Shown: piece by piece, positions 1 through 64,000 of the stretch | How positions within the stretch are numbered: the stretch's first letter is position 1 | Layout: the number at the start of each line of letters is the position of its first letter | DNA from: Prunus persica | Taxonomy: Eukaryota; Streptophyta; Magnoliopsida; Rosales; Rosaceae | Reading direction: 5' to 3' | DNA length: 64,000 nt | Assembly: GCF_000346465.2 (NCBI RefSeq) | Contig: NC_034010.1 | Span: forward strand, 13,674,482-13,738,481 | The notes under the pieces: generated by a model | Told to the model about the DNA's origin: nothing | What the model saw: only the letters and a program-made list of their open reading frames with translations | Database searches by the model: none | Position numbers and translations under genes: made by a program

Positions 1-254
1 CAAAAATAAAAGGATGCTTATGAGACAGAGTAAAGGATTTTGTTAATGTGGCTCCAACTTCAAAATATTTAGAAAGCATAGAAAATAGATACAAATAAAT
101 GAGTCATAAATACTTGTGATAATGGTTGAGTAGCGACTGTTGGTTTATGATGGATGGACAATATTTATGGAGCCGCTTCTAAACGGTGTCCTTTGAGTAT
201 GGGGGAACTCAGGTTTTAGGAGTATGTATCTTTCTGTGGGTTTTATACTAAATT

Positions 255-700
255 TGGTTTCCTTAGGCTTAGGCCATGCCTAATGGTTGGTGCTCGAAAA
301 GAGATTGACAGTGTCCCATTTAGGGTATCTCCAATTATAGTCCCTAAATGGGACTCTGAAAATGGTGGATAGAGTCTCATTTAGAGCTTCAATGGAATAT
401 TCGAGCTTTAAAGGTATCTTTTCCGCAATGAGGGGCTCTATATGTATATATTTTTTAAATTAGGTAATTTGGTTTATGTGATAATTTTTGTTGTTGTTAA
501 CTCATTTTGTTTTAATGTATGATTATGTATGTTAGTGTTTTTTAATGAACATTTCTACCCGAAAGAATCAAAATTTGAACAAAATTTCAAAAATAATATT
601 TTATTTCATGTACTTTGAAAGAAAAAACAAATAAATATAAAGTCCTAATATTAAAAGAAATTCTAAATTCTAAATTAATAAGATTAAACCTATGTCATTC
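255..700. repeat. AT-rich dispersed repeat, copy A
   Basis: First of three related AT-rich blocks in the first 3.5 kb. Shared landmarks are a phrase like GGTGGATAGAGYCYCATTTAG, then a GGCTCTATA box, a TTGTTGTTGTTAACT box, and a GCATTTCTACC-like tail. No coding sequence is visible. It looks like non-autonomous transposon debris; the family is not recognised. Bases 1-254 hold nothing I can identify. Confidence 0.5.
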
Positions 701-834
701 TAGAAATTGAATTAGTAATTTTAAGGTCAATTAGAAAAATTACACCATAAACTCCTCCTGAATTAAACAAAAAAAATTTAACCATTTTAGTCTATCTAGT
801 TATTCAAGTCAAACCAACTTTTATATATATATAT

Positions 835-1233
835 ATACAGAGAGCTTCCATTGAGGGATCCCTCAAATAAGTATTTGAGGGACACTCATTGTAGGCCCCA
901 CTCTAGATTTTATTTCACTAATCCAAACCGTCTATTTTGTAGATACTCATTCAAAGATCATCTCTACAAAAAATCATTTGAATCCGATATCATTTGACCA
1001 CTCAATTAAGTTATTGAAATTTTAGCATTTTCTTGAAGCACCGTGTTCATTGATTTTGTAAGACACAATTGGATGTCGAAACGGTTTCCGATTTGTCTAA
1101 TTTTTTGTAAGGATGATCTATGAATGAAGACCTAAAAAATAGATAGTTTGGATCATTGAGAAAAAAATTGTAGGGTACCCTAAAGGGCGTCCCTCAAATA
1201 AAATTATTTGAGGGATCCCTCAATAGAAGGGGA

Positions 1234-1238
<5 letters not shown>
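835..1238. mobile_element. MITE with GAGGGATCCCTCAAATAA inverted termini
   Basis: About 400 bp bounded by imperfect terminal inverted repeats. The left end reads CTTCCATTGAGGGATCCCTC and the right end is its near-perfect reverse complement (GAGGGATCCCTCAATAGAAG). A second inner inverted box, TATTTGAGGGAC, follows on each side. It sits in a (TA)n tract, which hides the target duplication. There is no ORF, so it is non-autonomous. A rearranged relative lies at 38790-39620. The superfamily is not certain. Confidence 0.7.
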
Positions 1239-1270
<32 letters not shown>

Positions 1271-1753
1271 CGTTGGGTTTCCTGAAAAAATGCGAAATTC
1301 AGTTAAGATACAGTTTAAGGAAAGTTGTTTTACGAATGATAAATCTCACTTGCAGAGACTGGGAGTGGGAGCACGCCCTTGAAGCACCCTTGCTGGATTG
1401 GGCGAGTACGTGCTTGCAGATGCGCTGGGAGAGTTGGACCAAACCTGATGTGGCCGCTTCAGCTTTTATTGGCATGGGTCCACTCGGGCTGAAGGGGCTC
1501 TATCCAAGTTCGTAGATAAAGAGACAGCTCAGACGGAGCTTTACAACATAGGGCCCAAAATGCATGCCACCGGGGATGCCTTTTTGACATTGGGCTCCAT
1601 AAATAAATAAAATTTAAAAAAAGAAAAAAGAAAAAAAAGCCTCATAGTGGTTGAGCCCCATTTAGGGATTTAAGGCTACCCTTGATAATTGAGGTTTTAA
1701 ATATGGTGGATAGAGCCCCATTTAGAGCTCCGATGGAATATTACAAGCTCTAA

Positions 1754-2204
1754 GGCCCCGTTTGGTTCACGGAATGAATTTGAGGGAAAATCATTTTCTG
1801 TATCATTTCTCACGTTTGGTAATGCTGGAAAAGTAATTGGGAGATAGCACTTTATTTCTTTTCCCATGTTTGTTTTGAGTTGGAATAGAAAACAAAGTTT
1901 GTATAAATTTTCAATTATATCTATATTAAATTAAATAAAAAAAGAATGCATTTAATAATATATTGTAATTCTAAATTGTTAATGAAGACAAAATAATCAT
2001 GAAAAATATGTATTTAATGTTGGTTCATTTCCCCAAACTTCCCATGATGAGGGAAAACAAAACCCAAGTTGGGAGAATGGCTTCACTTTCCCCCCTACTT
2101 TCCTATATGCTAGGCAACGATTTCTCATGCCTAGGCTTACTAAACATGGGAAAGTAATTGATTTCCCATCCTCAAGTCTCCTTTCCCATGAACCAAACGG
2201 GGCC
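1754..2204. mobile_element. Tourist/PIF-Harbinger-like MITE with TAA target duplication
   Basis: A 451-bp element starting GGCCCCGTTTGGTTCACGG and ending CCATGAACCAAACGGGGCC, nearly perfect inverted termini of about 19 bp. It is flanked by TAA at 1751-1753 and TAA at 2205-2207. A 3-bp TWA target duplication with GGCCCCGTTTGG-type termini is characteristic of PIF/Harbinger (Tourist) MITEs. There is no coding capacity. Its interior carries further CCCAACTT/AAGTTGGG-like motifs. Confidence 0.88.
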
Positions 2205-2261
2205 TAAAAGTATATTTCTCACAATGGGGGACTCTATATCCGGGGCTCTATAAGTATTTTA

Positions 2262-2549
2262 TCTATATATATAAAGCAAAAGGCAGAGAATGGTGAAACA
2301 TTCAAAATACCAGAAAATGCCCTTGGTTAATGCAAACATTAAGAATTCAAATTATTAATTAAATGAGGATAATATGGTAAATTCATACTTTTTCATATTT
2401 AAAAAAATTAAAAGAAAAAGAAAAAGCTGATAATGTATCCTATTTTTATGGAACACAACTACCCATTATCTTTTTTAATTCTAAAATAAATTTACTAATT
2501 TTTTTTAAAAAACCTCTCGCAAGCGCGGAAGCGCGTGCAGAGAGGCTAG
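2262..2549 (+). mobile_element. Mini-Helitron, non-autonomous
   Basis: Starts TCTATATATATAAAGC and ends in CTAG, sitting precisely between A (2261) and T (2550) without target duplication, the Helitron insertion rule. A GC-rich segment (AAGCGCGGAAGCGCG) with hairpin potential lies about 12 bp before the CTAG end. Length is 288 bp and it is non-coding. A second copy in inverted orientation lies at 29276-29545, and the two share sequence along their whole length. Confidence 0.8.
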
Positions 2550-2867
2550 TTATTATTTATGTAATTTATTCTACACATTAATTTTTGTTGTTGTTAACTT
2601 ATTTTGCTTTAATGTATGTTTATGTCATATGAGTTTTTTACGAGCATTTCTACCAAAAAAAAAAATCAAAATTTGGAAACGATTAAAATGACAAAATTTG
2701 AAAGTAAACACAATAAAATATAAAGTCCTAATGTTTCAAATTTGTATTTAAAAGGAGCAAGCATATTTAAATCTAGAAACATAGAACAATTGAAGTGTGT
2801 CTATGAAAGAAAAAAAAATGAAAACAAAGATGAAAAAAAAAAGAAGAAGAATGAAACAGTAAACATA

Positions 2868-2890
2868 AGGGGGGGGGGGGGGGGGAGGGG
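2868..2890. repeat. G homopolymer tract
   Basis: A run of 17 G (2869-2885), one A, then four more G, within an otherwise A-rich stretch. It is G-quadruplex-prone and a likely sequencing or assembly weak point. Confidence 0.8.
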
Positions 2891-2984
2891 AGGAAAGAAC
2901 CGTTGCAACTGAAAAAGTAATTTTTTTTTCAATATGTAGGGCCCGCTGATTTTTCATGCTTTTGCAGGTTCAGTTTTTCAAAAT

Positions 2985-3470
2985 GCGGGACCTGCTAGGG
3001 CTCTAAGGCTCTATACAAGTTCACAGATTTAGGATTATCTCCAGTCAGTTTTATTATATAGAGCCCAAAAATTCTCCCACTAGGGATGCTATTTTGCACT
3101 TGGGCTCTATATTTATGAGCCTCAAGGAGGTAGAGCCCAATTTAAGGCCCCATTAGGGATGGCCTAATTGAGGATGACCTTAGAGCTCCGATGGAATATT
3201 TGGAACTCTAAAGGCATCTCTTCCATAATGGGAGGCCTTATATTCATAGTGGATTATATATTTTTTTTTTATGATGTAATTTGTTTTACATGCTATTTTT
3301 TTTTTTATAACTATTTTACTTTAAATGTTTGTTCATGTTATGTTAGTTTTATTTATTTTATTTTTTTGGCGAACATTTCAACCAAAAAATTCAAAATTTT
3401 GACAAGGTTTGGAAACCAACATTTTATTTCATAGATACAATACAACGACATGGTTAAATTAAAACAAGAT
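2985..3470. repeat. AT-rich dispersed repeat, copy C
   Basis: Third copy of the block seen at 255-700 and 1490-2720, with the boxes GGCTCTATATTTATGAGCC, TAGAGCCCAATTTAAGGCC and GAGCTCCGATGGAATATT. It ends in the same tail (GAACATTTCAACC). No gene is present. Confidence 0.5.
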
Positions 3471-3630
3471 GCACAATATTAATTTGGTGTCCTCCCAATG
3501 CTTTGATTATTTGTAATGCGGCCACATGCTCTATGTGATCCCAATTGACTGGCCCTATAATTGCTAATTTTACGTATGCTTGGAAGAGTTCAAATCCTTC
3601 ATTAAAGCCATCGGGAAGATAGACTTGCAT
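3454..3630 (-). pseudogene. 58-codon ORF, probable coding remnant
   Basis: A minus-strand open stretch starting at ATG 3630-3628 and ending TAA at 3456-3454. Its composition is protein-like (LPDGFNEGFELFQAYVKLA near the start, then INKALG-type residues further on). The peptide is not from a family I recognise. Its position inside transposon debris suggests a remnant of a transposon accessory protein. The remaining sequence to 4256 shows no further gene. Confidence 0.25.
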
Positions 3631-5904
3631 CCTTGAAATAAAACAAACTACAACATCTTTAAATAAAACAAACTACAACAATATTCTAGAAATAATCATT
3701 TTCTGGGGGTTGGGGATGATAGACTTCATCCTCGAAGTCTAGCGAATGAGAAGAACTCTACGCAATAATATCGACTTGTGTTTGCAGGCAATGGTCAAAT
3801 TTTTCAAAAAGTTTTAAAAATTGGTGAGCAAGTATATCAAAATGCACGAGTATGATATTGTTGAGTTGCAAGGCAAGTGAGGGACACAACAGTTGGGCTG
3901 TCAGCTTTTTCTCCATGCGGGCTCCATTGAGTTTCAGGGGCTTCAACCAAGCACACACATTTGGGTTTAGGTCTAGTTGGGCTCAACCTTTTTAAAGCCT
4001 TACAGCATTGAATCATTCCTCAATCAATTTCTCGCAAATTGAAACACTCACTAGATTAAACTTCAAAAGATGAAAGTTTGATTTGAAAGATATTCTCGGA
4101 ATGAATGATATCGATTTTGATCTCATTCATGATTATATTTAATTCAAGCTAGCTGTTTTGTTTATGTATCTTGTAGTATGACTCCAAAATCTTAGGAAAA
4201 AAGACGCATTTGGCATTTAAAATGTGCCACTCGTGTTAACTTATCACGCATGGAATTCTAGTGTAACACCCCGACTCCAAATTAAATGTTTATTTTAATC
4301 GATTTAAATAAAATTACGAATTTACCCTTGGGGGTAGGGGTAAATTGGTCACTTTCTTCTTCGGAAGGATTTTGGGACCACGAATGGTATTTCTAGGTAG
4401 ATGGTACTGAGACGAATTCGTAGACATGAGGTAGGCTTGAATCGGAGTTGTAACGGGAAAGTTACGGGCAAAATAGTATCAGTGGCAAAACTGTAAATAA
4501 TTCAAAAAGGGATAGAGTAAAAATCAGATTTTCACCTCAGTCTCTCTCTCTCCTGTCACGCGCTCGACACTCTCTCTCTCCTCAGTCTCTCTCTCTCCCC
4601 GACGTCCGCTCTCTCTCTCCTCAGTTCTCTCAGCTCCGGCCACGGCAGGACCCGAGACCGGTCCCGATCGACTCGCCTCGCCGCCTCGATCAAGACCTGC
4701 TCGTTTTCCCCGTCGAAAACTATGAAATCCGGCCTCGAGCTCGACGGTTTTGAACCGGAGCTTTCACGCCGTCGCGCCGCCGCCTCCGCCGCCCAAACCC
4801 GGTGAGTGAGGTATGGTTTCTCATCCATTTTTCGAGTTCTAGCTGATGGTGGTATAGGTTTGGATTGATTTGTTGGGTAGGAATTGATTTTGAAAACCTA
4901 GATTTTGGCCGAATTTCAAAATGAAATTCCGGCCAGTTGCCGCCCGAATTGGGCCTTCCCGTAGTTGAATGAAGTGATCCTGACCTCGAGTAGAAGCTAG
5001 GGTAGGAAGGGTGAGCTCGGGTGTGGAGTTTTTCCGTCGTCGGAATTACTCTACACACCCACGTGCTGCCGGCGCGTGTGGCGGCGCGTGGGCGAGGCTG
5101 GTGAGGCTGTAAATTAACCCGATAAGATCCTTAGGTTGTCACGAGCGCATAGGAATTCGCAGATCTCAATTCGGATGTCGTTTGACTATCGAACGGATTT
5201 TCGCATATTGTGCGTTATCCGGGTTCGATAGGTTCCGACCGTTAGATCTTTCCCGAATTAAAATATGTTGTTCTAGGTATTCCTAGGACCGTATGGGACT
5301 TCACGAATTCTGAATCGGAGCCCCGAATGTTCCGATTCAATAATGCAAAGTTTGCGGTAAGCGATAACCGTAAAATCGTGAACGATTCCTAAACCTGTAA
5401 TCGGACCTTAGGATACGTTCTGCAACGTGCACGTATGGGGAATTTGGGGATTTAAGCATTTAATTTGTGATTTCCGCTTTGACGTAATTTTATATTAATT
5501 ATCGGTTCGTATCTCGAAATAGGTGTTTCGACTGCACGTACGCAGCAAGCAGGACCCTCACGTGGTCAGGCAGCGAGGGAATACTTGTGAGTGGACTTTG
5601 TTTTCAATCATATGTATGGTTTTAATTGATGAAAGTTTTTGCATAATGTTTTAATGGCTTATGGATATATATATATATATATTATGTTCATGAGTTGAGT
5701 TTGATGGTCGTATAGCACTTGGCAATATATTGTGAGTTTGGCATTTTGGGTTTTTGAGAGTGCATTCTATATGGATTGTGGGAAAGTATATTTATATAAT
5801 CTCTATAGATGAGATACTTGGGTTGTTAGAGGGTGATGTGGAAGAATGTGATTTTGGAGAGAAGTTGTGTGATTACACTACGTAAGTACCTTCCCCAGTT
5901 ACTA

Positions 5905-6140
5905 GTCTCACTCGCGGCGTTGGATGTTCCGGCATGTGAGACACTTTCCATATGCGGCGTTGGATGTTCCGGCATGTGAGACACTTTCCATATGCGGCGT
6001 TGGATGTTCCGGCGTATGGAAAGACTCTGTATAATGTTTAGGGTCATCACCATGGCGTTGGATGTTCCGGTGTGTGATGACCCAGTCTGCGCGCGTAGGA
6101 CATAGTTTGGAAGCTACACATGGTGTTGGATGTTCCGGTG
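5905..6140 (+). repeat. Series of hairpins with one conserved loop sequence
   Basis: The 16-17-bp core GCGTTGGATGTTCCGG occurs four times exactly and once with one change (starts about 5915, 5955, 5995, 6054, 6122). The first copies are spaced by exactly 40 bp. Each core is enclosed by a different inverted repeat: GTCTCAC/GTGAGAC, CATATGC/GCATGTG, CTTTCCATATGC/GCGTATGGAAAG, GGGTCATCAC/GTGATGACCC and AAGCT/AGCTT. Stems differ while the loop stays constant. It lies in the variable part of the LTR, where the sister LTR has a 21-bp tandem repeat instead. Confidence 0.75.
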
Positions 6141-6959
6141 TGGGAGCTTTGGAGTTTCGTCCCCTGGTTGGACCGCTCATCCCTAGACGCAGGATACACT
6201 ACTACAAAAAGTGAAAAAGACGACCAGCAAACAACGACGGTCTAAGTGAAAACCGTCGTGGTTTATAAAAAGACGACGGTTCTAAAAACACCGTCGTGTA
6301 ATACAACCTTAGACAACTAAAAAATGGAGTTTCAAATGGCTGTTCAAAAACAACGACGTACATAATTAAACAACCGACGTCTATTTGAAACAGATTTCCG
6401 CAGTGTAAAATCAATGCCAACAAAGAACGGCAGAAGTTATGAATCGACCGACGTAGAAAGTAAAGACGACGATTTCAATAAAAACTGCCGTTTTTACTCA
6501 TAAAATAACACGACGAGGTTTTCGTATAAGACGCCGTATAATTACAAACAAATCCACGGCTTTAAAATACAAAATATCGCCGTATTAAATTAATTTACAA
6601 CGACGAAAAATATAAATATATCGACGTCATTCTCGTATAGTTCTACGACGTTATCTTTAAATCGTACAATAAAATTTAACGTCGTATTTATTCATTTTAT
6701 ACGTCGTACCTTTAATTTTAACGGTCGTCTTAATAAGAATTTTTGTTAACAATTTTTTTCTTTGATTTTCTTATCCTACGTCAGTAGATCTACTTAATGA
6801 CAAGAATTGAAATAACCACGACGGTTTATATAGAACACCGCCGACATAATCAGATTTGTCTGAGATCCCAAGGGTTACGAAATCTTACCAGATGGAACTC
6901 TGTTCCACATCATAATCTTAACAGATGACACAGATTTGCAAATATTGCGTCGTGTTAGT

Positions 6960-8480
6960 TTACAAATTCTAGAACATTAATTTCCCTCATTTTAAATTTC
7001 CTCGGGAAAGAAAAATCTATTTATCACGCTTTGGAATTGAAAACTAAAACTGAAAGAATACGGGAAAAAAAACTCTATTTATAATTTAAAATTAAAATCC
7101 ACGTCGGTTGTAGTACACTTAACGACGTTTAACAAAATAATCTACGTCGGTAATTATAAATCTACCGCCATCTTAACTTAATATAGACGACGAGAAAAGA
7201 CGACGGTAGAACAGAAAACCGCCGTTGTTTCAGTTTCTTTAACATATCTTTCTGCAGGACTTGTATAGTTCAAAGCATTGACAATGTCTTCATCATATCT
7301 CCCAGAAACTACTGATTCAATTGCTCATGCTTTAGAGGCCATCTGAAGCCATTTCTATTCTTTATCGCATTCTTGAAACCCATCTTCTTCTTCTGAAGCT
7401 CTACGGATAAAGGAAGAGGCTATCACAAATCCGACGGATCTTCTTAGGCAAGAAAATCAAGCAGAGGATCAGGCACATCTGATCTTCAGATTTCCCTGAG
7501 AAGCGAACTTTCCTTCGACAGCGAGTGGAGGCCAGGCTTGCATCTCTTTTGATGGAAAGCAAGGAGTATTCAGAAGCACTAAGTGTCCTATCAGGCTTGA
7601 TCAAGGAAGTGAGAAGGCTAGTTGACAAGCTTCTTCTTGTGGACATATATTTGATGCGAGTAAGCTCAATTTCTCTTTGAGAAAACATCCAAATTATTGT
7701 CTTTGAGACATGAGAGACTGAGAGAGGAAGAACTTGGAACCTTAAATGTAAACCGAAAATGAATGAAAGCGACAAATTTATAGAATAAATTTTTAAAACC
7801 AACGGCGGTCCTTACAAAAAAACCGCCGTTTAAATTGTAAAATCAACGTCGGTATGATCGACGTATATTACAGAAATCCACGTCGGTAAATTAATAAAAA
7901 CGACGTGTTAAATAATCTACCATGACGCGAGTTATTACTTATGTACTTTAATTTTTGAGTTTACTACGACGGTACCTACAAACTACTGTCGTATTTATTT
8001 ACTACGTCCGAAGTTAAATGTACCGTCGTATTTTGTAATTTATACGTCGTAGTTATATGTAACCGCCGTATTATTTTTTTGAAATGGTTTTATATGTAAG
8101 CAACTTTTCGTCTACTTGACTTACACATTTGTTGTTTTTATATTCTTATTTTATTTAAATCTGTCATCCAAAAAAGAAACTTTACATATTGCAGAATATT
8201 AATTTCCTTCGTTTTAAATTTCCTCCGGAAAAAAAACTCTATTTATAACGCACTGTAATTGAAAAATAAACTGAAAGGTCACGGGAAAAAATATTCTATT
8301 CATAATTTAAAAATTAAAATCCACGTCGGTTATATTAAACCTAACGACGTTAAATGAAATGATTCCACGTCGAACGAAAAATATTGCGTCGTGTTAGTTA
8401 AAAACGACGTAGTTAAATGTAACCGCCGTATTATTTTTTTGAAATGGTTTTATATGTAAGCAACTTTTCGACTTACACAT
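6960..8480. repeat. Internal direct repeats of the CACTA left arm
   Basis: The block TTTAAATTTCCTC...ACTCTATTTATAA...AAAATCCACGTCGG occurs at about 6985-7110 and again at about 8205-8335. A second block (AACCGCCGTATTATTTTTTT...GTAAGCAACTTTTCG) occurs at 8060-8110 and 8420-8470. Segmental duplication has lengthened the left arm around the captured gene pieces. Confidence 0.65.
7284..7685 (+). pseudogene. Captured fragment of 26S proteasome lid subunit RPN6 (PSMD11)
   Basis: The frame from ATG 7284 reads MSSSYLPETTDSIAHALEA, matching the known N terminus of plant RPN6 (26S proteasome non-ATPase regulatory subunit 11). After small frame changes it continues with ISILYRIL and SSSSEALRIKEEAIT. 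A second block (about 7497-7680) gives EKRTFLRQRVEARLASLLME, then KEVRRL and DKLLLVDI, the conserved segment near residues 130-185 of that family. The middle is deleted and the frame is broken, so it is not functional as a protein. It lies inside the CACTA element as a transduplicated host gene piece. The minus-strand ORF at 7401-7802 is its shadow. Confidence 0.85.
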
Positions 8481-8655
8481 GCACTGTTTCCAAACCCGAT
8501 TAAAAATTTCAATCTCCCAGAGAAACCTTTTCGTCTTTTTTCCTTGTCAGAGCATTGTCAGAGTTTCTCATCGTCTTCCTCTCGTCTTCTTCGTCGTCTC
8601 TGAACTTAAACATCGATCATCTTCCTCTTGCTTTCATTGCACGCAAAAGGTAAGC
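8465..8655 (+). other. Possible captured 5' leader exon with splice donor
   Basis: This stretch lacks the CGACGG repeats that fill the surrounding sequence. It is CT-rich (TCTTCCTCTCGTCTTCTTCG-like) and ends CAAAAG followed by GTAAGC, a good plant 5' splice donor. It resembles the 5' untranslated exon of a plant gene. It could be the promoter-proximal part of the captured B3 gene downstream, or the element's own transcript start. The ORF here has no domain. Confidence 0.35.
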
Positions 8656-9211
8656 TTTCATTTTCACTATTTTGGTTACTGTTTTGCATGCTCATACGTT
8701 TTTTGTTTGAAAAATCTTTTTACCTTTTTTCTGGCCAAAATCATTTTACTTCTTTCCAAGTTTGATAAAATATACAGACAAAGAGGGAAAGTTTCCAACT
8801 TTGAAGACAACTACCTCAACTAAATAAGACGACGGTAGACCACGACGGTTCGTCAGTTGTTCTAGCGTCGTCTGAAAATTGACAAAGTTGTTTTTAAAAT
8901 AATAGTCTTTTTTTATATGCTTGTTTAATTGCAGGTTTGATTTCTCTGAACAATGATTTTTGTTTTTCCCTTATTTGATAAAATATAAAGAAAAAGAAAC
9001 TAGGGTTGGTATCTAATATAGACGACAAAATATCTTATTGTTTTACGTCGTGTGAATGTTAATACCACGACGGTGTATTACTATTGACGTCGTATGGACA
9101 TAAATACCACGACGTTATATAAATAATAGTTTACCACGACGGTGTATTACTTCTTTCCAAGTCTGGGCCTTCCTTTGCTCAAACCAACATTGTAAAACTT
9201 ATCAATTCAGG

Positions 9212-9453
9212 CGTGGTTGGATGGACGTTGTGCGTGACAATCATTTGGAAGTTGGTGATCTGTGTCTTTTTGTGTTGATTTCCAGCAAAAGTACACCTTT
9301 ATTTGATCTTGTCATTTTCCGCTCTGGAGAAGGTGCAAAGTGCACCAATGATGGGGAGTAAATAGTACCTACGAAGGAAGAAACTGATAATGAAGATGGA
9401 GATTCGAGTGATGATTCTAGTAACGATTCGAGTTATATTAGGTTGTTTTGTTA
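9212..9453 (+). pseudogene. Captured B3-domain (REM-like) exon
   Basis: Directly after a splice-acceptor-like ATCAATTCAG the frame reads RGWMDVVRDNHLEVGDLCLF, then ISSKSTPLFDLVIFRSGEG. This is the C-terminal half of a plant B3 DNA-binding domain (GW..F...N.L..GD.C.F.L, then F.V.IFR). A TAA at 9359-9361 interrupts it, but the same frame continues with an acidic, serine-rich tail (DNEDGDSSDDSSNDSS) to a stop at 9451-9453. Repeat-free sequence to about 9725 could be its 3' UTR. It is a host-gene piece carried by the CACTA element; the N-terminal half of the domain is absent. Confidence 0.75.
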
Positions 9454-10024
9454 AAGGGTTTTATGTGTATGCTTTGCGATCTGTTAATAATGTGCTTATA
9501 GGTATGGGTTCATGGATTTTCTGTTTAATGGGTTCATGGATTACATTATCTGTTATGTTGAATTGGGAATGGATTTAATTTTGTCGTATCTTTTAATCAC
9601 CCTATGTTATGTTGAATTGGGAATGGATTTATTGTTTTCATGCTTGGTTTCATGTATATGTTGGTTTCTTGCTTGGTTTCATATATATGTTGTGTTCTTA
9701 ATGGGTTTTGTGTTCTTGAAAATAAACTGAGACACGATGAATTTTAAGGCGTACGACGACGATTACACGATGGTTTTTTTAAACTACCGTCGTTGTATTA
9801 CTTATACACGACGGTTTTTTCATAAACCGTCGTTTGTATTACTTATAATAGACGACGTCTGTTGAAAATCCGTCGTCTATATATGCCAAATACGTCTGTT
9901 TTTGTTTAAAACCCGTCGTCTCTGTTGTGTATTACTTGCGATTAGATCATTGTATAATCTGCTATAGTGATGGTCATTGCCTGTATTTTCACTTTATTAT
10001 AGATAATAGGTTATAGTGTCGGAG

Positions 10025-11686
10025 ATGGATAAGTCATGGATGCACTCGGATAGAAGATCGAAGGCATATGAATTTGGGGTGGAAGCATTTTTGAACTTTG
10101 CTGTAGAAAATCTTCTAACTACAGTACATATCCGTTGTCCATGTGTTAAATGTGTTAATTTGAAGTTGTTTGGGGTTGGAATTATAAGGGATCACTTATA
10201 CTTTAATGGAATTGACCAAAGCTATAAGAATTGGACATTTCACGGAGAACCTTGGGAAGCAACTACTAATGCTAGTAGAAATGTTGAAGAAGATGATGGC
10301 CATAGTAGGTACAGTTTTGTGTCTGAAGAAATTGATATGGATGATAATGATTTTGGTTCGGATCCGTATGAGTTTGCCAATGTGATTGGGGATGGAGATC
10401 AACCAGTGTACCCTGGTTGTAGAAAGTACACGAAGTTATCGGCATTAGTGAAGTTGTATAATTTGAAGGCAAAACATGGGATGAGTGATGTCTGTTTTAC
10501 AGAATTATTGATACTTCAAGGCGATTTGCTTCCAGAAGGAAATACAATACCAACATCCATGTATGAGGCTAAAAAGACTTTGTGTGCATTGGGGCTGAGT
10601 TATGAGAAAATGCACGCATGCCCCAATGATTGCATCTTGTATAGGAAGGAGTATGAGGATTCAACTAATTGTCCTACTTGTGGTATCTCAAGGTGGAAGG
10701 AAGGCAAAGATTCAATCTTGAAAGAGGGTGTGCCAGCGAAGGTGGTGTGGTATTTTCCCCCAATTCCAAGGTTTAAAAGGATGTTTCAATCACATGAGAC
10801 AGCTAAGAGTTTGACTTGGTGGCATGCTGCTAGAAAATCAATTGACGGTCAGATGTCTCATCCGGCGGATTCCCCGTCTTGGAAACTTCTTGATGATAAA
10901 TGGCCTGAGTTTGGTAATGAGCCGAGAAACTTGAGATTGGCTCTTTCATCTGATGGATTCAATCCCCACAGTTCTCTAAGTAGCAGATATAGTTGTTGGC
11001 CGGTTATCTTAGTTACATATAATCTCCCTCCATGGCTGTGCATGAAACGAAAGTTCATGATGTTAACCTTATTGATTTCCGGTCCTAAACAACCCGAAAA
11101 TGATATAGACGTCTACTTGGAGCCTTTGATTGATGATTTAAAATCCTTGTGGGTTGGGATTAGAGGAGTGTATGATGCACATAATGGAGAATACTTTACA
11201 CTCAGAGCTGCATTAATGTGGACAATTAATGATTTCCCCGCCTATGGAAACTTATCTGGTTGTGTTGTTAAAGGATATAAAGCTTGTCCAATATGCGGCG
11301 ATGATACACCTAGTCACAGGTTGAAAAATGGCCACAAAATTTGTTACATTGGGCATAGAAAATGGTTACCAATCAATCATCCATATAGGAGGCAACGTGC
11401 AGCTTTTAATGGGAAACCTGAATATGGCATACCTCCCGAGCCATTAACCGGAGAAGAAGTGCTGCATATGGTTGAAAATGGTGACAGAGTTTGTTGGAAG
11501 AAGAAATCAATATTCTTTGATCTCGAGTATTGGAAATACCTTCCTGTGAGGCATGCCCTAGATGTTATGCACATTGAGAAGAATGTTTGCGATAGTATCA
11601 TTGGTACATTGCTGGAGATCCCTGGAAAAAATAAAGATGGGATTGCTGCTCGATTAGATTTATTGAACATGGGGGGTCAAAACTGA
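10025..11686 (+). pseudogene. TNP2-like CACTA transposase, N-terminal and catalytic part
   Basis: Cuts and pastes CACTA elements through their subterminal repeats. MDKSWMHSDRRSKAYEFGVE starts the transposase-associated domain (about residues 1-75) with its CPCVKC motif. A linker with zinc-binding CPNDCILYR...CPTC follows. The Transposase_21 core contains DGFNPHSSLSSRYSCWPVIL, then the conserved DIDVYLEPLIDDL, then NDFPAYGNLSGC...KACPICGDD. ATG 10025 is preferred to the upstream GTG frame because family members begin MDKSWM. The frame is lost at a run of six G (about 11671-11676): the reading continues with family-like sequence in the next frame. The gene is therefore broken, or needs a frame change to make full protein. 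Confidence 0.85.
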
Positions 11687-11687
11687 T

Positions 11688-13367
11688 TTGCAACCCGAGT
11701 ATGGAGAAAGACGTACTCGTTTGCCTCCTGGGCCTTGGAATTTGTCAAGAGCAGAGAAGAGAGAGGTTTGCAATTCTTTCTATGGTATGAAGGTCCCTGA
11801 AGGTTATTCTTCAAATATTAAAAATCTTGTATCTTTACAAGATTCAAGACTTCTTGGCCTTAAATCACATGATTGTCATACCTTAATGCAACAATTGCTC
11901 CCTGTGGCAATTCGTTCTGTTTTGGAGAAGCCTGCAAGGTATGCAATAACTCGTTTGTGCTTCTTCTTCAATGCTATATGTGCAAAGACTGTTGATGTTT
12001 CCAAGCTAGATAAGTTGGAAGAAGATGTAGTAGTTACTCTGTGTTTGCTTGAGAAGTACTTTCCCCCTTCATTCTTTGATATCATGGTTCATCTAGTAGT
12101 ACATCTTGTCAGAGAAGTTCGTCTATGTGGGCCAGTATATTTTAGGTGGATGTATCCGTTTGAAAGATATATGAAAGTGCTGAAGGGGTATGTTCAGAAT
12201 CGTACTCGTCCCGAAGGTTGCATTGCTGAGCGGTATATAGCTGAAGAAGCGGTAGAGTGTTGTACTCAGCATTTATCTGATGTTAGTACAGTTGGAGTGC
12301 CTTCAAGCCAAAAGATGGGACTTTCAAAGCCATTATCAGGTTGCACAGTGAGCGTAGTTGATCAGGACCTGTTGAATCAAGCACATCTATATGTCTTGGA
12401 GAATACGGAGGAAGTCCTACCTTATATCGAGTACGTATGAGCTTTATTCTTTAAGTTTCCATTTTAAATTATTTCTTATGTTTATCTTCTATATTTAGGA
12501 CCGTAATGCTTGAATTTTTCGTGTCATGTAGGCAACATATGATTCACATCAAGACTGCTTATCCAAAATTTAGAAAGAGAACAAAGTGGCTGCAGGATAA
12601 GCACAATAGCACTTTCATTCAATGGCTACGCTTCAAGGTATATATTGTTGAATAACATATTTCTCTTTTAATTTTCTTCTTATTTATATGTTAGATTGAA
12701 TTAAGATATGATTAATTTGCAGGTTCAAAGTGAACTTGAGGAAGACAATCATGGCGTATCAGAAAATTTAAGGTGGCTAGCAGCTGGTCCAAACATGTCA
12801 GTGCCATTATATAGGAGCTATCTTATTCAAGGTATTAAATTCAATATCAAGGCACAAGATGATGTGCGGACAACTCAAAATAGTGGAGTTTATTTACTTG
12901 CACATACCATGCAAGTTGCTAGTGCCAAGGATAAAAACCCAATTCTCTCAAATATGGGTTTCTATGGTGTCATTCAAGAAATTTGGGACCTTGACTACCA
13001 AAAGTTTACAATCCCAGTCTTTAGGTGTGATTGGATTGATAGTTCTGGTCTTGTAGTCGACGAACTTGGATTTACCCTTGTAGATTTGAGTAAAATTGGA
13101 CATAGGAATGACCAATTTGTTTTGGCTTCTCAAGTCAAACAAATATTTTTTGTTGACGACCCGATGCATCGTGGTTGGTCGGTAGTGTTATCAATGCCTA
13201 ATAGAGAATATAATGATGTTATTGGTGATGAAGTCTTAGGTGATGTGATAATTGAGTGTGAGCCATTTACTAGAGGGATGCCAAATGTTGACACATTTGA
13301 TGAACTGGTGGGTGAGTTAGGCGGTCAAAATATTCGAGATGGGTGTGAAGATATATGGATTGAATGA
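11688..13367 (+). pseudogene. TNP2-like CACTA transposase, C-terminal part (DUF4218 and DUF4216)
   Basis: Continuation of the same gene after the G-run frameshift. Exon 11688-12430 holds the DUF4218-type region (LKSHDCHTLMQQLLPVAIR; GPVYFRWMYPFERYMKVLKG; RPEGCIAERY). The donor CGA|GTACGT at 12430 joins the acceptor ATGTAG at 12531, giving exon 12532-12637. A second intron, AAG|GTATAT to TTGCAG, leads to the last exon, 12723-13367, with the DUF4216-type region (VFRCDWIDS, then GFTLVDLSKIGH and QVKQIFFVDDP). Both splice junctions keep frame. This domain order is standard for plant CACTA TNP2 proteins. Confidence 0.8.
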
Positions 13368-13439
13368 TGCTTATGTAATTGGCAGTGTATGACATTAATT
13401 TTGTAACATATTGTAATGTGATTTCTTCACTTTCTACGT

Positions 13440-14880
13440 TCAAATAAAACACGACGTTATTGTGAACCAGTTATTCAGCATATTTACCGACGTCTTAAAG
13501 CAACGTAACAATGAAGAACCACGACGCAATTGTGAAGCAATTATTCAGGATATCACGTCGGGGAAGGATTAAGAACCGCCATGTAATTCAAAATAACACG
13601 ACTCCAATCCCATAATACCGACGTCTAAAAAACGAGATATATAATCTGAACGTTAAAAAATACGACGTCATCATACATTTTCCACGTCGCAAGTTCTTTT
13701 ATAAACGAAGAGGAACGAAATGAATTCCGACGGAAATTCATTATAACCGCCGTCTAATAACAATTAAACGACGTTATTTGTAATACGGCTCTCATCATAA
13801 TCAACGCCGTCTATATGTTCTGTAATACGGCTCTCATTTATTTGGAACCGACGTTGTTTAGAAGTTCAACGTCGTCTATATTATTAAGTGCGTCGTGAGT
13901 AATGATGATAGATTTAAATACAACGTCGACTATATAAATGCCACCGACGTTGTTTCGTATTTCAACGTCAACTGTATAAATACATACGTCGTAAATAATG
14001 ACACTGACAACTATTTCCACGTCATCTTTTTTAGAAAAATCGAAGTGGAAAATTTATTTCACGACGGTTGTTTGTAAATTAGAGACGTAGTATATTTCAA
14101 TAACGTCGTCTTCTCATGTATTTAAAGACGTCATATTTTTTCTTGTCGTGTAAATTATATTTTGCGGCCTTGTTCTTTTAACATGTGTCATATTTTTCCT
14201 TTTTAACGACGGTGATTTGTTTGAGTTGGTCGTCTATTCTCATCCTCGACTATTTTCTAGAACTTTAGCAGACTAAACACGTCTGTTTTTATTGTTTTCC
14301 GACGTTGTTTTATTTAACAACGTCTAATATTTATCGTCGTTGTTTGTTTCTGAAAATATGACGTATAAATTTTGTAATACGACTCTCATATATTTGTAAC
14401 CGACGTTGTTTCGTTTTTCAACGTCTACTCAATAAATACATACGTCGTAAATAATGACACTGACAACTATTTCCACGTCATCTTTTATCGAAAAATCGAA
14501 GTGGAAAATTAATTTTACGACGGCTGTTTTTATATATGCGACGTAGTAGGTATCAATAACGTCGTCTTCTAATGTATTTAAAGACGTCAAATTTTTTATT
14601 GTCGTGAAAATGATATTTAACGGCGTCGTTTTTTTTATTTTCGTCGTTGTATGTCTATCTTGCGGCCTTGTTCTCTTAATATGTGTCATATTTTTCCTTT
14701 TTAACGACGGTTTTTTTAGAGAGTTGGTCGTCTATTCTCATCCTCGACTGCTTTTTTAGATCTTTTTGCAGTACAAAGACGTCGTTTTGTATTTGTTGAT
14801 GACGTTGTATATTTTAACAACGACGGTGATTTAGCGTCGTGGTATATGAGGGAAAAGATGACGGTGGATTCCACGACCAT
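13440..14880. repeat. Right subterminal repeat arm of CACTA, partly duplicated
   Basis: Dense ACGTCG/ACGACG/CCGTCG motifs in both orientations, which are transposase-binding-type subterminal repeats. A block of about 300 bp is tandemly duplicated with a period of about 455 bp. It starts ACATACGTCGTAAATAATGA near 13980 and again near 14435, and ends TTGGTCGTCTATTCTCATCC near 14250 and 14750. Short ORFs here are incidental. Confidence 0.75.
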
Positions 14881-15677
14881 TGAAAAATCGAATACACCTG
14901 AAAATCCTGCGGACTAGTTAAACGATCCCCCAATTGGATTGTTTTCCCCGGTACCTAGGTGGTGTGATGAGTATATTGTATAGCTATTTATAGTTATATT
15001 TATATGTATAGGTATATTTATATGTATATGTATAGTTGAGTGTGTAAGGAATTAGTAGTTTGACAGGAGTTGTAAGATTGAGAGAATGTGATTCTTTTTG
15101 AAAGAGATAACTGGTGTTTTTAGAAGGGTTTTAATGAATCATGTTTTGAGTAATTAATTATTGAATTGTGAACCTGCATGACTTGAGCATTATTTTTACA
15201 TGGTGGGGTTACTATATTGTTTTTAACTGCAAATCTGGTTTTTGTCCACTCACATGTTTTCTGTTTTGCGCCCCCCAGCCAGTAGTCGCTCCAGGAAACA
15301 TGCGAGTGGTGTACGAAGCTCAAACTGTGCATCTTTCTAGTTAGGAACTGTGTAAATCCTTCTACTCAACTGTTCTTGTAATCTAAATTCAGTAGATGCT
15401 CTGTATTGCCCATGATAGATTTTACTTGTGAGGCCGGAGGCCACTTTAGTGACTTGTAGAATTGTGAAAGCATGCCGCTGGTTGGAATTATTATTGTGTG
15501 TTTGTTGCAGGTTGAGTAATTATTTTTATTGGAATTGCTTAAATTACAGGGGAGACTCTGCCAAAATTTTAGTAGAAAGTCTCGATTTCTTAGTAGGTGG
15601 ACCCGGCATCGGGATGATGTCAGAATAAAGACGGGGTCCGCTTCGGTCTTCTGGAAATTCCGCGGCGGGTCCTGTCA

Positions 15678-15752
15678 GTTTGGTATCAGAGCCACTCTGC
15701 CGTGTAGTGCGAGTGTGCCGACGAGGACGTCGGGCCCTTAAGGGGGGTGGAT
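15678..15752 (+). other. Primer-binding site, minimal internal domain and polypurine tract
   Basis: TGGTATCAGAGCC (15681-15693) is complementary to the 3' end of initiator tRNA-Met, the usual plant LTR-element primer. After about 45 bp comes AAGGGGGGTGGA (about 15741-15751), a polypurine tract immediately before the 3' LTR. This 75-bp internal region without protein genes is typical of TRIM elements such as Cassandra. Here the LTR upstream is not a Cassandra LTR. Confidence 0.8.
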
Positions 15753-16024
15753 TGTAAGATCCCACATCAACCAAACAGAGAGGGGGTGATGTGCCTTATA
15801 TGTGCACACCCGCATCCATCTAGCACGAGGCCTTTTGGGAGCTCACTGGCTTCGGAGTCGTAGGAACTCCGAAGTTAAGCGAGTTGGGGGCTAGAGCAAC
15901 CCCAGGATGGGTGACCCACTAGGAAGTTGCTCGTGAGCTACTAGAAACAAAACCGTGCGGGCAGAGAGGGGGGCCCAAAGCGGACAATATCGTGCTACGG
16001 CAGAGCCGATCCCGGGATGTGACA
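15753..16024 (+). repeat. Cassandra-type TRIM LTR
   Basis: A 272-bp LTR beginning TGTAAGATCCCACATCA and ending GGGATGTGACA, the arrangement of Cassandra LTRs, whose defining feature is an internal 5S-rRNA-like block, present here. It serves as the 3' LTR of the composite element and is followed directly by the TCTAG target duplication. No second Cassandra LTR lies upstream of the primer-binding site. Confidence 0.85.
15822..15939 (+). other. 5S-rRNA-like sequence inside the Cassandra LTR
   Basis: About 118 bp resembling plant 5S rRNA. It contains GAACTCCGAAGTTAAGCG (A-box region) and AGGATGGGTGACC (C-box region) in the right order and spacing, with AGGAAGTTGCTCGTG near the end as in the 5S 3' part. 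These are the internal RNA polymerase III promoter elements. The flanks diverge from true 5S genes, so it is a retroelement component and not a 5S gene. Confidence 0.85.
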
Positions 16025-16389
16025 TCTAGTAAAGAATATAATAAAGCTAACTAAGAAACGGAACGAAGATGAATTGGAGCGAAAAAAGGTTGAGGCGCAG
16101 CGAAGACGTCGACTTTATGGAAGACCCATAAAGAAGTACACGGCTACAAAGGACAGTCTCAAGATTGCTGTAAAGCTCGGTGTATGCGCTTACGGGAAGG
16201 ACGAAACATCAATAAGCTACTTCGATACAAGAATCTCCTAATGCAGTATGTGAAACCTATGCCCTATTTTGAATCACCTGTTGAGATTTTCGATACCACC
16301 ACTAGCAGGAAGATAGTGGTACTTGACCCATTCCCTACTAGAGAGATCAACACTTTTATGACAACGCTTTGTGACAAGGAGGGAGCTAA

Positions 16390-17570
16390 GAAAGCATGAA
16401 GTTAAAGTGTTCGTGGGGAATGGAGAACAAGTAGATGTGGAAGCTATTGGAGTAGTTAACTTGAGGTTTGGAATCAAGATTTATTTTTGAGTTAGATGAT
16501 GTAGGTTTAGTACCCTAAATGAAGAAGAATTTTTTTTTTTTCTATTTCAAGATTATCGAGACTTGGTTTTGTTTTTTGAATTTAATAAAGATGGTTTCGC
16601 ATTATCTCAAAATTCTGTTGTTCTTGCTACTGGTTTTCTCTCAAATTGATTATACTGTCTCAATTACAATAAAGATGGTGAAGTTTTAATGGCTGAATCG
16701 AGTGAGAAAAGGATTGGAAGTGAAGGAACATCCGCTAGGTTATGGCGGAGATGTTTAGTGCACATTTCAAAAGAATGAATGAAAATTCTTGTTAAAAAAC
16801 AAGTCTTGTCACCACTGACCTTCAATAATGACGAGATTTGTATCGAATGTGTTAAAGGAAAACTCAATAAGACAAAAAAAAAAAGGTGCAATTCGTAGTA
16901 GTGATCTTTTATAGATCATTCACACAGATATTTGTGGACCATTCTCTCATTAAAATAAATCACTTTTATAGAGGACCATTCTCGTTTTGGTTATCTATAC
17001 CTCATAGCAGAAAAATCTCAAGCCTCTGAGATGTTCAAAAATTTTCAAGCTGAAGTTGAAAGGCAACTTGAGAAAAAGATCAAAATTGTGAGGTTAGACA
17101 GATGGGTGAATATTGTGGACGTTTTGATGAAGGAGGATGACGTGATAGACTTTTTGCTAGGTATCTATAAGATAATGGAATAGTTGCTCAATACACAAAG
17201 CTAGGAACTTCGCAACAGAATGGTGCGGATGAGAGAAGAAATCAGACTTCAAAGGACATGGTTCATAGCATGATTTCCAAAACTAATTTGCCTATGCATC
17301 TATGGAAAAAGGCGATCAAAACAGCAAACTACATACTGAATAAAGTGCCCCAGCAAGTCTGTGCCTAAGACACCTTTTGAAATTTAGACTACCAGAAAAC
17401 CTTATTTGCGACATCTTCATGTATGGGGTTGCAATGCTGAAGCTAGAATCTATAGCCCTTAAGAGAAGAAGCTCGATCCTAAAACGATTAGCTGCTATTT
17501 TATTGGTTATCCTGCAAGGTTAAAGGATTTTAGATTTTATTGTCTAAATTATGGTACTCGAATTGTTAAG
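16390..17570 (+). pseudogene. Decayed Ty1/Copia gag-pol fragment
   Basis: Broken frames of a Copia polyprotein in order. A protease-adjacent segment (KVFVGNGEQVDVEAIGVV, about 16405-16460) comes first. A pre-integrase segment ending ECVKGK and the integrase start IIHTDICGPF follow (about 16850-16945). The integrase core then shows QNGADERRNQT, LPMHLWKKAIKTANYILNKV, HLHVWGCNAEARIYSP and KKLDPKTISCYFIGYPA (to about 17520). Numerous stops and frameshifts are present and no LTRs are seen. Bases 16030-16389 have a lysine/arginine-rich open stretch I cannot assign. Confidence 0.8.
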
Positions 17571-18688
17571 ACTGGCCGTGCAAATTGCCTCCTCCGTTAG
17601 TCAAACCGTTAGTGAATTTGTTAAATGCTGACGTGGCGAATGTGGGCTCCATTTTTTAATGACATGGATTCCTCGTGGACAAAACAAATAATAATAAATT
17701 AATTTATTGTTTAAATTATTTTAAAAAATTAAACATATTAAATGAAAAATAATAAAATAATAAAAACCTATCTAGATCCAACTGTCCCAACAACACCAGC
17801 CCAAGTGGCTTCCCCAGCCCCTCTTTGCTCCTCTATGCTTCTTCCTTCCAATTTCCAAAACATAGCCAACAAGAAGAACAATAGCGTTAGCTGCTGCTTC
17901 TTCTTCGTTTTCAAGTCTTCAATAACCACTCAAACCCATCCACACCCTCATCACCCATACCTTCAGAGGACCTGTAGTACACAATCGAGACCAAGATGTT
18001 GCTGGCTAGCGCTGTCACCGGTGCTCCTCTAGCAGCGTCTGCTCTCTCTTCCACACTTTGACCTCCCCGTCCGTCGCCTTGGGTATACACCAACCCTTCG
18101 ACGATGGGGACGATGGAGTTGTTGTCTTTGACGTGTATGGACGAAACGACATCAAAGTGCTTGATCCATAGGGTTTTCTATCTTTTGTGTTGAATTATTG
18201 TTTGAAAAGCTAGTGATTTAGGGTATGTCCATTTAAGATCCGATTCCCCTGCTCTATTTTCTTTCAATAACTTATAGATATGTATTGTTGTTTATATTAA
18301 TTTATGGATCTGTGTTGATGTTTACAGTAGTTTTTAGATCTATATTTTTGCTCATAACAGCTTATAGATCTTGTTTACAGTGACTGGTATGCAATAGATC
18401 TGTGTATGCTAGATTTCTTTTGTTATTTGACTCTTTGATTAGTAAATTTGTTAGCTAGTTACTTGTGTAGATTTGTGTTTTCGTGGTTCACGTTGCTGTA
18501 TATGGTTATTGACTTAAGATTAGATCTTCAGTTGGGTCTTCAAATACTGGATTTGAAAAAGTCGAAATGTTTTTAATAGATCTGATAAAATTATCTATTT
18601 GATTTGGAATTCAATTTGACTGTTGGATATGGGTCGGGTTTTTTATTTTTTTATTTTTCTGGGTTGGGATGGGTGGCCTGAGTAAGCT
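17571..18688. other. No gene recognised
   Basis: Contains a proline/serine-rich short ORF (17742-18032) and a T-rich intron-like stretch with repeated AGATCT-type words (18220-18600). The segment near 17590-17650 (a GCTGACGTGGC motif preceded by a CCGTTAGT motif) resembles the long inverted repeats at 43.5 and 59.5 kb, so it is probably a related transposon end. Confidence 0.4.
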
Positions 18689-19210
18689 TTGGAGCCCACA
18701 TGTATGGGGCCCACATGTATGGAGCCCACAGAGAAATTAAGCAAAATATTTTGGAAGCTTATCACCTGCACACTCACGGGTACACTCACGGGTATCCTTT
18801 CTCAGCCTATAAATAAGACCACATCAGAGAAAGAAGATAGAGATAGAAGAGAAGAGAAAAGAGGAAAGAAAGAAGGTAAAAGAGAAAAGAAGAGAAAGGG
18901 AAACGGAAAGAAACAAAGAGAGGAAAGAGAAGAGAGGAAAGAGAGAAGAGGAAAGAGAGAAGAGGAAAGAGAGAAGAGGAAGAGAAGGAAGAAAGAGGAA
19001 AGAGAGAGCAGTGAGAAATTCTCCTAGAGAGAAAATTCAGTGAGCCACACATGTTGTAAACACTAAAGTTGTAGCCATATTATTTTATATAGTGAAAAGT
19101 TACTGCTGCTGCTCTCCGAGGACGTAGGCATAGCCGAACCTCGTTAAATGCTGTGTCTCATCTACTTTACGTGCAGCTCAATATTCGTACATATTCCAGG
19201 TCATTTTATA
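18689..19210 (+). repeat. Probable Copia-type LTR remnant with purine-rich tract
   Basis: Repeated GGAGCCCACATGTATG words, then CCTATAAATAAGACC (TATA-like, about 18809), then 200 bp of nearly pure GA-rich sequence (18820-19020). After that comes a GAGGACGTAGGCATAGCCGAA..CGTTAAA box, which resembles the R/U5 of many plant Copia LTRs. No matching second LTR or target duplication was found. The 112-aa ORF is a low-complexity artefact. Confidence 0.4.
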
Positions 19211-22150
19211 ACACCTATAATTTAGTTGGTTTTATGTAGTTTGTCCTAAAAGTTACTTGGTATGGTCAATTGTGATGCTTAATTATCTTAATTAATTATT
19301 CGTATATAAAGGTAAGTAAAGTAAAATAGTAGATATTGCTTAATGGGCTACAAGACCCATGACTTGTATTGCCACATTTGTCATGGTGAATAACCATACG
19401 TCCACCACTTGTGCCGATCGTCTGGGCATATCTTGGTCTTTTTGAATTCACTTTCTACTTCCGGGACCATCCTTGACTCAATCGAAACCATAAAGTTTTG
19501 AACAAATACCCACTTCGACCACTACTTTGGGTGGCTAAGGTCACCCATAAAACCCCTCATGCATTTAGGACATTGTTGAGTTAATCTTAAACTATTTGTT
19601 GGTTACAGGAAGCTTGGTTATGCTTGAATGACTAGGTGCCCACTTCAGGGCAAGACGTGGTACTCTTTCGGTACGAGATCATTCTTCGACGCGTTCTAGT
19701 CAAGGCTCCGAAGACCATGTTTGATGTTCCACTCTTAAGAAAAAAAAGTTTTTTTTTTCATCAACTTGTGTGCCATTTTATGCCTTTAATGAGTATCGTT
19801 CTCATTGCTAAATAATGGAGGATGAGAATGCTTGGGATGTAAGTTATCAAACATGGACTTGGGGAGTACAATCACAAAATATATTTTATTTATAAAAAAG
19901 TGTTCGCCCTGAGTCATTCATTAGGGCAAACTAATAGTCGTTTGATAAAAACGAAGGAAAGAGAGAATAGAACTTAGAACTTCGGTGCAAAGATAAATTT
20001 TCTTAATAATTTGAGTTATAAACCTCTTACATGAATTTAAATCTCAAATAGAAAAACATAAAATAAAAAATTGAGCCTTGATTTTTTAAAGGAAAATGGT
20101 AAATGTTGGAGGCTACACTTATCAACTTTTTCTCCCCAATGTCCGTTTCCCAACCTAAGTGGCAATTAATAAGAAGAGTGTCTCATTTTAAAAATAACCG
20201 TGTTGTAGTTTAAATTGGGCCAATATGGTCTAACTCAGTGAAAAAGAGCATTGACTTGTGAACTAGTGGTGCGTTAGTAGTGTGTATGTGAGAAGTTTCC
20301 TCCCTTTTTATTTATTTATATTTTTTATATTTACACACTTTGATAGCTCTCCTTTTTGTGAAAGCTTTGTTCTTGAACGTTGGGTTGGCGTTTTCAAGCC
20401 TAGATTTGTTATTGCTAGGTTGTTTTTTTCGGGGGCTTCTAGCCCCGTAGTGAATTTTTTTCCTTCATATTGTAGAACCTAGTGTGATAGTGCTTTTGGT
20501 TGGGAAAAAAATTTTGAAAAAAAAAAGTTTATAAGTGTAGCTAGCTTCCTTGATTCCATCCACATCTCATCGTTATGATTTTCTTCAAGCTTACAAGGCA
20601 ACGAGTATGGATTGACACAATTTATAAATAAATAAATAAAAAAGCCCCCCTTTATGATCAAGATAGACACTCTGCCAATAAACGCAGCAACCATGCTCTG
20701 CATTTTGACCAAGAAAAAAGAAAAAAAGAAACCATGTAGGCTGCATGCCAATATAGGTGCATGGTGTGTGATGCTTGCCATGAAATTGGCATGATCAATC
20801 TCATCTGCTACACTCGTTTGTCATGACTCATGTGGAACCTTTTAGGAGTGATTTGCAATAAACAAAAATTAAAAAAATTAAAAACAAAAGCACATTTTCC
20901 TTAATTATAATATTAATCTCGCTTGTGCACATACACATATACTTTGATTTATATAAGAATTTATGTAAAAAAAGTAAATCTTTTACTAATAAAATTTTCA
21001 ATGATATTGCATTTAATGATATCACAATCAGGTCATTTTAGAAGTCAAATTATGCATTTAAGATTTATGTGAAATCATTCATTGCAAGACTTTTGTCAAA
21101 ATAATAAGAGATATCTGGTCATATACCTATTCTTAGCACTAATAATATAGATATATTTTACACCATTTAATTTCTATAAACAAACCCAAAAAATGACATC
21201 TGGCCTTATTAAATTTAATTTTAATTATTAAATTACTTTGATGACCTATTGAGTGTTTTGGGTATTTTTACGAGGTTTTGGTGTTGGGTTTGTTTTAAAA
21301 AATTGATGACAGTTTTATAATTTATAAGAAATTAAAAGCCACCTTGTTATTGTAAATAGGCTTTGGGTATGTTTTTAAAATTCATTTCATATAGGGTTAT
21401 ATATATAAAATTTGAGCCCCTATATTGGGTATAATAGTGAATCTCCCAATTAATAAATGCATATTATGTCATGCGATTTGCAAAATCAATATATGAAGCT
21501 CCATGGAAGGTTTCAAGAAGTCATTGACATGTTTACTAATTCATAATTGGAATCAAAATAAGGAGTTGAATTCCTATTACGGATACTCCTATGTTTATTT
21601 CACGTGGAAGAATCAAAATGCGAGTGTTACTCAAATAAAATCAGGAACTCTTGGGTGAGAGAGGTAGTATTCTAAATCCTAGAGAACTAACCCATTAGGA
21701 ATTCATATTTTTTACCCATTATATCCTCACACAATTTTAAAATTTTAAAATTTTCCATCTACTTGAACCGAACAAAGAGGGTAGTTTAGTAATCAATTTG
21801 GTTTCAATTCCAATTCTTGTGAATTTAGTAAACAACTTATAAGGAATTAATATTACTCCTACTCCAATTCTATATAGTAAAATAAACAACTTCAGAATAA
21901 ATCCGAAATCTAAACTTTCCTCAATCCAATCCAATCAGATTAGTATGTAATCCAAAAAAAAGAAGGAAGAAGCTATATGTAAGTTATGAAACAGGAAATA
22001 AGGAAAAACAAACGGGAAAGAAGCAAATCTTTTTTCTCCATCAGGAAAAGGAAAAAAAAAAGTTAGTCTTTCTGGTAGGAGTAATAAATGCAGTCAATTA
22101 CCAGGAAGCTACAGTGAACTTTCTTCCCTCCTTCCTGAATTTGAAGCGAC
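19211..22150. other. AT-rich intergenic region, no gene recognised
   Basis: Short ORFs only. The stretch 19370-19730 is less AT-rich than its surroundings but gives no recognisable protein. From 20000 onward the sequence is homopolymer-rich. The last few hundred bases form the promoter of the Ca2+-ATPase gene. Confidence 0.5.
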
Positions 22151-22157
22151 CGTCCTG

Positions 22158-22166
22158 TATATATAT
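22158..22166 (+). promoter_or_regulatory. Likely TATA box of the Ca2+-ATPase gene
   Basis: TATATATAT lies 133 bp upstream of the chosen ATG, in a TC-rich context typical of a plant core promoter and leader. Position and composition fit; there is no other support. Confidence 0.5.
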
Positions 22167-22290
22167 CCTATACGAATTCTCTCTTCCTCGAATATTAACA
22201 CTCATTAAACCCTTTGTTTTTTGGCTAAACTTTAGTTTGCTTTCCTGTTTATTGATCTTCATCAACTCGCAGTTTTCCTTGTCCATTGCC

Positions 22291-25200
22291 ATGTCTCGGA
22301 GGTCACGAAAACCCGCTGAACAGGCTTTTAATGCTGAAGACCATGCACCAACAGAACCGAAAACGCACAAGCAGAGGTGGCGGTTGGCCTTGACGGTCAT
22401 ATCCTTCACCAGGGCTCTTAATACACTTGCCAAGAAAGTAATTTATGACAAGGGCCAAGTACCTCGATCCATCTCTTACATATCCATTGATGTACCCAGC
22501 AACGAAGACGATAGTGCAGGCAAAAGCAGTCGTTCTTTGCTTGATCTTGATCAGAAGGCGCTTACTGATATGGTGAAGGACAAGAACCTTGATCTTTTGA
22601 GTCAATTTGGAGGAGTTAAAGATTTGGCTTCTACTCTTGGAACTGATGTGAAGGGGGGAATTGGCGGGGGAGAGGCTGATTTGATGCATAGGAAAGATGT
22701 TTTTGGAGCCAATGTGTTTCAGAAGCCGCCTGCAAAACGCTTCATGAGTTTTTTCATTGAAGCATTCAAGGACACAACCATCATAATACTTCTGGTATGT
22801 GCTATACTCTCTCTAGGGTTTGGAATTCAAAAGCATGGCTTGAAAAACGGTTGGTATGATGGTGGTAGCATTGTTCTTGCTGTCTTGTTAGTCGTTATTG
22901 TCACTGCTGTCTCGAACTTCAAGCAGTCGAGGCAATTTGATAAGCTTTCGACCAAGAGTAGTGACATAAGTGTTGAAATTGTGAGAGCTGGACAACGCCG
23001 TCCCATATCAATATTTGATATTGTGGTGGGTGATCTTGTTTGCCTGAAGATTGGGGATCAGGTTCCGGCAGATGGGGTGTTTATGGAAGGGCATTCATTG
23101 AAGGTGGACGAATCCAGCATGACAGGGGAAAGCGAACACATTGAGATCAATAGTGGAAACCATCCCTTTCTGTTATCTGGCACAAAGGTGACAGATGGGT
23201 TTGGTTTGATGCTTGTCACTTCTGTGGGCATGAACACAGCCTGGGGCGAGATGATGAGCTCAATAAGTCGGGATTTAGATGAGCAGACACCTTTACAGGC
23301 ACGGCTTGACAAGCTTACATCTTATATTGGGAAGGTTGGTTTGGCAGTGGCTGTGCTTGTTCTTGCGGTTTCGCTGATTCGTTATTTCACCGGACACACC
23401 ACAGATGACAAGGGGAACAGAGAATTCTATGGAGGCAAGACAAAGTTCGATGATGTAGTGAATTCTGCTCTGGATATTTTAGCTGCAGCAATCACAATTG
23501 TTGTTGTGGCGATTCCTGAAGGTTTGCCTCTGGCCGTTACCTTGACTCTTGCGTATTCAATGAAGAAGATGATGAATGACAACGCCTTGGTTCGAAGGCT
23601 CTCTGCATGTGAGACGATGGGATCAGCCACAACCATCTGCACTGACAAAACAGGCACTCTTACCATGAATGAGATGAAGGTTACAGAGTTTTGGCTTGGT
23701 CCAGAAGCAATGACAGAAGAGAATCAGTCAGAGATAACACAACCCATTCTGCAATTACTCCATCAGGCTGTAGGCTTAAACACAACTGGCAGTGTTTGTA
23801 TGCCGAATTCTTCATCCGTCCCTGAGATTTCTGGTAGCCCAACTGAGAAAGCAATACTTTCTTGGGCTGTGTTTGATTTGGGAATGAATTCTGAAGAAGT
23901 GAAACAAGGCTGTCAGATAATCCATGTTGAAACTTTCAATTCGGAGAAAAAGAGAAGCGGTGTTTTGATGAGGAGGAACGGTGAAAAGGCAACTGAAACC
24001 CACTGGAAAGGAGCAGCTGAGATGATACTGGCCTTGTGCTCAAATTATTATGACAAGACTGGAAAAGTGAGAGCCATCAGTGATGAAGAAAGATTGCATG
24101 TTGAGTCAATTATTCAGAACATGGCAGCCAAAAGCTTGCGGTGCATTGCCTTTGCTCATAAAATTTCTGAAGAAGAGAATGGCAGTCAGGGTCATGAGAA
24201 GCTTGAAGAAAGTGGGCTGACATTGTTGGGTCTTGTGGGTTTGAAGGATCCGTGCAGACCTGGAGTTCGAACAGCAGTAGACGCTTGCAGAGCTGCTGGA
24301 GTGAAAATTAAGATGATAACCGGTGACAATGTGCATACTGCAAAAGCTATAGCTGTTGAATGTGGGATACTGAAACCAGAGGAGGATCTGGAGGATGATG
24401 CAGTTGTAGAAGGTGTCCAATTTCGAAATTACTCACCTGAAGAGACAATGGAAAGGATCGATAAGATTCGCGTGATGGCAAGATCGTCACCATTTGATAA
24501 GCTAAAGATGGTACAGTACTTGAAGCAGAAAGGCCATGTGGTTGCAGTGACGGGAGATGGCACGAATGATGCACCTGCCCTAAAGGAAGCAGATATTGGG
24601 CTTTCAATGGGGATCCAAGGCACTGAAGTTGCAAAGGAGAGCTCAGACATTGTGATCTTAGATGATAACTTCACTTCTGTGGTGACTGTTCTGCGATGGG
24701 GCAGGTGTGTTTATAACAATATTCAAAAGTTCCTTCAGTTCCAGCTCACAGTAAATGTTGCTGCCCTTGTGATCAACTTTGTTGCCGCTGTTTCGTCTGG
24801 CAAAGTTCCACTGACTGCTGTCCAGTTGCTGTGGGTGAACCTTATAATGGATACATTGGGGGCTTTAGCTTTGGCCACTGAACAACCAACCAACGAACTC
24901 ATGGACAAGAAACCAGTGGGTCGAACGGAGCCACTCATAACCAGAGTCATGTGGAGAAACCTCTTATCTCAGGCTTTGTATCAGATCACCATCTTGCTGA
25001 CTCTACAGTTTAAGGGAAGATCCATCTTTGGCGTGGATGAGAAGGCCAAGAATACCCTTATCTTCAACACTTTTGTTTTTTGCCAAGTCTTCAATGAGTT
25101 CAATTCCAGGAACATGGAGAAGAAGAACATATTCAAGGGGTTACTCAAGAACAAGTTGTTCTTAGCAATAATTGGCATCACTGCAGTTCTTCAAATAGTG

Positions 25201-25332
25201 ATGGTTGAACTTCTGACGAAGTTTGCAAGTACTAAGAGGCTGAATTGGGGGCAATGGGGTGCTTGCATTGGGATTGCAGCGATGTCTTGGCCGATTGGTT
25301 GGCTTGTTAAGTACATTCCTGTTTCTGGATAG
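22291..25332 (+). CDS. Autoinhibited plasma-membrane-type Ca2+-ATPase (ACA12/13-like), single exon
   Basis: P-type IIB calmodulin-regulated Ca2+ pump that exports cytosolic Ca2+ using ATP. It has 1013 residues with no intron, as in Arabidopsis ACA12/ACA13 (established knowledge). The frame opens at 22114, but MSRRSRKPAEQAF at 22291 is preferred: the upstream 59 codons are leader-like and hydrophobic. The N-terminal autoinhibitory, calmodulin-binding-type helix is KQRWRLALTVISFTRALNTL. Motifs: TGES at 278, PEGLP in TM4 (about 408-412), phosphorylated Asp in DKTGTLT at 452, KGA at 573, hinge GDGTNDAP at 755. Ten membrane segments are visible; TM6 carries NLIMDTLGALALATE. The frame is intact with all catalytic residues present. 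Plasma membrane against endomembrane cannot be decided from sequence. Confidence 0.95.
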   Translation: MSRRSRKPAEQAFNAEDHAPTEPKTHKQRWRLALTVISFTRALNTLAKKVIYDKGQVPRSISYISIDVPSNEDDSAGKSSRSLLDLDQKALTDMVKDKNLDLLSQFGGVKDLASTLGTDVKGGIGGGEADLMHRKDVFGANVFQKPPAKRFMSFFIEAFKDTTIIILLVCAILSLGFGIQKHGLKNGWYDGGSIVLAVLLVVIVTAVSNFKQSRQFDKLSTKSSDISVEIVRAGQRRPISIFDIVVGDLVCLKIGDQVPADGVFMEGHSLKVDESSMTGESEHIEINSGNHPFLLSGTKVTDGFGLMLVTSVGMNTAWGEMMSSISRDLDEQTPLQARLDKLTSYIGKVGLAVAVLVLAVSLIRYFTGHTTDDKGNREFYGGKTKFDDVVNSALDILAAAITIVVVAIPEGLPLAVTLTLAYSMKKMMNDNALVRRLSACETMGSATTICTDKTGTLTMNEMKVTEFWLGPEAMTEENQSEITQPILQLLHQAVGLNTTGSVCMPNSSSVPEISGSPTEKAILSWAVFDLGMNSEEVKQGCQIIHVETFNSEKKRSGVLMRRNGEKATETHWKGAAEMILALCSNYYDKTGKVRAISDEERLHVESIIQNMAAKSLRCIAFAHKISEEENGSQGHEKLEESGLTLLGLVGLKDPCRPGVRTAVDACRAAGVKIKMITGDNVHTAKAIAVECGILKPEEDLEDDAVVEGVQFRNYSPEETMERIDKIRVMARSSPFDKLKMVQYLKQKGHVVAVTGDGTNDAPALKEADIGLSMGIQGTEVAKESSDIVILDDNFTSVVTVLRWGRCVYNNIQKFLQFQLTVNVAALVINFVAAVSSGKVPLTAVQLLWVNLIMDTLGALALATEQPTNELMDKKPVGRTEPLITRVMWRNLLSQALYQITILLTLQFKGRSIFGVDEKAKNTLIFNTFVFCQVFNEFNSRNMEKKNIFKGLLKNKLFLAIIGITAVLQIVMVELLTKFASTKRLNWGQWGACIGIAAMSWPIGWLVKYIPVSG

Positions 25333-26960
25333 CAGGTGCCAAGGCATATAGTTCCTGAAAAATTGTCGAACAGATAGAAACAGACTAATTCTTTTGTTGC
25401 TCTTTTACTATTCAATTTTTTTGTCTTCTTTTTTTACAGTAGTTTCTCAAAGAGATTTTCTCAATCCAGGATTAGATATATTGGTAAATGATGATGTAAC
25501 TAGTTATAACATCTTCAGCTCAATGATGCAATTCTCTTTTTTTTTATATCTTTTTTATCACACTGACGCAGTTCTTTTATGGAACTAGAAAGTAACAATT
25601 CTTGCTTCAGCCCTTTTGTTTGCTACATTACAATGAAAGGAGTAATTCCTATCAAGAAAAAGGAAACAATGAAAGCAATAACAAAGCCAAGAAAAAGAAT
25701 GACTTGTTCCGTTGATCATTATATCTTTTCCGGCTAACAATCTGATGCAGAACACTCAATTGATAATGCAGGCAAACAAGCCAAAAGAATGTTTACAATT
25801 AGCCAAAACATAGTACTCAGTACTCAGGTTATACTATGTTTTGGTAGTTCACCCCCCCAAATCAACTCTCCAAAGAAGAAAAATCCACACCACACAAAAT
25901 CTTTTAGAAAATACATAATCAGCTTAACCAAAGGTTTTCAGGTAAGGTATATGAAGTAACCATTTCGAGTTGTGCTATACCAGTTGCTAGCATTTTGCCA
26001 TTGCACACAGAAGCAGCAGAATTCGAATATATAGTCATTGTAATTTGTAATACTACTACTATATTCATCCCTGAAAATATTAACCACAATGAATTGAAGG
26101 ACGCAATTGGTTCAGTTTTGAACAATTTAGAACATGGCTGCTAAAGCTCTCTAGTGCATGATCTTTTTTTTCCGCTGTTCGTGGTTCATATCGAATGTCG
26201 AATTCGCATAGCTGAGCTGCGCATATCTGTTTCCAGCCAGCGATTTTGAAGCTTCCCTAGCTAAGAGTTTTATGCAATTTAAATCAGATTTTCCAATTTA
26301 GCTCTAACATAATTATAGTCCCACTTCTGGATATTGTTGTGAAAGATTTGTAATTCTTGACCCCACCCCCACTTCCCACCCCTAAAAAAATAAACAGAAA
26401 ATACCTGAAGTTAACTTCAAAGACAGTAACAGAGAAATTTAACTACTTTCTCGGATTTTCCTTGTAACCAAACAAAATCTTTCACATTATATAACATTTG
26501 GTAAAGTTTTAACATGGTTCTGATGCGTGTGAAAAAAGAACCCATTACTGTGTTGGAACTAATTTAATAGAATAATTATTTGGTTATTCTCCTTATTAAC
26601 TGCTACAAATTTTATTTGCATTTTGAAATTCAATCTCCTTTTGCCGCTAAAGATATGCATAGCATTTTAGATTCCCATTCACAAGAAGCAATGTAAAATC
26701 GGAACTTCTACACAAACAGAGTAAAAGAGAGAATAAAGAAAAGTTAGGGCAAACCTTCGATTTCGGTTTTAGCTGCCAATTTGTACTGTGAATCAAATGT
26801 TATCTTCCCAGGTTCCCAGCGCCATGGCCCTTGTGGTCCACTTTGTATTTAGAGCACTTCCACCTATTTGCCATGGCAAAGGGCAAGGGGAGGCAAAGTA
26901 TGTTTCCACCTATTGCCATGACAAAGGGCAAATACTATTCACATTTTTTTTTTTACTTGA
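25333..26960. other. 3' flank of Ca2+-ATPase and intergenic sequence
   Basis: No gene or RNA is recognised. The 3' UTR probably lies within the first 300 bp. At 26850-26940 the words CATGGCAAAGGGCAAG and CATGACAAAGGGCAAA occur twice about 50 bp apart after GAGCACTTCCACC, suggesting a MITE or non-autonomous transposon end that leads into the tandem repeat. Confidence 0.5.
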
Positions 26961-26964
26961 ACAA

Positions 26965-27225
26965 TTAATTTGGAGAAGATTTTCGGTTCCCACGTGTCAA
27001 TATTTATTATAAAATTGATATCTCATAATTCAAATGAATTTTTTGAATGCAATTCTCAGTTGCCACGTGTCGATATTTATTATAAAATTCAAATCTCAAA
27101 TTTCAGATAAGATTTTCGGATAAAATTCTCGAGTGCCACGTGTCGATATTTATTATAAAATACATATCTCAGATTTCAGATAAGATTTTCACCCTCTAAA
27201 ATCGGGCCATGTGTCATCTCTATCT
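26965..27225. repeat. 73-bp tandem repeat with CACGTG cores
   Basis: CACGTGTCRATATTTATTAT recurs with CACGTG at 26991, 27064 and 27137, an exact 73-bp period. A degenerate fourth copy (CATGTGTCAT) is at 27208. Between cores, the units share AAAATTNAAATCTCA and CAGATAAGATTTTC-like words. CACGTG is the G-box/E-box palindrome bound by plant bZIP and bHLH factors. Whether it acts as a regulatory array is inference; it probably belongs to a non-autonomous transposon. Confidence 0.75.
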
Positions 27226-28170
27226 TATAAATCTCTCGATAAAATTAGAGGCTCAACTCATACCTCTCACACCATACCTTCTCCATCCTTTCATTTATCA
27301 GATTTTAGATTTTATACTCCACTCTCAATGTCAGACATGAGGAGATACTCGATCTATCAAGTCAAGGCCGCCATCATGGTTCACAAGTCACCCATAATCG
27401 AACAATGACCAACTTGGACCCAACACTCATACAACAAAACATCTTCCATGGTTGTCCACGTCCCTCCGGGTTTGATGGAAGATGTCATAAGATGGTGAAT
27501 AAAAATGAAAATTGAAAGTGAATAAATTTTTGTGTAGAAAGTGAATAATATTAGAAGAAGAAGAAAATGTATGAGGCTTTGGTGTTATCACTTTAGTCTC
27601 CATAGTTTTAATTTTATTAATTTTTTCTCTGTAGTTTTAAATGCCTCGCAATTCAAGGATACGTTACAAATTCGGTCAACTTCCTTCTATTTCCATACAA
27701 AATTCTATCCAAAATACCACTCTACGTCGGCCATACGTACATCAGAAAATTGGACAGAAATTTGAATGTGTCGTCCTTGAATTGCGACGATATAAAACTA
27801 TAAGGGTGAAATTTCCATAATTGAAACCACATGGACAATAGTGGAAAATTCAGCAAATTACAAGGACTGAAAGTGACTTTTACCTTAAAAGTATAGGTTT
27901 TAGTGACGGATATGCAAAAAACAGCTCGAGCCGCTTCAACTAGTCAAATCAAATAAGTTCAAAGAGTTTGGTCGAATTTTTACCTACAAGTGTAATTTTG
28001 TACCAAATTAAATCAAACCTTAATTAGTTTGGTGTGGTTTGGTTTAGTTTGGTTGGGCCTATTTGAAAAACGTTTAAATCAAACCAAACCGCAAATAATT
28101 TTTTTTTAGTATTTCTTATTGATTATCACCAACTTACGATTATATTTTATCCCAACTACCATTTTATATT
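27226..28170. other. Intergenic region, no gene recognised
   Basis: Short ORFs only. Bases 27590-27900 resemble the ends of long-TIR plant transposons (AGTCTCCATAGTTTTAA, then AATTACAAGGACTGAAAGTGAC). Bases 27990-28090 are a low-complexity GGTTTGGT/AACCAAACC region. Confidence 0.4.
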
Positions 28171-28800
28171 TGTTTTTTGTTTTTTTTTCAAAGCAATAGA
28201 AATTTATTAAATCACCAGGAAAAAAGAATATACAAAGGACAAAGACAGTAACCTAAGCTAGCCAAAGAGCTGAAATGATTAGTAGAGAATCACTCTCGAA
28301 AATAACTTTTCTATACACCCTTATTGCCATAATTTCTCCGAATCTAGTCCAACATCAAGAACAAAATTGGCCGCTAGTCAACATGACTCTCCTAAAGAGA
28401 CTACTACCCAACATAATCAACTAAGTTTTCCAAAATTATGAGATAAAAACTACATAGAAAAATCAAAGAGTTTCTGGACTTTATTGAAAAAACTAAACCA
28501 AAACTAAAATACTAAAACAACGCAGACAAAAGGAAGAACAAACACCACTAATCTAGCTTCGGGACATCACATAGAGAGCGCCACATTCTCACTCCATGGC
28601 TCCAACACGCCAATTTACAGTAAATCAACCATGACCAAACAATCAAAGAGCAACCTCGTAAGATGAGACAAATTCAAAGCCAACCCAGATGCGTGCCAAC
28701 CTTTCAAACAAATAGCATATCGACATAGATCACCCAAAAAAAGGAGAACAATGAGAATATGATGGGATCCAGGGGAAAACTCCTCGAATCTAAAGCTTTC
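28171..28800 (-). mobile_element. Probable LINE or retroposon 3' end
   Basis: On the minus strand, a block with LKGWHASGLALNLSHL-like and FDCLVMVDLL-like coding traces leads into T-rich 3' UTR-like sequence. It ends in GATTTAATAAATTTC and an A-rich tail (T-rich on the plus strand at 28178-28190). A poly(A)-terminated minus-strand copy fits LINE retroposition. The frame is broken and no reverse transcriptase motif is in reach. Confidence 0.4.
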
Positions 28801-29061
28801 TCTCTCTTTTAGAGGTTTTTCTAAATTTAATATGTTTAAATTTATGGTATATTTGTTTAATTTATTATTAAAGGAAACACCATACCAAATTGGTTTTTAG
28901 ATAGATAATTATACTACTAGCTAGTACGAGACAACTAAACTACTCCAAACTGTGATGTCAAATTGGCCATGTGGGCTTTTTGTGTCAAGCTGCAATGAAG
29001 TTTCTTGCATCATTTATGCATGCCCCTTCATCAACTGACTTGCTTGATTGAATTTTCTATT

Positions 29062-29180
29062 GAGAGTGTTTGTCTCACATTGAAAAGTTAAGAGATCTAA
29101 TATGGGGTTATAAGGAGTTGAGCTACTACCCCATTGCCAATTGATTTGAGGGTAGAACCTCAACTTCCTTTATTTTCATC
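29062..29180 (+). repeat. TRIM/LTR-like fragment
   Basis: GTCTCACATTGAAAAGTTAA, then GGTTATAAGGAGTTGAGCTACTACCCC and GAGGGTAGAACCTCAAC. This word order is common in short plant Copia-type LTRs (TGTCCCACATTG...). No partner LTR or target duplication was found. Confidence 0.35.
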
Positions 29181-29275
29181 TTAATAAAATGAACACTATT
29201 AATCAATATTTTATTCTATTTTATTTTTTCTGGTCGTCTTTAATTAAATTAATTATCTTCCTTATTTAAATTATA

Positions 29276-29545
29276 CTAGCCTCTTCGCGGCTTTTTTTTT
29301 TAATAAAAAAATTTTAAAATTTATTTTAGAATTAAAAAAGATAATGAGTAGTTGTGTTCCATAAAATAGGATTCATTATCTAATTTTTCTTTTAATTAAA
29401 ATTTTTTTAATATGAAAAGTGTAAATTTACCATATTATCGTCATTTAATTAATAATTTCAATTCTTAATGTTTGCATTAACCAATGGCATTTTTCGGTAT
29501 TTTGAATGTTTTATCATTCTCTACCTTTTGCTTTATATATATAGA
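29276..29545 (-). mobile_element. Mini-Helitron, second copy, inverted
   Basis: On the minus strand it starts TCTATATATATAAAGC (29545 downward) and ends CTAG (29279-29276), between A and T, without target duplication. It is homologous along its 270 bp to the element at 2262-2549 (shared TGTTCCATAAAATAGGAT-like and CCATATTATCGTCATTTAAT-like segments). The 3' GC-rich part is shorter (CCGCGAAGAGG), so the subterminal hairpin is weaker. Confidence 0.78.
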
Positions 29546-29741
29546 TTTACAAAGTTCAAAAAATAATATATTTTATTATTTTTATGTTTGCTTTTCTTAG
29601 TTCTACACCAAACATAGAATATCACTAACGTTTATTCCAATTCATGCGAGTCCAATCCAAAGAAGTAGTCCAGACTTGTCCAATCCTGATCTTGTACAAT
29701 GTGTTTTTCTTTGTTAATGAAGGAAGAATCAACGTTATTAT

Positions 29742-29960
29742 CACTACTAGAAAACCTTATTATAAGCCATAAACAACTCATGACTTATATTCATGTTCGT
29801 CACAGACAAACCGTGGCTGAAGGTTGTTGACCATAAAACATGTAATTATGGTAGATGCGGGTGTTGCCATTAACTCTTCGCCACAATAAAGGGTATCTGT
29901 AGCCTATAAATGGTGGATCCCACCATGCCTAGCTTCTCACCCTTACAAAAGTTTGCATCT
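29742..29960 (+). mobile_element. Possible CACTA left end of a different family
   Basis: CACTACTAGAAAA at 29742 is a typical CACTA terminus. It is followed by short repeated words (CATAAACAACTCATGACTTAT; CCGTGGCTGAAGG; GCCACAATAAAGG). No right terminus or transposase is visible, so it is a fragment or a chance match. Confidence 0.35.
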
Positions 29961-30753
29961 TTCAATTAAAATATTAATATTCTTTAAATCCCCACAATCA
30001 TTACTAAATGTGCAGTGAAATAGAACTACACATGTCCATGATGTGGAGTGAAATTAGGGGTGGCAAATTTATGTCGGATTCAGATCATGTTGAGGTATTA
30101 CAAGTCAAGAATCTCCAATTCAAACACAACTTGTTTATTAAATGGATAACACGGCCCATATAACCCCCATTTGTTAAATGAATTGGGTTGAATTGTTATT
30201 TAAATTAACCCGTTTAACTAATTTAATTTTGTGACAGTTTACTGTAATTTTCCATTTTTTGGGCTTCCACCACATATGAAAAAAATGTAATTTTCAGGTT
30301 ATTTTTCTTTTGGTCGGAAACTTTTTAGGTTTCTATCCTATTTTGCATAAGGAGTAAATTGGAGAAATTTTCAAACCCATACCACATTGCAGCAAACAAA
30401 TTGGTTTAAAATTATGCAAAGAAGCTAACGAGATCTAACCCAATGAAAGAGGACCTTTACTTCAATCATAGAGGTCTCAGGTTTGAATCTCGACGGCATC
30501 ATAGTTATGTGTGTTTGTGAAATTCTCCCTCCCTTCTAGTTTAGACTATCGCTTGTATTTAAAATATATATATATAGTTCTGATTTCTTGGACCACAGGA
30601 GTCCAGGAGATTGTGGTTACCCACTGTTGGATATTAATCCAATGATTAAAAAATATTTCTTAAAAGTAGTGCAAGAGTGAACAAACCGTTGAAATTACAT
30701 CAAACATTGAGTGATTACAAATCTCTTGAATCCTTGTAGTCCAAGAGATAAAG

Positions 30754-30784
<31 letters not shown>

Positions 30785-33700
30785 GCAAAGAAGTACTCTC
30801 AGTTCTTCTGAAAATATACGTATAAAGCTGATTTTATTACTATATATCTCATGTTCTAACAATAATAGAAAAAATGCAGAGCAAAACAATAAAACATTTC
30901 TGGTTCTGCATTTTCCCCTTTTACCTTCCCTCCAGCAGTTTTTCAGGCCGCACGACATGGGTTCGAATGTCGAGATATTTGATGGAAGACATTGGGCTCC
31001 TATTAAAGCTCCATGAAAAGGACGGTTTTTACCGTTTGTGTTCCCCCTCGGGGTAACGTATGCACTTCAGTTATAAAACCATATATGCACGTCAACCATT
31101 AAATAAAATATGTTTTTTTTTTTGTCAATAAATAAATTTAAGAATGGCATGAGAACGAATCCATGACGTTTACTGTCGGTACAAGGTAAACCAATCTACT
31201 GTGAGAGGTAATTAATGTGTAGGACCAATTAAATTCCTGGAAACATGTAAAATTTCTAGAATTTTTTTAATAATACAGGTATATTGGGGGAGGAGAATTC
31301 GAACACAGCTTTTAATCACTTGAGTTACAAGTTCCTTGCGAATTTCCAGAAATTTTTAAGATTTTTCTTTTTCTATTCATACTATGTTACTTATCATGAA
31401 TGGTATTGAATATACTTCAACTCTTGCTTTTTATGTGTTTACTAACATATTGATATTGAAATTATTCTAATTCCCGACTTTTCATGTGTTCACTAATACA
31501 TAAATAATAAATAGGGTTAAATACATTTTTGGTTACTGGATTTTACACGAAATTTCAATTTGATCTTTGAGAAATAAATTTAGCCAAATTAATCACTTTA
31601 TTATTAAAAGTTTACAATTTATAGACTTGCAATTAGTTTTTGTTAAGTTGTTAGGTTACATACCGTTTTCGTCAAGAAATTTCAATTAGTCATTGGAAAA
31701 AAAAAATGTAGCCAAAAGCCGTGTAAATGCGAAACTCTATTTTAAACATTTTTTTTGGGGTCAAATCTATGTATTGACAGTTATGAATTTGAATTTTTGT
31801 GAATGTGGGACTATGACAATGGTTGGGATTATGATTGAAGTGTTTTTGAAAAGACCGATTTGCATTTTTGTCAAACTATTATTGAGATATGAACATATTT
31901 TGTCTTGATATGATTCTTTTTTTTAGCCTTAATTGATGCTATACCAATATAAATTTTTAGCCTACGAGCATTGTGTGCAAGAGCATAGCATTTGCATGGA
32001 TTTCGGCTTTTTTTTTCCTCAGTGATCACATTGAAATTTTTTGCAAAATTCAGTGACCAAAAATGTATTTCATCCAAAAAAAATCAAGAATTAGATTGAT
32101 TAAAAGAGTAGTTGATCTCTTTTCCATTACTGTATTTACTATTCATAATTTCTCCGATTCATGACTTCTCTCATTCCTAGTAAATAAACAAAATGGTTTT
32201 TTGTCTCTGTGACTTGTGCAGTAGGGCAATTGAAGGAGGCTCAGGTCTATCATTTGATCAAGATTCCATCAAAGAAAAAGATCAACGTCTGCTCAATCCA
32301 ACCTAGAGTGTTGTGTTAGTCTGTTAGCTTTGTTGGCTAAATTAGTTTTGCTTTTGTGGCAGTCATAGCATGTGCCGATATAAATACTCAAGTGTACGAA
32401 CAGTCATTATTACACAATAATAAAACTCTCATTCTACTTTAGTGTACGTCTTTCATAATGTAATAACATGAAGTCAAGGTAATAACCTTACCTAGTTATC
32501 TGTATTTGTATTGATTCTTATGATTAATGGTCTTTAATTGTGCTGGAATTATAAATGCAATCTATAGTCTTTATCTCAAAAAACTGAAGCCCAAGATATT
32601 AAGTACACATTTTCTAAGTTTTTGAAACTTTTTGTTCTTCCTGCAAGAGTTTTTGTTCATATTGTTGTGTCACTTGGATGTGATGCTTTTTATTATTATT
32701 TATAAATAAAATAAAATAAACGTTAGTATATTATTGATGAATAAAATAAAGTACAAAGCAACTATGTACTGATATGGGTAAATCTTATCCAGTGACCAAA
32801 CACAACAACAGGTTGAATTGATCTACGCACAACCAAAATAATGACTAAATCCCTGATCCAGCAACCAGAAGCACATGTACTCAAACACGCAATACAAATT
32901 TGTTGTGCAAACGGTAGAAATGGCAAATTCATATTGAAAACCAAAAGCTAAAAACAAATAAAAATCCTAAATAGAAAACAAATCACAGCAAACTCTTAAG
33001 GGTTTCTGAAAGTTATTAATCTAAAACAAAACTAAGAAATATAGGACCACCACTCCACATCTTCCGGTCAACTTGAAAAAAATCATAGCGTCATATTGGC
33101 TAAAACCCATAGTTCCGCATTGGCTAAACTCAAACCCAACGTAACCAGACATCTTCCCTTTTTAGAGGTCCAAACTTTGTCGAAGGGAGCCATCTCCTTG
33201 TGTACATAGGCAAAATACGGTGACTATACGACTACTTCCACATCACAAAATAAACTAACAGTCTTGAGGAAAAAAGGAGGGAAGGAGAAAAGAAGGAATG
33301 AAAGAAGAGGGGAGGAGGTAGGGAAGGAGGCTGCCAAACCCCAAATGGGGCGGCGACTAAGACTTTTTTCCTTAGGGTTTTCTCAGAGAATGCTTAAAGC
33401 GTTGTTTTCCTTAGGTTTGTGATTAGGTTTTTTTTTTTTTTTTTGGCAGCGAAAATTAAACATTGATTTACTCTCTGTTTCAGGTTTGTGATTTAAAGAA
33501 TAAAAATGGCTAAAGAAATGTAAACCAAACAATCGAGATATATGCAATAAACATTTTAGGGAGAGATGATTGGTTGGTATCGATTGTGCCAATCTACGGT
33601 ACAAACACATGTAAACTTTTTCATTTAAACCCCGAGTGTTTCTTGCATATCCATTTGAAAATGCTTTTGGAAAGCACTACCAGTTCTCTGCAGGAAACAT

Positions 33701-34278
33701 TTTGTTAAGTGTACTTTTGAAACCCCAAAAACACTTATCTATTTAGCTCAACTGCTACAAATATACAATTATTTTATTGAAGCACTTTTGCAGTCGCAGA
33801 AAAAAGAGAATTGTTGAAGCACTTTTGATACTGTCAAAAGCACTTTTGACTCCTCCCAAACAAACCTAAAATCAAAAGGTAGTCTTGACTTAGAAGACTT
33901 GCTGGTCTTCCATCTAAATTCACAAACCTGCAATTACCTTCTCATTCCCCCACTGCAATCCCTCCACAACACAACACATAAATTATATGAAAGCCAAAGT
34001 GTGTGGCTTGGATAAGGAAAACCATAATTATTTAACAAATCCATTGAGATAACAAATCAAACCATGAAAAGGCCACCATGAGGAAATAATCCTTACAATT
34101 TTTACCTTTTAATTAATAAAAGTCCCCAGTCAATGCTTTCTTACCTGGACAAATTAGAAAAGCACTTTCCCAAGCAACAAAAGCACAAATTGTAAAAACT
34201 CTACCTTAACAAGTCACATATTTACATCCATAAAGAGAAGTCAAATATTTCTCTTTATTTAAATTCCTTGTTCTAAAC
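29961..34278. other. Long intergenic stretch, no gene recognised
   Basis: AT-rich with microsatellite (TA)n at 30758-30785, a purine-rich island at 33270-33330, and many short ORFs without domain similarity or consistent coding character. Bases 31500-32070 contain AAATACATTTTTGGTTACTG and, inverted, CAGTGACCAAAAATGTATTT. This gives a transposon-like pair of inverted ends about 550 bp apart. Confidence 0.5.
31513..32070. mobile_element. Non-autonomous transposon with inverted ends
   Basis: The left end, AAATACATTTTTGGTTACTG (about 31515), is mirrored by CAGTGACCAAAAATGTATTT at about 32050-32069, with related inner sequence (GGTCAAATCTATG and others). The inverted ends are near-identical over about 20 bp. 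The 560-bp interior has no transposase. Flanking target duplication was not resolved. Confidence 0.5.
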
Positions 34279-36604
34279 TTACTGGTTCTTTCCCTTGCCG
34301 AGCTTCACAGTTCCATATCTGTCCCATAAGTTTTCTCCTCCATTAAACTGCACGTGAAAGGAGCTGGAGCTCACATCCATATTAGAACTTGAGGGTGATA
34401 GCCCTCCATCCATTAGTTGAAGCCCCATCCCATCCGGCCGTCGTTTCGAAACTTCCTGCTGGCCTTCATAACAAGAAAGTTGGCCATGGTACATGTTAGC
34501 TTTGGCATCTTGTTTGTGCTTCTTGTTACATTCTGCTGTCATTCTGGGATAAACACTCATATTCTCCAATTTCTCTTTGCACTCTCCTACACTTCTTCTA
34601 TAGCCCAAGCAACCCATTTTTGCAGCTATCTCCTCCCATAGGCCCTCCTTAAAACACCCACAGTCTTGAGTTGTGAGTTCCAAGCTTGTCCTGATCAGCT
34701 CTATTAAACTTGCAACCTCATGTTCAGTCCATCTGTTAATAGTATCATTAGGAATTTGAAGCTTTGAAATGTCATCCTTGTCCTTGTCGTGGTTACTAAT
34801 TCCTGGTCTTGAAAATGTACCTAGAGCCTCCATTATTGCAGCATCTCGGCTTTCAACCCATGCTCTCTCCTTAGCCCAAAATTCATGCACTTCTCGATCG
34901 AACTTGGCCGCCTGTTGCTTCCTCCATTCTTCTTCTTGAGCTATCCTCTCCTCCTCTCTATGTTCAATACTCTTTAACATCTTCTCCATCCAAGCCTCCT
35001 GGGTGTTTATTACTTTCCCAATCTGTGAATTCACAAAATCCTCCACCTTTGCTTTCCAGCTCTTCTTATTAACCGGCCTTGCACAAGTTTGTTTCTCATT
35101 CTTAAGGCTCCCCATTGATTGATTCATCATAAAATAATCAATGGCTGAAATTGAAAGATCATCATCATTGTTCTCCGAGGATGAGGTCTGATCAAATTCA
35201 GTTGAGTTATTGGAGAAACTAAGGCTCTCACAACTGATGTGCTTTTGGTCTTGCACCACTTCTTGATTTTTAGGGTTAACAGTGTCATTTGGAGTAGTGT
35301 GATGATAAAGAAGAGGGTTCAATCTACCATAAGTTGACGATTGATTGCTGGTTTGATCTCCATAAATTGCTTCGAGCTGACGAAAGAACCTGTAGTGCTT
35401 CCCATCTTGTCTCCCAGCTTTGCCTTCCTTTGTTTTCTTGTAGTACTTGTACAAGTTCTCAAACTTCTCTTTGCATTTCTTCCCACTCCTCTGGTATCCA
35501 TGTTCCTCACCCATTATCCTGCACATCAAGAAATTAAGAGAGTAGGAGAAGATATAGCTAGCAATAGAGAAAGGTGTTTTATTTAAAATTATACAGGTAA
35601 ATCACATGTGCTTTCTTAGCAGTATTCCTTTAAATAGGACTACAAGTTAATGAGATTATTATATTCAGCTAGATTTTCCAAATTCAGTATTTCAGTTACT
35701 TTATGATTAAATTAATCAAAATCTTCCCCCTTATAATGATGTCCTATGGAATGTGTGACCCTTTTTTTGAAGCTAATCAGATTCCATTGCCCTAATTGAG
35801 CATGGATACAAGGCCCCTCAACTAGAAAATAAAATAAAAAATTTATTTATGATGGTGCAGAGAGTGGTCTTGGACCAGTCAATTTGCATACCAAAAACCA
35901 GAAAAGGATATGAAAAAGAACACCTGGGTCTCTTAGTTAACTGAAATGGTTTGTCAGACTAATCTTCAAGCACTAAACTCAGAAATGTCAGTGTCTAATT
36001 AAAAGAACAACATGTAAGAGAAAGACAGAAAGAAGAAAACACTCCATTTTGTGTTAACAAAAACACTAGGAAAAAAAAGGAAGCAAAATTGGTAGGTATA
36101 TAAACAATAAAAAATGAGTCTATAAATATATATATACCTAGAGACTTCATCCCACAAGGGTCCTTTCTGATTAGTCTCCTTGAACTTGGAATCAAGACCA
36201 GATCTAATCTCAAGAAGGGTAAGAGTTTCTTGTCTTGGCCATCTGTAATTCATATTATTTCCTCCATCAGCAGCATTCATGCCAACATTAATATTATTAT
36301 TCCATCCATGTCCATGCTCCAAATCTATCCCATACAATGCAGCAGCTGATGAAGTGGTGGCGGCAGCATTGTTATTAGGAGGATGAGCTGCACCACAGCC
36401 GTTGATTATAGTAGAATAATGAGGAGGATGAAGATGATCAACCAAGCCACCAGCTGGAACAAGCATGGGCTGGTAATTAGGTTGAGCTGTGAGATTTCCA
36501 TGTGCTGAAAATGGCTCTTGGAATTGTGAGGTCGTGCAAAACTGGGTTCTTGAGGCCATCAGCTGCCGGAGATCTGGAACTCCATACTCATCCATATCTA
36601 CCAC
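34279..36604 (-). CDS. PETAL LOSS-type trihelix (GT-2 class) transcription factor
   Basis: Two exons: 36604-36138 and 35518-34279. The donor AG|GTATAT and acceptor TGCAG|GATAATGG rejoin in frame; 568 residues. Start MVDMDEYGVPDLRQLM matches the conserved PTL N terminus. N-terminal trihelix (about residues 122-195): RWPRQETLTLLEIRSGLD, then KKCKEKFENLYKYYKKTKEG. The central charged helix has EERIAQEEEWRKQQ. A second trihelix begins RWTEHEVASLIELI with GLWEEIAAKMG. Its last helix is diverged (KLENMSVYPRMTAECNKK where relatives have a WENI.KYYKK-like sequence). In Arabidopsis PTL restrains growth between sepals and controls petal initiation. Nuclear; no damage seen apart from the diverged helix. 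Confidence 0.93.
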
Positions 36605-36611
36605 TCAAAGT

Positions 36612-36613
36612 TC

Positions 36614-36649
<36 letters not shown>

Positions 36650-36798
36650 ATTTAGGAGTTGCTTTTTGATAGTGTTGGGATGAAAAGGGAGGACCAAGTT
36701 AGAATGTGAGCTTAATTTTTTATTATTTCATTGGAGACAGGATCCGAGTCTAACGCAACTTTCGTCACTCTTGCATCACTGTCAACCTCTGTGTGGAT

Positions 36799-36836
<38 letters not shown>
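36612..36836 (-). promoter_or_regulatory. GA/CT-repeat tracts upstream of the PTL-type gene
   Basis: (GA)n at about 36613-36650, within 10-50 bp upstream of the start codon (CT-rich on the coding strand, so in the 5' leader), and another (GA)n at 36799-36833. GAGA-type repeats are bound by plant BASIC PENTACYSTEINE factors and are common at floral regulator loci. A regulatory role here is inference. Confidence 0.45.
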
Positions 36837-36838
<2 letters not shown>

Positions 36839-38785
36839 AAAAAAGCAGTATACTGTACGTAATATAAGTGACAGAGGGAAGGCATGACACGAGGATGATA
36901 TATAGAAGCAGCCTGTACGTAGAAAGAAACAGTATATCATCCGTGTGTGGTTATTTACCCTTTTCAGGTTTGACTGGCCATCACTCAATCTTCTAGCTTT
37001 CCACAGGCATCTATCTACCACCTTTAGTGCTTGCGACGGCTAACCATGGCTCGCTTCTTGCTTCGACTGTGCTCAAGCGCCTAGCCTTCCTTCTTTTTTT
37101 TTTTTTTTTTTTTTTCCCGTTACAAGCCACTACTGCAAAAAGCTTGATTTGTTAGGAAATGGGTTAACAAGTTACTGTTCGAGTGATATTTCTTGTCACT
37201 TAATTAATTTGTCTGGAACATAACATTATGAGTAAATGGAATGGAATCGAATTGGAAAATGGAAAGATTTGTACATGTGATACCTTTCATTACCATTTTG
37301 TGGAAAATCATGAAGTATGAATATGTGAGATACTAACCTTATTACAACTCCAAGTAAGTCGAGTAATTTCATTAGCTAACATATTACACGTTTTAGGCAT
37401 TATATGACATTGAGTCATCATTCCCCTCGGCTTCACCCCTATCATCTTCACGAAAGCCAAAGACCACACCATGAGAACCATGAGAATCACACTCAAGCAT
37501 AATGGGAAAAAACCCAACATTTCAAACGCTAATTTCAACGCACTAGGACCATTGCTGTGAAGAGTATCCCACAGCAGGGATGGAAGTCTTAGATTGATTA
37601 ATAGTATGTCTTTAACATGGAATTAAATATCTTACGAGTCCATTTAGATCGAGTGATTCTAAATCTAAGAATTTAAATGACATTACGAGGTTAAATTGTA
37701 AAGTTACAACTACGTATATCAAGATTCAAATGACTCTTCTAAAGTCATTTTAAATCAATTCCACATGTATTACATATAGTTGTTTCAAATACATATTCAA
37801 TCGAATGTTTCTAGCTTTTTTTTAAAATAAAAAATAAAAAATTTGTCATTGTTATCGAATTCAAATTCTTTCTTTGAAATACCTTCATCTATACGGAGCC
37901 CTTCTACTGATTAAAAGTATGCAGAGCAACCTTGCCATGTGAGGTGAGGGTTCAGCACTCACATATGGAATGGATAGGCCCCCAAGTCCTACCCGGCAGA
38001 CTTTCAAGTGAATAATTGAAGTGTGACTCCGCATTTGAACAAATCAAGCAAAAGTCATTTTTAGGGCCAATGGATTCTTGTGAGCATTGGACATTTGTCT
38101 TTGCCTAAAAGGGATTGTAGGTCCCTTCTCTCACAGCTGGACATCACAGCTTATCATTTCTGCTTTTGTACGGACGTATTTGATGAACAGGGAACCCTGG
38201 TAGAATTAATATGATTCCGAAGGAAGAAAACAGTGGCCTCTTTTTAAAGTCATCATTGGATATATATATTTTTCTCATAAATCATATAATCAAAAGACAA
38301 AAGGAGAGATTTTTCCTTTTTGTTCCCTTACTCGGCCTCTCCTCTTGCCTTCCCACTGTTTTCCTTCCCTGCACAGTAATATTATTGTAGCTGGAAAATG
38401 GTATTTTCAGAGTTATATATTAGCTTTTACCAGGGTAAAGCGTGACGTTTTGTATTCCTGCTGGATGGTTCTGACATAATTTGGCTACTTTCAGTTTACA
38501 TTATTCATGGTGAGTGGTTACTTTTTTTTCTTCTTCTTCAAACCAAGAAATAAAATTATAACGAGGAAGGATCCCTGTATTCCTGCTACATACATGATGA
38601 GCTTTAAATAAACGAGTAAGGGAAAGTTAGCAAGAATATAAAGTATCATGTTTATCATGACCCATTGTGGGCATATCATTAGCGAACTTGTTAGCTTTCT
38701 GATAAATAGTTCTCTTCTAATGTCACCTCAACATTAGTCACCAAATGTTATCAAATAATAGTGATTATTACCACATTTTTTTTGT
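36837..38785. other. Intergenic region, no gene recognised
   Basis: Upstream region of the PTL-type gene. It contains a 27-bp T run (37091-37116) and no ORF with family similarity. Repeats are limited to homopolymers. Confidence 0.5.
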
Positions 38786-38789
38786 AGTA

Positions 38790-39620
38790 TTTATTTGAGG
38801 GACACCCTTTAGGGTCACTTACAAATTTTTTTTCAACGATCCAAACCGTCTATTTTTTAAGTCTACATTCATAGATCTTCCTTGCAAAAAAATTAGATAA
38901 ATTGGAAACCATTTCGATATTTAATTGTGTCCTACAAAATCAATAAACAGGGTGCTTCAAGAAAGTACTAACATTTCAATAATTGAATTGAGTGGTCAAA
39001 TATATTTGAATGATTTCAATTTGTCATCAACTCTGGAAGCCCAAGTTCAACCCATCTGGCGGAAGGAGATGGTCATGGTGGTGGGGGTTGGGGTTAGGGC
39101 TTAGGGTTTGAGAGGAAGTGGGAATGAGAAATAATTTGGCAACTGAGGGGTTTTTTTTTTTTTTTTTGGGGGGTGGGGGGGTTGTGGAGTCGGGTAAAGA
39201 GCTGCTACTCTTTTGTTTTTTTTTTAAAGCATACCGTGTTCACCAAAAATTTTAAAAAAACAAGCAGCATGCCTTAACAAAACAACGTAGTTTGTTTTAA
39301 AAAAATTGGAAGCATCTTAAGCAAAACGAGTTTTTTTTGCTAGGCGATTAAAAAAAAAAACCTGCGCAGCTTCTCTTCTTCTTCCCATCGAACTCTCTTC
39401 CTCCTCCTTTGGCTTTTCATCAAATAGGTGGTGGGCAGCTCAAGAGGTCAAACCTCCAGAAAACTAGGACCTCTAAGCCTATTTTCATGGCTTTTAAGGG
39501 GTCGTTTGACCCCTATAGTTAACAATGGACGCTCGTGTTGCTGCGCTGGAAGCCACTGCCTATAAAGGTGTCCCTCAAATAAACTTATTTAAGGGATTCC
39601 TCAATTGAAGCTCTCTATTC
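38790..39620. mobile_element. Second MITE of the GAGGGATCCCTCAA family, rearranged
   Basis: The left part (TATTTGAGGGACACCCTTTAGGG... through TTGAATTGAGTGGTCAAAT) matches the 835-1238 element in inverted orientation. The right part ends CCCTCAAATAAACTTATTTA then GGGATTCCTCAATTGAAGCTCTCTAT, the other inverted terminus. About 500 bp of unrelated sequence (39020-39565), including G-rich and T-rich tracts, replaces the element's middle, so it is an insertion or a captured segment. Confidence 0.6.
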
Positions 39621-39729
39621 CGATAAATATGTCTTATTTGATGAATTTGTAAAGCTTTGCATTAATCCCTTAATGTAGTTCATTAGTGACAAAAGCCACC
39701 AGGGTAGAGGTTAGGGTCGTTGTAATACT

Positions 39730-40900
39730 TTGATTTAAAGGATCTTGCTAGCCTAAGGACTTAAAATGAGGACTTATGAGGACCTCTTTAATAAAAATCA
39801 TTGGATTAGTCAAACGTCACATTGTTAGTATTGATTTTGTGATTGGCATTTCCTAGAGACAAATTAGACTAAGTATAGATGGTAAATTAGTTGTGATGGT
39901 GGCAATCAAAATTCCAAGATATGCTCTGAAGGCTTATATGTCAACCAACGGTCACTAAGGTAAATTCTTCATTTAATCATGCATCCTGATTGTGGTATTT
40001 CAAGCATTATTTCAAACTCACAATCTGATTAACATTTTGATTAAGAAGACTTTTTATTTTAAGAAAGATTAATTTATTTTATAAATTGCTTTCCAGTTTT
40101 GAACATTAAAAGTATTCTTTGATTAGAAATCAATTAGTCTGATTTTGGAAAATTAATATGTTGATTAGGAAGTAATTGATCTTGTTTCCAGTTTTGAAAA
40201 CCCTTATAAAAAGCAAGGCTTGGTTTTCATTCGTTCAACAACTTTCAACGTTAGAGTATTTCTTGAGTTTTCATATACACAAAAGAAAGTTGATGTGCTT
40301 TATTTTCCAGAAGGATAAATCATCAAGAGTAAGATTATCTTGGTGATTTATCTTTGTATTCATATTGCATTCATTTGTATATTCGGTGACTCATACAGTT
40401 GAGGGCACCAAGACCGTTGTGGCGGTTTTTCTCCGGTGAGCTTGAATCAATCTTGACCAGTATCGGATTCAACATAAGGAGAGTTGGAAGAACTCCGGCA
40501 AGCTTGAAGCAATCGTGACCAGTATTGCGTTCAATATAAGGAGTGTCGAAAGATCATCCCGCGAGAAGTTGAGTTATAAAGAAGTTGGTACGTTGTCTAG
40601 AGTGTCTAGGACAAGTTTGTATACTTCTTGAAATCATCGTTCTATAGTGGATTTGTCTTGGACTATCAGGTCCCTTGGATTTTCCCCAAAGGTGAGGTTT
40701 TACATGTAAAATAACTTATGTGTTTTTATTTGCTTTTACGTTATGTACTATAGAGGATTGATACATCGTATCAATCCCTTTGGCGTGTTTTTATACATTA
40801 CTATATTACTCTTGACTACTCAAAACGCAGACTTTACTTTTTAGTATTTTAAGTCATCCTATAGGTATTTTCACACATGTAGTTAATAGTCTTAACCCTC
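39730..40900 (+). repeat. Probable LTR or LTR remnant
   Basis: Has LTR-like organisation. A TATA-like CCTTATAAAAAGCAAGG (about 40201) is followed by a leader with repeated CTTGAATCAATCTTGACCAGTATCGGATTCAACATAAGGAG-like units (two imperfect copies near 40440 and 40507). Then comes a TTGTCTTGGACTATCAGGTC/CCCAAAGGTGAGGTTTT box, typical of the 3' part of some plant Copia LTRs. No partner LTR or target duplication was identified. Confidence 0.4.
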
Positions 40901-41533
40901 AACCAGACTACTTTAGTTTACTCAAACAATATTTTTAATTATTCTAAGTCGCAACAAAAAAGTAAAATAGGAATGTGCGTTCCCAACCATCTTCATCCCT
41001 TCATCCCCTTCGTCTTTCCTCGTTCTCATCGAACAAAACCAAACAAAACCATCTTCTCCCCTTCATTCCCTTCATCTCTCCTCTTTCTGATCATACAAAA
41101 CCATACAAAACCATCTTCTCCCCCTTATCCTTTTCCTCTCTCCTCTTTCTGGTCGAACAAGTCTGCTTTTCCTGGATTTCATCATAATCATTTTATATGT
41201 GTTAATTGCTTAAACATGTTTCCTTTCTTATTTTTGTATTTTTAGGGTTAGAACAATTAAAATGATTGTTTAAGTAACACAAGAAGAATAAAGGAGTGTT
41301 AAGACTACTAATATGTGTAGTCTGATTAATCCAATTTGATTAAAGATGTCCTCACATGTTCTCATTTTTAGGCCATTGAGTGAGAATGATTGCTGATTAG
41401 AATATGTGAATCACCTTCAATTTATAAAAGATAAATTCCCATATGTTGTGCCCACAACAACACATACTTCAAACTAGTTGATTAAGCTTTTATAACCAAT
41501 GTAAAACCCAAAAGAATCGATTATGCAACCTTA

Positions 41534-42136
41534 GGGACCGTTTGATAACAATTTTAGTTTATAATTTATATTTTTTATTTTGAAGGAATTGAAAACAGAA
41601 AACTTGTTTGGTAACCAATTTTATTATTATTTTTTTTAAAAAAAATTGAAATTGAAAAATACTTAAAAGTTGTTTGGTAACTGATTTCAGTTGTCAGCTT
41701 TATGTGGAACTTGAAATAGAATTTTTATGTGGTCAAATTGTAAATTGAGATCATAGAATGAAAGTGCATATGTTACAAAGAGTTCGTTATTTTTTGGTGA
41801 ATTTTTCGAGTTAAGATGATTTTTTGGGTGAATTTTGGATTTGGAGGTACTCAAGCTTGGAATGGGTTCGCGGACGAACGCAAATACCGAGTTTCAGTAA
41901 CTGTAGTTCAATACATGTGTAGTAATGTAAAATTAGTGAATGAGAAACGAGACAAAAAAAAAAGGAAAAAAAAAGAAACTAAAACCTACTTTTTCCGGTT
42001 GTTTCCGAAAGGAAGAGTGATTTTGAAAATTAGATTTCACTTTGTTGAAAATTGAAAAACAAAATATGTTACCAAACATGTTTTCAGTTTTCAATTTTCA
42101 AAAAAGTGAAAATGAAATAGTTATCAAATAATCCTT
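41534..42136. mobile_element. MITE-like element with GGACCGTTTGATAAC ends
   Basis: The left terminus, GGGACCGTTTGATAACAATT, and the right terminus, AGTTATCAAATAATCCTTT (inverse of a similar sequence), form imperfect inverted repeats. The interior has symmetrical TTTTCAATTTTCA/TGAAAATTGAAAA-like words and no transposase. It is a hAT- or Harbinger-type MITE; the TSD is unclear. It lies about 350 bp upstream of the plastid protein gene. Confidence 0.5.
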
Positions 42137-42488
42137 TAGGATATCTCAGAGTCTCAAAGTCACCTTATTAGTCTGGCAAAACAAGAATGAAATAAAAAGT
42201 TTGTTTTTAGTAATTGCAAGAAAAAATCATCACACTTGATATCCAATTTTGGGGCCCAAGCCCAATAAATACCAAAACGCAAGTAGCAAGTAAAAAGCCC
42301 TTACAACCCAAACCCAGAATCTGAAGCCATAATCACCCGCCACTTGGCCCATCTCTACCATTGAATTACATGCTGAAGACCAATGGAATTTAGAATGGGG
42401 AAAGGGCCGAAGCCGAAATGAATCGAGTCGAATCTTACCCTTTTCCCCTTTCCTCATTTTCCTGCCAAATTTTGACGACCAGGAAAAC

Positions 42489-42962
42489 ATGTTAGGGCTC
42501 ACTGCTTTCACACCCCCACCAATCCCATCAGCTGCTTTGATTTCAACCTCAAGACCTCTATCAATTCCCTCACAAACCCTTCTCAATTCCTCTGCTTTAC
42601 TTGTCAAACCCCAAACCCAAATACCAAGAAAACCCAAAAAATTTGTAGTATTTGCAAACAACCCCAGTGCCAAGGAGAGGGAAGAAGAGAAAGACAAAGA
42701 AGAAGAAATTGGATTCGGCGGTGGTGATGATGATTTGAGAGAGAATCAACGGCCCCTATTCGGCAACATCAGATGGGGTGATCTGCTACTGGACCCAGAT
42801 CCTAACAACATCTTGGCCGTCGGATTGACGGGGCTGCTGACGTGGGCAAGCGTGCAGGTGCTATGGCAACTGGTGTTCATCGCATTGGCTATACTTGTTG
42901 CTGCTGTTAAGTATTCTTTCATAGCTGCTGTTCTTCTTTTCATTCTCATTGCCCTTCTTTAA
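42489..42962 (+). CDS. Small plastid-targeted membrane protein, function unknown
   Basis: 157 residues, single exon. The first about 55 residues are rich in Ser/Thr/Pro/Leu with almost no acidic residues (MLGLTAFTPPPIPSAALIST..., ending KPKKFVVFA), a typical chloroplast transit peptide. An acidic linker follows (EREEEKDKEEE). Then comes a conserved-looking RWGDLLLDPDPNNILAVGL segment and two closely spaced hydrophobic helices (about 110-134 and 136-157) ending at the C terminus. It resembles uncharacterised plant chloroplast proteins with the WGDLLLDPDP signature; no activity is known to me. Thylakoid or envelope membrane is inferred. Its 3' flank from 43031 begins the large tandem duplication, and unit 2 copies only the 3' flank. 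Confidence 0.75.
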   Translation: MLGLTAFTPPPIPSAALISTSRPLSIPSQTLLNSSALLVKPQTQIPRKPKKFVVFANNPSAKEREEEKDKEEEIGFGGGDDDLRENQRPLFGNIRWGDLLLDPDPNNILAVGLTGLLTWASVQVLWQLVFIALAILVAAVKYSFIAAVLLFILIALL

Positions 42963-44246
42963 AAATTCTGGTACAAATTCTTTTTTGTTGGTCAAAGAGA
43001 GGGCTTCCCATTTTATTTTTGTGTCAATTTATAGGTATAGGTGGTCAGGTTAATGGGTTGTTTGAAGCCTGGTTGAGTGTTTTGTAAATGCAATTTCTGC
43101 TGGTAAAAGAGAGAATTATGCAAATTTGTGCTGAAAAGCAATTGTTTATGTAATTACTTCTAGCATTGTCGCTGAACATAAATTTCTTGTATCTTTATTG
43201 GCATTTAACTATTATAATTTGAAAGGCATATTGGCTCGGAGCTAACTAGCTTTTAGTTTAGCGATATTTCTCTTAATAATGGAAGATGTCTCAAATTTGA
43301 ATTCATTTATTGACAATCAATATATTGAAGAGTTTGAATGTTATGTTAGAAACCCACCAGAAAGGTTATCTTGGTGAGCGTTTCCGCTGAAAAGAAATTA
43401 CTGACGTATCTCACTTAATCGATGATTAAAGTGACCCAAAGTGCCCTCTTAATCGATGTTTTACATCTTATTTTACCCCCTCTGCCGTCAAGCCTGTAAA
43501 AAATTCTGTTACAAATGCTAACGTGGTGCGAGTGAGACCCATTGTATACAGTCCCGTTCCCTCTTCTTCACCTTCCCCTTTCATAGCGCACTTACCCCGC
43601 GGCCCACGTCCACAACCCTTCCCTTTCTGTCTCTCTCCCTCTCACACCCACGTCCAGTGAAAACATGACTCAGACTTTGACAAACTAATCAAACACAAAA
43701 ACTGGAAAGCTTCTTATAAAACAACTGTTTTCCAACCAGAAAATTACAGAAAACATAAATCCCCAAATTATGTAAAGCCACGCCAGACATTAATCTTATC
43801 CCACAAAATCTCCACCTTCCTCTCCCTTACAACACTGCATGTTGGAATTACCCAACTGAAGTTAGTTGCCTCAGACAACCTTAACCACACAGATAATGAA
43901 ATTGGGCACAAAAGAAACAAATGATCTCCCGGTGTGTGGGTTGTACTTGGATGGAGATATCAATTTGGTGGATCATCAATAGAAGAACCATGGCGGCACC
44001 GAGCCCATTTTGTTTCACAAGGCAGCAGCAGGAGTATGACCCATTTTCCTCTGCACAACCCAAAAATTTAATGGTACCCGTCTTAAACTCTACTATCCAA
44101 AATCTTCAATGATACCCATCTCAACAAAAACACAAGCTCAAAATAGTGCCCCTTGAACCAAAACTCACTCTGGTTTCAACAAGAATGAATGACACATTGA
44201 ATTTTTTGCTATTGAGAGCTTGTTCAAGCGCCAGCATCTCTAACTA

Positions 44247-44492
44247 TATTGGAAGTATAGCTTGGTGGCTGCTAGCTGTGATTGATTTAGGGGATTTCCT
44301 TGATTTAGGGGATTTCCTTAATTTAGGGGATTTGATCTGGTTGCTTGTAATTATAGTTTTCCTATAATTAGGGGTTAAAGTCAAGGTGGTGGTCCCTAGC
44401 TTATACATATATACGTGTGTAATCCTGTAAACTAAAACATAATGAGAAAACATATTCTCCACATCATCATATTCTCTCCATCATTTTCCACA
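44247..44492 (+). repeat. 5' LTR of the Copia element
   Basis: 246 bp, containing three 18-bp tandem units (GATTTAGGGGATTTCCTT). It ends TTTTCCACA and is followed immediately by the primer-binding site TGGTATCAGAGC at 44493-44504, complementary to initiator tRNA-Met. Confidence 0.92.
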
Positions 44493-44566
44493 TGGTATCA
44501 GAGCAGGAACCTTAACCGGCCTGTCTCCATTTTTACCTTTCTTTCTTCTGTACATGCTATTCAATA

Positions 44567-45742
44567 ATGGCAGAAGATAATCCTTTTGGCTCTGAAGCTA
44601 AAAGCTTCACAGTACCTCCTTCTAGTTTTCCAGAAGCTGAAGTCAACCCAAACCAGCGACTGTGCTCTGTGTTGTTAAATGAGTTTAACTATCTTCCATG
44701 GTCTAGAGCAGTAACTCTTGCCCTTGGAGGAAGATCCAAACTCGGATTTGTTAATGGAACCATTGAGGCACCTGAAGATTCGTCTCCAGAGTATGAAGCA
44801 TGGCTGTGCAAAGACCAACTGGTCATGTCGTGGCTCCTTAACTCCATGGATACTAAGCTGTCTGAAATCTTCAGTTTTTCAGAATCCTCTCTTTCTCTTT
44901 GGAAGGCAGTCAAAGATATGTATGGCAATCAAAACAATGCAGCTCGAGTGTTCCAACTTAAGAGGAATCTTGCAAGTCTCCAACAAGGTGATAAATCCTC
45001 TGTTCATCATCTCGGTTGTATGAAAAATATGTGGAACGAACTAAATATGTATCGACCACATACTATCGATGCTGCCATACTGTTAAAGAGGTCTGAGGAA
45101 GACAAAATTTTTCATTTGCTTGCAAGTTTGGGGTCTGAATATGAAGATCTTAGAAGCCATATTCTAATGAACCCCGAACTTCCATCATTTGCAAGTGTTT
45201 GCACTACTATCCAGCGAGAAGAAGTATGTAGGAAAGTCATGAATGTTGACATCAAATCTAGTGTGTCTGAGGCTAGAGCGTTTGTGACAAACCACAAGTC
45301 ATCTGGAGATAGAGTGTACAAGGGAAAAAGGCCAGATCTGAAGTGCTTACACTGCAATAATATTGGACATCTAATAGATCGATGCTGGATATTACACCCT
45401 GAGTTGAAGCCAAAGTTTGAGAACAAGCCTTCAAGAGACTACAAGGGCTCACAAACCAGATCACATACAAACAAAAACCATGCTACTGCTGCTGCTACAT
45501 CAATTGATGGGCTGACAAACTTCATAGCCAATCCGGCTAACTTGATAAATGAATTCTCTGCCTATCTTCAAACCAAAAAAGGAAGCACAGGCGAAGCATT
45601 GACTGCTGGAAATCAAACTGCTCTCCTTGGGCAGTTTGCAGGACTCTTAGCTGAGTCTAATCGTGTACCTCAAGGAGATGTTCCAGGTATTATGTGTGCT
45701 CTTTCAACTGCTCTAAATGTTAGTCATTCTCATGATTTTTGA
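44567..45742 (+). CDS. Copia Gag protein, stand-alone ORF
   Basis: 391 residues starting MAEDNPFGSEAKSFTVPP. The N-terminal gag-polypeptide region includes NEFNYLPWSRAVTLALGGRS and the UBN2-type segment LWKAVKDMYG...VFQLKRNLASLQQG. A CCHC zinc knuckle is CLHCNNIGHLIDRC. It forms the capsid of the virus-like particle. In the second copy the frame passes into protease through a TGG codon; here the corresponding codon is TGA, so Gag ends just before protease. Sequence after the stop joins a truncated LTR within about 15 bp. Confidence 0.88.
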   Translation: MAEDNPFGSEAKSFTVPPSSFPEAEVNPNQRLCSVLLNEFNYLPWSRAVTLALGGRSKLGFVNGTIEAPEDSSPEYEAWLCKDQLVMSWLLNSMDTKLSEIFSFSESSLSLWKAVKDMYGNQNNAARVFQLKRNLASLQQGDKSSVHHLGCMKNMWNELNMYRPHTIDAAILLKRSEEDKIFHLLASLGSEYEDLRSHILMNPELPSFASVCTTIQREEVCRKVMNVDIKSSVSEARAFVTNHKSSGDRVYKGKRPDLKCLHCNNIGHLIDRCWILHPELKPKFENKPSRDYKGSQTRSHTNKNHATAAATSIDGLTNFIANPANLINEFSAYLQTKKGSTGEALTAGNQTALLGQFAGLLAESNRVPQGDVPGIMCALSTALNVSHSHDF

Positions 45743-45755
45743 ATTATAGACTCAG

Positions 45756-45952
45756 TCCTTGATTTAGGGAATTTCCTTGATTTAGGGGATTTCCTTAATT
45801 TAGGGGATTTGATCTTGTTGCTTGTAATTATAGTCTTTTTATAATTAGGGGTTAAAGTCAAGGTGGTGGTCCCTAGCTTATACATATATACCTGTGTAAT
45901 CCTGTAAACTAAAACATAATGAGAAAACATATTCTCCCCATCTTTTTCCACA
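45756..45952 (+). repeat. Internal partial LTR of the Copia element
   Basis: 197 bp matching the terminal LTRs from TTGATTTAGGG onward, lacking the first about 40 bp and a short segment near its end (CATCATATTCTCTC missing). It is followed by PBS TGGTATCAGAGC (45953-45964) and the same leader into gag. The left junction is with protease-proximal coding sequence (ATAGACTCAG). It differs from the outer LTRs more than they differ from each other. Confidence 0.85.
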
Positions 45953-46026
45953 TGGTATCAGAGCAGGAACCTTAACCGGCCTGTCTCCATTTTTACCTTT
46001 CTTTCTTCTGTACATGCTATTCAATA

Positions 46027-46377
46027 ATGGCAGAAGATAATCCTTTTGGCTCTGAAGCTAAAAGCTTCACAGTACCTCCTTCTAGTTTTCCAGAAGCTGA
46101 AGTCAACCCAAACCAGCGACTGTGCTCTGTGTTGTTAAATGAGTTTAACTATCTTCCCATGGTCTAGAGCAGTAACTCTTGCCCTTGGAGGAAGATCCAA
46201 ACTCGGATTTGTTAATGGAACCATTGAGGCACCTGAAGATTCGTCTCCGGAGTATGAAGCATAGCTGTGCAAAGACCAACTGGTCATGTCGTGGCTCCTT
46301 AACTCCATGGATCTAAGCTGTCTGAAATCTTCAGTTTTTCAGAATCCTCTCTTTCTCTTTGGAAGGCAGTCAAAGAT
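46027..46377 (+). pseudogene. Damaged second gag N-terminal region
   Basis: Near-identical to 44567-44929 but broken. An extra C in TATCTTCCCATGG (about 46156) shifts the frame to an early stop. A TGG codon has become TAG (about 46262). A base is missing in CATGGATCTAAG (about 46313), which brings the downstream frame back. The first gag copy has none of these lesions. Confidence 0.8.
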
Positions 46378-49300
46378 ATGTATGGTAATCAAAACAATGC
46401 AGCTCGAGTGTTCCAACTTAAGAGGAATCTTGCAAGTCTCCAACAAGGTGATAAATCCTTTGTTCATCATCTCGGTTGCATGAAAAATATGTGGAACGAA
46501 CTAAATATGTATCGACCACATACTATCGATGCTGCCATACTGTTAAAGAGGTCTGAGGAAGACAAAATTTTTCATTTGCTTGCAAGTTTGGGGTCTGAAT
46601 ATGAAGATCTTAGAAGCCATATTCTAATGAACCCCGAACTTCCATCATTTGCAAGTGTTTGCACTACTATCCAGCGAGAAGAAGTACGTAGGAAAGTCAT
46701 GAATGTTGACATCAAATCTAGTGTGTCTGAGGCTAGAGCTTTTGTGACAAACCACAAGTCATCTGGAGATAGAGTGTACAAGGGGAAAAGGCCAGATCTG
46801 AAGTGCTTACACTGCAATAATATTGGACATCTAATAGATCGATGCTGGATATTACACCCTGAGTTGAAGCCAAAGTTTGAGAACAAGCCTTCAAGAGACT
46901 ACAAGGGCTCACAAACCAGATCACATACAAACAAAAACCATGCTACTGCTGCTGCTACATCAATTGATGGGTTGACAAACTTCACAGCCAATCCGGCTAA
47001 CTTGATAAATGAATTCTCTGCCTATCTTCAAACCAAAAAAGGAAGCACATGCGAAGTATTGACTGCTGGAAATCAAACTGCTCTCCTTGGGCAGTTTGCA
47101 GGATTCTTAGCTGAGTCTAATCGTGTACCTCAAGGAGATGTTCCAGGTATTATGTGTGCTCTTTCAACTGCTCTAAATGTTAGTCATTCTCATGATTTTT
47201 GGATTATAGACTCAGGTGCCACTGATCACATGACAAATCAATATTCAAAGCTATACAATTTTGAAAGCTACACTACACCATCACTAGTTTCTATAGCAAA
47301 TGGTAGAGGTGTACCCGTTCTAGGTAGAGGGAAAGTTAAACTAATTTCAGATAATGTTGAGTCCACAGCATTATATGTTCCATCCTTTCCTTTTCAATTG
47401 CTGTCCGTAGGAAGGATTACAAATTCTCTCAACTGTCGTGCTATTTTCTCCCCTCACAATGTTGTTTTTCAGGATCTAGCCACCAAGAAGCTGATTGGTG
47501 AAGGTCACTACCTAAATAGGCTGTACTATTTTTCAAAGAACCTTAATGTTCCAAAAGGGTTCCAAGTCAGTTCAAATCTAGAACATCAGTTGTGGCACCA
47601 ACGTCTAGCACATCCCTCAGAATTTGTTTTGTCTACTTTGTTCCCTAGATTATGCAAATCCTCACTTGTATGTGAAATCTGTCATTTGTCAAAATTTACT
47701 AGACTTCCATTTAATTCTTCCATATCTAAAGCTAGCAAACTTTTTGAGATGGTGCACTCCGATGTTTGGGGACCTGCACCTCTAGAGTCTTTTGATGGTT
47801 ATAGGTACTATGTTACCTTTGTTGATGATTTTTCAAGAGTCACTTGGTTGTACCTCATAAAATTCAAAAGTGAAGTCATGGATGCTTTCAAGAATTTTCA
47901 TAACCTTGTCATGAACCATTTTTCGTCTCAAATTCACATACTCAGGTCTGATAATGGCACTGAATATACATCCAAAAATATGACTAACTATTTGAGCACA
48001 CATGGCATTATACATCAAACAAGTTGTGTAGGTACTCCTCAGCAAAATGGAATTGCCGAAAGGAAGAATAGGGATCTACTTGAGAAAACCAGGGCTCTAA
48101 TGTTACAAATGAATGTGCCTAAGAGGTTTTGGTCTCAAGGAGTTCTTGCAGCTACCTACCTCATCAACAGACTGCCTAGTCGGGTTCTGGATTCAAAATC
48201 ACCATATGAGGTCATGCAAAACAAAAAAATTAACCTGTCCCATCTGAGAATTTTTGGATGTACTTGTTATGCTCATATCCAATCCCATCACCGAGACAAG
48301 CTAGATCCCAAGGCAATTAAGTGTGTTTTCATGGGTTACTCCTCCATTCAAAAAGGTTACAAATGTTACAATCCATGTTCCAGGAAGCTATTTGTCTCAA
48401 GAGATGTAAGGTTTGATGAGATCAAACCGTATTTCAACAAACCCTCAGATCAAAATCGTCAGGGGGAGCACTTACTGGATTTCTTTCCATTACCAAATCC
48501 AGCCGAAACAAGTGATTGTGTTCATTCAGTACCTCACAACAGTGACTCTCATGCAACCAATATTGACAACGTGATTATTGGAGATGAAACTGAAGCCTCC
48601 GAAGCACAAATTGGAGATGAAATTGAAGCCTCCGAAGCACAAGTTGTTCCTCATGACAATGACACATCATCTATAGAAGAGAGTGGAGCTGAACCTACTG
48701 TGATCCCATCTCAACCTCGGAGGAATCCAACTCGAGATAGACATCCACCATCAAGGCTACAAGATTATGTAACGTTCAATGTAAGGTACCCAATTCACAA
48801 GTTTGTAAATTACTCCAAAGTCTCTCACTCCCATGCAGCTTTTCTCAGTAAATTGTCAAATGAAAGTGAACCAAGGAATTTTCAAGAAGCTAATCTTCAA
48901 GATGTTTGGAGGCTAGCCATGGAAGAAGAACTCAAGGCTTTGGATGAAAATAAAACCTGGAGTGTAGTCCAGCTTCCAAAGGGAAAGAAGGTGGTAGGCA
49001 GTAGGTGGATCTACAAAACCAAATTTAATTCTGATGGTTTAATTGAAAGACACAAGGCAAGGTTGGTGGCTCGCGGTTTTACTCAAACATTTGGAGTTGA
49101 TTATAAGGAGACATTTGCTCCTGTGGCTAAGATGAGTACAGTGAGGGTTTTGTTATCTGTTGCAGTTAATCATGAGTGGCCGTTGTACCAAATGGATGTA
49201 AAAAATGCTTTTTTGCATGGAGATCTTGAAGAGGAAGTTTACATGCAATTACCTCCTGGTCATCCACAAGCACAGAATTCAAGTATGGTTTGCAAGCTTC

Positions 49301-50403
49301 ACAAATCCATTTATGGATTGAAACAATCTCCACGTGCCTGGTATGCCAAGCTGAGCTCTGTACTTGAAAAGTTTGGTTTCAAGAGAAGTCATGCTGATTC
49401 ATCCTTGTTTGTTCGAACTGGATCAGTTGGCAAATTAGTTGTTCTAATCTATGTTGATGATATCATCATCACAGGTAATAATATTGATGAGATTAACACT
49501 CTTAAGCATTCTCTTCATCAGAAATTTGCCATTAAAGACTTAGGAGTGTTAAAATACTTCCTTGGGATTGAAATGGCTACTTCTCCCAAGGGACTGTTTT
49601 TAAGTCAACGGAAGTATGTGATTGATTTGCTTCAAGAAGTGAAGATGATAGATTGCAAACCGGCCCGTACACCTCTTGATAGCAAATTGAAGTTGGACTT
49701 GGAAGGAGAGCCTCTCAACGATATAAGTTACTACCAAAGACTGGTGGGTAAGCTTATATATCTCACCATTACTAGACCGGATATAACTTACGCCGTCAGT
49801 CTTGTAAGCCAATTCATGCATGCACCCACTGAGGCTCATTTAAATGTTGTTAAAAGGATTCTAAGATACCTCAAGGGCTCCATTGGTCGTGGAATTATCA
49901 TGAAAAACAATGGTCATACTCAAATCATGGCATACACCGATGCTGACTGGGCAGGGAATGCTATTGATAGAAAATCCACTACAGGCTACTGCACATTTGT
50001 TGGAGGAAACATCGTGACATGGAAGAGCAAAAAGCAAAATGTAATTGCTTGCTCAAGTGCCGAAGCTGAGTATAGAGCAATGGCTTCCACTGCATGTGAA
50101 CTCATTTGGCTCAAGAGCCTTATCTCAGACTTGGGTTTTTTGAGCAACAAACCTATGTCTCTTTTTTGTGACAATCAGGCAGCTATGCATATTGCCTCCA
50201 ATCCCGTGTTCCATGAACGGACCAAACACATTGAAGTTGACTGTCACTATGTTCGTGAACAGGTTCAGTCCAAGGTAATTCAAACCACATTCACTCGGAG
50301 CCATGATCAACTTGCTGATGTTTTCACCAAGTCTCTTGCTTCCACTCAGTTTCAACGCTTGCTCTCCAAGCTTGGATCAATTAATCCCCTTGATCCAGCT
50401 TGA
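46378..50403 (+). CDS. Copia Gag C-terminus-Pol polyprotein (PR, IN, RT, RNase H)
   Basis: 1341 codons, uninterrupted. CCHC knuckle at 143-156. Protease DSGATDH at 278. Pre-integrase zinc motif (HQRLAHPSEF...CEICHLSK). Integrase catalytic triad D462, D525 (RSDNGTEY) and E561 (QNGIAERKN), with the DD35E spacing. Reverse transcriptase with YVDDIIITG at 1025. RNase H with YTDADWAGN, KSTTGYC, SSAEAEYRAMA and the final KHIEVDCHYVREQ. The order PR-IN-RT-RH is diagnostic of Ty1/Copia; short LTRs and motif style suggest an Ale-type lineage (inference). The natural start would be the gag ATG, which is cut off by lesions, so translation of this frame is uncertain. Confidence 0.93.
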   Translation: MYGNQNNAARVFQLKRNLASLQQGDKSFVHHLGCMKNMWNELNMYRPHTIDAAILLKRSEEDKIFHLLASLGSEYEDLRSHILMNPELPSFASVCTTIQREEVRRKVMNVDIKSSVSEARAFVTNHKSSGDRVYKGKRPDLKCLHCNNIGHLIDRCWILHPELKPKFENKPSRDYKGSQTRSHTNKNHATAAATSIDGLTNFTANPANLINEFSAYLQTKKGSTCEVLTAGNQTALLGQFAGFLAESNRVPQGDVPGIMCALSTALNVSHSHDFWIIDSGATDHMTNQYSKLYNFESYTTPSLVSIANGRGVPVLGRGKVKLISDNVESTALYVPSFPFQLLSVGRITNSLNCRAIFSPHNVVFQDLATKKLIGEGHYLNRLYYFSKNLNVPKGFQVSSNLEHQLWHQRLAHPSEFVLSTLFPRLCKSSLVCEICHLSKFTRLPFNSSISKASKLFEMVHSDVWGPAPLESFDGYRYYVTFVDDFSRVTWLYLIKFKSEVMDAFKNFHNLVMNHFSSQIHILRSDNGTEYTSKNMTNYLSTHGIIHQTSCVGTPQQNGIAERKNRDLLEKTRALMLQMNVPKRFWSQGVLAATYLINRLPSRVLDSKSPYEVMQNKKINLSHLRIFGCTCYAHIQSHHRDKLDPKAIKCVFMGYSSIQKGYKCYNPCSRKLFVSRDVRFDEIKPYFNKPSDQNRQGEHLLDFFPLPNPAETSDCVHSVPHNSDSHATNIDNVIIGDETEASEAQIGDEIEASEAQVVPHDNDTSSIEESGAEPTVIPSQPRRNPTRDRHPPSRLQDYVTFNVRYPIHKFVNYSKVSHSHAAFLSKLSNESEPRNFQEANLQDVWRLAMEEELKALDENKTWSVVQLPKGKKVVGSRWIYKTKFNSDGLIERHKARLVARGFTQTFGVDYKETFAPVAKMSTVRVLLSVAVNHEWPLYQMDVKNAFLHGDLEEEVYMQLPPGHPQAQNSSMVCKLHKSIYGLKQSPRAWYAKLSSVLEKFGFKRSHADSSLFVRTGSVGKLVVLIYVDDIIITGNNIDEINTLKHSLHQKFAIKDLGVLKYFLGIEMATSPKGLFLSQRKYVIDLLQEVKMIDCKPARTPLDSKLKLDLEGEPLNDISYYQRLVGKLIYLTITRPDITYAVSLVSQFMHAPTEAHLNVVKRILRYLKGSIGRGIIMKNNGHTQIMAYTDADWAGNAIDRKSTTGYCTFVGGNIVTWKSKKQNVIACSSAEAEYRAMASTACELIWLKSLISDLGFLSNKPMSLFCDNQAAMHIASNPVFHERTKHIEVDCHYVREQVQSKVIQTTFTRSHDQLADVFTKSLASTQFQRLLSKLGSINPLDPA

Positions 50404-50410
50404 GGGGGAG

Positions 50411-50656
50411 TATTGGAAGTATAGCTTGGTGGCTGCTAGCTGTGATTGATTTAGGGGATTTCCTTGATTTAGGGGATTTCCTTAATTTAGGGGATTTGAT
50501 CTGGTTGCTTGTAATTATGGTTTTCCTATAATTAGGGGTTAAAGTCAAGGTGGTGGTCCCTAGCTTATACATATATACGTGTGTAATCCTGTAAACTAAA
50601 ACATTATGAGAAAACATATTCTCCCCATCATCATATTCTCTCCATCATTTTCCACA
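50411..50656 (+). repeat. 3' LTR of the Copia element
   Basis: 246 bp, three mismatches from the 5' LTR. It is preceded by the polypurine tract TGAGGGGGAG (50401-50410) and followed by target duplication AACTA. Confidence 0.92.
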
Positions 50657-51066
50657 AACTACCACCCTAAACGCCATGGCCGCCACGTTCCACCTCAGTC
50701 GGATCTGGACTCAGTCAGTTCCAAGTTCAGATTCTCCTAAGCTCTGCCTCAAAATCTCAATATACAGGGATCGCAAAGAAAGAAAGAGGGAGAGAGAGAA
50801 GTAATTTTCTATTTTTTAAAAAATAAAATATTTTATTGAATTTTTTTTTGTCACACGCGGCACCTACGTGTCATCAATTTTAATAAAAAAAGTGGGTCTC
50901 ATTTTTGCCATATTAGTATTTTTTAACAGAATTTTTTATGAATTTGATGGCAAGAAATAAAGTGAGACACAAAACACGGGTCAAAGATACAGTTTAAGTC
51001 GGCCATTATTTCATGAGACACTGCAGAAAATAAGCCTTAAAAGAATATAATTCCTGTACATAACAA

Positions 51067-52547
51067 CTAGGGGTGGGCGCGGTCTAATTCGGTTCGGTTT
51101 CTACCTCACACTGGCACCGACACTGACACTATTCAACCGGTGCAGTTTTTAGAAAAAATGGGAAAACCGCTGTGGGAGCATATATTTTCGTCTCCAATCA
51201 GGGCACGCCACGTGGAAAAGAAGATTATCTCTTTAATTAATTAATTAAATCAGTTTATCTGGCTAATTAATTAATTGGGATAAATATCTTAATTAATATG
51301 ATATTATCTTTATTTAAAGAGATAATATCATTAATTAAGATATTATCACAATAAAGAGAAGATAATATCATTTAAATCAGATATTATCTTCTCAAGAGAT
51401 AATGTCTATTTAATTCAGATATTATCAGGCCCATTCCTACGAAACCCTAGCCCCGAGGCTCCTATAAATAGACGACCTCATTCATCATTCAAGGTACATC
51501 TAAACCTACTCCTTATACCCGAGAAAAAGACCCGAAGCTCTCTCTCCCTCTCCACTCTCCATATTTTCTCCCCACGGCTCCGGCCACCACACACGGCTCC
51601 GGCCACCCGGTTTACACCCTACATAAAACTCCGTACCCTTTGCTTAGCTATTGTTTTCCTACAAACACTCGAACTAACTTAGGCATCGGAGGGCCTTTGG
51701 CCAACACCCCCCGGGTGTGGTCTATTTACTCCAGTCTTTTTTACAGGAATCGAGGAAGAGAGAGAAGGAAGATCGAAGGTTGAAGGATCTAGAAGCGAAT
51801 ATTCTCCCGTGAGATTATTTGCACAAACAACCGCCCCAAGCCAGACTGCCAATTTCTGGTGCGGTTTTCCGGTTTCCAGTTCTGCACCAGCTTCATTTTT
51901 TTTCCAGGTTCTAGCCCAAAATTTCAAAATAAAAAACACAAAAAAGCTATAACACCATAGCTGCACAATCTTCCTTCAAAAGCACATGAAACAATATGCA
52001 TTCCCCATAGTTTACAACCCCAATTTCCACACCCAAAAAAAAAAAAAAAAAAGGAAACAAACAACCCAACAAAAACAAAATCAAACAAACCAGATTTGCA
52101 ACCAAGGAGACGAAATCAACGAACGACCACAGAAACGAAGCAACTAGCACAGTAGCACTATTACGGAGAAACGCAAAGAAGGAGAGTTAAGTTGCAGTCT
52201 CATAGAGAAGAAGAAAAAAAAGGGGACAAAGAGAAAGTGAAGTCGCATTAGAGAGAAGAAGAAAGAAGAAACAAAAGAAAAGGGAGAGAGAGAGAGAGAG
52301 AGAAAAGAGAGAGTGAGAGGGAGCTTCACGAAGAAAAAAAGAATGGGAGAGAGGAGAGAAAGGAATTGGGCTTCAAAGGTGTTCAGGAGGAGAGTTGCTG
52401 GATTGACGTGTTAGAGAATTGGGCTAAATAATTAGATACTAAAAATAAAAACATAAATTAATGCTAGCAGGACTGATTTGATCTAGTCTGGTCCGGTTCC
52501 GTCTAGTGTCAATTTGTTGACTTTTTTGTCAACTCAATTTTCCCCCT

Positions 52548-52581
<34 letters not shown>

Positions 52582-52621
52582 GGTAGGTATTCCAGTTTTC
52601 CGGTCTCTATGTCCCCCTCTA
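51067..52621. mobile_element. hAT-like non-autonomous element present only in unit 1
   Basis: Starts near CTAGGGGTGGGCGCGGTCTAATTCGGTTCGG and ends near CAGTTTTCCGGTCTCTATGTCCCCCTCTAA. TAGGGGTGGGC/GCCCACCCCTA-type ends followed by GGTTCGG/CCGGTTT words are typical of plant hAT-derived repeats. The corresponding unit 2 sequence (about 61615-61650) lacks it. The right half is rich in GA and poly(T) (52547-52580). Exact target duplication is not clear. A gypsy-type solo LTR lies inside. ORFs here are low-complexity. Confidence 0.55.
51171..51829 (+). mobile_element. Gypsy-type solo LTR, TSD ACCGC
   Basis: 659 bp starting TGTGGGAGCATATATTTTCG and ending TTTGCACAAACA, flanked by ACCGC at 51166-51170 and 51830-51834. 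Promoter-like CCTATAAATAGACG lies at about 51460. The box CTAACTTAGGCATCGGAGGG, with CCCCCCGGGTGTGGTCTATTTAC after it, is the conserved R/U5 region of many plant Ty3/gypsy (Tat/Athila-type) LTRs. No internal domain remains, so it results from intra-element recombination. Confidence 0.85.
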
Positions 52622-53199
52622 ATGCCTGATTAGGTTACATGGAGCTTTGCAGAAAGTAGCTTCAGAATTTTAGGCAAATCAAATTGTGATAGTATTGTGA
52701 CAATTAATTACATGAGAACGCTTATTTAGTGTATAAGAATAAAATATTCCAAATATATTTAAGTATTCTTTCGTTGTTGAATGTTTTTGATGTACAATGT
52801 GTAAACAAGTAAGATGAGGACGAAGAAATGATGAAGATGCGAACAAAACAACGACCATAAACGTCTATCCCATACAATAAAAAAAAGATACATAAGTAAA
52901 CTTATTTTGCCAAAAATAAAATAAAATTGTTCGGTAATATTTTGAACCTCACAAAGAATGGAATGGGGTCATTGGTTGCTGTGGAAAATAGTACTATTTT
53001 GTCTTTCAATTGTGGAAGAACTTTAATTAACCAACAAAATTAAGCTCGTAACGAAACAACATGTCAAAGTCACTTTTTTTTTTTTTGGGAATAAACATAA
53101 ATCAAATAAAAATGTTACTTTAACATAGCATATATCTCATACATAATTTCTGATTAATTCAGTTATTAAGTTCTAAAATAGAAGATGTAGGTGAAACTG

Positions 53200-53297
53200 T
53201 AATTGCAGCACATCAGTTTCAAACTTGTGTACTCTTTGCTAAGGCTCTAGGATTGTCGACATCGAGTTTTAACAAAAGAGTCGCATTGAAGAATATA
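53200..53297 (-). pseudogene. Out-of-frame tail of prolamin-like domain 3, gene copy 1
   Basis: Beyond the stop of the gene above it, the next frame continues the domain (TCRDIFFNATLLL, then VDNPRALAKSTQV) before a stop where the final W..RC is expected. The cause is one additional A in the run GGAAAAAACATGC. So the third domain is disrupted by a homopolymer change and also lacks its last cysteine region. Confidence 0.7.
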
Positions 53298-54107
53298 TCA
53301 CGGCATGTTTTTTCCTTCAAATAGAAGATCATCACAACAATCACCTGTTACCATCCCACCTTCAAAAATACTTCCGCCAACTTCCCAAGCGCAATTAATG
53401 GAGATATGTTTGCATTCAACCAAGGTCTCCGAATTTAATGCCTTTGGGGTTGGAATTGTGATAGAAGGTGCGGGAGAAATTGTAATTTCAACACATCGGT
53501 CCCAAACTTGTGCACTCTCTACAAAAGCTCTAGATTTGTCAACAACGGGTTTGGAGGCAAGACCATAGTTAAAGAATAGATCATGGCAAGTTTTGCCTGC
53601 AAACACAAGCTCATAGCAACAACCATATGTTACACTCCCACTTTCGAAAATACTTTCACCAACCTCTCGAGCGCACTTAGTGGAGATATGTTTTTTACAT
53701 TCATCAACTGTTTTCGATTTTGAAGCCTTTGAGTTTGGAATTGTGATAGAAGATGTGGGGGAGAGTGCAATTCCAACACATCGATTCCAAACTTGTGTAC
53801 TCTTTGCCAAAGCTCTAGATTTATCGACATTGGGTATAGATGCAAGAGCAGAGTTGAAGAATATAGCATGACAATTTTTGCCTACAGACACAAGCTTATG
53901 GCAACAGTCATCTGTTACAGTCCCATTTTCGAAAATACTTTCACCAACTTCCCGAGTGCAGTTAATGGAGATATGTTTTTTACATTCATCCAAGATTTTC
54001 GAATTAGATGTCTCAAAAGTTGAAATTGCGAAAGTTGTGAAAATCATTCTTGATGTGCTCGCCAACAGCAAAATGACCAACATTGGGTACATATTTAGTG
54101 CGGCCAT
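53298..54107 (-). CDS. Secreted three-domain prolamin-like protein (ECA1/DD11-like), copy 1
   Basis: 269 residues. The first about 27 (MAALNMYPMLVILLLAST...) form a signal peptide. Three tandem Prolamin_like domains follow at about 41-112, 137-206 and 230-269. Each has the pattern EC(K)KHIS..C.REVG.SIFE.G.V...CC..L...GK.CH..FF, and the first two finish in QVW.RC, giving six cysteines per domain. This is the family of egg-cell/ECA1-related and DOWN-REGULATED IN DIF1 (DD11-like) cysteine-rich peptides expressed in the female gametophyte. Known members usually have one domain, so triplication is unusual. The third domain is cut short by a frameshift after GKNMP. It is single exon. Confidence 0.85.
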   Translation of the reverse strand: MAALNMYPMLVILLLASTSRMIFTTFAISTFETSNSKILDECKKHISINCTREVGESIFENGTVTDDCCHKLVSVGKNCHAIFFNSALASIPNVDKSRALAKSTQVWNRCVGIALSPTSSITIPNSKASKSKTVDECKKHISTKCAREVGESIFESGSVTYGCCYELVFAGKTCHDLFFNYGLASKPVVDKSRAFVESAQVWDRCVEITISPAPSITIPTPKALNSETLVECKHISINCAWEVGGSIFEGGMVTGDCCDDLLFEGKNMP

Positions 54108-54190
54108 AGTGCTTTTTGGTATGAGTTAGTTTTTTTTTTTTTTTTTGGGGAAAGGCAAAGAATTCTTCGATGGAGTTGAGTTGTAAGAGT

Positions 54191-54206
54191 TTTATTTATT
54201 TATAAG
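54191..54206 (-). promoter_or_regulatory. Likely TATA box of prolamin-like gene copy 1
   Basis: On the coding strand CCTTATAAATAAATA lies about 90 bp upstream of the ATG. The same element is conserved in copy 2 (63267-63280). Confidence 0.55.
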
Positions 54207-54209
54207 GGT

Positions 54210-56200
54210 TTGCAATGATCCGAGTTATTTGGAATATGAAAACGCCTTAGTATCTCATAAATACATCAACACTTTAATTCCTCTTGATTTTAAAGACGAG
54301 AGTTTTTTCAACTTACTTAAGTTACAATGCATAATAACCGCTTATAATTTAACTTTACTAATTGTATGACATTATTAGTGTCCAACGTTTTATACGCTTG
54401 GTTAAAAACCTTGTTGTCCTAGACAATGTTTTTGTACAACAACAACATGCATTGTTTAATTAAGTGTTTGATGTTTTATGATTTCAATAAAATAGTGAAG
54501 CGCATTAGTTAGAATTACTTTGTGTGATGAAATGGGATCCTTAATTATCTATCCTAATTATTCGTTTGTTAGGACCTTTTCTATTGAGAGGGACGAAAAT
54601 ATACTAATTAAACTCACACGTTATATTGACGCTAGAGCTCGAACCTAGGACTTTGCATGAGGGAACAATTGCCACAACAGTAATGGGTCATTTGCAAATT
54701 ATTAGTTTTCATAAGGCAATGAACGCGACATCACAAATTTTTTATTTTAATTAAAAAGTAGAAATTTATGGCATTACAAATTGAATAATATTATTTTTCA
54801 TTTCAAGAAAATTCATTTTAGTATACCTATTCAATTATAACTAGCAACATTTCTTTCTGAACAACGGATTATAACATAAATGTGTAACTATGCAAGTTAT
54901 GACAACAACATACAACTAATTGAATCAATAAAGATCATGTTCATAAGTTTTCATATCTGAATTTAGACGGTAAAGATGACGTGATTTTATTTTATTTTAT
55001 TTCTTGTTGGGTATAATGCGAGCTAAATATTATGTTGTTTGTTTGGAAGAATGGGGAGCTAAAGCTCAAACAATCAAGATGCTAAAACAAGTATAGGCTT
55101 AATAACCTCTTCTAATCCTCTCAACTGCCATCCTAGAAAATGTTGGGAGGAGGAGAGCCCAAAGATCCGCATATAAGCCCCAGCTAGCCAACCCGTCAGT
55201 CACTGTGTAGCCTCCTTGTAGACGAGTGAAATTTTAAAAATGAAACAATCTGATGGCATGTTTATTTACATGGAACAAGTATTTAAATTATTTTCATTGT
55301 TGACTTTATCTACATTTACAAATATATGAGTATTTGAATAATTCCAATTCTCGACTTTTCTTAAGTTTACTAGCACATAAGGAATCAAACATTATGTTGA
55401 TTCGACATTAAATTTCGTAATCCATTACCTGAAAAATCGAGAATTATCATGGGAAATAGTTAATCCCATGCCCATTCATTCTCTCCCCTATGACAAACTT
55501 TCCCGATTCAGTCCATTAGGTAACTCAAAATAGTGCATGCAAAGATGGAGAATCAATGGCAGGAAAGGATCAGATTTTAGAGGCTGAGTTCAATATACCG
55601 AACCGAACCATGGTAGGTTTACCATTAGCCATAATGTCTCCTTGATATCCTAGATGTTTTTGTAAACAAAAACTTCTCATAGTATAAATGATAAATTCAC
55701 GGGATGAGTAAACTTAATCTTAAGATTATACCTTAAATAATTTATGCATTTGACCCAAGGCACCTCATAACAGCCCAGCATGGCGACTCATTCTCATGTT
55801 ACTTTTACACACGAATCGTTTTCGGGCAACCCTAGTTTTCCATAATTCAACGCAGTAAACAACTAGCACAATATTATATATCATCTAGTCACTCAAAAAT
55901 AATCTCAACTTTCAAATTGTTAGCTAAAACCTTTTATTGAACACCAATAAGTGTACACTTTTTCTCCAATAACCAAAGTAGGAAGGATTGACCGGTTTGT
56001 AATTAACCAAGGGATTGCATTGTAATAGAACAACTTATACTAACTTTTGCAGTATCATCAGTCACCTGCAAACAAAAGGAAAATAAGAAAGAAACTAAGC
56101 TCGTCGGAAAACCTATATGGTAAGTGAAATCATCAACTCCTACGTAAAGCACGAACTAGCCCTAAAGAAAAACAAAGTATGGTTTTAATTCCAATTTATA
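54210..56200. other. Intergenic region between the duplicated units
   Basis: 54210-54600 is still collinear with unit 2. From about 54600 to 56200 I see AT-rich sequence with no recognisable gene, RNA or transposon ends. Confidence 0.5.
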
Positions 56201-56383
56201 GGTGGTCTGGTTAATGGGTTGTTTTGAAGCTTGGTTGAGTGTTGCTGTAAATGTAATTTATGCTTTCAAATGGGAGAATTATGCAAATTTCTGCTGAAAA
56301 ACAATTGTTTATGTAATTACTTCTTGCACTGTCACTGAACATAAATTTCTTGTATCTTTATTGGCATTTAACTATTATAATTG

Positions 56384-57090
56384 AAGTAGGAATGACTCCT
56401 TCCAGGCAAGGGTGAAACTAGGAATTTTTCAGCGGGTGGGCTAGCTAAAGTTATTAGCATCTTATGATAATATTTATAGTACTTCATAGTTTTTTTAGAA
56501 ATAAAATATATACTAAAGCATATAAACCACGTTAGTTCATAACTCCATGGACTAATTTCTAATAAGCTTTAACACAAAATAAATACATGTGAAATGCACC
56601 CAAAAACACACATAGTATCAAAATGAAAATATGTTCAACAAAAAAATTGAAATTGTACACATTCAAGTTGTGCCATATGATCCTTGAGAGAATTGAAATC
56701 TTTTGTTATTGTGTATGAATCAATATTCTCAGCAAATTATTTTTCAATGTAGAGAATAAAAGAAACTGCTATAATCTCCTTCTTCATATGAACCACACCG
56801 TACCCACCCTTTGGGCTACCTAATTGAAAAAGGTGTCATTAAAATGAATATTGACGAAAATAAATTAAGAAAACAATGGGGAAAAAAAAAGGAAAAGGTA
56901 GAGAGTTAAGTAATTTGTGTTTACTAAGGGATTATTTCTTAATTGAGCAAGCAAATTAATCCAAAATCATATTAAAATACAATTATTATATTTTAATTTG
57001 CAAAAAAGGCTACCTGGCTAGAGCCCATGATAGCCTTTAACTTGGTTTCTCGAGTGCTTCTAGCCTCCAGGTAAGGAGGGAAGTAGTGTC
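56384..57090. repeat. Inserted repeat in unit 2, recurring at the window end
   Basis: Absent from the corresponding point of unit 1 (43220). The part 56630-56960 recurs at about 63695-64000 (shared GTTGTGCCATATGATCCTTG-like and CACCCTTTGGGCTACCTAATTG segments). It starts near CAAGGGTGAAACTAGGAATT, a phrase common at plant transposon ends. It is non-coding. Confidence 0.6.
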
Positions 57091-57238
57091 CTAGTTTGAA
57101 AGGCATATTCGATCAGAGCTACCTCTTAACTACCTCTTAGTTTAGTGGTATTTCTCTTAATAATGGAAGATGTCTTAAATTTAAATTCATTCATCGGCGC
57201 TGGCAATCACTATATTGAAGAGTTAGAATGCTAGAAAA

Positions 57239-59282
57239 TGTAACAACCCAATCCTAAATTAATATTTTAATCGTATCTTTCTCTTTACAACTCGGATTCG
57301 GGCCCACTATTTGTCTACGAACTCGTTTCGACGCAATCTACACAACGATACAAGCGAAATTTTCAAATTCCTCCCTGGTCAAAAGTCAACTTTTAAACCA
57401 TTAAATTATTTCCGGGGCAAATTCATAATTTGGCAAAAATTAGATTTTTCACTCTCTCTCTCTCTCTCCCCTTTGTCACGAAACACCCCCCCCCCCCCCC
57501 GGCGGACTGTTTTTGTGCAGCGGTGAGCTTCTCAGGGCTGCCGTCGCTTCCATCAGCGTCCTTCTCCACCTATTCTTCAACACCAGCCACCAGCGACACC
57601 GTCGGCTTTTGCAGAAAACATGCCGATTTTGGGAGGACATTTTGCCTGCCCTGTTCTATCTCCTTCGGCCACCAAACCGGTCATGTGAGGTATGATTTTC
57701 TACCTATTTTTCAGGCTCTAGCTGTTGGTTGGATAGGATTTGAGAAATTTCTAGGTTTGGAAAGTTAATTTTCGAATTGGATTTTGGCCGATTTTGAGAT
57801 CGCAATTCCATCCACTTCTGGCCACTTTTTGGGATAGGTCCAAGAAAAAAAGTGGTTCCAAATATGGTGTTACACCTAGGGTAGGAGTTTGGGCCAACGG
57901 TTTGGAGTATTTCCAGCCGCCGAAAATTGATCAAGCCACCCACGTGTTGCCAGAGCTTGTGGCAGCGCGTGGGCAGCATGGTGGCTTAGCATTGTGTCGT
58001 AGAATGACCCTTGTGTGCTCATGAGCGCATAGGTACTCACATATTTCAATTTTGGTTACGTTGGACCCCGAACGGATCTCGCCTATTATGCGATTTCGGG
58101 GTTAGGTACGTTTGAACCTTTGGATTGTAGTCAATTTGATATATGTTGATCTAGGTAATTCCAGAATCGTATAGGATTTGACGGATCGTAAAACGGAGTC
58201 CCGGATACTCCAGAAATGCCAACCCTAGGGCTAAGGTTACAGGAACCGTTCGATCGTGCGATCGTGATCAATCCGATCGTCCGACTGAGACCAAACTCTC
58301 GGTACATGTGTCCTAGGCATTTTGGAATCTTTAGGGACTCCTGGATTTGTGATAGGAGGTTGTGGGCCTCGCGGGCCTGGTTGACCAAGTATAGGCAGTT
58401 TGACCCTCGGTTGATTGTGAGTCTTCCGAGGCTGTTATACCCTTTTAGAAGTGATAAAATGACTAGGTAAATAAGTCCTGACTGGAAGTGATTATCTAAG
58501 TCATAGTTATGTATAGGTTGCGGCTTGAATAGAAACGTATCTCCGAGGCCTGTGAGGACTACGGCTTGGCCTGCAAGGATTGCGGCTTGGCCTGCGAGGA
58601 TTGCGGCTCGGCCTGCGAGCATTGCAGCTCAGATAAAAGTGGTATTTCCGAGGCCTGTGAGGATTGCGGCCTTGCCTGTGAGGATGAGATTGATGGCATT
58701 AATGGAATTGACAGATCAGGAATGGGGGTACGCTTAGGTGGAGAGAATTTCAGTTTTGAGATATTTTTAAACTAAACTAAAAGGAGTTCAATGTAGGGCA
58801 TACTTCTATTCAGTATATGATTGATACAAGTATTTGAAAGAACTACGTGTGGCTTGATCCCTCGGTAAGGGTACGTATGCAGCCTGATGTACAAGGTGTA
58901 GCCACGAGTTGGAGTCTTTATGATTACTAATATATCGTTGATATTCTGAAGGTTGAGATGAACCTTACTAACATAATGATTTATTGGATTGGTTGAGGCC
59001 TGAGGCCAGAATTATATGATGTTTGATTTCTTGGATATAATTTGATACATGCTTGCAGTTGGGTTATATGCGTATATGCTTATTTGACAGGTGAAAGTTT
59101 TGGGGAAAATGATCATTATACAGAGGAGACTCTGCCGAATTTTTGGCAGAAGTCAAACTTAAGGAAATTTGGTTTCTAGTTAGAAGAGCAATTTGGTCAT
59201 TTGTGTCTGGCAACCGCCAGGTATCAGACACGCACAGGGTTTGACTTGGATTCCAAAGTGGAATTCGGGTCGGGTCCTGTCA
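57239..59282 (+). mobile_element. Solo LTR (2.04 kb) of the long-LTR family
   Basis: Starts TGTAACAACCCAATCC and ends GGTCGGGTCCTGTCA. The flanks are GAAAA (57234-57238) and GAAAC (59283-59287). Unit 1 preserves the unfilled site (GTTAGAAACCCACC at 43345-43358), showing that exactly this block was gained. It is collinear with the 5' LTR of the composite element at 4262. ORFs inside (57311-58775) fall in leader-like CT-rich and tandem-repeat sequence and are not credible genes. It has a C-homopolymer at 57485-57501. Confidence 0.88.
58547..58690 (+). repeat. 21-bp tandem repeat in the solo LTR
   Basis: Units of the type GCCTGCGAGGATTGCGGCTCG repeat about six times with variation; 21 bp keeps frame, giving the ARIAAWP-like repeats in an ORF. 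It occupies the position that carries the constant-loop hairpin series in the sister LTR (5905-6140), so this part of the LTR is hypervariable. Confidence 0.75.
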
Positions 59283-59386
59283 GAAACCCACTAGAGAGGT
59301 TAACTTGTTAAGCTTTTCCAATGAAAATAAATTACTTAAGCATATGTGGTTTCCCAATTGATGTATGTACCTTAATGCTTAAAAGA

Positions 59387-61593
59387 AGGCTTATTTACTG
59401 AAGTGCCCCTTGAAACTATGATTAAATATAATTTTATCCTCTAAAAGTTAAAGTGACCCAGAGTATCTCATAACCGAAGTTTTAGGTCTCCCTCCCGCTT
59501 TCAAGTCTGTCAAAAAATTCTATTAAAAATGTTGACGTGGCACAAGTGGGGCCTATTGTTATACTCAATTATATGGCATGTGTAAAAATAAATTTCTTTA
59601 AGTAAAATTAAGATCTTTAAAAAAAAACTAAAAACAAAAAAAATATCAATTCCCTCTTCGCCTCCCTCATCCTGAGAGCCCTTACCTCACCGCCCACCTC
59701 CACAACCCTTTCCTCTCCATCTCTCTCCTTCTCGCACCCACCTCCAACCTCCAATGAAAACATGAATCAGACTTTGACAAACTAAAAGTAATCAAACACA
59801 AAAACTAGAAATTTTTTAGAAAACAACAATTTTTCAACCTGAAAATTATAGAGAACTAAAATCCCTATAAATTCTTTAAAGCCATGCCAGAAGTTGATCT
59901 TATCCTACAAAATCTCCACCTTATCTCCCTTACAGCAGTGCATGTTGGAATTGCCCAACTAAAATTAGTTGCCTCAGAACTACACATATAATGCAATATG
60001 AGTGCTAAATTGCTATAAAATAAACAAAATAAATACTGCATATAAAACAAATTTTTACAAAAGGAGAATTGAATTACAAGAACCTTAATTGAGTCGAGGC
60101 AAGTGTTAGACACTCTGACCTTAAGACGAATTACGTCCCACAACGGTGCTTATGGTTCACTAGCGTTCGCCTCCCAGGATACAACGACTCTCCTCCTTGT
60201 GAAAGAAGCATTGCAATTCACAAGGAACTTTGAACCAAATTATGCAGGAACCTCTCTTTATGAAAACTCTAATGCTTACTATATGTGAAAGTCTGTATGT
60301 AGAGAATTAAATTGAATGAATAAAACTGCAGGAGGATTGCTCTATTTATAGATGATGAAATACCCTTTCTAAAAAGGTATCTCAATCTGAAAAGGCAAAC
60401 AATGCATCCCTTGGTCTGAAGAGTTGTCATCCCAAACAATGTATCCCTTGGTTTGAAGAGTTGTCACCCCCATTGTGAAGATGTCTTTAACCCAAGGGCC
60501 ATGTCTTTAACCCAATAAATTTTATTAATTTCCATTCAAATAAGAAAATCAATATTAATTAATATTAAAATTTCCAACAATTGGCACAGAGGAAACAAAT
60601 GATTTGCAGGTGTGTGAGTTGTACTTGGATGGAGAAATCAATTTGGTGGCTCATCAGTAGTAGAATCATTGCGGCGCCGAGCCCATTTTGTTTTACAAGG
60701 TAGCAGCAGAAGCATGACCCATTTTCCTCTGCACAAACTAAGAAATTCAATGGAACCCATCTCAAAATTTTCTACAGAAAAACTCCAATGGTATCTCAAC
60801 AAAAGTGCAAGCTCAAAAGAGTGCCCCTTGAACTGAAACTCACTCCAGTTTCAATAAGAATGAAAGACAAATGGAATTGTTGGCTATTGAGAGCTTGTTC
60901 AAGCGCCAACATCTCCCACTACCACCCAAAAAGGCCAGGGTTGCCACATTCCACCTTAGTTGGATCTGGACTGGGCCGGGTCCAAGTTCAGATTCTCCGA
61001 AGTTCTGCCTCAAACTCCTGAGATACACGGGTCGCAGAGGCAGCACATGCAGCGCCAACTACGGGAGGTTGTTGGCCCGAGTTTTGGTGCTCCTGGATCT
61101 AGCGGTGGCAGCACCTAGGGCGTCATTAGGCTGTTGGGTTAGGTTTCGGTGCCGTTGGATGTGGCGGGAACTGAGGCCAAGCTCAGTGGGTGCACAACGG
61201 GTGGGTCTCCGTTGCGAAATGGTCCTCAAGGGCGTGTTCTCTACCCAGACTCAAGTGGTTGGTGGGGAAGGGGCCGCCGAAGCTTGTTAGAGGGTGGGAG
61301 ATGAGGAAGTGGGGCAGGCACAAGTGGTTGGCGCGGGAGGGAGCGGGTTGTCGAGTACAAAGAAGGAAAGAGGGTGACAGAGAAGTAATTTTTATTGATT
61401 TTTTCACACGAGGCACTTACGTGCCACTTGTGTCACGTCAGCATTTATAATAGAATTTTTGACGGATTTAACAGCAAAGGGTAAAATGAGACGCAAAACA
61501 CCAGTCAAGGGTGTAGTTTTGCATCACGTTAACTTTCAAAGAGTAAAGTGAGATTTGACCATCGTTTTAAGGGACATTATAATAAATAAGCCT
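59387..61593. mobile_element. Long-TIR DNA transposon, unit 2 copy
   Basis: The left end AGGCTTATTTACTGAAGTGC and right end AATAAATAAGCCT are the tips of inverted repeats of about 180-200 bp. Mirrored boxes include GTTGACGTGGCACAAGTGG against CCACTTGTGTCACGTCAGC, and TTGAAACT..AAAGTTAAAGTGACC-type segments. Flanks are TAAAAGA at 59380-59386 and at 61594-61600. Long inverted repeats fit a Mutator-like non-autonomous element, although a 7-8-bp duplication is shorter than the usual 9 bp. There is no transposase; the ORFs inside have no domains. It contains the LTR-like block 59999-60579. Confidence 0.72.
59999..60579 (-). mobile_element. Probable Copia-type solo LTR in unit 2
   Basis: On the minus strand it starts TGTTGGAAATTTTAATATTA, a common plant Copia LTR beginning, with TATA-like ATCTATAAATAGAGCAA (about 60340-60356), and ends near ...CTCATA or ...TTGCA. 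Unit 1 (43900-43912, ATAATGAAATTGGGCAC) lacks it. The target duplication is not clean. The 61-aa plus-strand ORF inside is not credible. Confidence 0.6.
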
Positions 61594-62239
61594 TAAAAGA
61601 ATACAATTCTTATATGTAAATCCCACTTGACATATTTGATTTCTGCCTGATTGGGTTCCATGAAGCTTTGTAGAAAGTAGCTTCAGAATTTTAGGTAAAA
61701 CAAATTGTGATAGTATTGTGACAATTAATTACATAAGTACACTTATTTAGCGTACTTGAATAAAATATTGTGACAACTAATTACATGAGTACGCTTATTT
61801 AGCGTACTTGAATAAAATATTTCAAACATATTTAAGCCTTCTTTCGTTGTCGATTGAACTGATTGCGCGTTTCTAATCTACAATGTGCGAACAAGTAAGA
61901 TGAGGACGAAGAAACGCTGATGATGCGGAAAAAAACGACGACCACAAACGTCTATCCCATACAATTAAAAAAAAAACGTGAGTAAAATTATTTTGTGAAA
62001 AAAGGGTTCAATAATATTTTGAACCTCACAAAGAACGGAATGGAGTCATTGGTTGCTGTGGAAAATAGTGCTATTTTGTCTTTCAGTTGTAAAAGAACCT
62101 TAATTGACCAACAAAATTGAGCTCGTAAGGAAACAACACGTTGAAATCACTTTTTTTTTTTTTTTTGGAATAAACATTCAAATAAAAACGATACTTTAAC
62201 ATAGTATGTATCTCATACATAATTTCTGAACATTTTAGT

Positions 62240-62375
62240 TCTTCAGTTCTAAAGTAGAAGATGTAAGTGAAATTGTAATGTCAACACATGTCAGTTTCAA
62301 ACTTGTGCACTTTTTGCCATAGTTTTAGGATTGTCGACATTGAGTTTTAACAAAAGAGTTGCATTGAAGAATATA
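62240..62375 (-). pseudogene. Out-of-frame tail of prolamin-like domain 3, gene copy 2
   Basis: As in copy 1, the extra A in GGAAAAAACATGC puts the domain tail (TCRDIFFNATLLL, VDNPKTMAKSAQV) out of frame, and the tail stops before the last cysteine. The identical lesion in both units dates it before the duplication. Confidence 0.7.
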
Positions 62376-63185
62376 TCACGGCATGTTTTTTCCTTCAAAC
62401 AGAAGATCATCGCAACAATCACCTGTTACCATCCCACCTTCAAAAATACTTCCGCCAACTTCCCAAGCGCAATTAATGGAGATGTGTTTGCATTCAACCA
62501 AGGTCTCCGAATTTAATGCCTTTGGCGTTGGAATTGCAATAGAAGGTGCGGGAGAAATTGTAATTTCAACACATTGGTCCCAAACTTGTGTACTCTCTAC
62601 TAAAGCTCTAGATTTGTCGACAATGGGTTTGGAGGCCAGAACAGAGTTAAAGAATAGATCATGGCAAGTCTTGCCAGCAGACACAAGCTCATAGCAACAA
62701 CCATATGTAACACTCCCACTTTCGAAAATACTTCCACCAACCTCCCGAGCGCACTTGGTGGAGATATGTTTTTTACATTCATCCACTATTTTCGATTTTG
62801 AAGTCTTTGAGTTTGGAATTGTGATAGAAGATGCGGGGGAGAGTGCAATTCCAACACATCGATTCCAAACTTGTGTACTCTTTGCCAAAGCTCTAGATTT
62901 ATCGACATTGGGTATAGACGCAAGTGCAGAGTTGAAGAATAAAGCATGACAATTTTTGCCTACAGACACAAGCTTATGGCAACAATCATCTGTTACAGTC
63001 CCACCTTCGAAAATACTTTCACCAACTTCCCGAGCACAGTTAATGGAGATATGTTTTGTACATTCATCCAGGATTTTCGAATTAGATGTCTCGAAAGTTG
63101 GAATTGCGAAAGTTGTGAAAATCATTCTTGATGTGCTTGCCAAAAGCAAAATGACCAACAATGGGTACATATTTAGTGCGGCCAT
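62376..63185 (-). CDS. Secreted three-domain prolamin-like protein (ECA1/DD11-like), copy 2
   Basis: 269 residues, about 93% identical to copy 1 by eye (roughly 18 replacements). It has the same signal peptide and the same three-domain architecture (about 41-112, 137-206, 230-269). All cysteines of domains 1 and 2 are kept, and it shares the premature end in domain 3. Replacements fall mostly between cysteines (for example NYGLASKPVV against NSVLASKPIV). Retention of the full frame in both copies suggests both remain functional as two-and-a-half-domain proteins. Role in gametophyte signalling is inferred from family membership. Confidence 0.85.
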   Translation of the reverse strand: MAALNMYPLLVILLLASTSRMIFTTFAIPTFETSNSKILDECTKHISINCAREVGESIFEGGTVTDDCCHKLVSVGKNCHALFFNSALASIPNVDKSRALAKSTQVWNRCVGIALSPASSITIPNSKTSKSKIVDECKKHISTKCAREVGGSIFESGSVTYGCCYELVSAGKTCHDLFFNSVLASKPIVDKSRALVESTQVWDQCVEITISPAPSIAIPTPKALNSETLVECKHISINCAWEVGGSIFEGGMVTGDCCDDLLFEGKNMP

Positions 63186-63266
63186 AGGCGTTTTGGTACG
63201 AGTTAGTTTTTATTTTTTTTGGGGAAAGGCAAAGAATTCTTTGATGGAGTTGAGTTTTAAGAGTTT

Positions 63267-63280
63267 CTTTATTTATAAGG
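63267..63280 (-). promoter_or_regulatory. Likely TATA box of prolamin-like gene copy 2
   Basis: CCTTATAAATAAAG on the coding strand, about 85 bp upstream of the ATG, matches the position in copy 1. Confidence 0.5.
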
Positions 63281-63694
63281 GTTTGCAATGATCTTAGTTA
63301 TTTGGAATATGAAAACGCCTTAGTATCTCATAAATACATAAACACTTTAATTCCTCTTGATTTTAAAGACGAGAGTTTCTTCAGCTTACTTAAGTTACAA
63401 TACATTTCCAGCCAATAACCGCTTATAATTTTAATTTACGAATTATATGACATTACTAGTGTCCAACGTTTTATACGCTTGGTTAAAAACTTTTTTGTCC
63501 TAGACAATGTTTTTGTACAATAACAACATGCACTGTTTAATTAAGTGTTTTTATTTCATGATTTCAATAAAATAGTGAAGCGCATTAATCAGAATTACTT
63601 TGTGTGATAAAATGGGATCCTTAATTATCTATCCTGATTAATCGTTTGTTATGACCTTTTCTATTGAGAAGGGAGATAATATACTAAACTCACA

Positions 63695-64000
63695 CACTCA
63701 AAAAAAAATTGAAATTGTACATATTTAAGTTGTGCCCTATGATCCTTGAGAGAATTGAAATCTTTTGCTATTGTGTATGAATCTATATTCTTAGCAAATT
63801 ATTTTTCGATGTAGACAAGAAAAGAAACTGCTATAATTTCCTTCACAAAATAGTGAACCGCACCGCACCCACCCTTTGGGCTACCTAATTGAAAAGGGTG
63901 TCATTAAAATGAATATTGACGAAAATAAAAATAAAAAACAATGGGAAAAAAATAGGAAATGATAGAGAGTTAAAGTCATGAGTGTTCACTGAGGGATTAT
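63695..64000. repeat. Second copy of the 56630-56960 repeat
   Basis: Starts after an A-run with TTGAAATTGTACATATTTAAG and remains collinear with 56640-56960 to the window edge. It may mark a dispersed transposon or the approach of another duplicated unit beyond the window. Confidence 0.6.

What the first reader, a model, noticed from the sequence alone, without database searches (positions are those of the whole stretch)
4262..16024. Retroelement with two unrelated LTRs inserted as one unit
The left LTR is a long-LTR family member (sister: 57239-59282), while the PBS-to-3'-LTR part is Cassandra. The junction falls exactly at the shared initiator-tRNA primer site. Perfect TCTAG duplications at 4257-4261 and 16025-16029 argue that the hybrid DNA integrated once. 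Two unrelated insertions recombined later would normally carry different duplications. The simplest inference is template switching between co-packaged RNAs at the PBS, followed by integration of cDNA with non-identical ends. That would imply one integrase tolerated both LTR tips, and would suggest which autonomous family mobilises Cassandra.
Basis: partly seen in the sequence, partly recalled or inferred. Interest (0 to 1): 0.9.

Follow-up and report, generated by a model that had tools for sequence, protein, structure and literature searches.

The report
Hybrid retrotransposon with two different LTRs
A jumping element in a plant genome was built from two unrelated parents, a large gypsy-type element and the tiny 5S-carrying element Cassandra, joined at their common priming site and inserted as one piece, which hints at which large element moves Cassandra.

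Summary
Confirmed and extended. At 4262-16024 a 2.7-kb gypsy-type LTR (later split by a CACTA transposon) is joined at the initiator-tRNA primer site to the internal part and 3' LTR of Cassandra, between TCTAG repeats. The flanks belong to a repeat family: all 17 other copies read are continuous across the insertion point, 15 with one exact TCTAG. The hybrid therefore entered as one unit. It is not unique: at least nine loci in this genome join an LTR of this superfamily to Cassandra at the same site. Two have the form Cassandra LTR-PBS-gypsy internal-gypsy LTR-PBS-Cassandra, each inside a perfect 5-bp duplication. Best mechanism: plus-strand DNA of the gypsy element, ending in LTR plus PBS, transferred in trans to Cassandra minus-strand DNA in a shared particle. 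An RNA-RNA switch alone cannot supply the gypsy U3. One copy of the LTR family read has gag, protease, RT, RNase H and integrase-type domains and nearly the same PBS, PPT and U3 tip as Cassandra, whose autonomous partner was called unknown in 2020. New variant of known template-switch insertions; the partnership is inferred, not shown.

The parts
4257..4261 (.). left target-site duplication TCTAG
   Evidence: single exact copy in 15 of 17 empty paralogous sites read
4262..6193 (+). gypsy-type LTR (family A), first part, tip TGTAACACCCC
   Evidence: many genomic relatives
6194..6196 (.). ATA, left 3-bp duplication of the CACTA insertion
6197..14891 (+). CACTA DNA transposon inserted later in the LTR (CACTACTACAAAAA 5' end; tnp2 transposase ORF 10010-11683; DUF4218 and DUF4216 ORFs)
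   Evidence: 3' terminal repeat not recognisable
14892..14894 (.). ATA, right 3-bp duplication of the CACTA insertion
14895..15677 (+). gypsy-type LTR (family A), second part, ending GGGTCCTGTCA
15678..15680 (+). spacer GTT (A native GCT; Cassandra usually ATT, GTT at two Cassandra loci)
15681..15692 (+). primer binding site TGGTATCAGAGC shared by both parents; the junction lies here or in the spacer
   Evidence: identity with the initiator-tRNA complement is recalled
15693..15752 (+). Cassandra internal domain, polypurine tract AAGGGGGG at 15740-15747
15753..16024 (+). Cassandra LTR (272 bp)
15864..15935 (+). 5S rRNA-like stretch in the Cassandra LTR (5S positions 41-110)
   Evidence: score 38 against at most 15 in 500 shuffles; Rfam gave no 5S match
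16025..16029 (.). right target-site duplication TCTAG

Best explanation
RNAs of a family-A gypsy element and of Cassandra were reverse transcribed in one particle. Plus-strand DNA of A (U3-R-U5 plus a copy of the PBS) annealed through the 12-nt PBS to the 3' end of Cassandra minus-strand DNA instead of its own, and both strands were completed. The product, A LTR-PBS-Cassandra internal-Cassandra LTR, was integrated once, making TCTAG. A CACTA transposon later split the A LTR. The same transfer in the other order, or twice in succession, gives the Cassandra-gypsy-Cassandra composites elsewhere. Shown: anatomy, junction site, recurrence, single-unit insertion. Inferred: particle sharing, strand chemistry, which integrase acted.
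For: Empty site: 17 of 17 paralogous copies read are continuous, 15 with exact TCTAG. Nine loci with gypsy-type LTR::PBS::Cassandra: the window, C1:39138653-, C2:17429288-, C6:19351931+, C1:16301547-, C1:13975788+, C6:16000069+, C4:17818406+, C1:33134797-. Two composites with the Cassandra LTR at both ends and perfect duplications: C6 (GCTGA, LTRs 280/281 identical) and C1 near 13.97 Mb (TTATC); a scrambled third has ACTTG. The spacer between LTR and PBS matches the gypsy (A or A') type at 5 of 9 junctions, as expected if LTR plus PBS moved together. Screen not selected for gypsy LTRs: of 100 listed Cassandra PBS motifs (of 202 exact), 96 have a Cassandra LTR end upstream and 4 a gypsy-type one, none another LTR. 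A motif joining the window's copia LTR end, which has the same PBS, to Cassandra gave 0 matches. PPT and U3 tip: AAGGGGGGTGGAT|TGTAAGATCCC in Cassandra, AAGGGGGGTAGAT|TGTAACACCCC in A. In Ty3, dead-end plus-strand strong-stop DNA accumulates in particles (PMC5371799, passages).
Against: The spacer of the window's own junction is GTT, one change from A's GCT but identical to a Cassandra variant at two loci read, so its exact crossover is unresolved. h2 and L085 have Cassandra-like spacers; L084 is ambiguous; one of three reciprocal junctions (L083) has the recipient's spacer. Native spacers were read for five A copies and one A' copy only, not for every donor subfamily. Only the window combines different LTRs at its two ends with a perfect duplication; L085 has 4 of 5 (chance of 4 or more about 0.019), h6 is unclear, h2 has only a 4-bp AAGA at its outer flanks. 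In Ty1 and Ty3 the PBS is reported not to be copied from the tRNA (PMC5371799, passages), so the textbook plus-strand step may differ in detail. No particle, RNA or cDNA evidence exists here.
Confidence: 0.77

Rival explanations
1. Minus-strand or RNA-level template switch at the PBS between co-packaged RNAs, completed by a further switch.
For: Also needs co-packaging and gives a PBS junction; template switching between co-packaged RNAs is described for retroviruses and proposed for cereal elements (PMC3187697 passages; PMC1950507 whole text).
Against: RNA lacks U3 5' of R, so a complete LTR upstream of the PBS needs an extra, precise second event; plus-strand transfer gives it in one step.
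Confidence: 0.12
2. Post-integration recombination or gene conversion replaced the 5' LTR of an ordinary Cassandra by a gypsy LTR.
For: Recombination between neighbouring elements is held to be the usual source of complex elements (PMC1950507). The head-to-head pair at C1:39138653 could be a PBS-to-PBS inversion.
Against: Shared sequence is 12-13 nt at the PBS and 5 nt (TGTAA) at the outer tip, yet the swap would have to be exact at both, and similar events would have to recur at many loci with several gypsy subfamilies.
Confidence: 0.06
3. Single-LTR circles of gypsy DNA recombined into the PBS of integrated Cassandra copies, giving the Cassandra-ended composites.
For: Gives exactly Cassandra LTR-PBS-gypsy internal-gypsy LTR-PBS-Cassandra with Cassandra's own duplication.
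Against: Cannot make the window element, whose outer 5' end next to TCTAG is the gypsy LTR tip.
Confidence: 0.04
4. Assembly join or chance neighbourhood.
For: One of the nine loci (h6) lies beside a run of N.
Against: No N in the window; nine loci with one junction type; empty-site copies.
Confidence: 0.01

Closest known systems
Template-switching complex LTR insertions of Triticeae, rice and maize (Sabot and Schulman 2007, PMC1950507, whole text read)
   Same: complex element with a shared internal LTR, single integration shown by 5-bp duplications, co-packaged templates invoked
   Different: those are same-family, three-LTR elements with highly similar outer LTRs and a proposed switch at R; the paper argues that identical ends let one integrase use them. 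Here the parents are unrelated, the junction is the PBS, and the window element has different ends
Cassandra TRIM tandem arrays (Kalendar 2020, PMC7215508, abstract and passages read)
   Same: Cassandra LTRs and internal domains joined in arrays, with template switching during reverse transcription named as one possible origin; arrays also occur here (L005, L019, L025, L080)
   Different: homotypic arrays; here a gypsy LTR or a whole gypsy unit takes one place in the array
LTR-retrotransposon tandems (Morales-Diaz 2025, PMC11899658, abstract and Discussion read)
   Same: single insertion of LTR-internal-LTR-internal-LTR
   Different: tandems of LTR copies sharing LTRs; heterotypic or mixed-end elements are not described in the parts read
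Recombinant Onsen copies (PMC5668417, abstract in part and passages read)
   Same: recombination between members during transposition bursts, seen also in extrachromosomal DNA
   Different: within one family

Membership tests
Cassandra TRIM | 5S rRNA-like sequence with pol III promoter region in the LTR | tested here: met
Cassandra TRIM | short LTRs (about 270 bp), tiny non-coding internal domain, met-tRNA PBS, PPT | tested here: met
   272-bp LTR and 75-bp internal domain with relatives throughout the genome; 202 exact PBS-internal motifs; tRNA identity of the PBS recalled
Cassandra TRIM | two like LTRs | tested here: not met
   the 5' LTR is gypsy-type; so the window element is a hybrid, not a Cassandra copy
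Ty3/gypsy element of family A | gag, protease, RT, RNase H and integrase in the order PR-RT-RH-IN | tested here: met
   for one relative, L065, four of its six longer frames searched: Retrotrans_gag, RVP_2, RVT_1, RT_RNaseH, Integrase_H2C2, SH3_Tf2-1 (order). Frames are interrupted and the integrase core model was not matched. The window element has none of these
Ty3/gypsy chromovirus | chromodomain after integrase | tested here: inconclusive
   Chromo 20.7 bits, below the 25.1 cut-off
Template-switch complex insertion (Sabot and Schulman) | flanking target-site duplication, single integration | tested here: met
   TCTAG and 17 of 17 continuous empty sites read
Template-switch complex insertion (Sabot and Schulman) | highly similar outer LTRs and a third, internal LTR | tested here: not met
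   the window has two unlike LTRs; e63 has like outer LTRs (280/281) and an internal gypsy LTR, L083 the same form with outer LTRs 91.5% identical

The most novel reading that the evidence does not exclude
Plus-strand transfer in trans at the PBS is a recurrent route that makes heterotypic retroelements, including mixed-end elements that annotation tools based on LTR pairs would be expected to miss. It also generates Cassandra tandem arrays. The gypsy families that supply the donor LTRs are Cassandra's helpers in this lineage.
Probability: 0.5. Interest if true: 0.85.

Novelty: new variant of a known kind. Interest (0 to 1): 0.74.

Why it matters
Cassandra is described as widespread in plants, yet its autonomous partners were still called unknown in 2020 (PMC7215508, passages), and a survey of 289 TRIM subfamilies found no retrotransposase-encoding relative for 278 (PMC4717578, passage). 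Hybrid insertions are physical records of two templates sharing one reverse-transcription reaction, so they name candidate partners without sequence kinship. They also imply that an integrase accepted two unlike LTR ends, and that mixed-end elements may be under-counted.

Tried and rejected
Inversion at C1:39138653: the head-to-head pair of reciprocal hybrids, joined by AT, could be a PBS-to-PBS inversion of two neighbouring elements. LTR pairs of equal divergence (97.7% and 97.4%) and the AT that precedes the Cassandra U3 also fit joining of two cDNAs; left open.

A nested-insertion reading of the Cassandra-ended composites was rejected because the gypsy unit lacks its own 5' LTR and meets Cassandra at the PBS. 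L012, by contrast, is an ordinary nested insertion of Cassandra in an A' element, with AAGGA on both sides.

Empty sites for e63: the joined flanks match many copies of a repeat across the join (for example C2:15460662-15460773, 94%, query 4-114, join at 56-60), but their letters were not read.

One search also listed C6:17636303, which proved to be a gypsy-type LTR on a gypsy internal, not Cassandra.

The second half of the 202 exact Cassandra motifs was not listed by the tool, so nine loci is a lower bound. The copia control used one copia LTR end only, copy number unknown.

Literature: the listings of searches showed no title or abstract start on gypsy-Cassandra hybrids. A 2021 paper on Cassandra reshuffling in sugar beet (recalled) is not held and might describe similar forms.
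Full report
Observation. The window lies in a 227.5-Mb assembly, G000:C2:13674482-13738481; the size and the chromosome-sized contigs seen (C1 to C8) resemble peach, which is my inference. The finding's coordinates hold. A long LTR begins at 4262 directly after TCTAG, is split by a CACTA transposon, and ends at 15677. Then come a 3-nt spacer, the PBS TGGTATCAGAGC, the short Cassandra internal domain with its PPT, and one Cassandra LTR ending at 16024 before a second TCTAG. The Cassandra LTR carries a 5S-like stretch, which Rfam did not report.

Parents. Ordinary Cassandra copies mostly have the form LTR-ATT-PBS-CACTCTG. Of 26 fetched ordinary loci scored, 19 have perfect 5-bp duplications and 4 match at 4 of 5; L030 was skipped, and L001, L031, L002 and L006 (hybrids) were excluded. 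The long LTR belongs to a high-copy family, A. At five of five fetched 5' LTRs with an exact PBS the form is LTR-GCT-PBS-ATTAGG. One copy, L065, encodes gag, protease, RT, RNase H and integrase zinc-binding and C-terminal domains in interrupted frames, with a chromodomain match below cut-off. A diverged relative, A', has an internal region of only about 1.07 kb, interrupted in all three frames translated, so it is probably non-autonomous.

One insertion. The two flanks, joined at one TCTAG, hit a dispersed repeat. Letters of 16 copies reaching the join were fetched and one more was in L033. All 17 are continuous across the join; 15 read TCTAG, one TATAG, one TCTAA. Of the other five matches, two are the window's own flanks and three were not read. 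The hybrid therefore sits where a single event with a 5-bp duplication placed it.

Recurrence. Pattern searches found gypsy-type LTR ends joined to Cassandra, and a screen of Cassandra motifs found the same type. Of 100 listed places (of 202 exact), 83 follow an exact Cassandra LTR end and 17 do not. Of these 17, five lie in loci already fetched (h1, h2, h6, and Cassandra-preceded places in L006 and L019) and twelve were fetched. In all, 13 have a Cassandra-like end and 4 a gypsy-type end, L080 being the new one. In total nine loci carry the junction: h1 (window), h2, h6, e63, L080, L083, L084, L085, L103. Four LTRs were compared: h1 against the A' types 56-59%, the A' types 88-92% among themselves. 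A mixed-LTR RNA would lack matching R regions and could not copy itself normally, so most are probably separate events; that is inference.

Forms. e63 at C6:19348306-19352304 reads GCTGA-Cassandra LTR-ATT-PBS-A' internal-PPT-A' LTR-PBS-Cassandra internal-Cassandra LTR-GCTGA, with the outer LTRs 280/281 identical. L083 has the same form with another gypsy subfamily and TTATC on both sides; its outer LTRs are 91.5% identical. L084 is a scrambled version inside ACTTG. h2 is a head-to-head pair of reciprocal hybrids; its outer flanks share AAGA, 4 bp, not 5. L080 has a gypsy LTR followed by a Cassandra array; its 5' end and outer duplication were not found. L085 resembles the window element, with CAAAA and CATAA. 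h6 has ATATC at the left and again 12 nt beyond a damaged Cassandra end. L103 is a degenerate case, probably old, read only near its junction.

Mechanism. The nine junctions fall between the LTR end and the end of the 12-nt PBS. In the window the upstream part is a complete LTR, which RNA cannot supply, because the U3 is absent from the 5' end of the transcript. Plus-strand strong-stop DNA has exactly this content, and its normal landing place is the PBS complement on minus-strand DNA (PMC3187697, passages). Landing on Cassandra minus-strand DNA gives the window element; landing of Cassandra plus-strand DNA on gypsy minus-strand DNA, followed by a second transfer, gives e63 and L083. Spacers match the gypsy type at 5 of 9 junctions (L080, L083, L103, e63, h6), are Cassandra-like at two (h2, L085), and ambiguous at two (the window and L084); of three reciprocal junctions two carry the donor's spacer. 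The window's GTT also occurs at two ordinary Cassandra loci (L072, L078), so its crossover cannot be placed to the base. In Ty1 and Ty3 the PBS is reported not to be copied from the tRNA (PMC5371799, passages), so the detail of the plus-strand step is open.

Partner. Cassandra and A share the PBS, nearly the same PPT and the same first five LTR bases. In the screen every non-Cassandra LTR was of the A superfamily (4 of 4), and a copia LTR end with the same PBS gave no hybrid. This makes the A superfamily the leading candidate for Cassandra's helper here. Similar PBS and PPT are, from general knowledge, common among gypsy elements, so the cis signals alone are weak evidence.

Known context. Complex insertions by template switching were proposed in 2007 for same-family elements with like outer LTRs (PMC1950507, whole text). 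Cassandra arrays and LTR tandems are known (PMC7215508; PMC11899658). The searches listed in Tried and rejected showed, in titles and abstract starts, no description of PBS-joined gypsy-Cassandra hybrids or of a mixed-end element with an empty-site proof; most subscription papers are not held. I class it as a new variant of a known kind.

Noticed in passing
44247-50656: A copia element with three LTR-like copies (44247-44492, about 45759-45942, 50411-50656) and two PBS (44493, 45953), a likely same-family complex insertion; 44282-45755 repeats 45759-47215 at 97%.
   Followed up: partly
C1:39136826-39145300 (L002, L061, L066, L079): Head-to-head pair of reciprocal Cassandra-gypsy hybrids joined by AT, each LTR pair about 97.5% identical.
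   Followed up: partly
L005, L019, L025, L080: Cassandra arrays with three or more LTRs; L025 has one perfect outer duplication CGATC, perhaps the homotypic product of the same transfer.
   Followed up: partly
57239-59282: Probable solo LTR distantly related to family A, flanked by GAAAA and GAAAC.
   Followed up: no
21901-25329: Long open frame (1143 aa) for a P-type cation ATPase.
   Followed up: no
52623-54619 and 61644-63695: 2-kb direct duplication, 88% identical, containing internal repeats.
   Followed up: no
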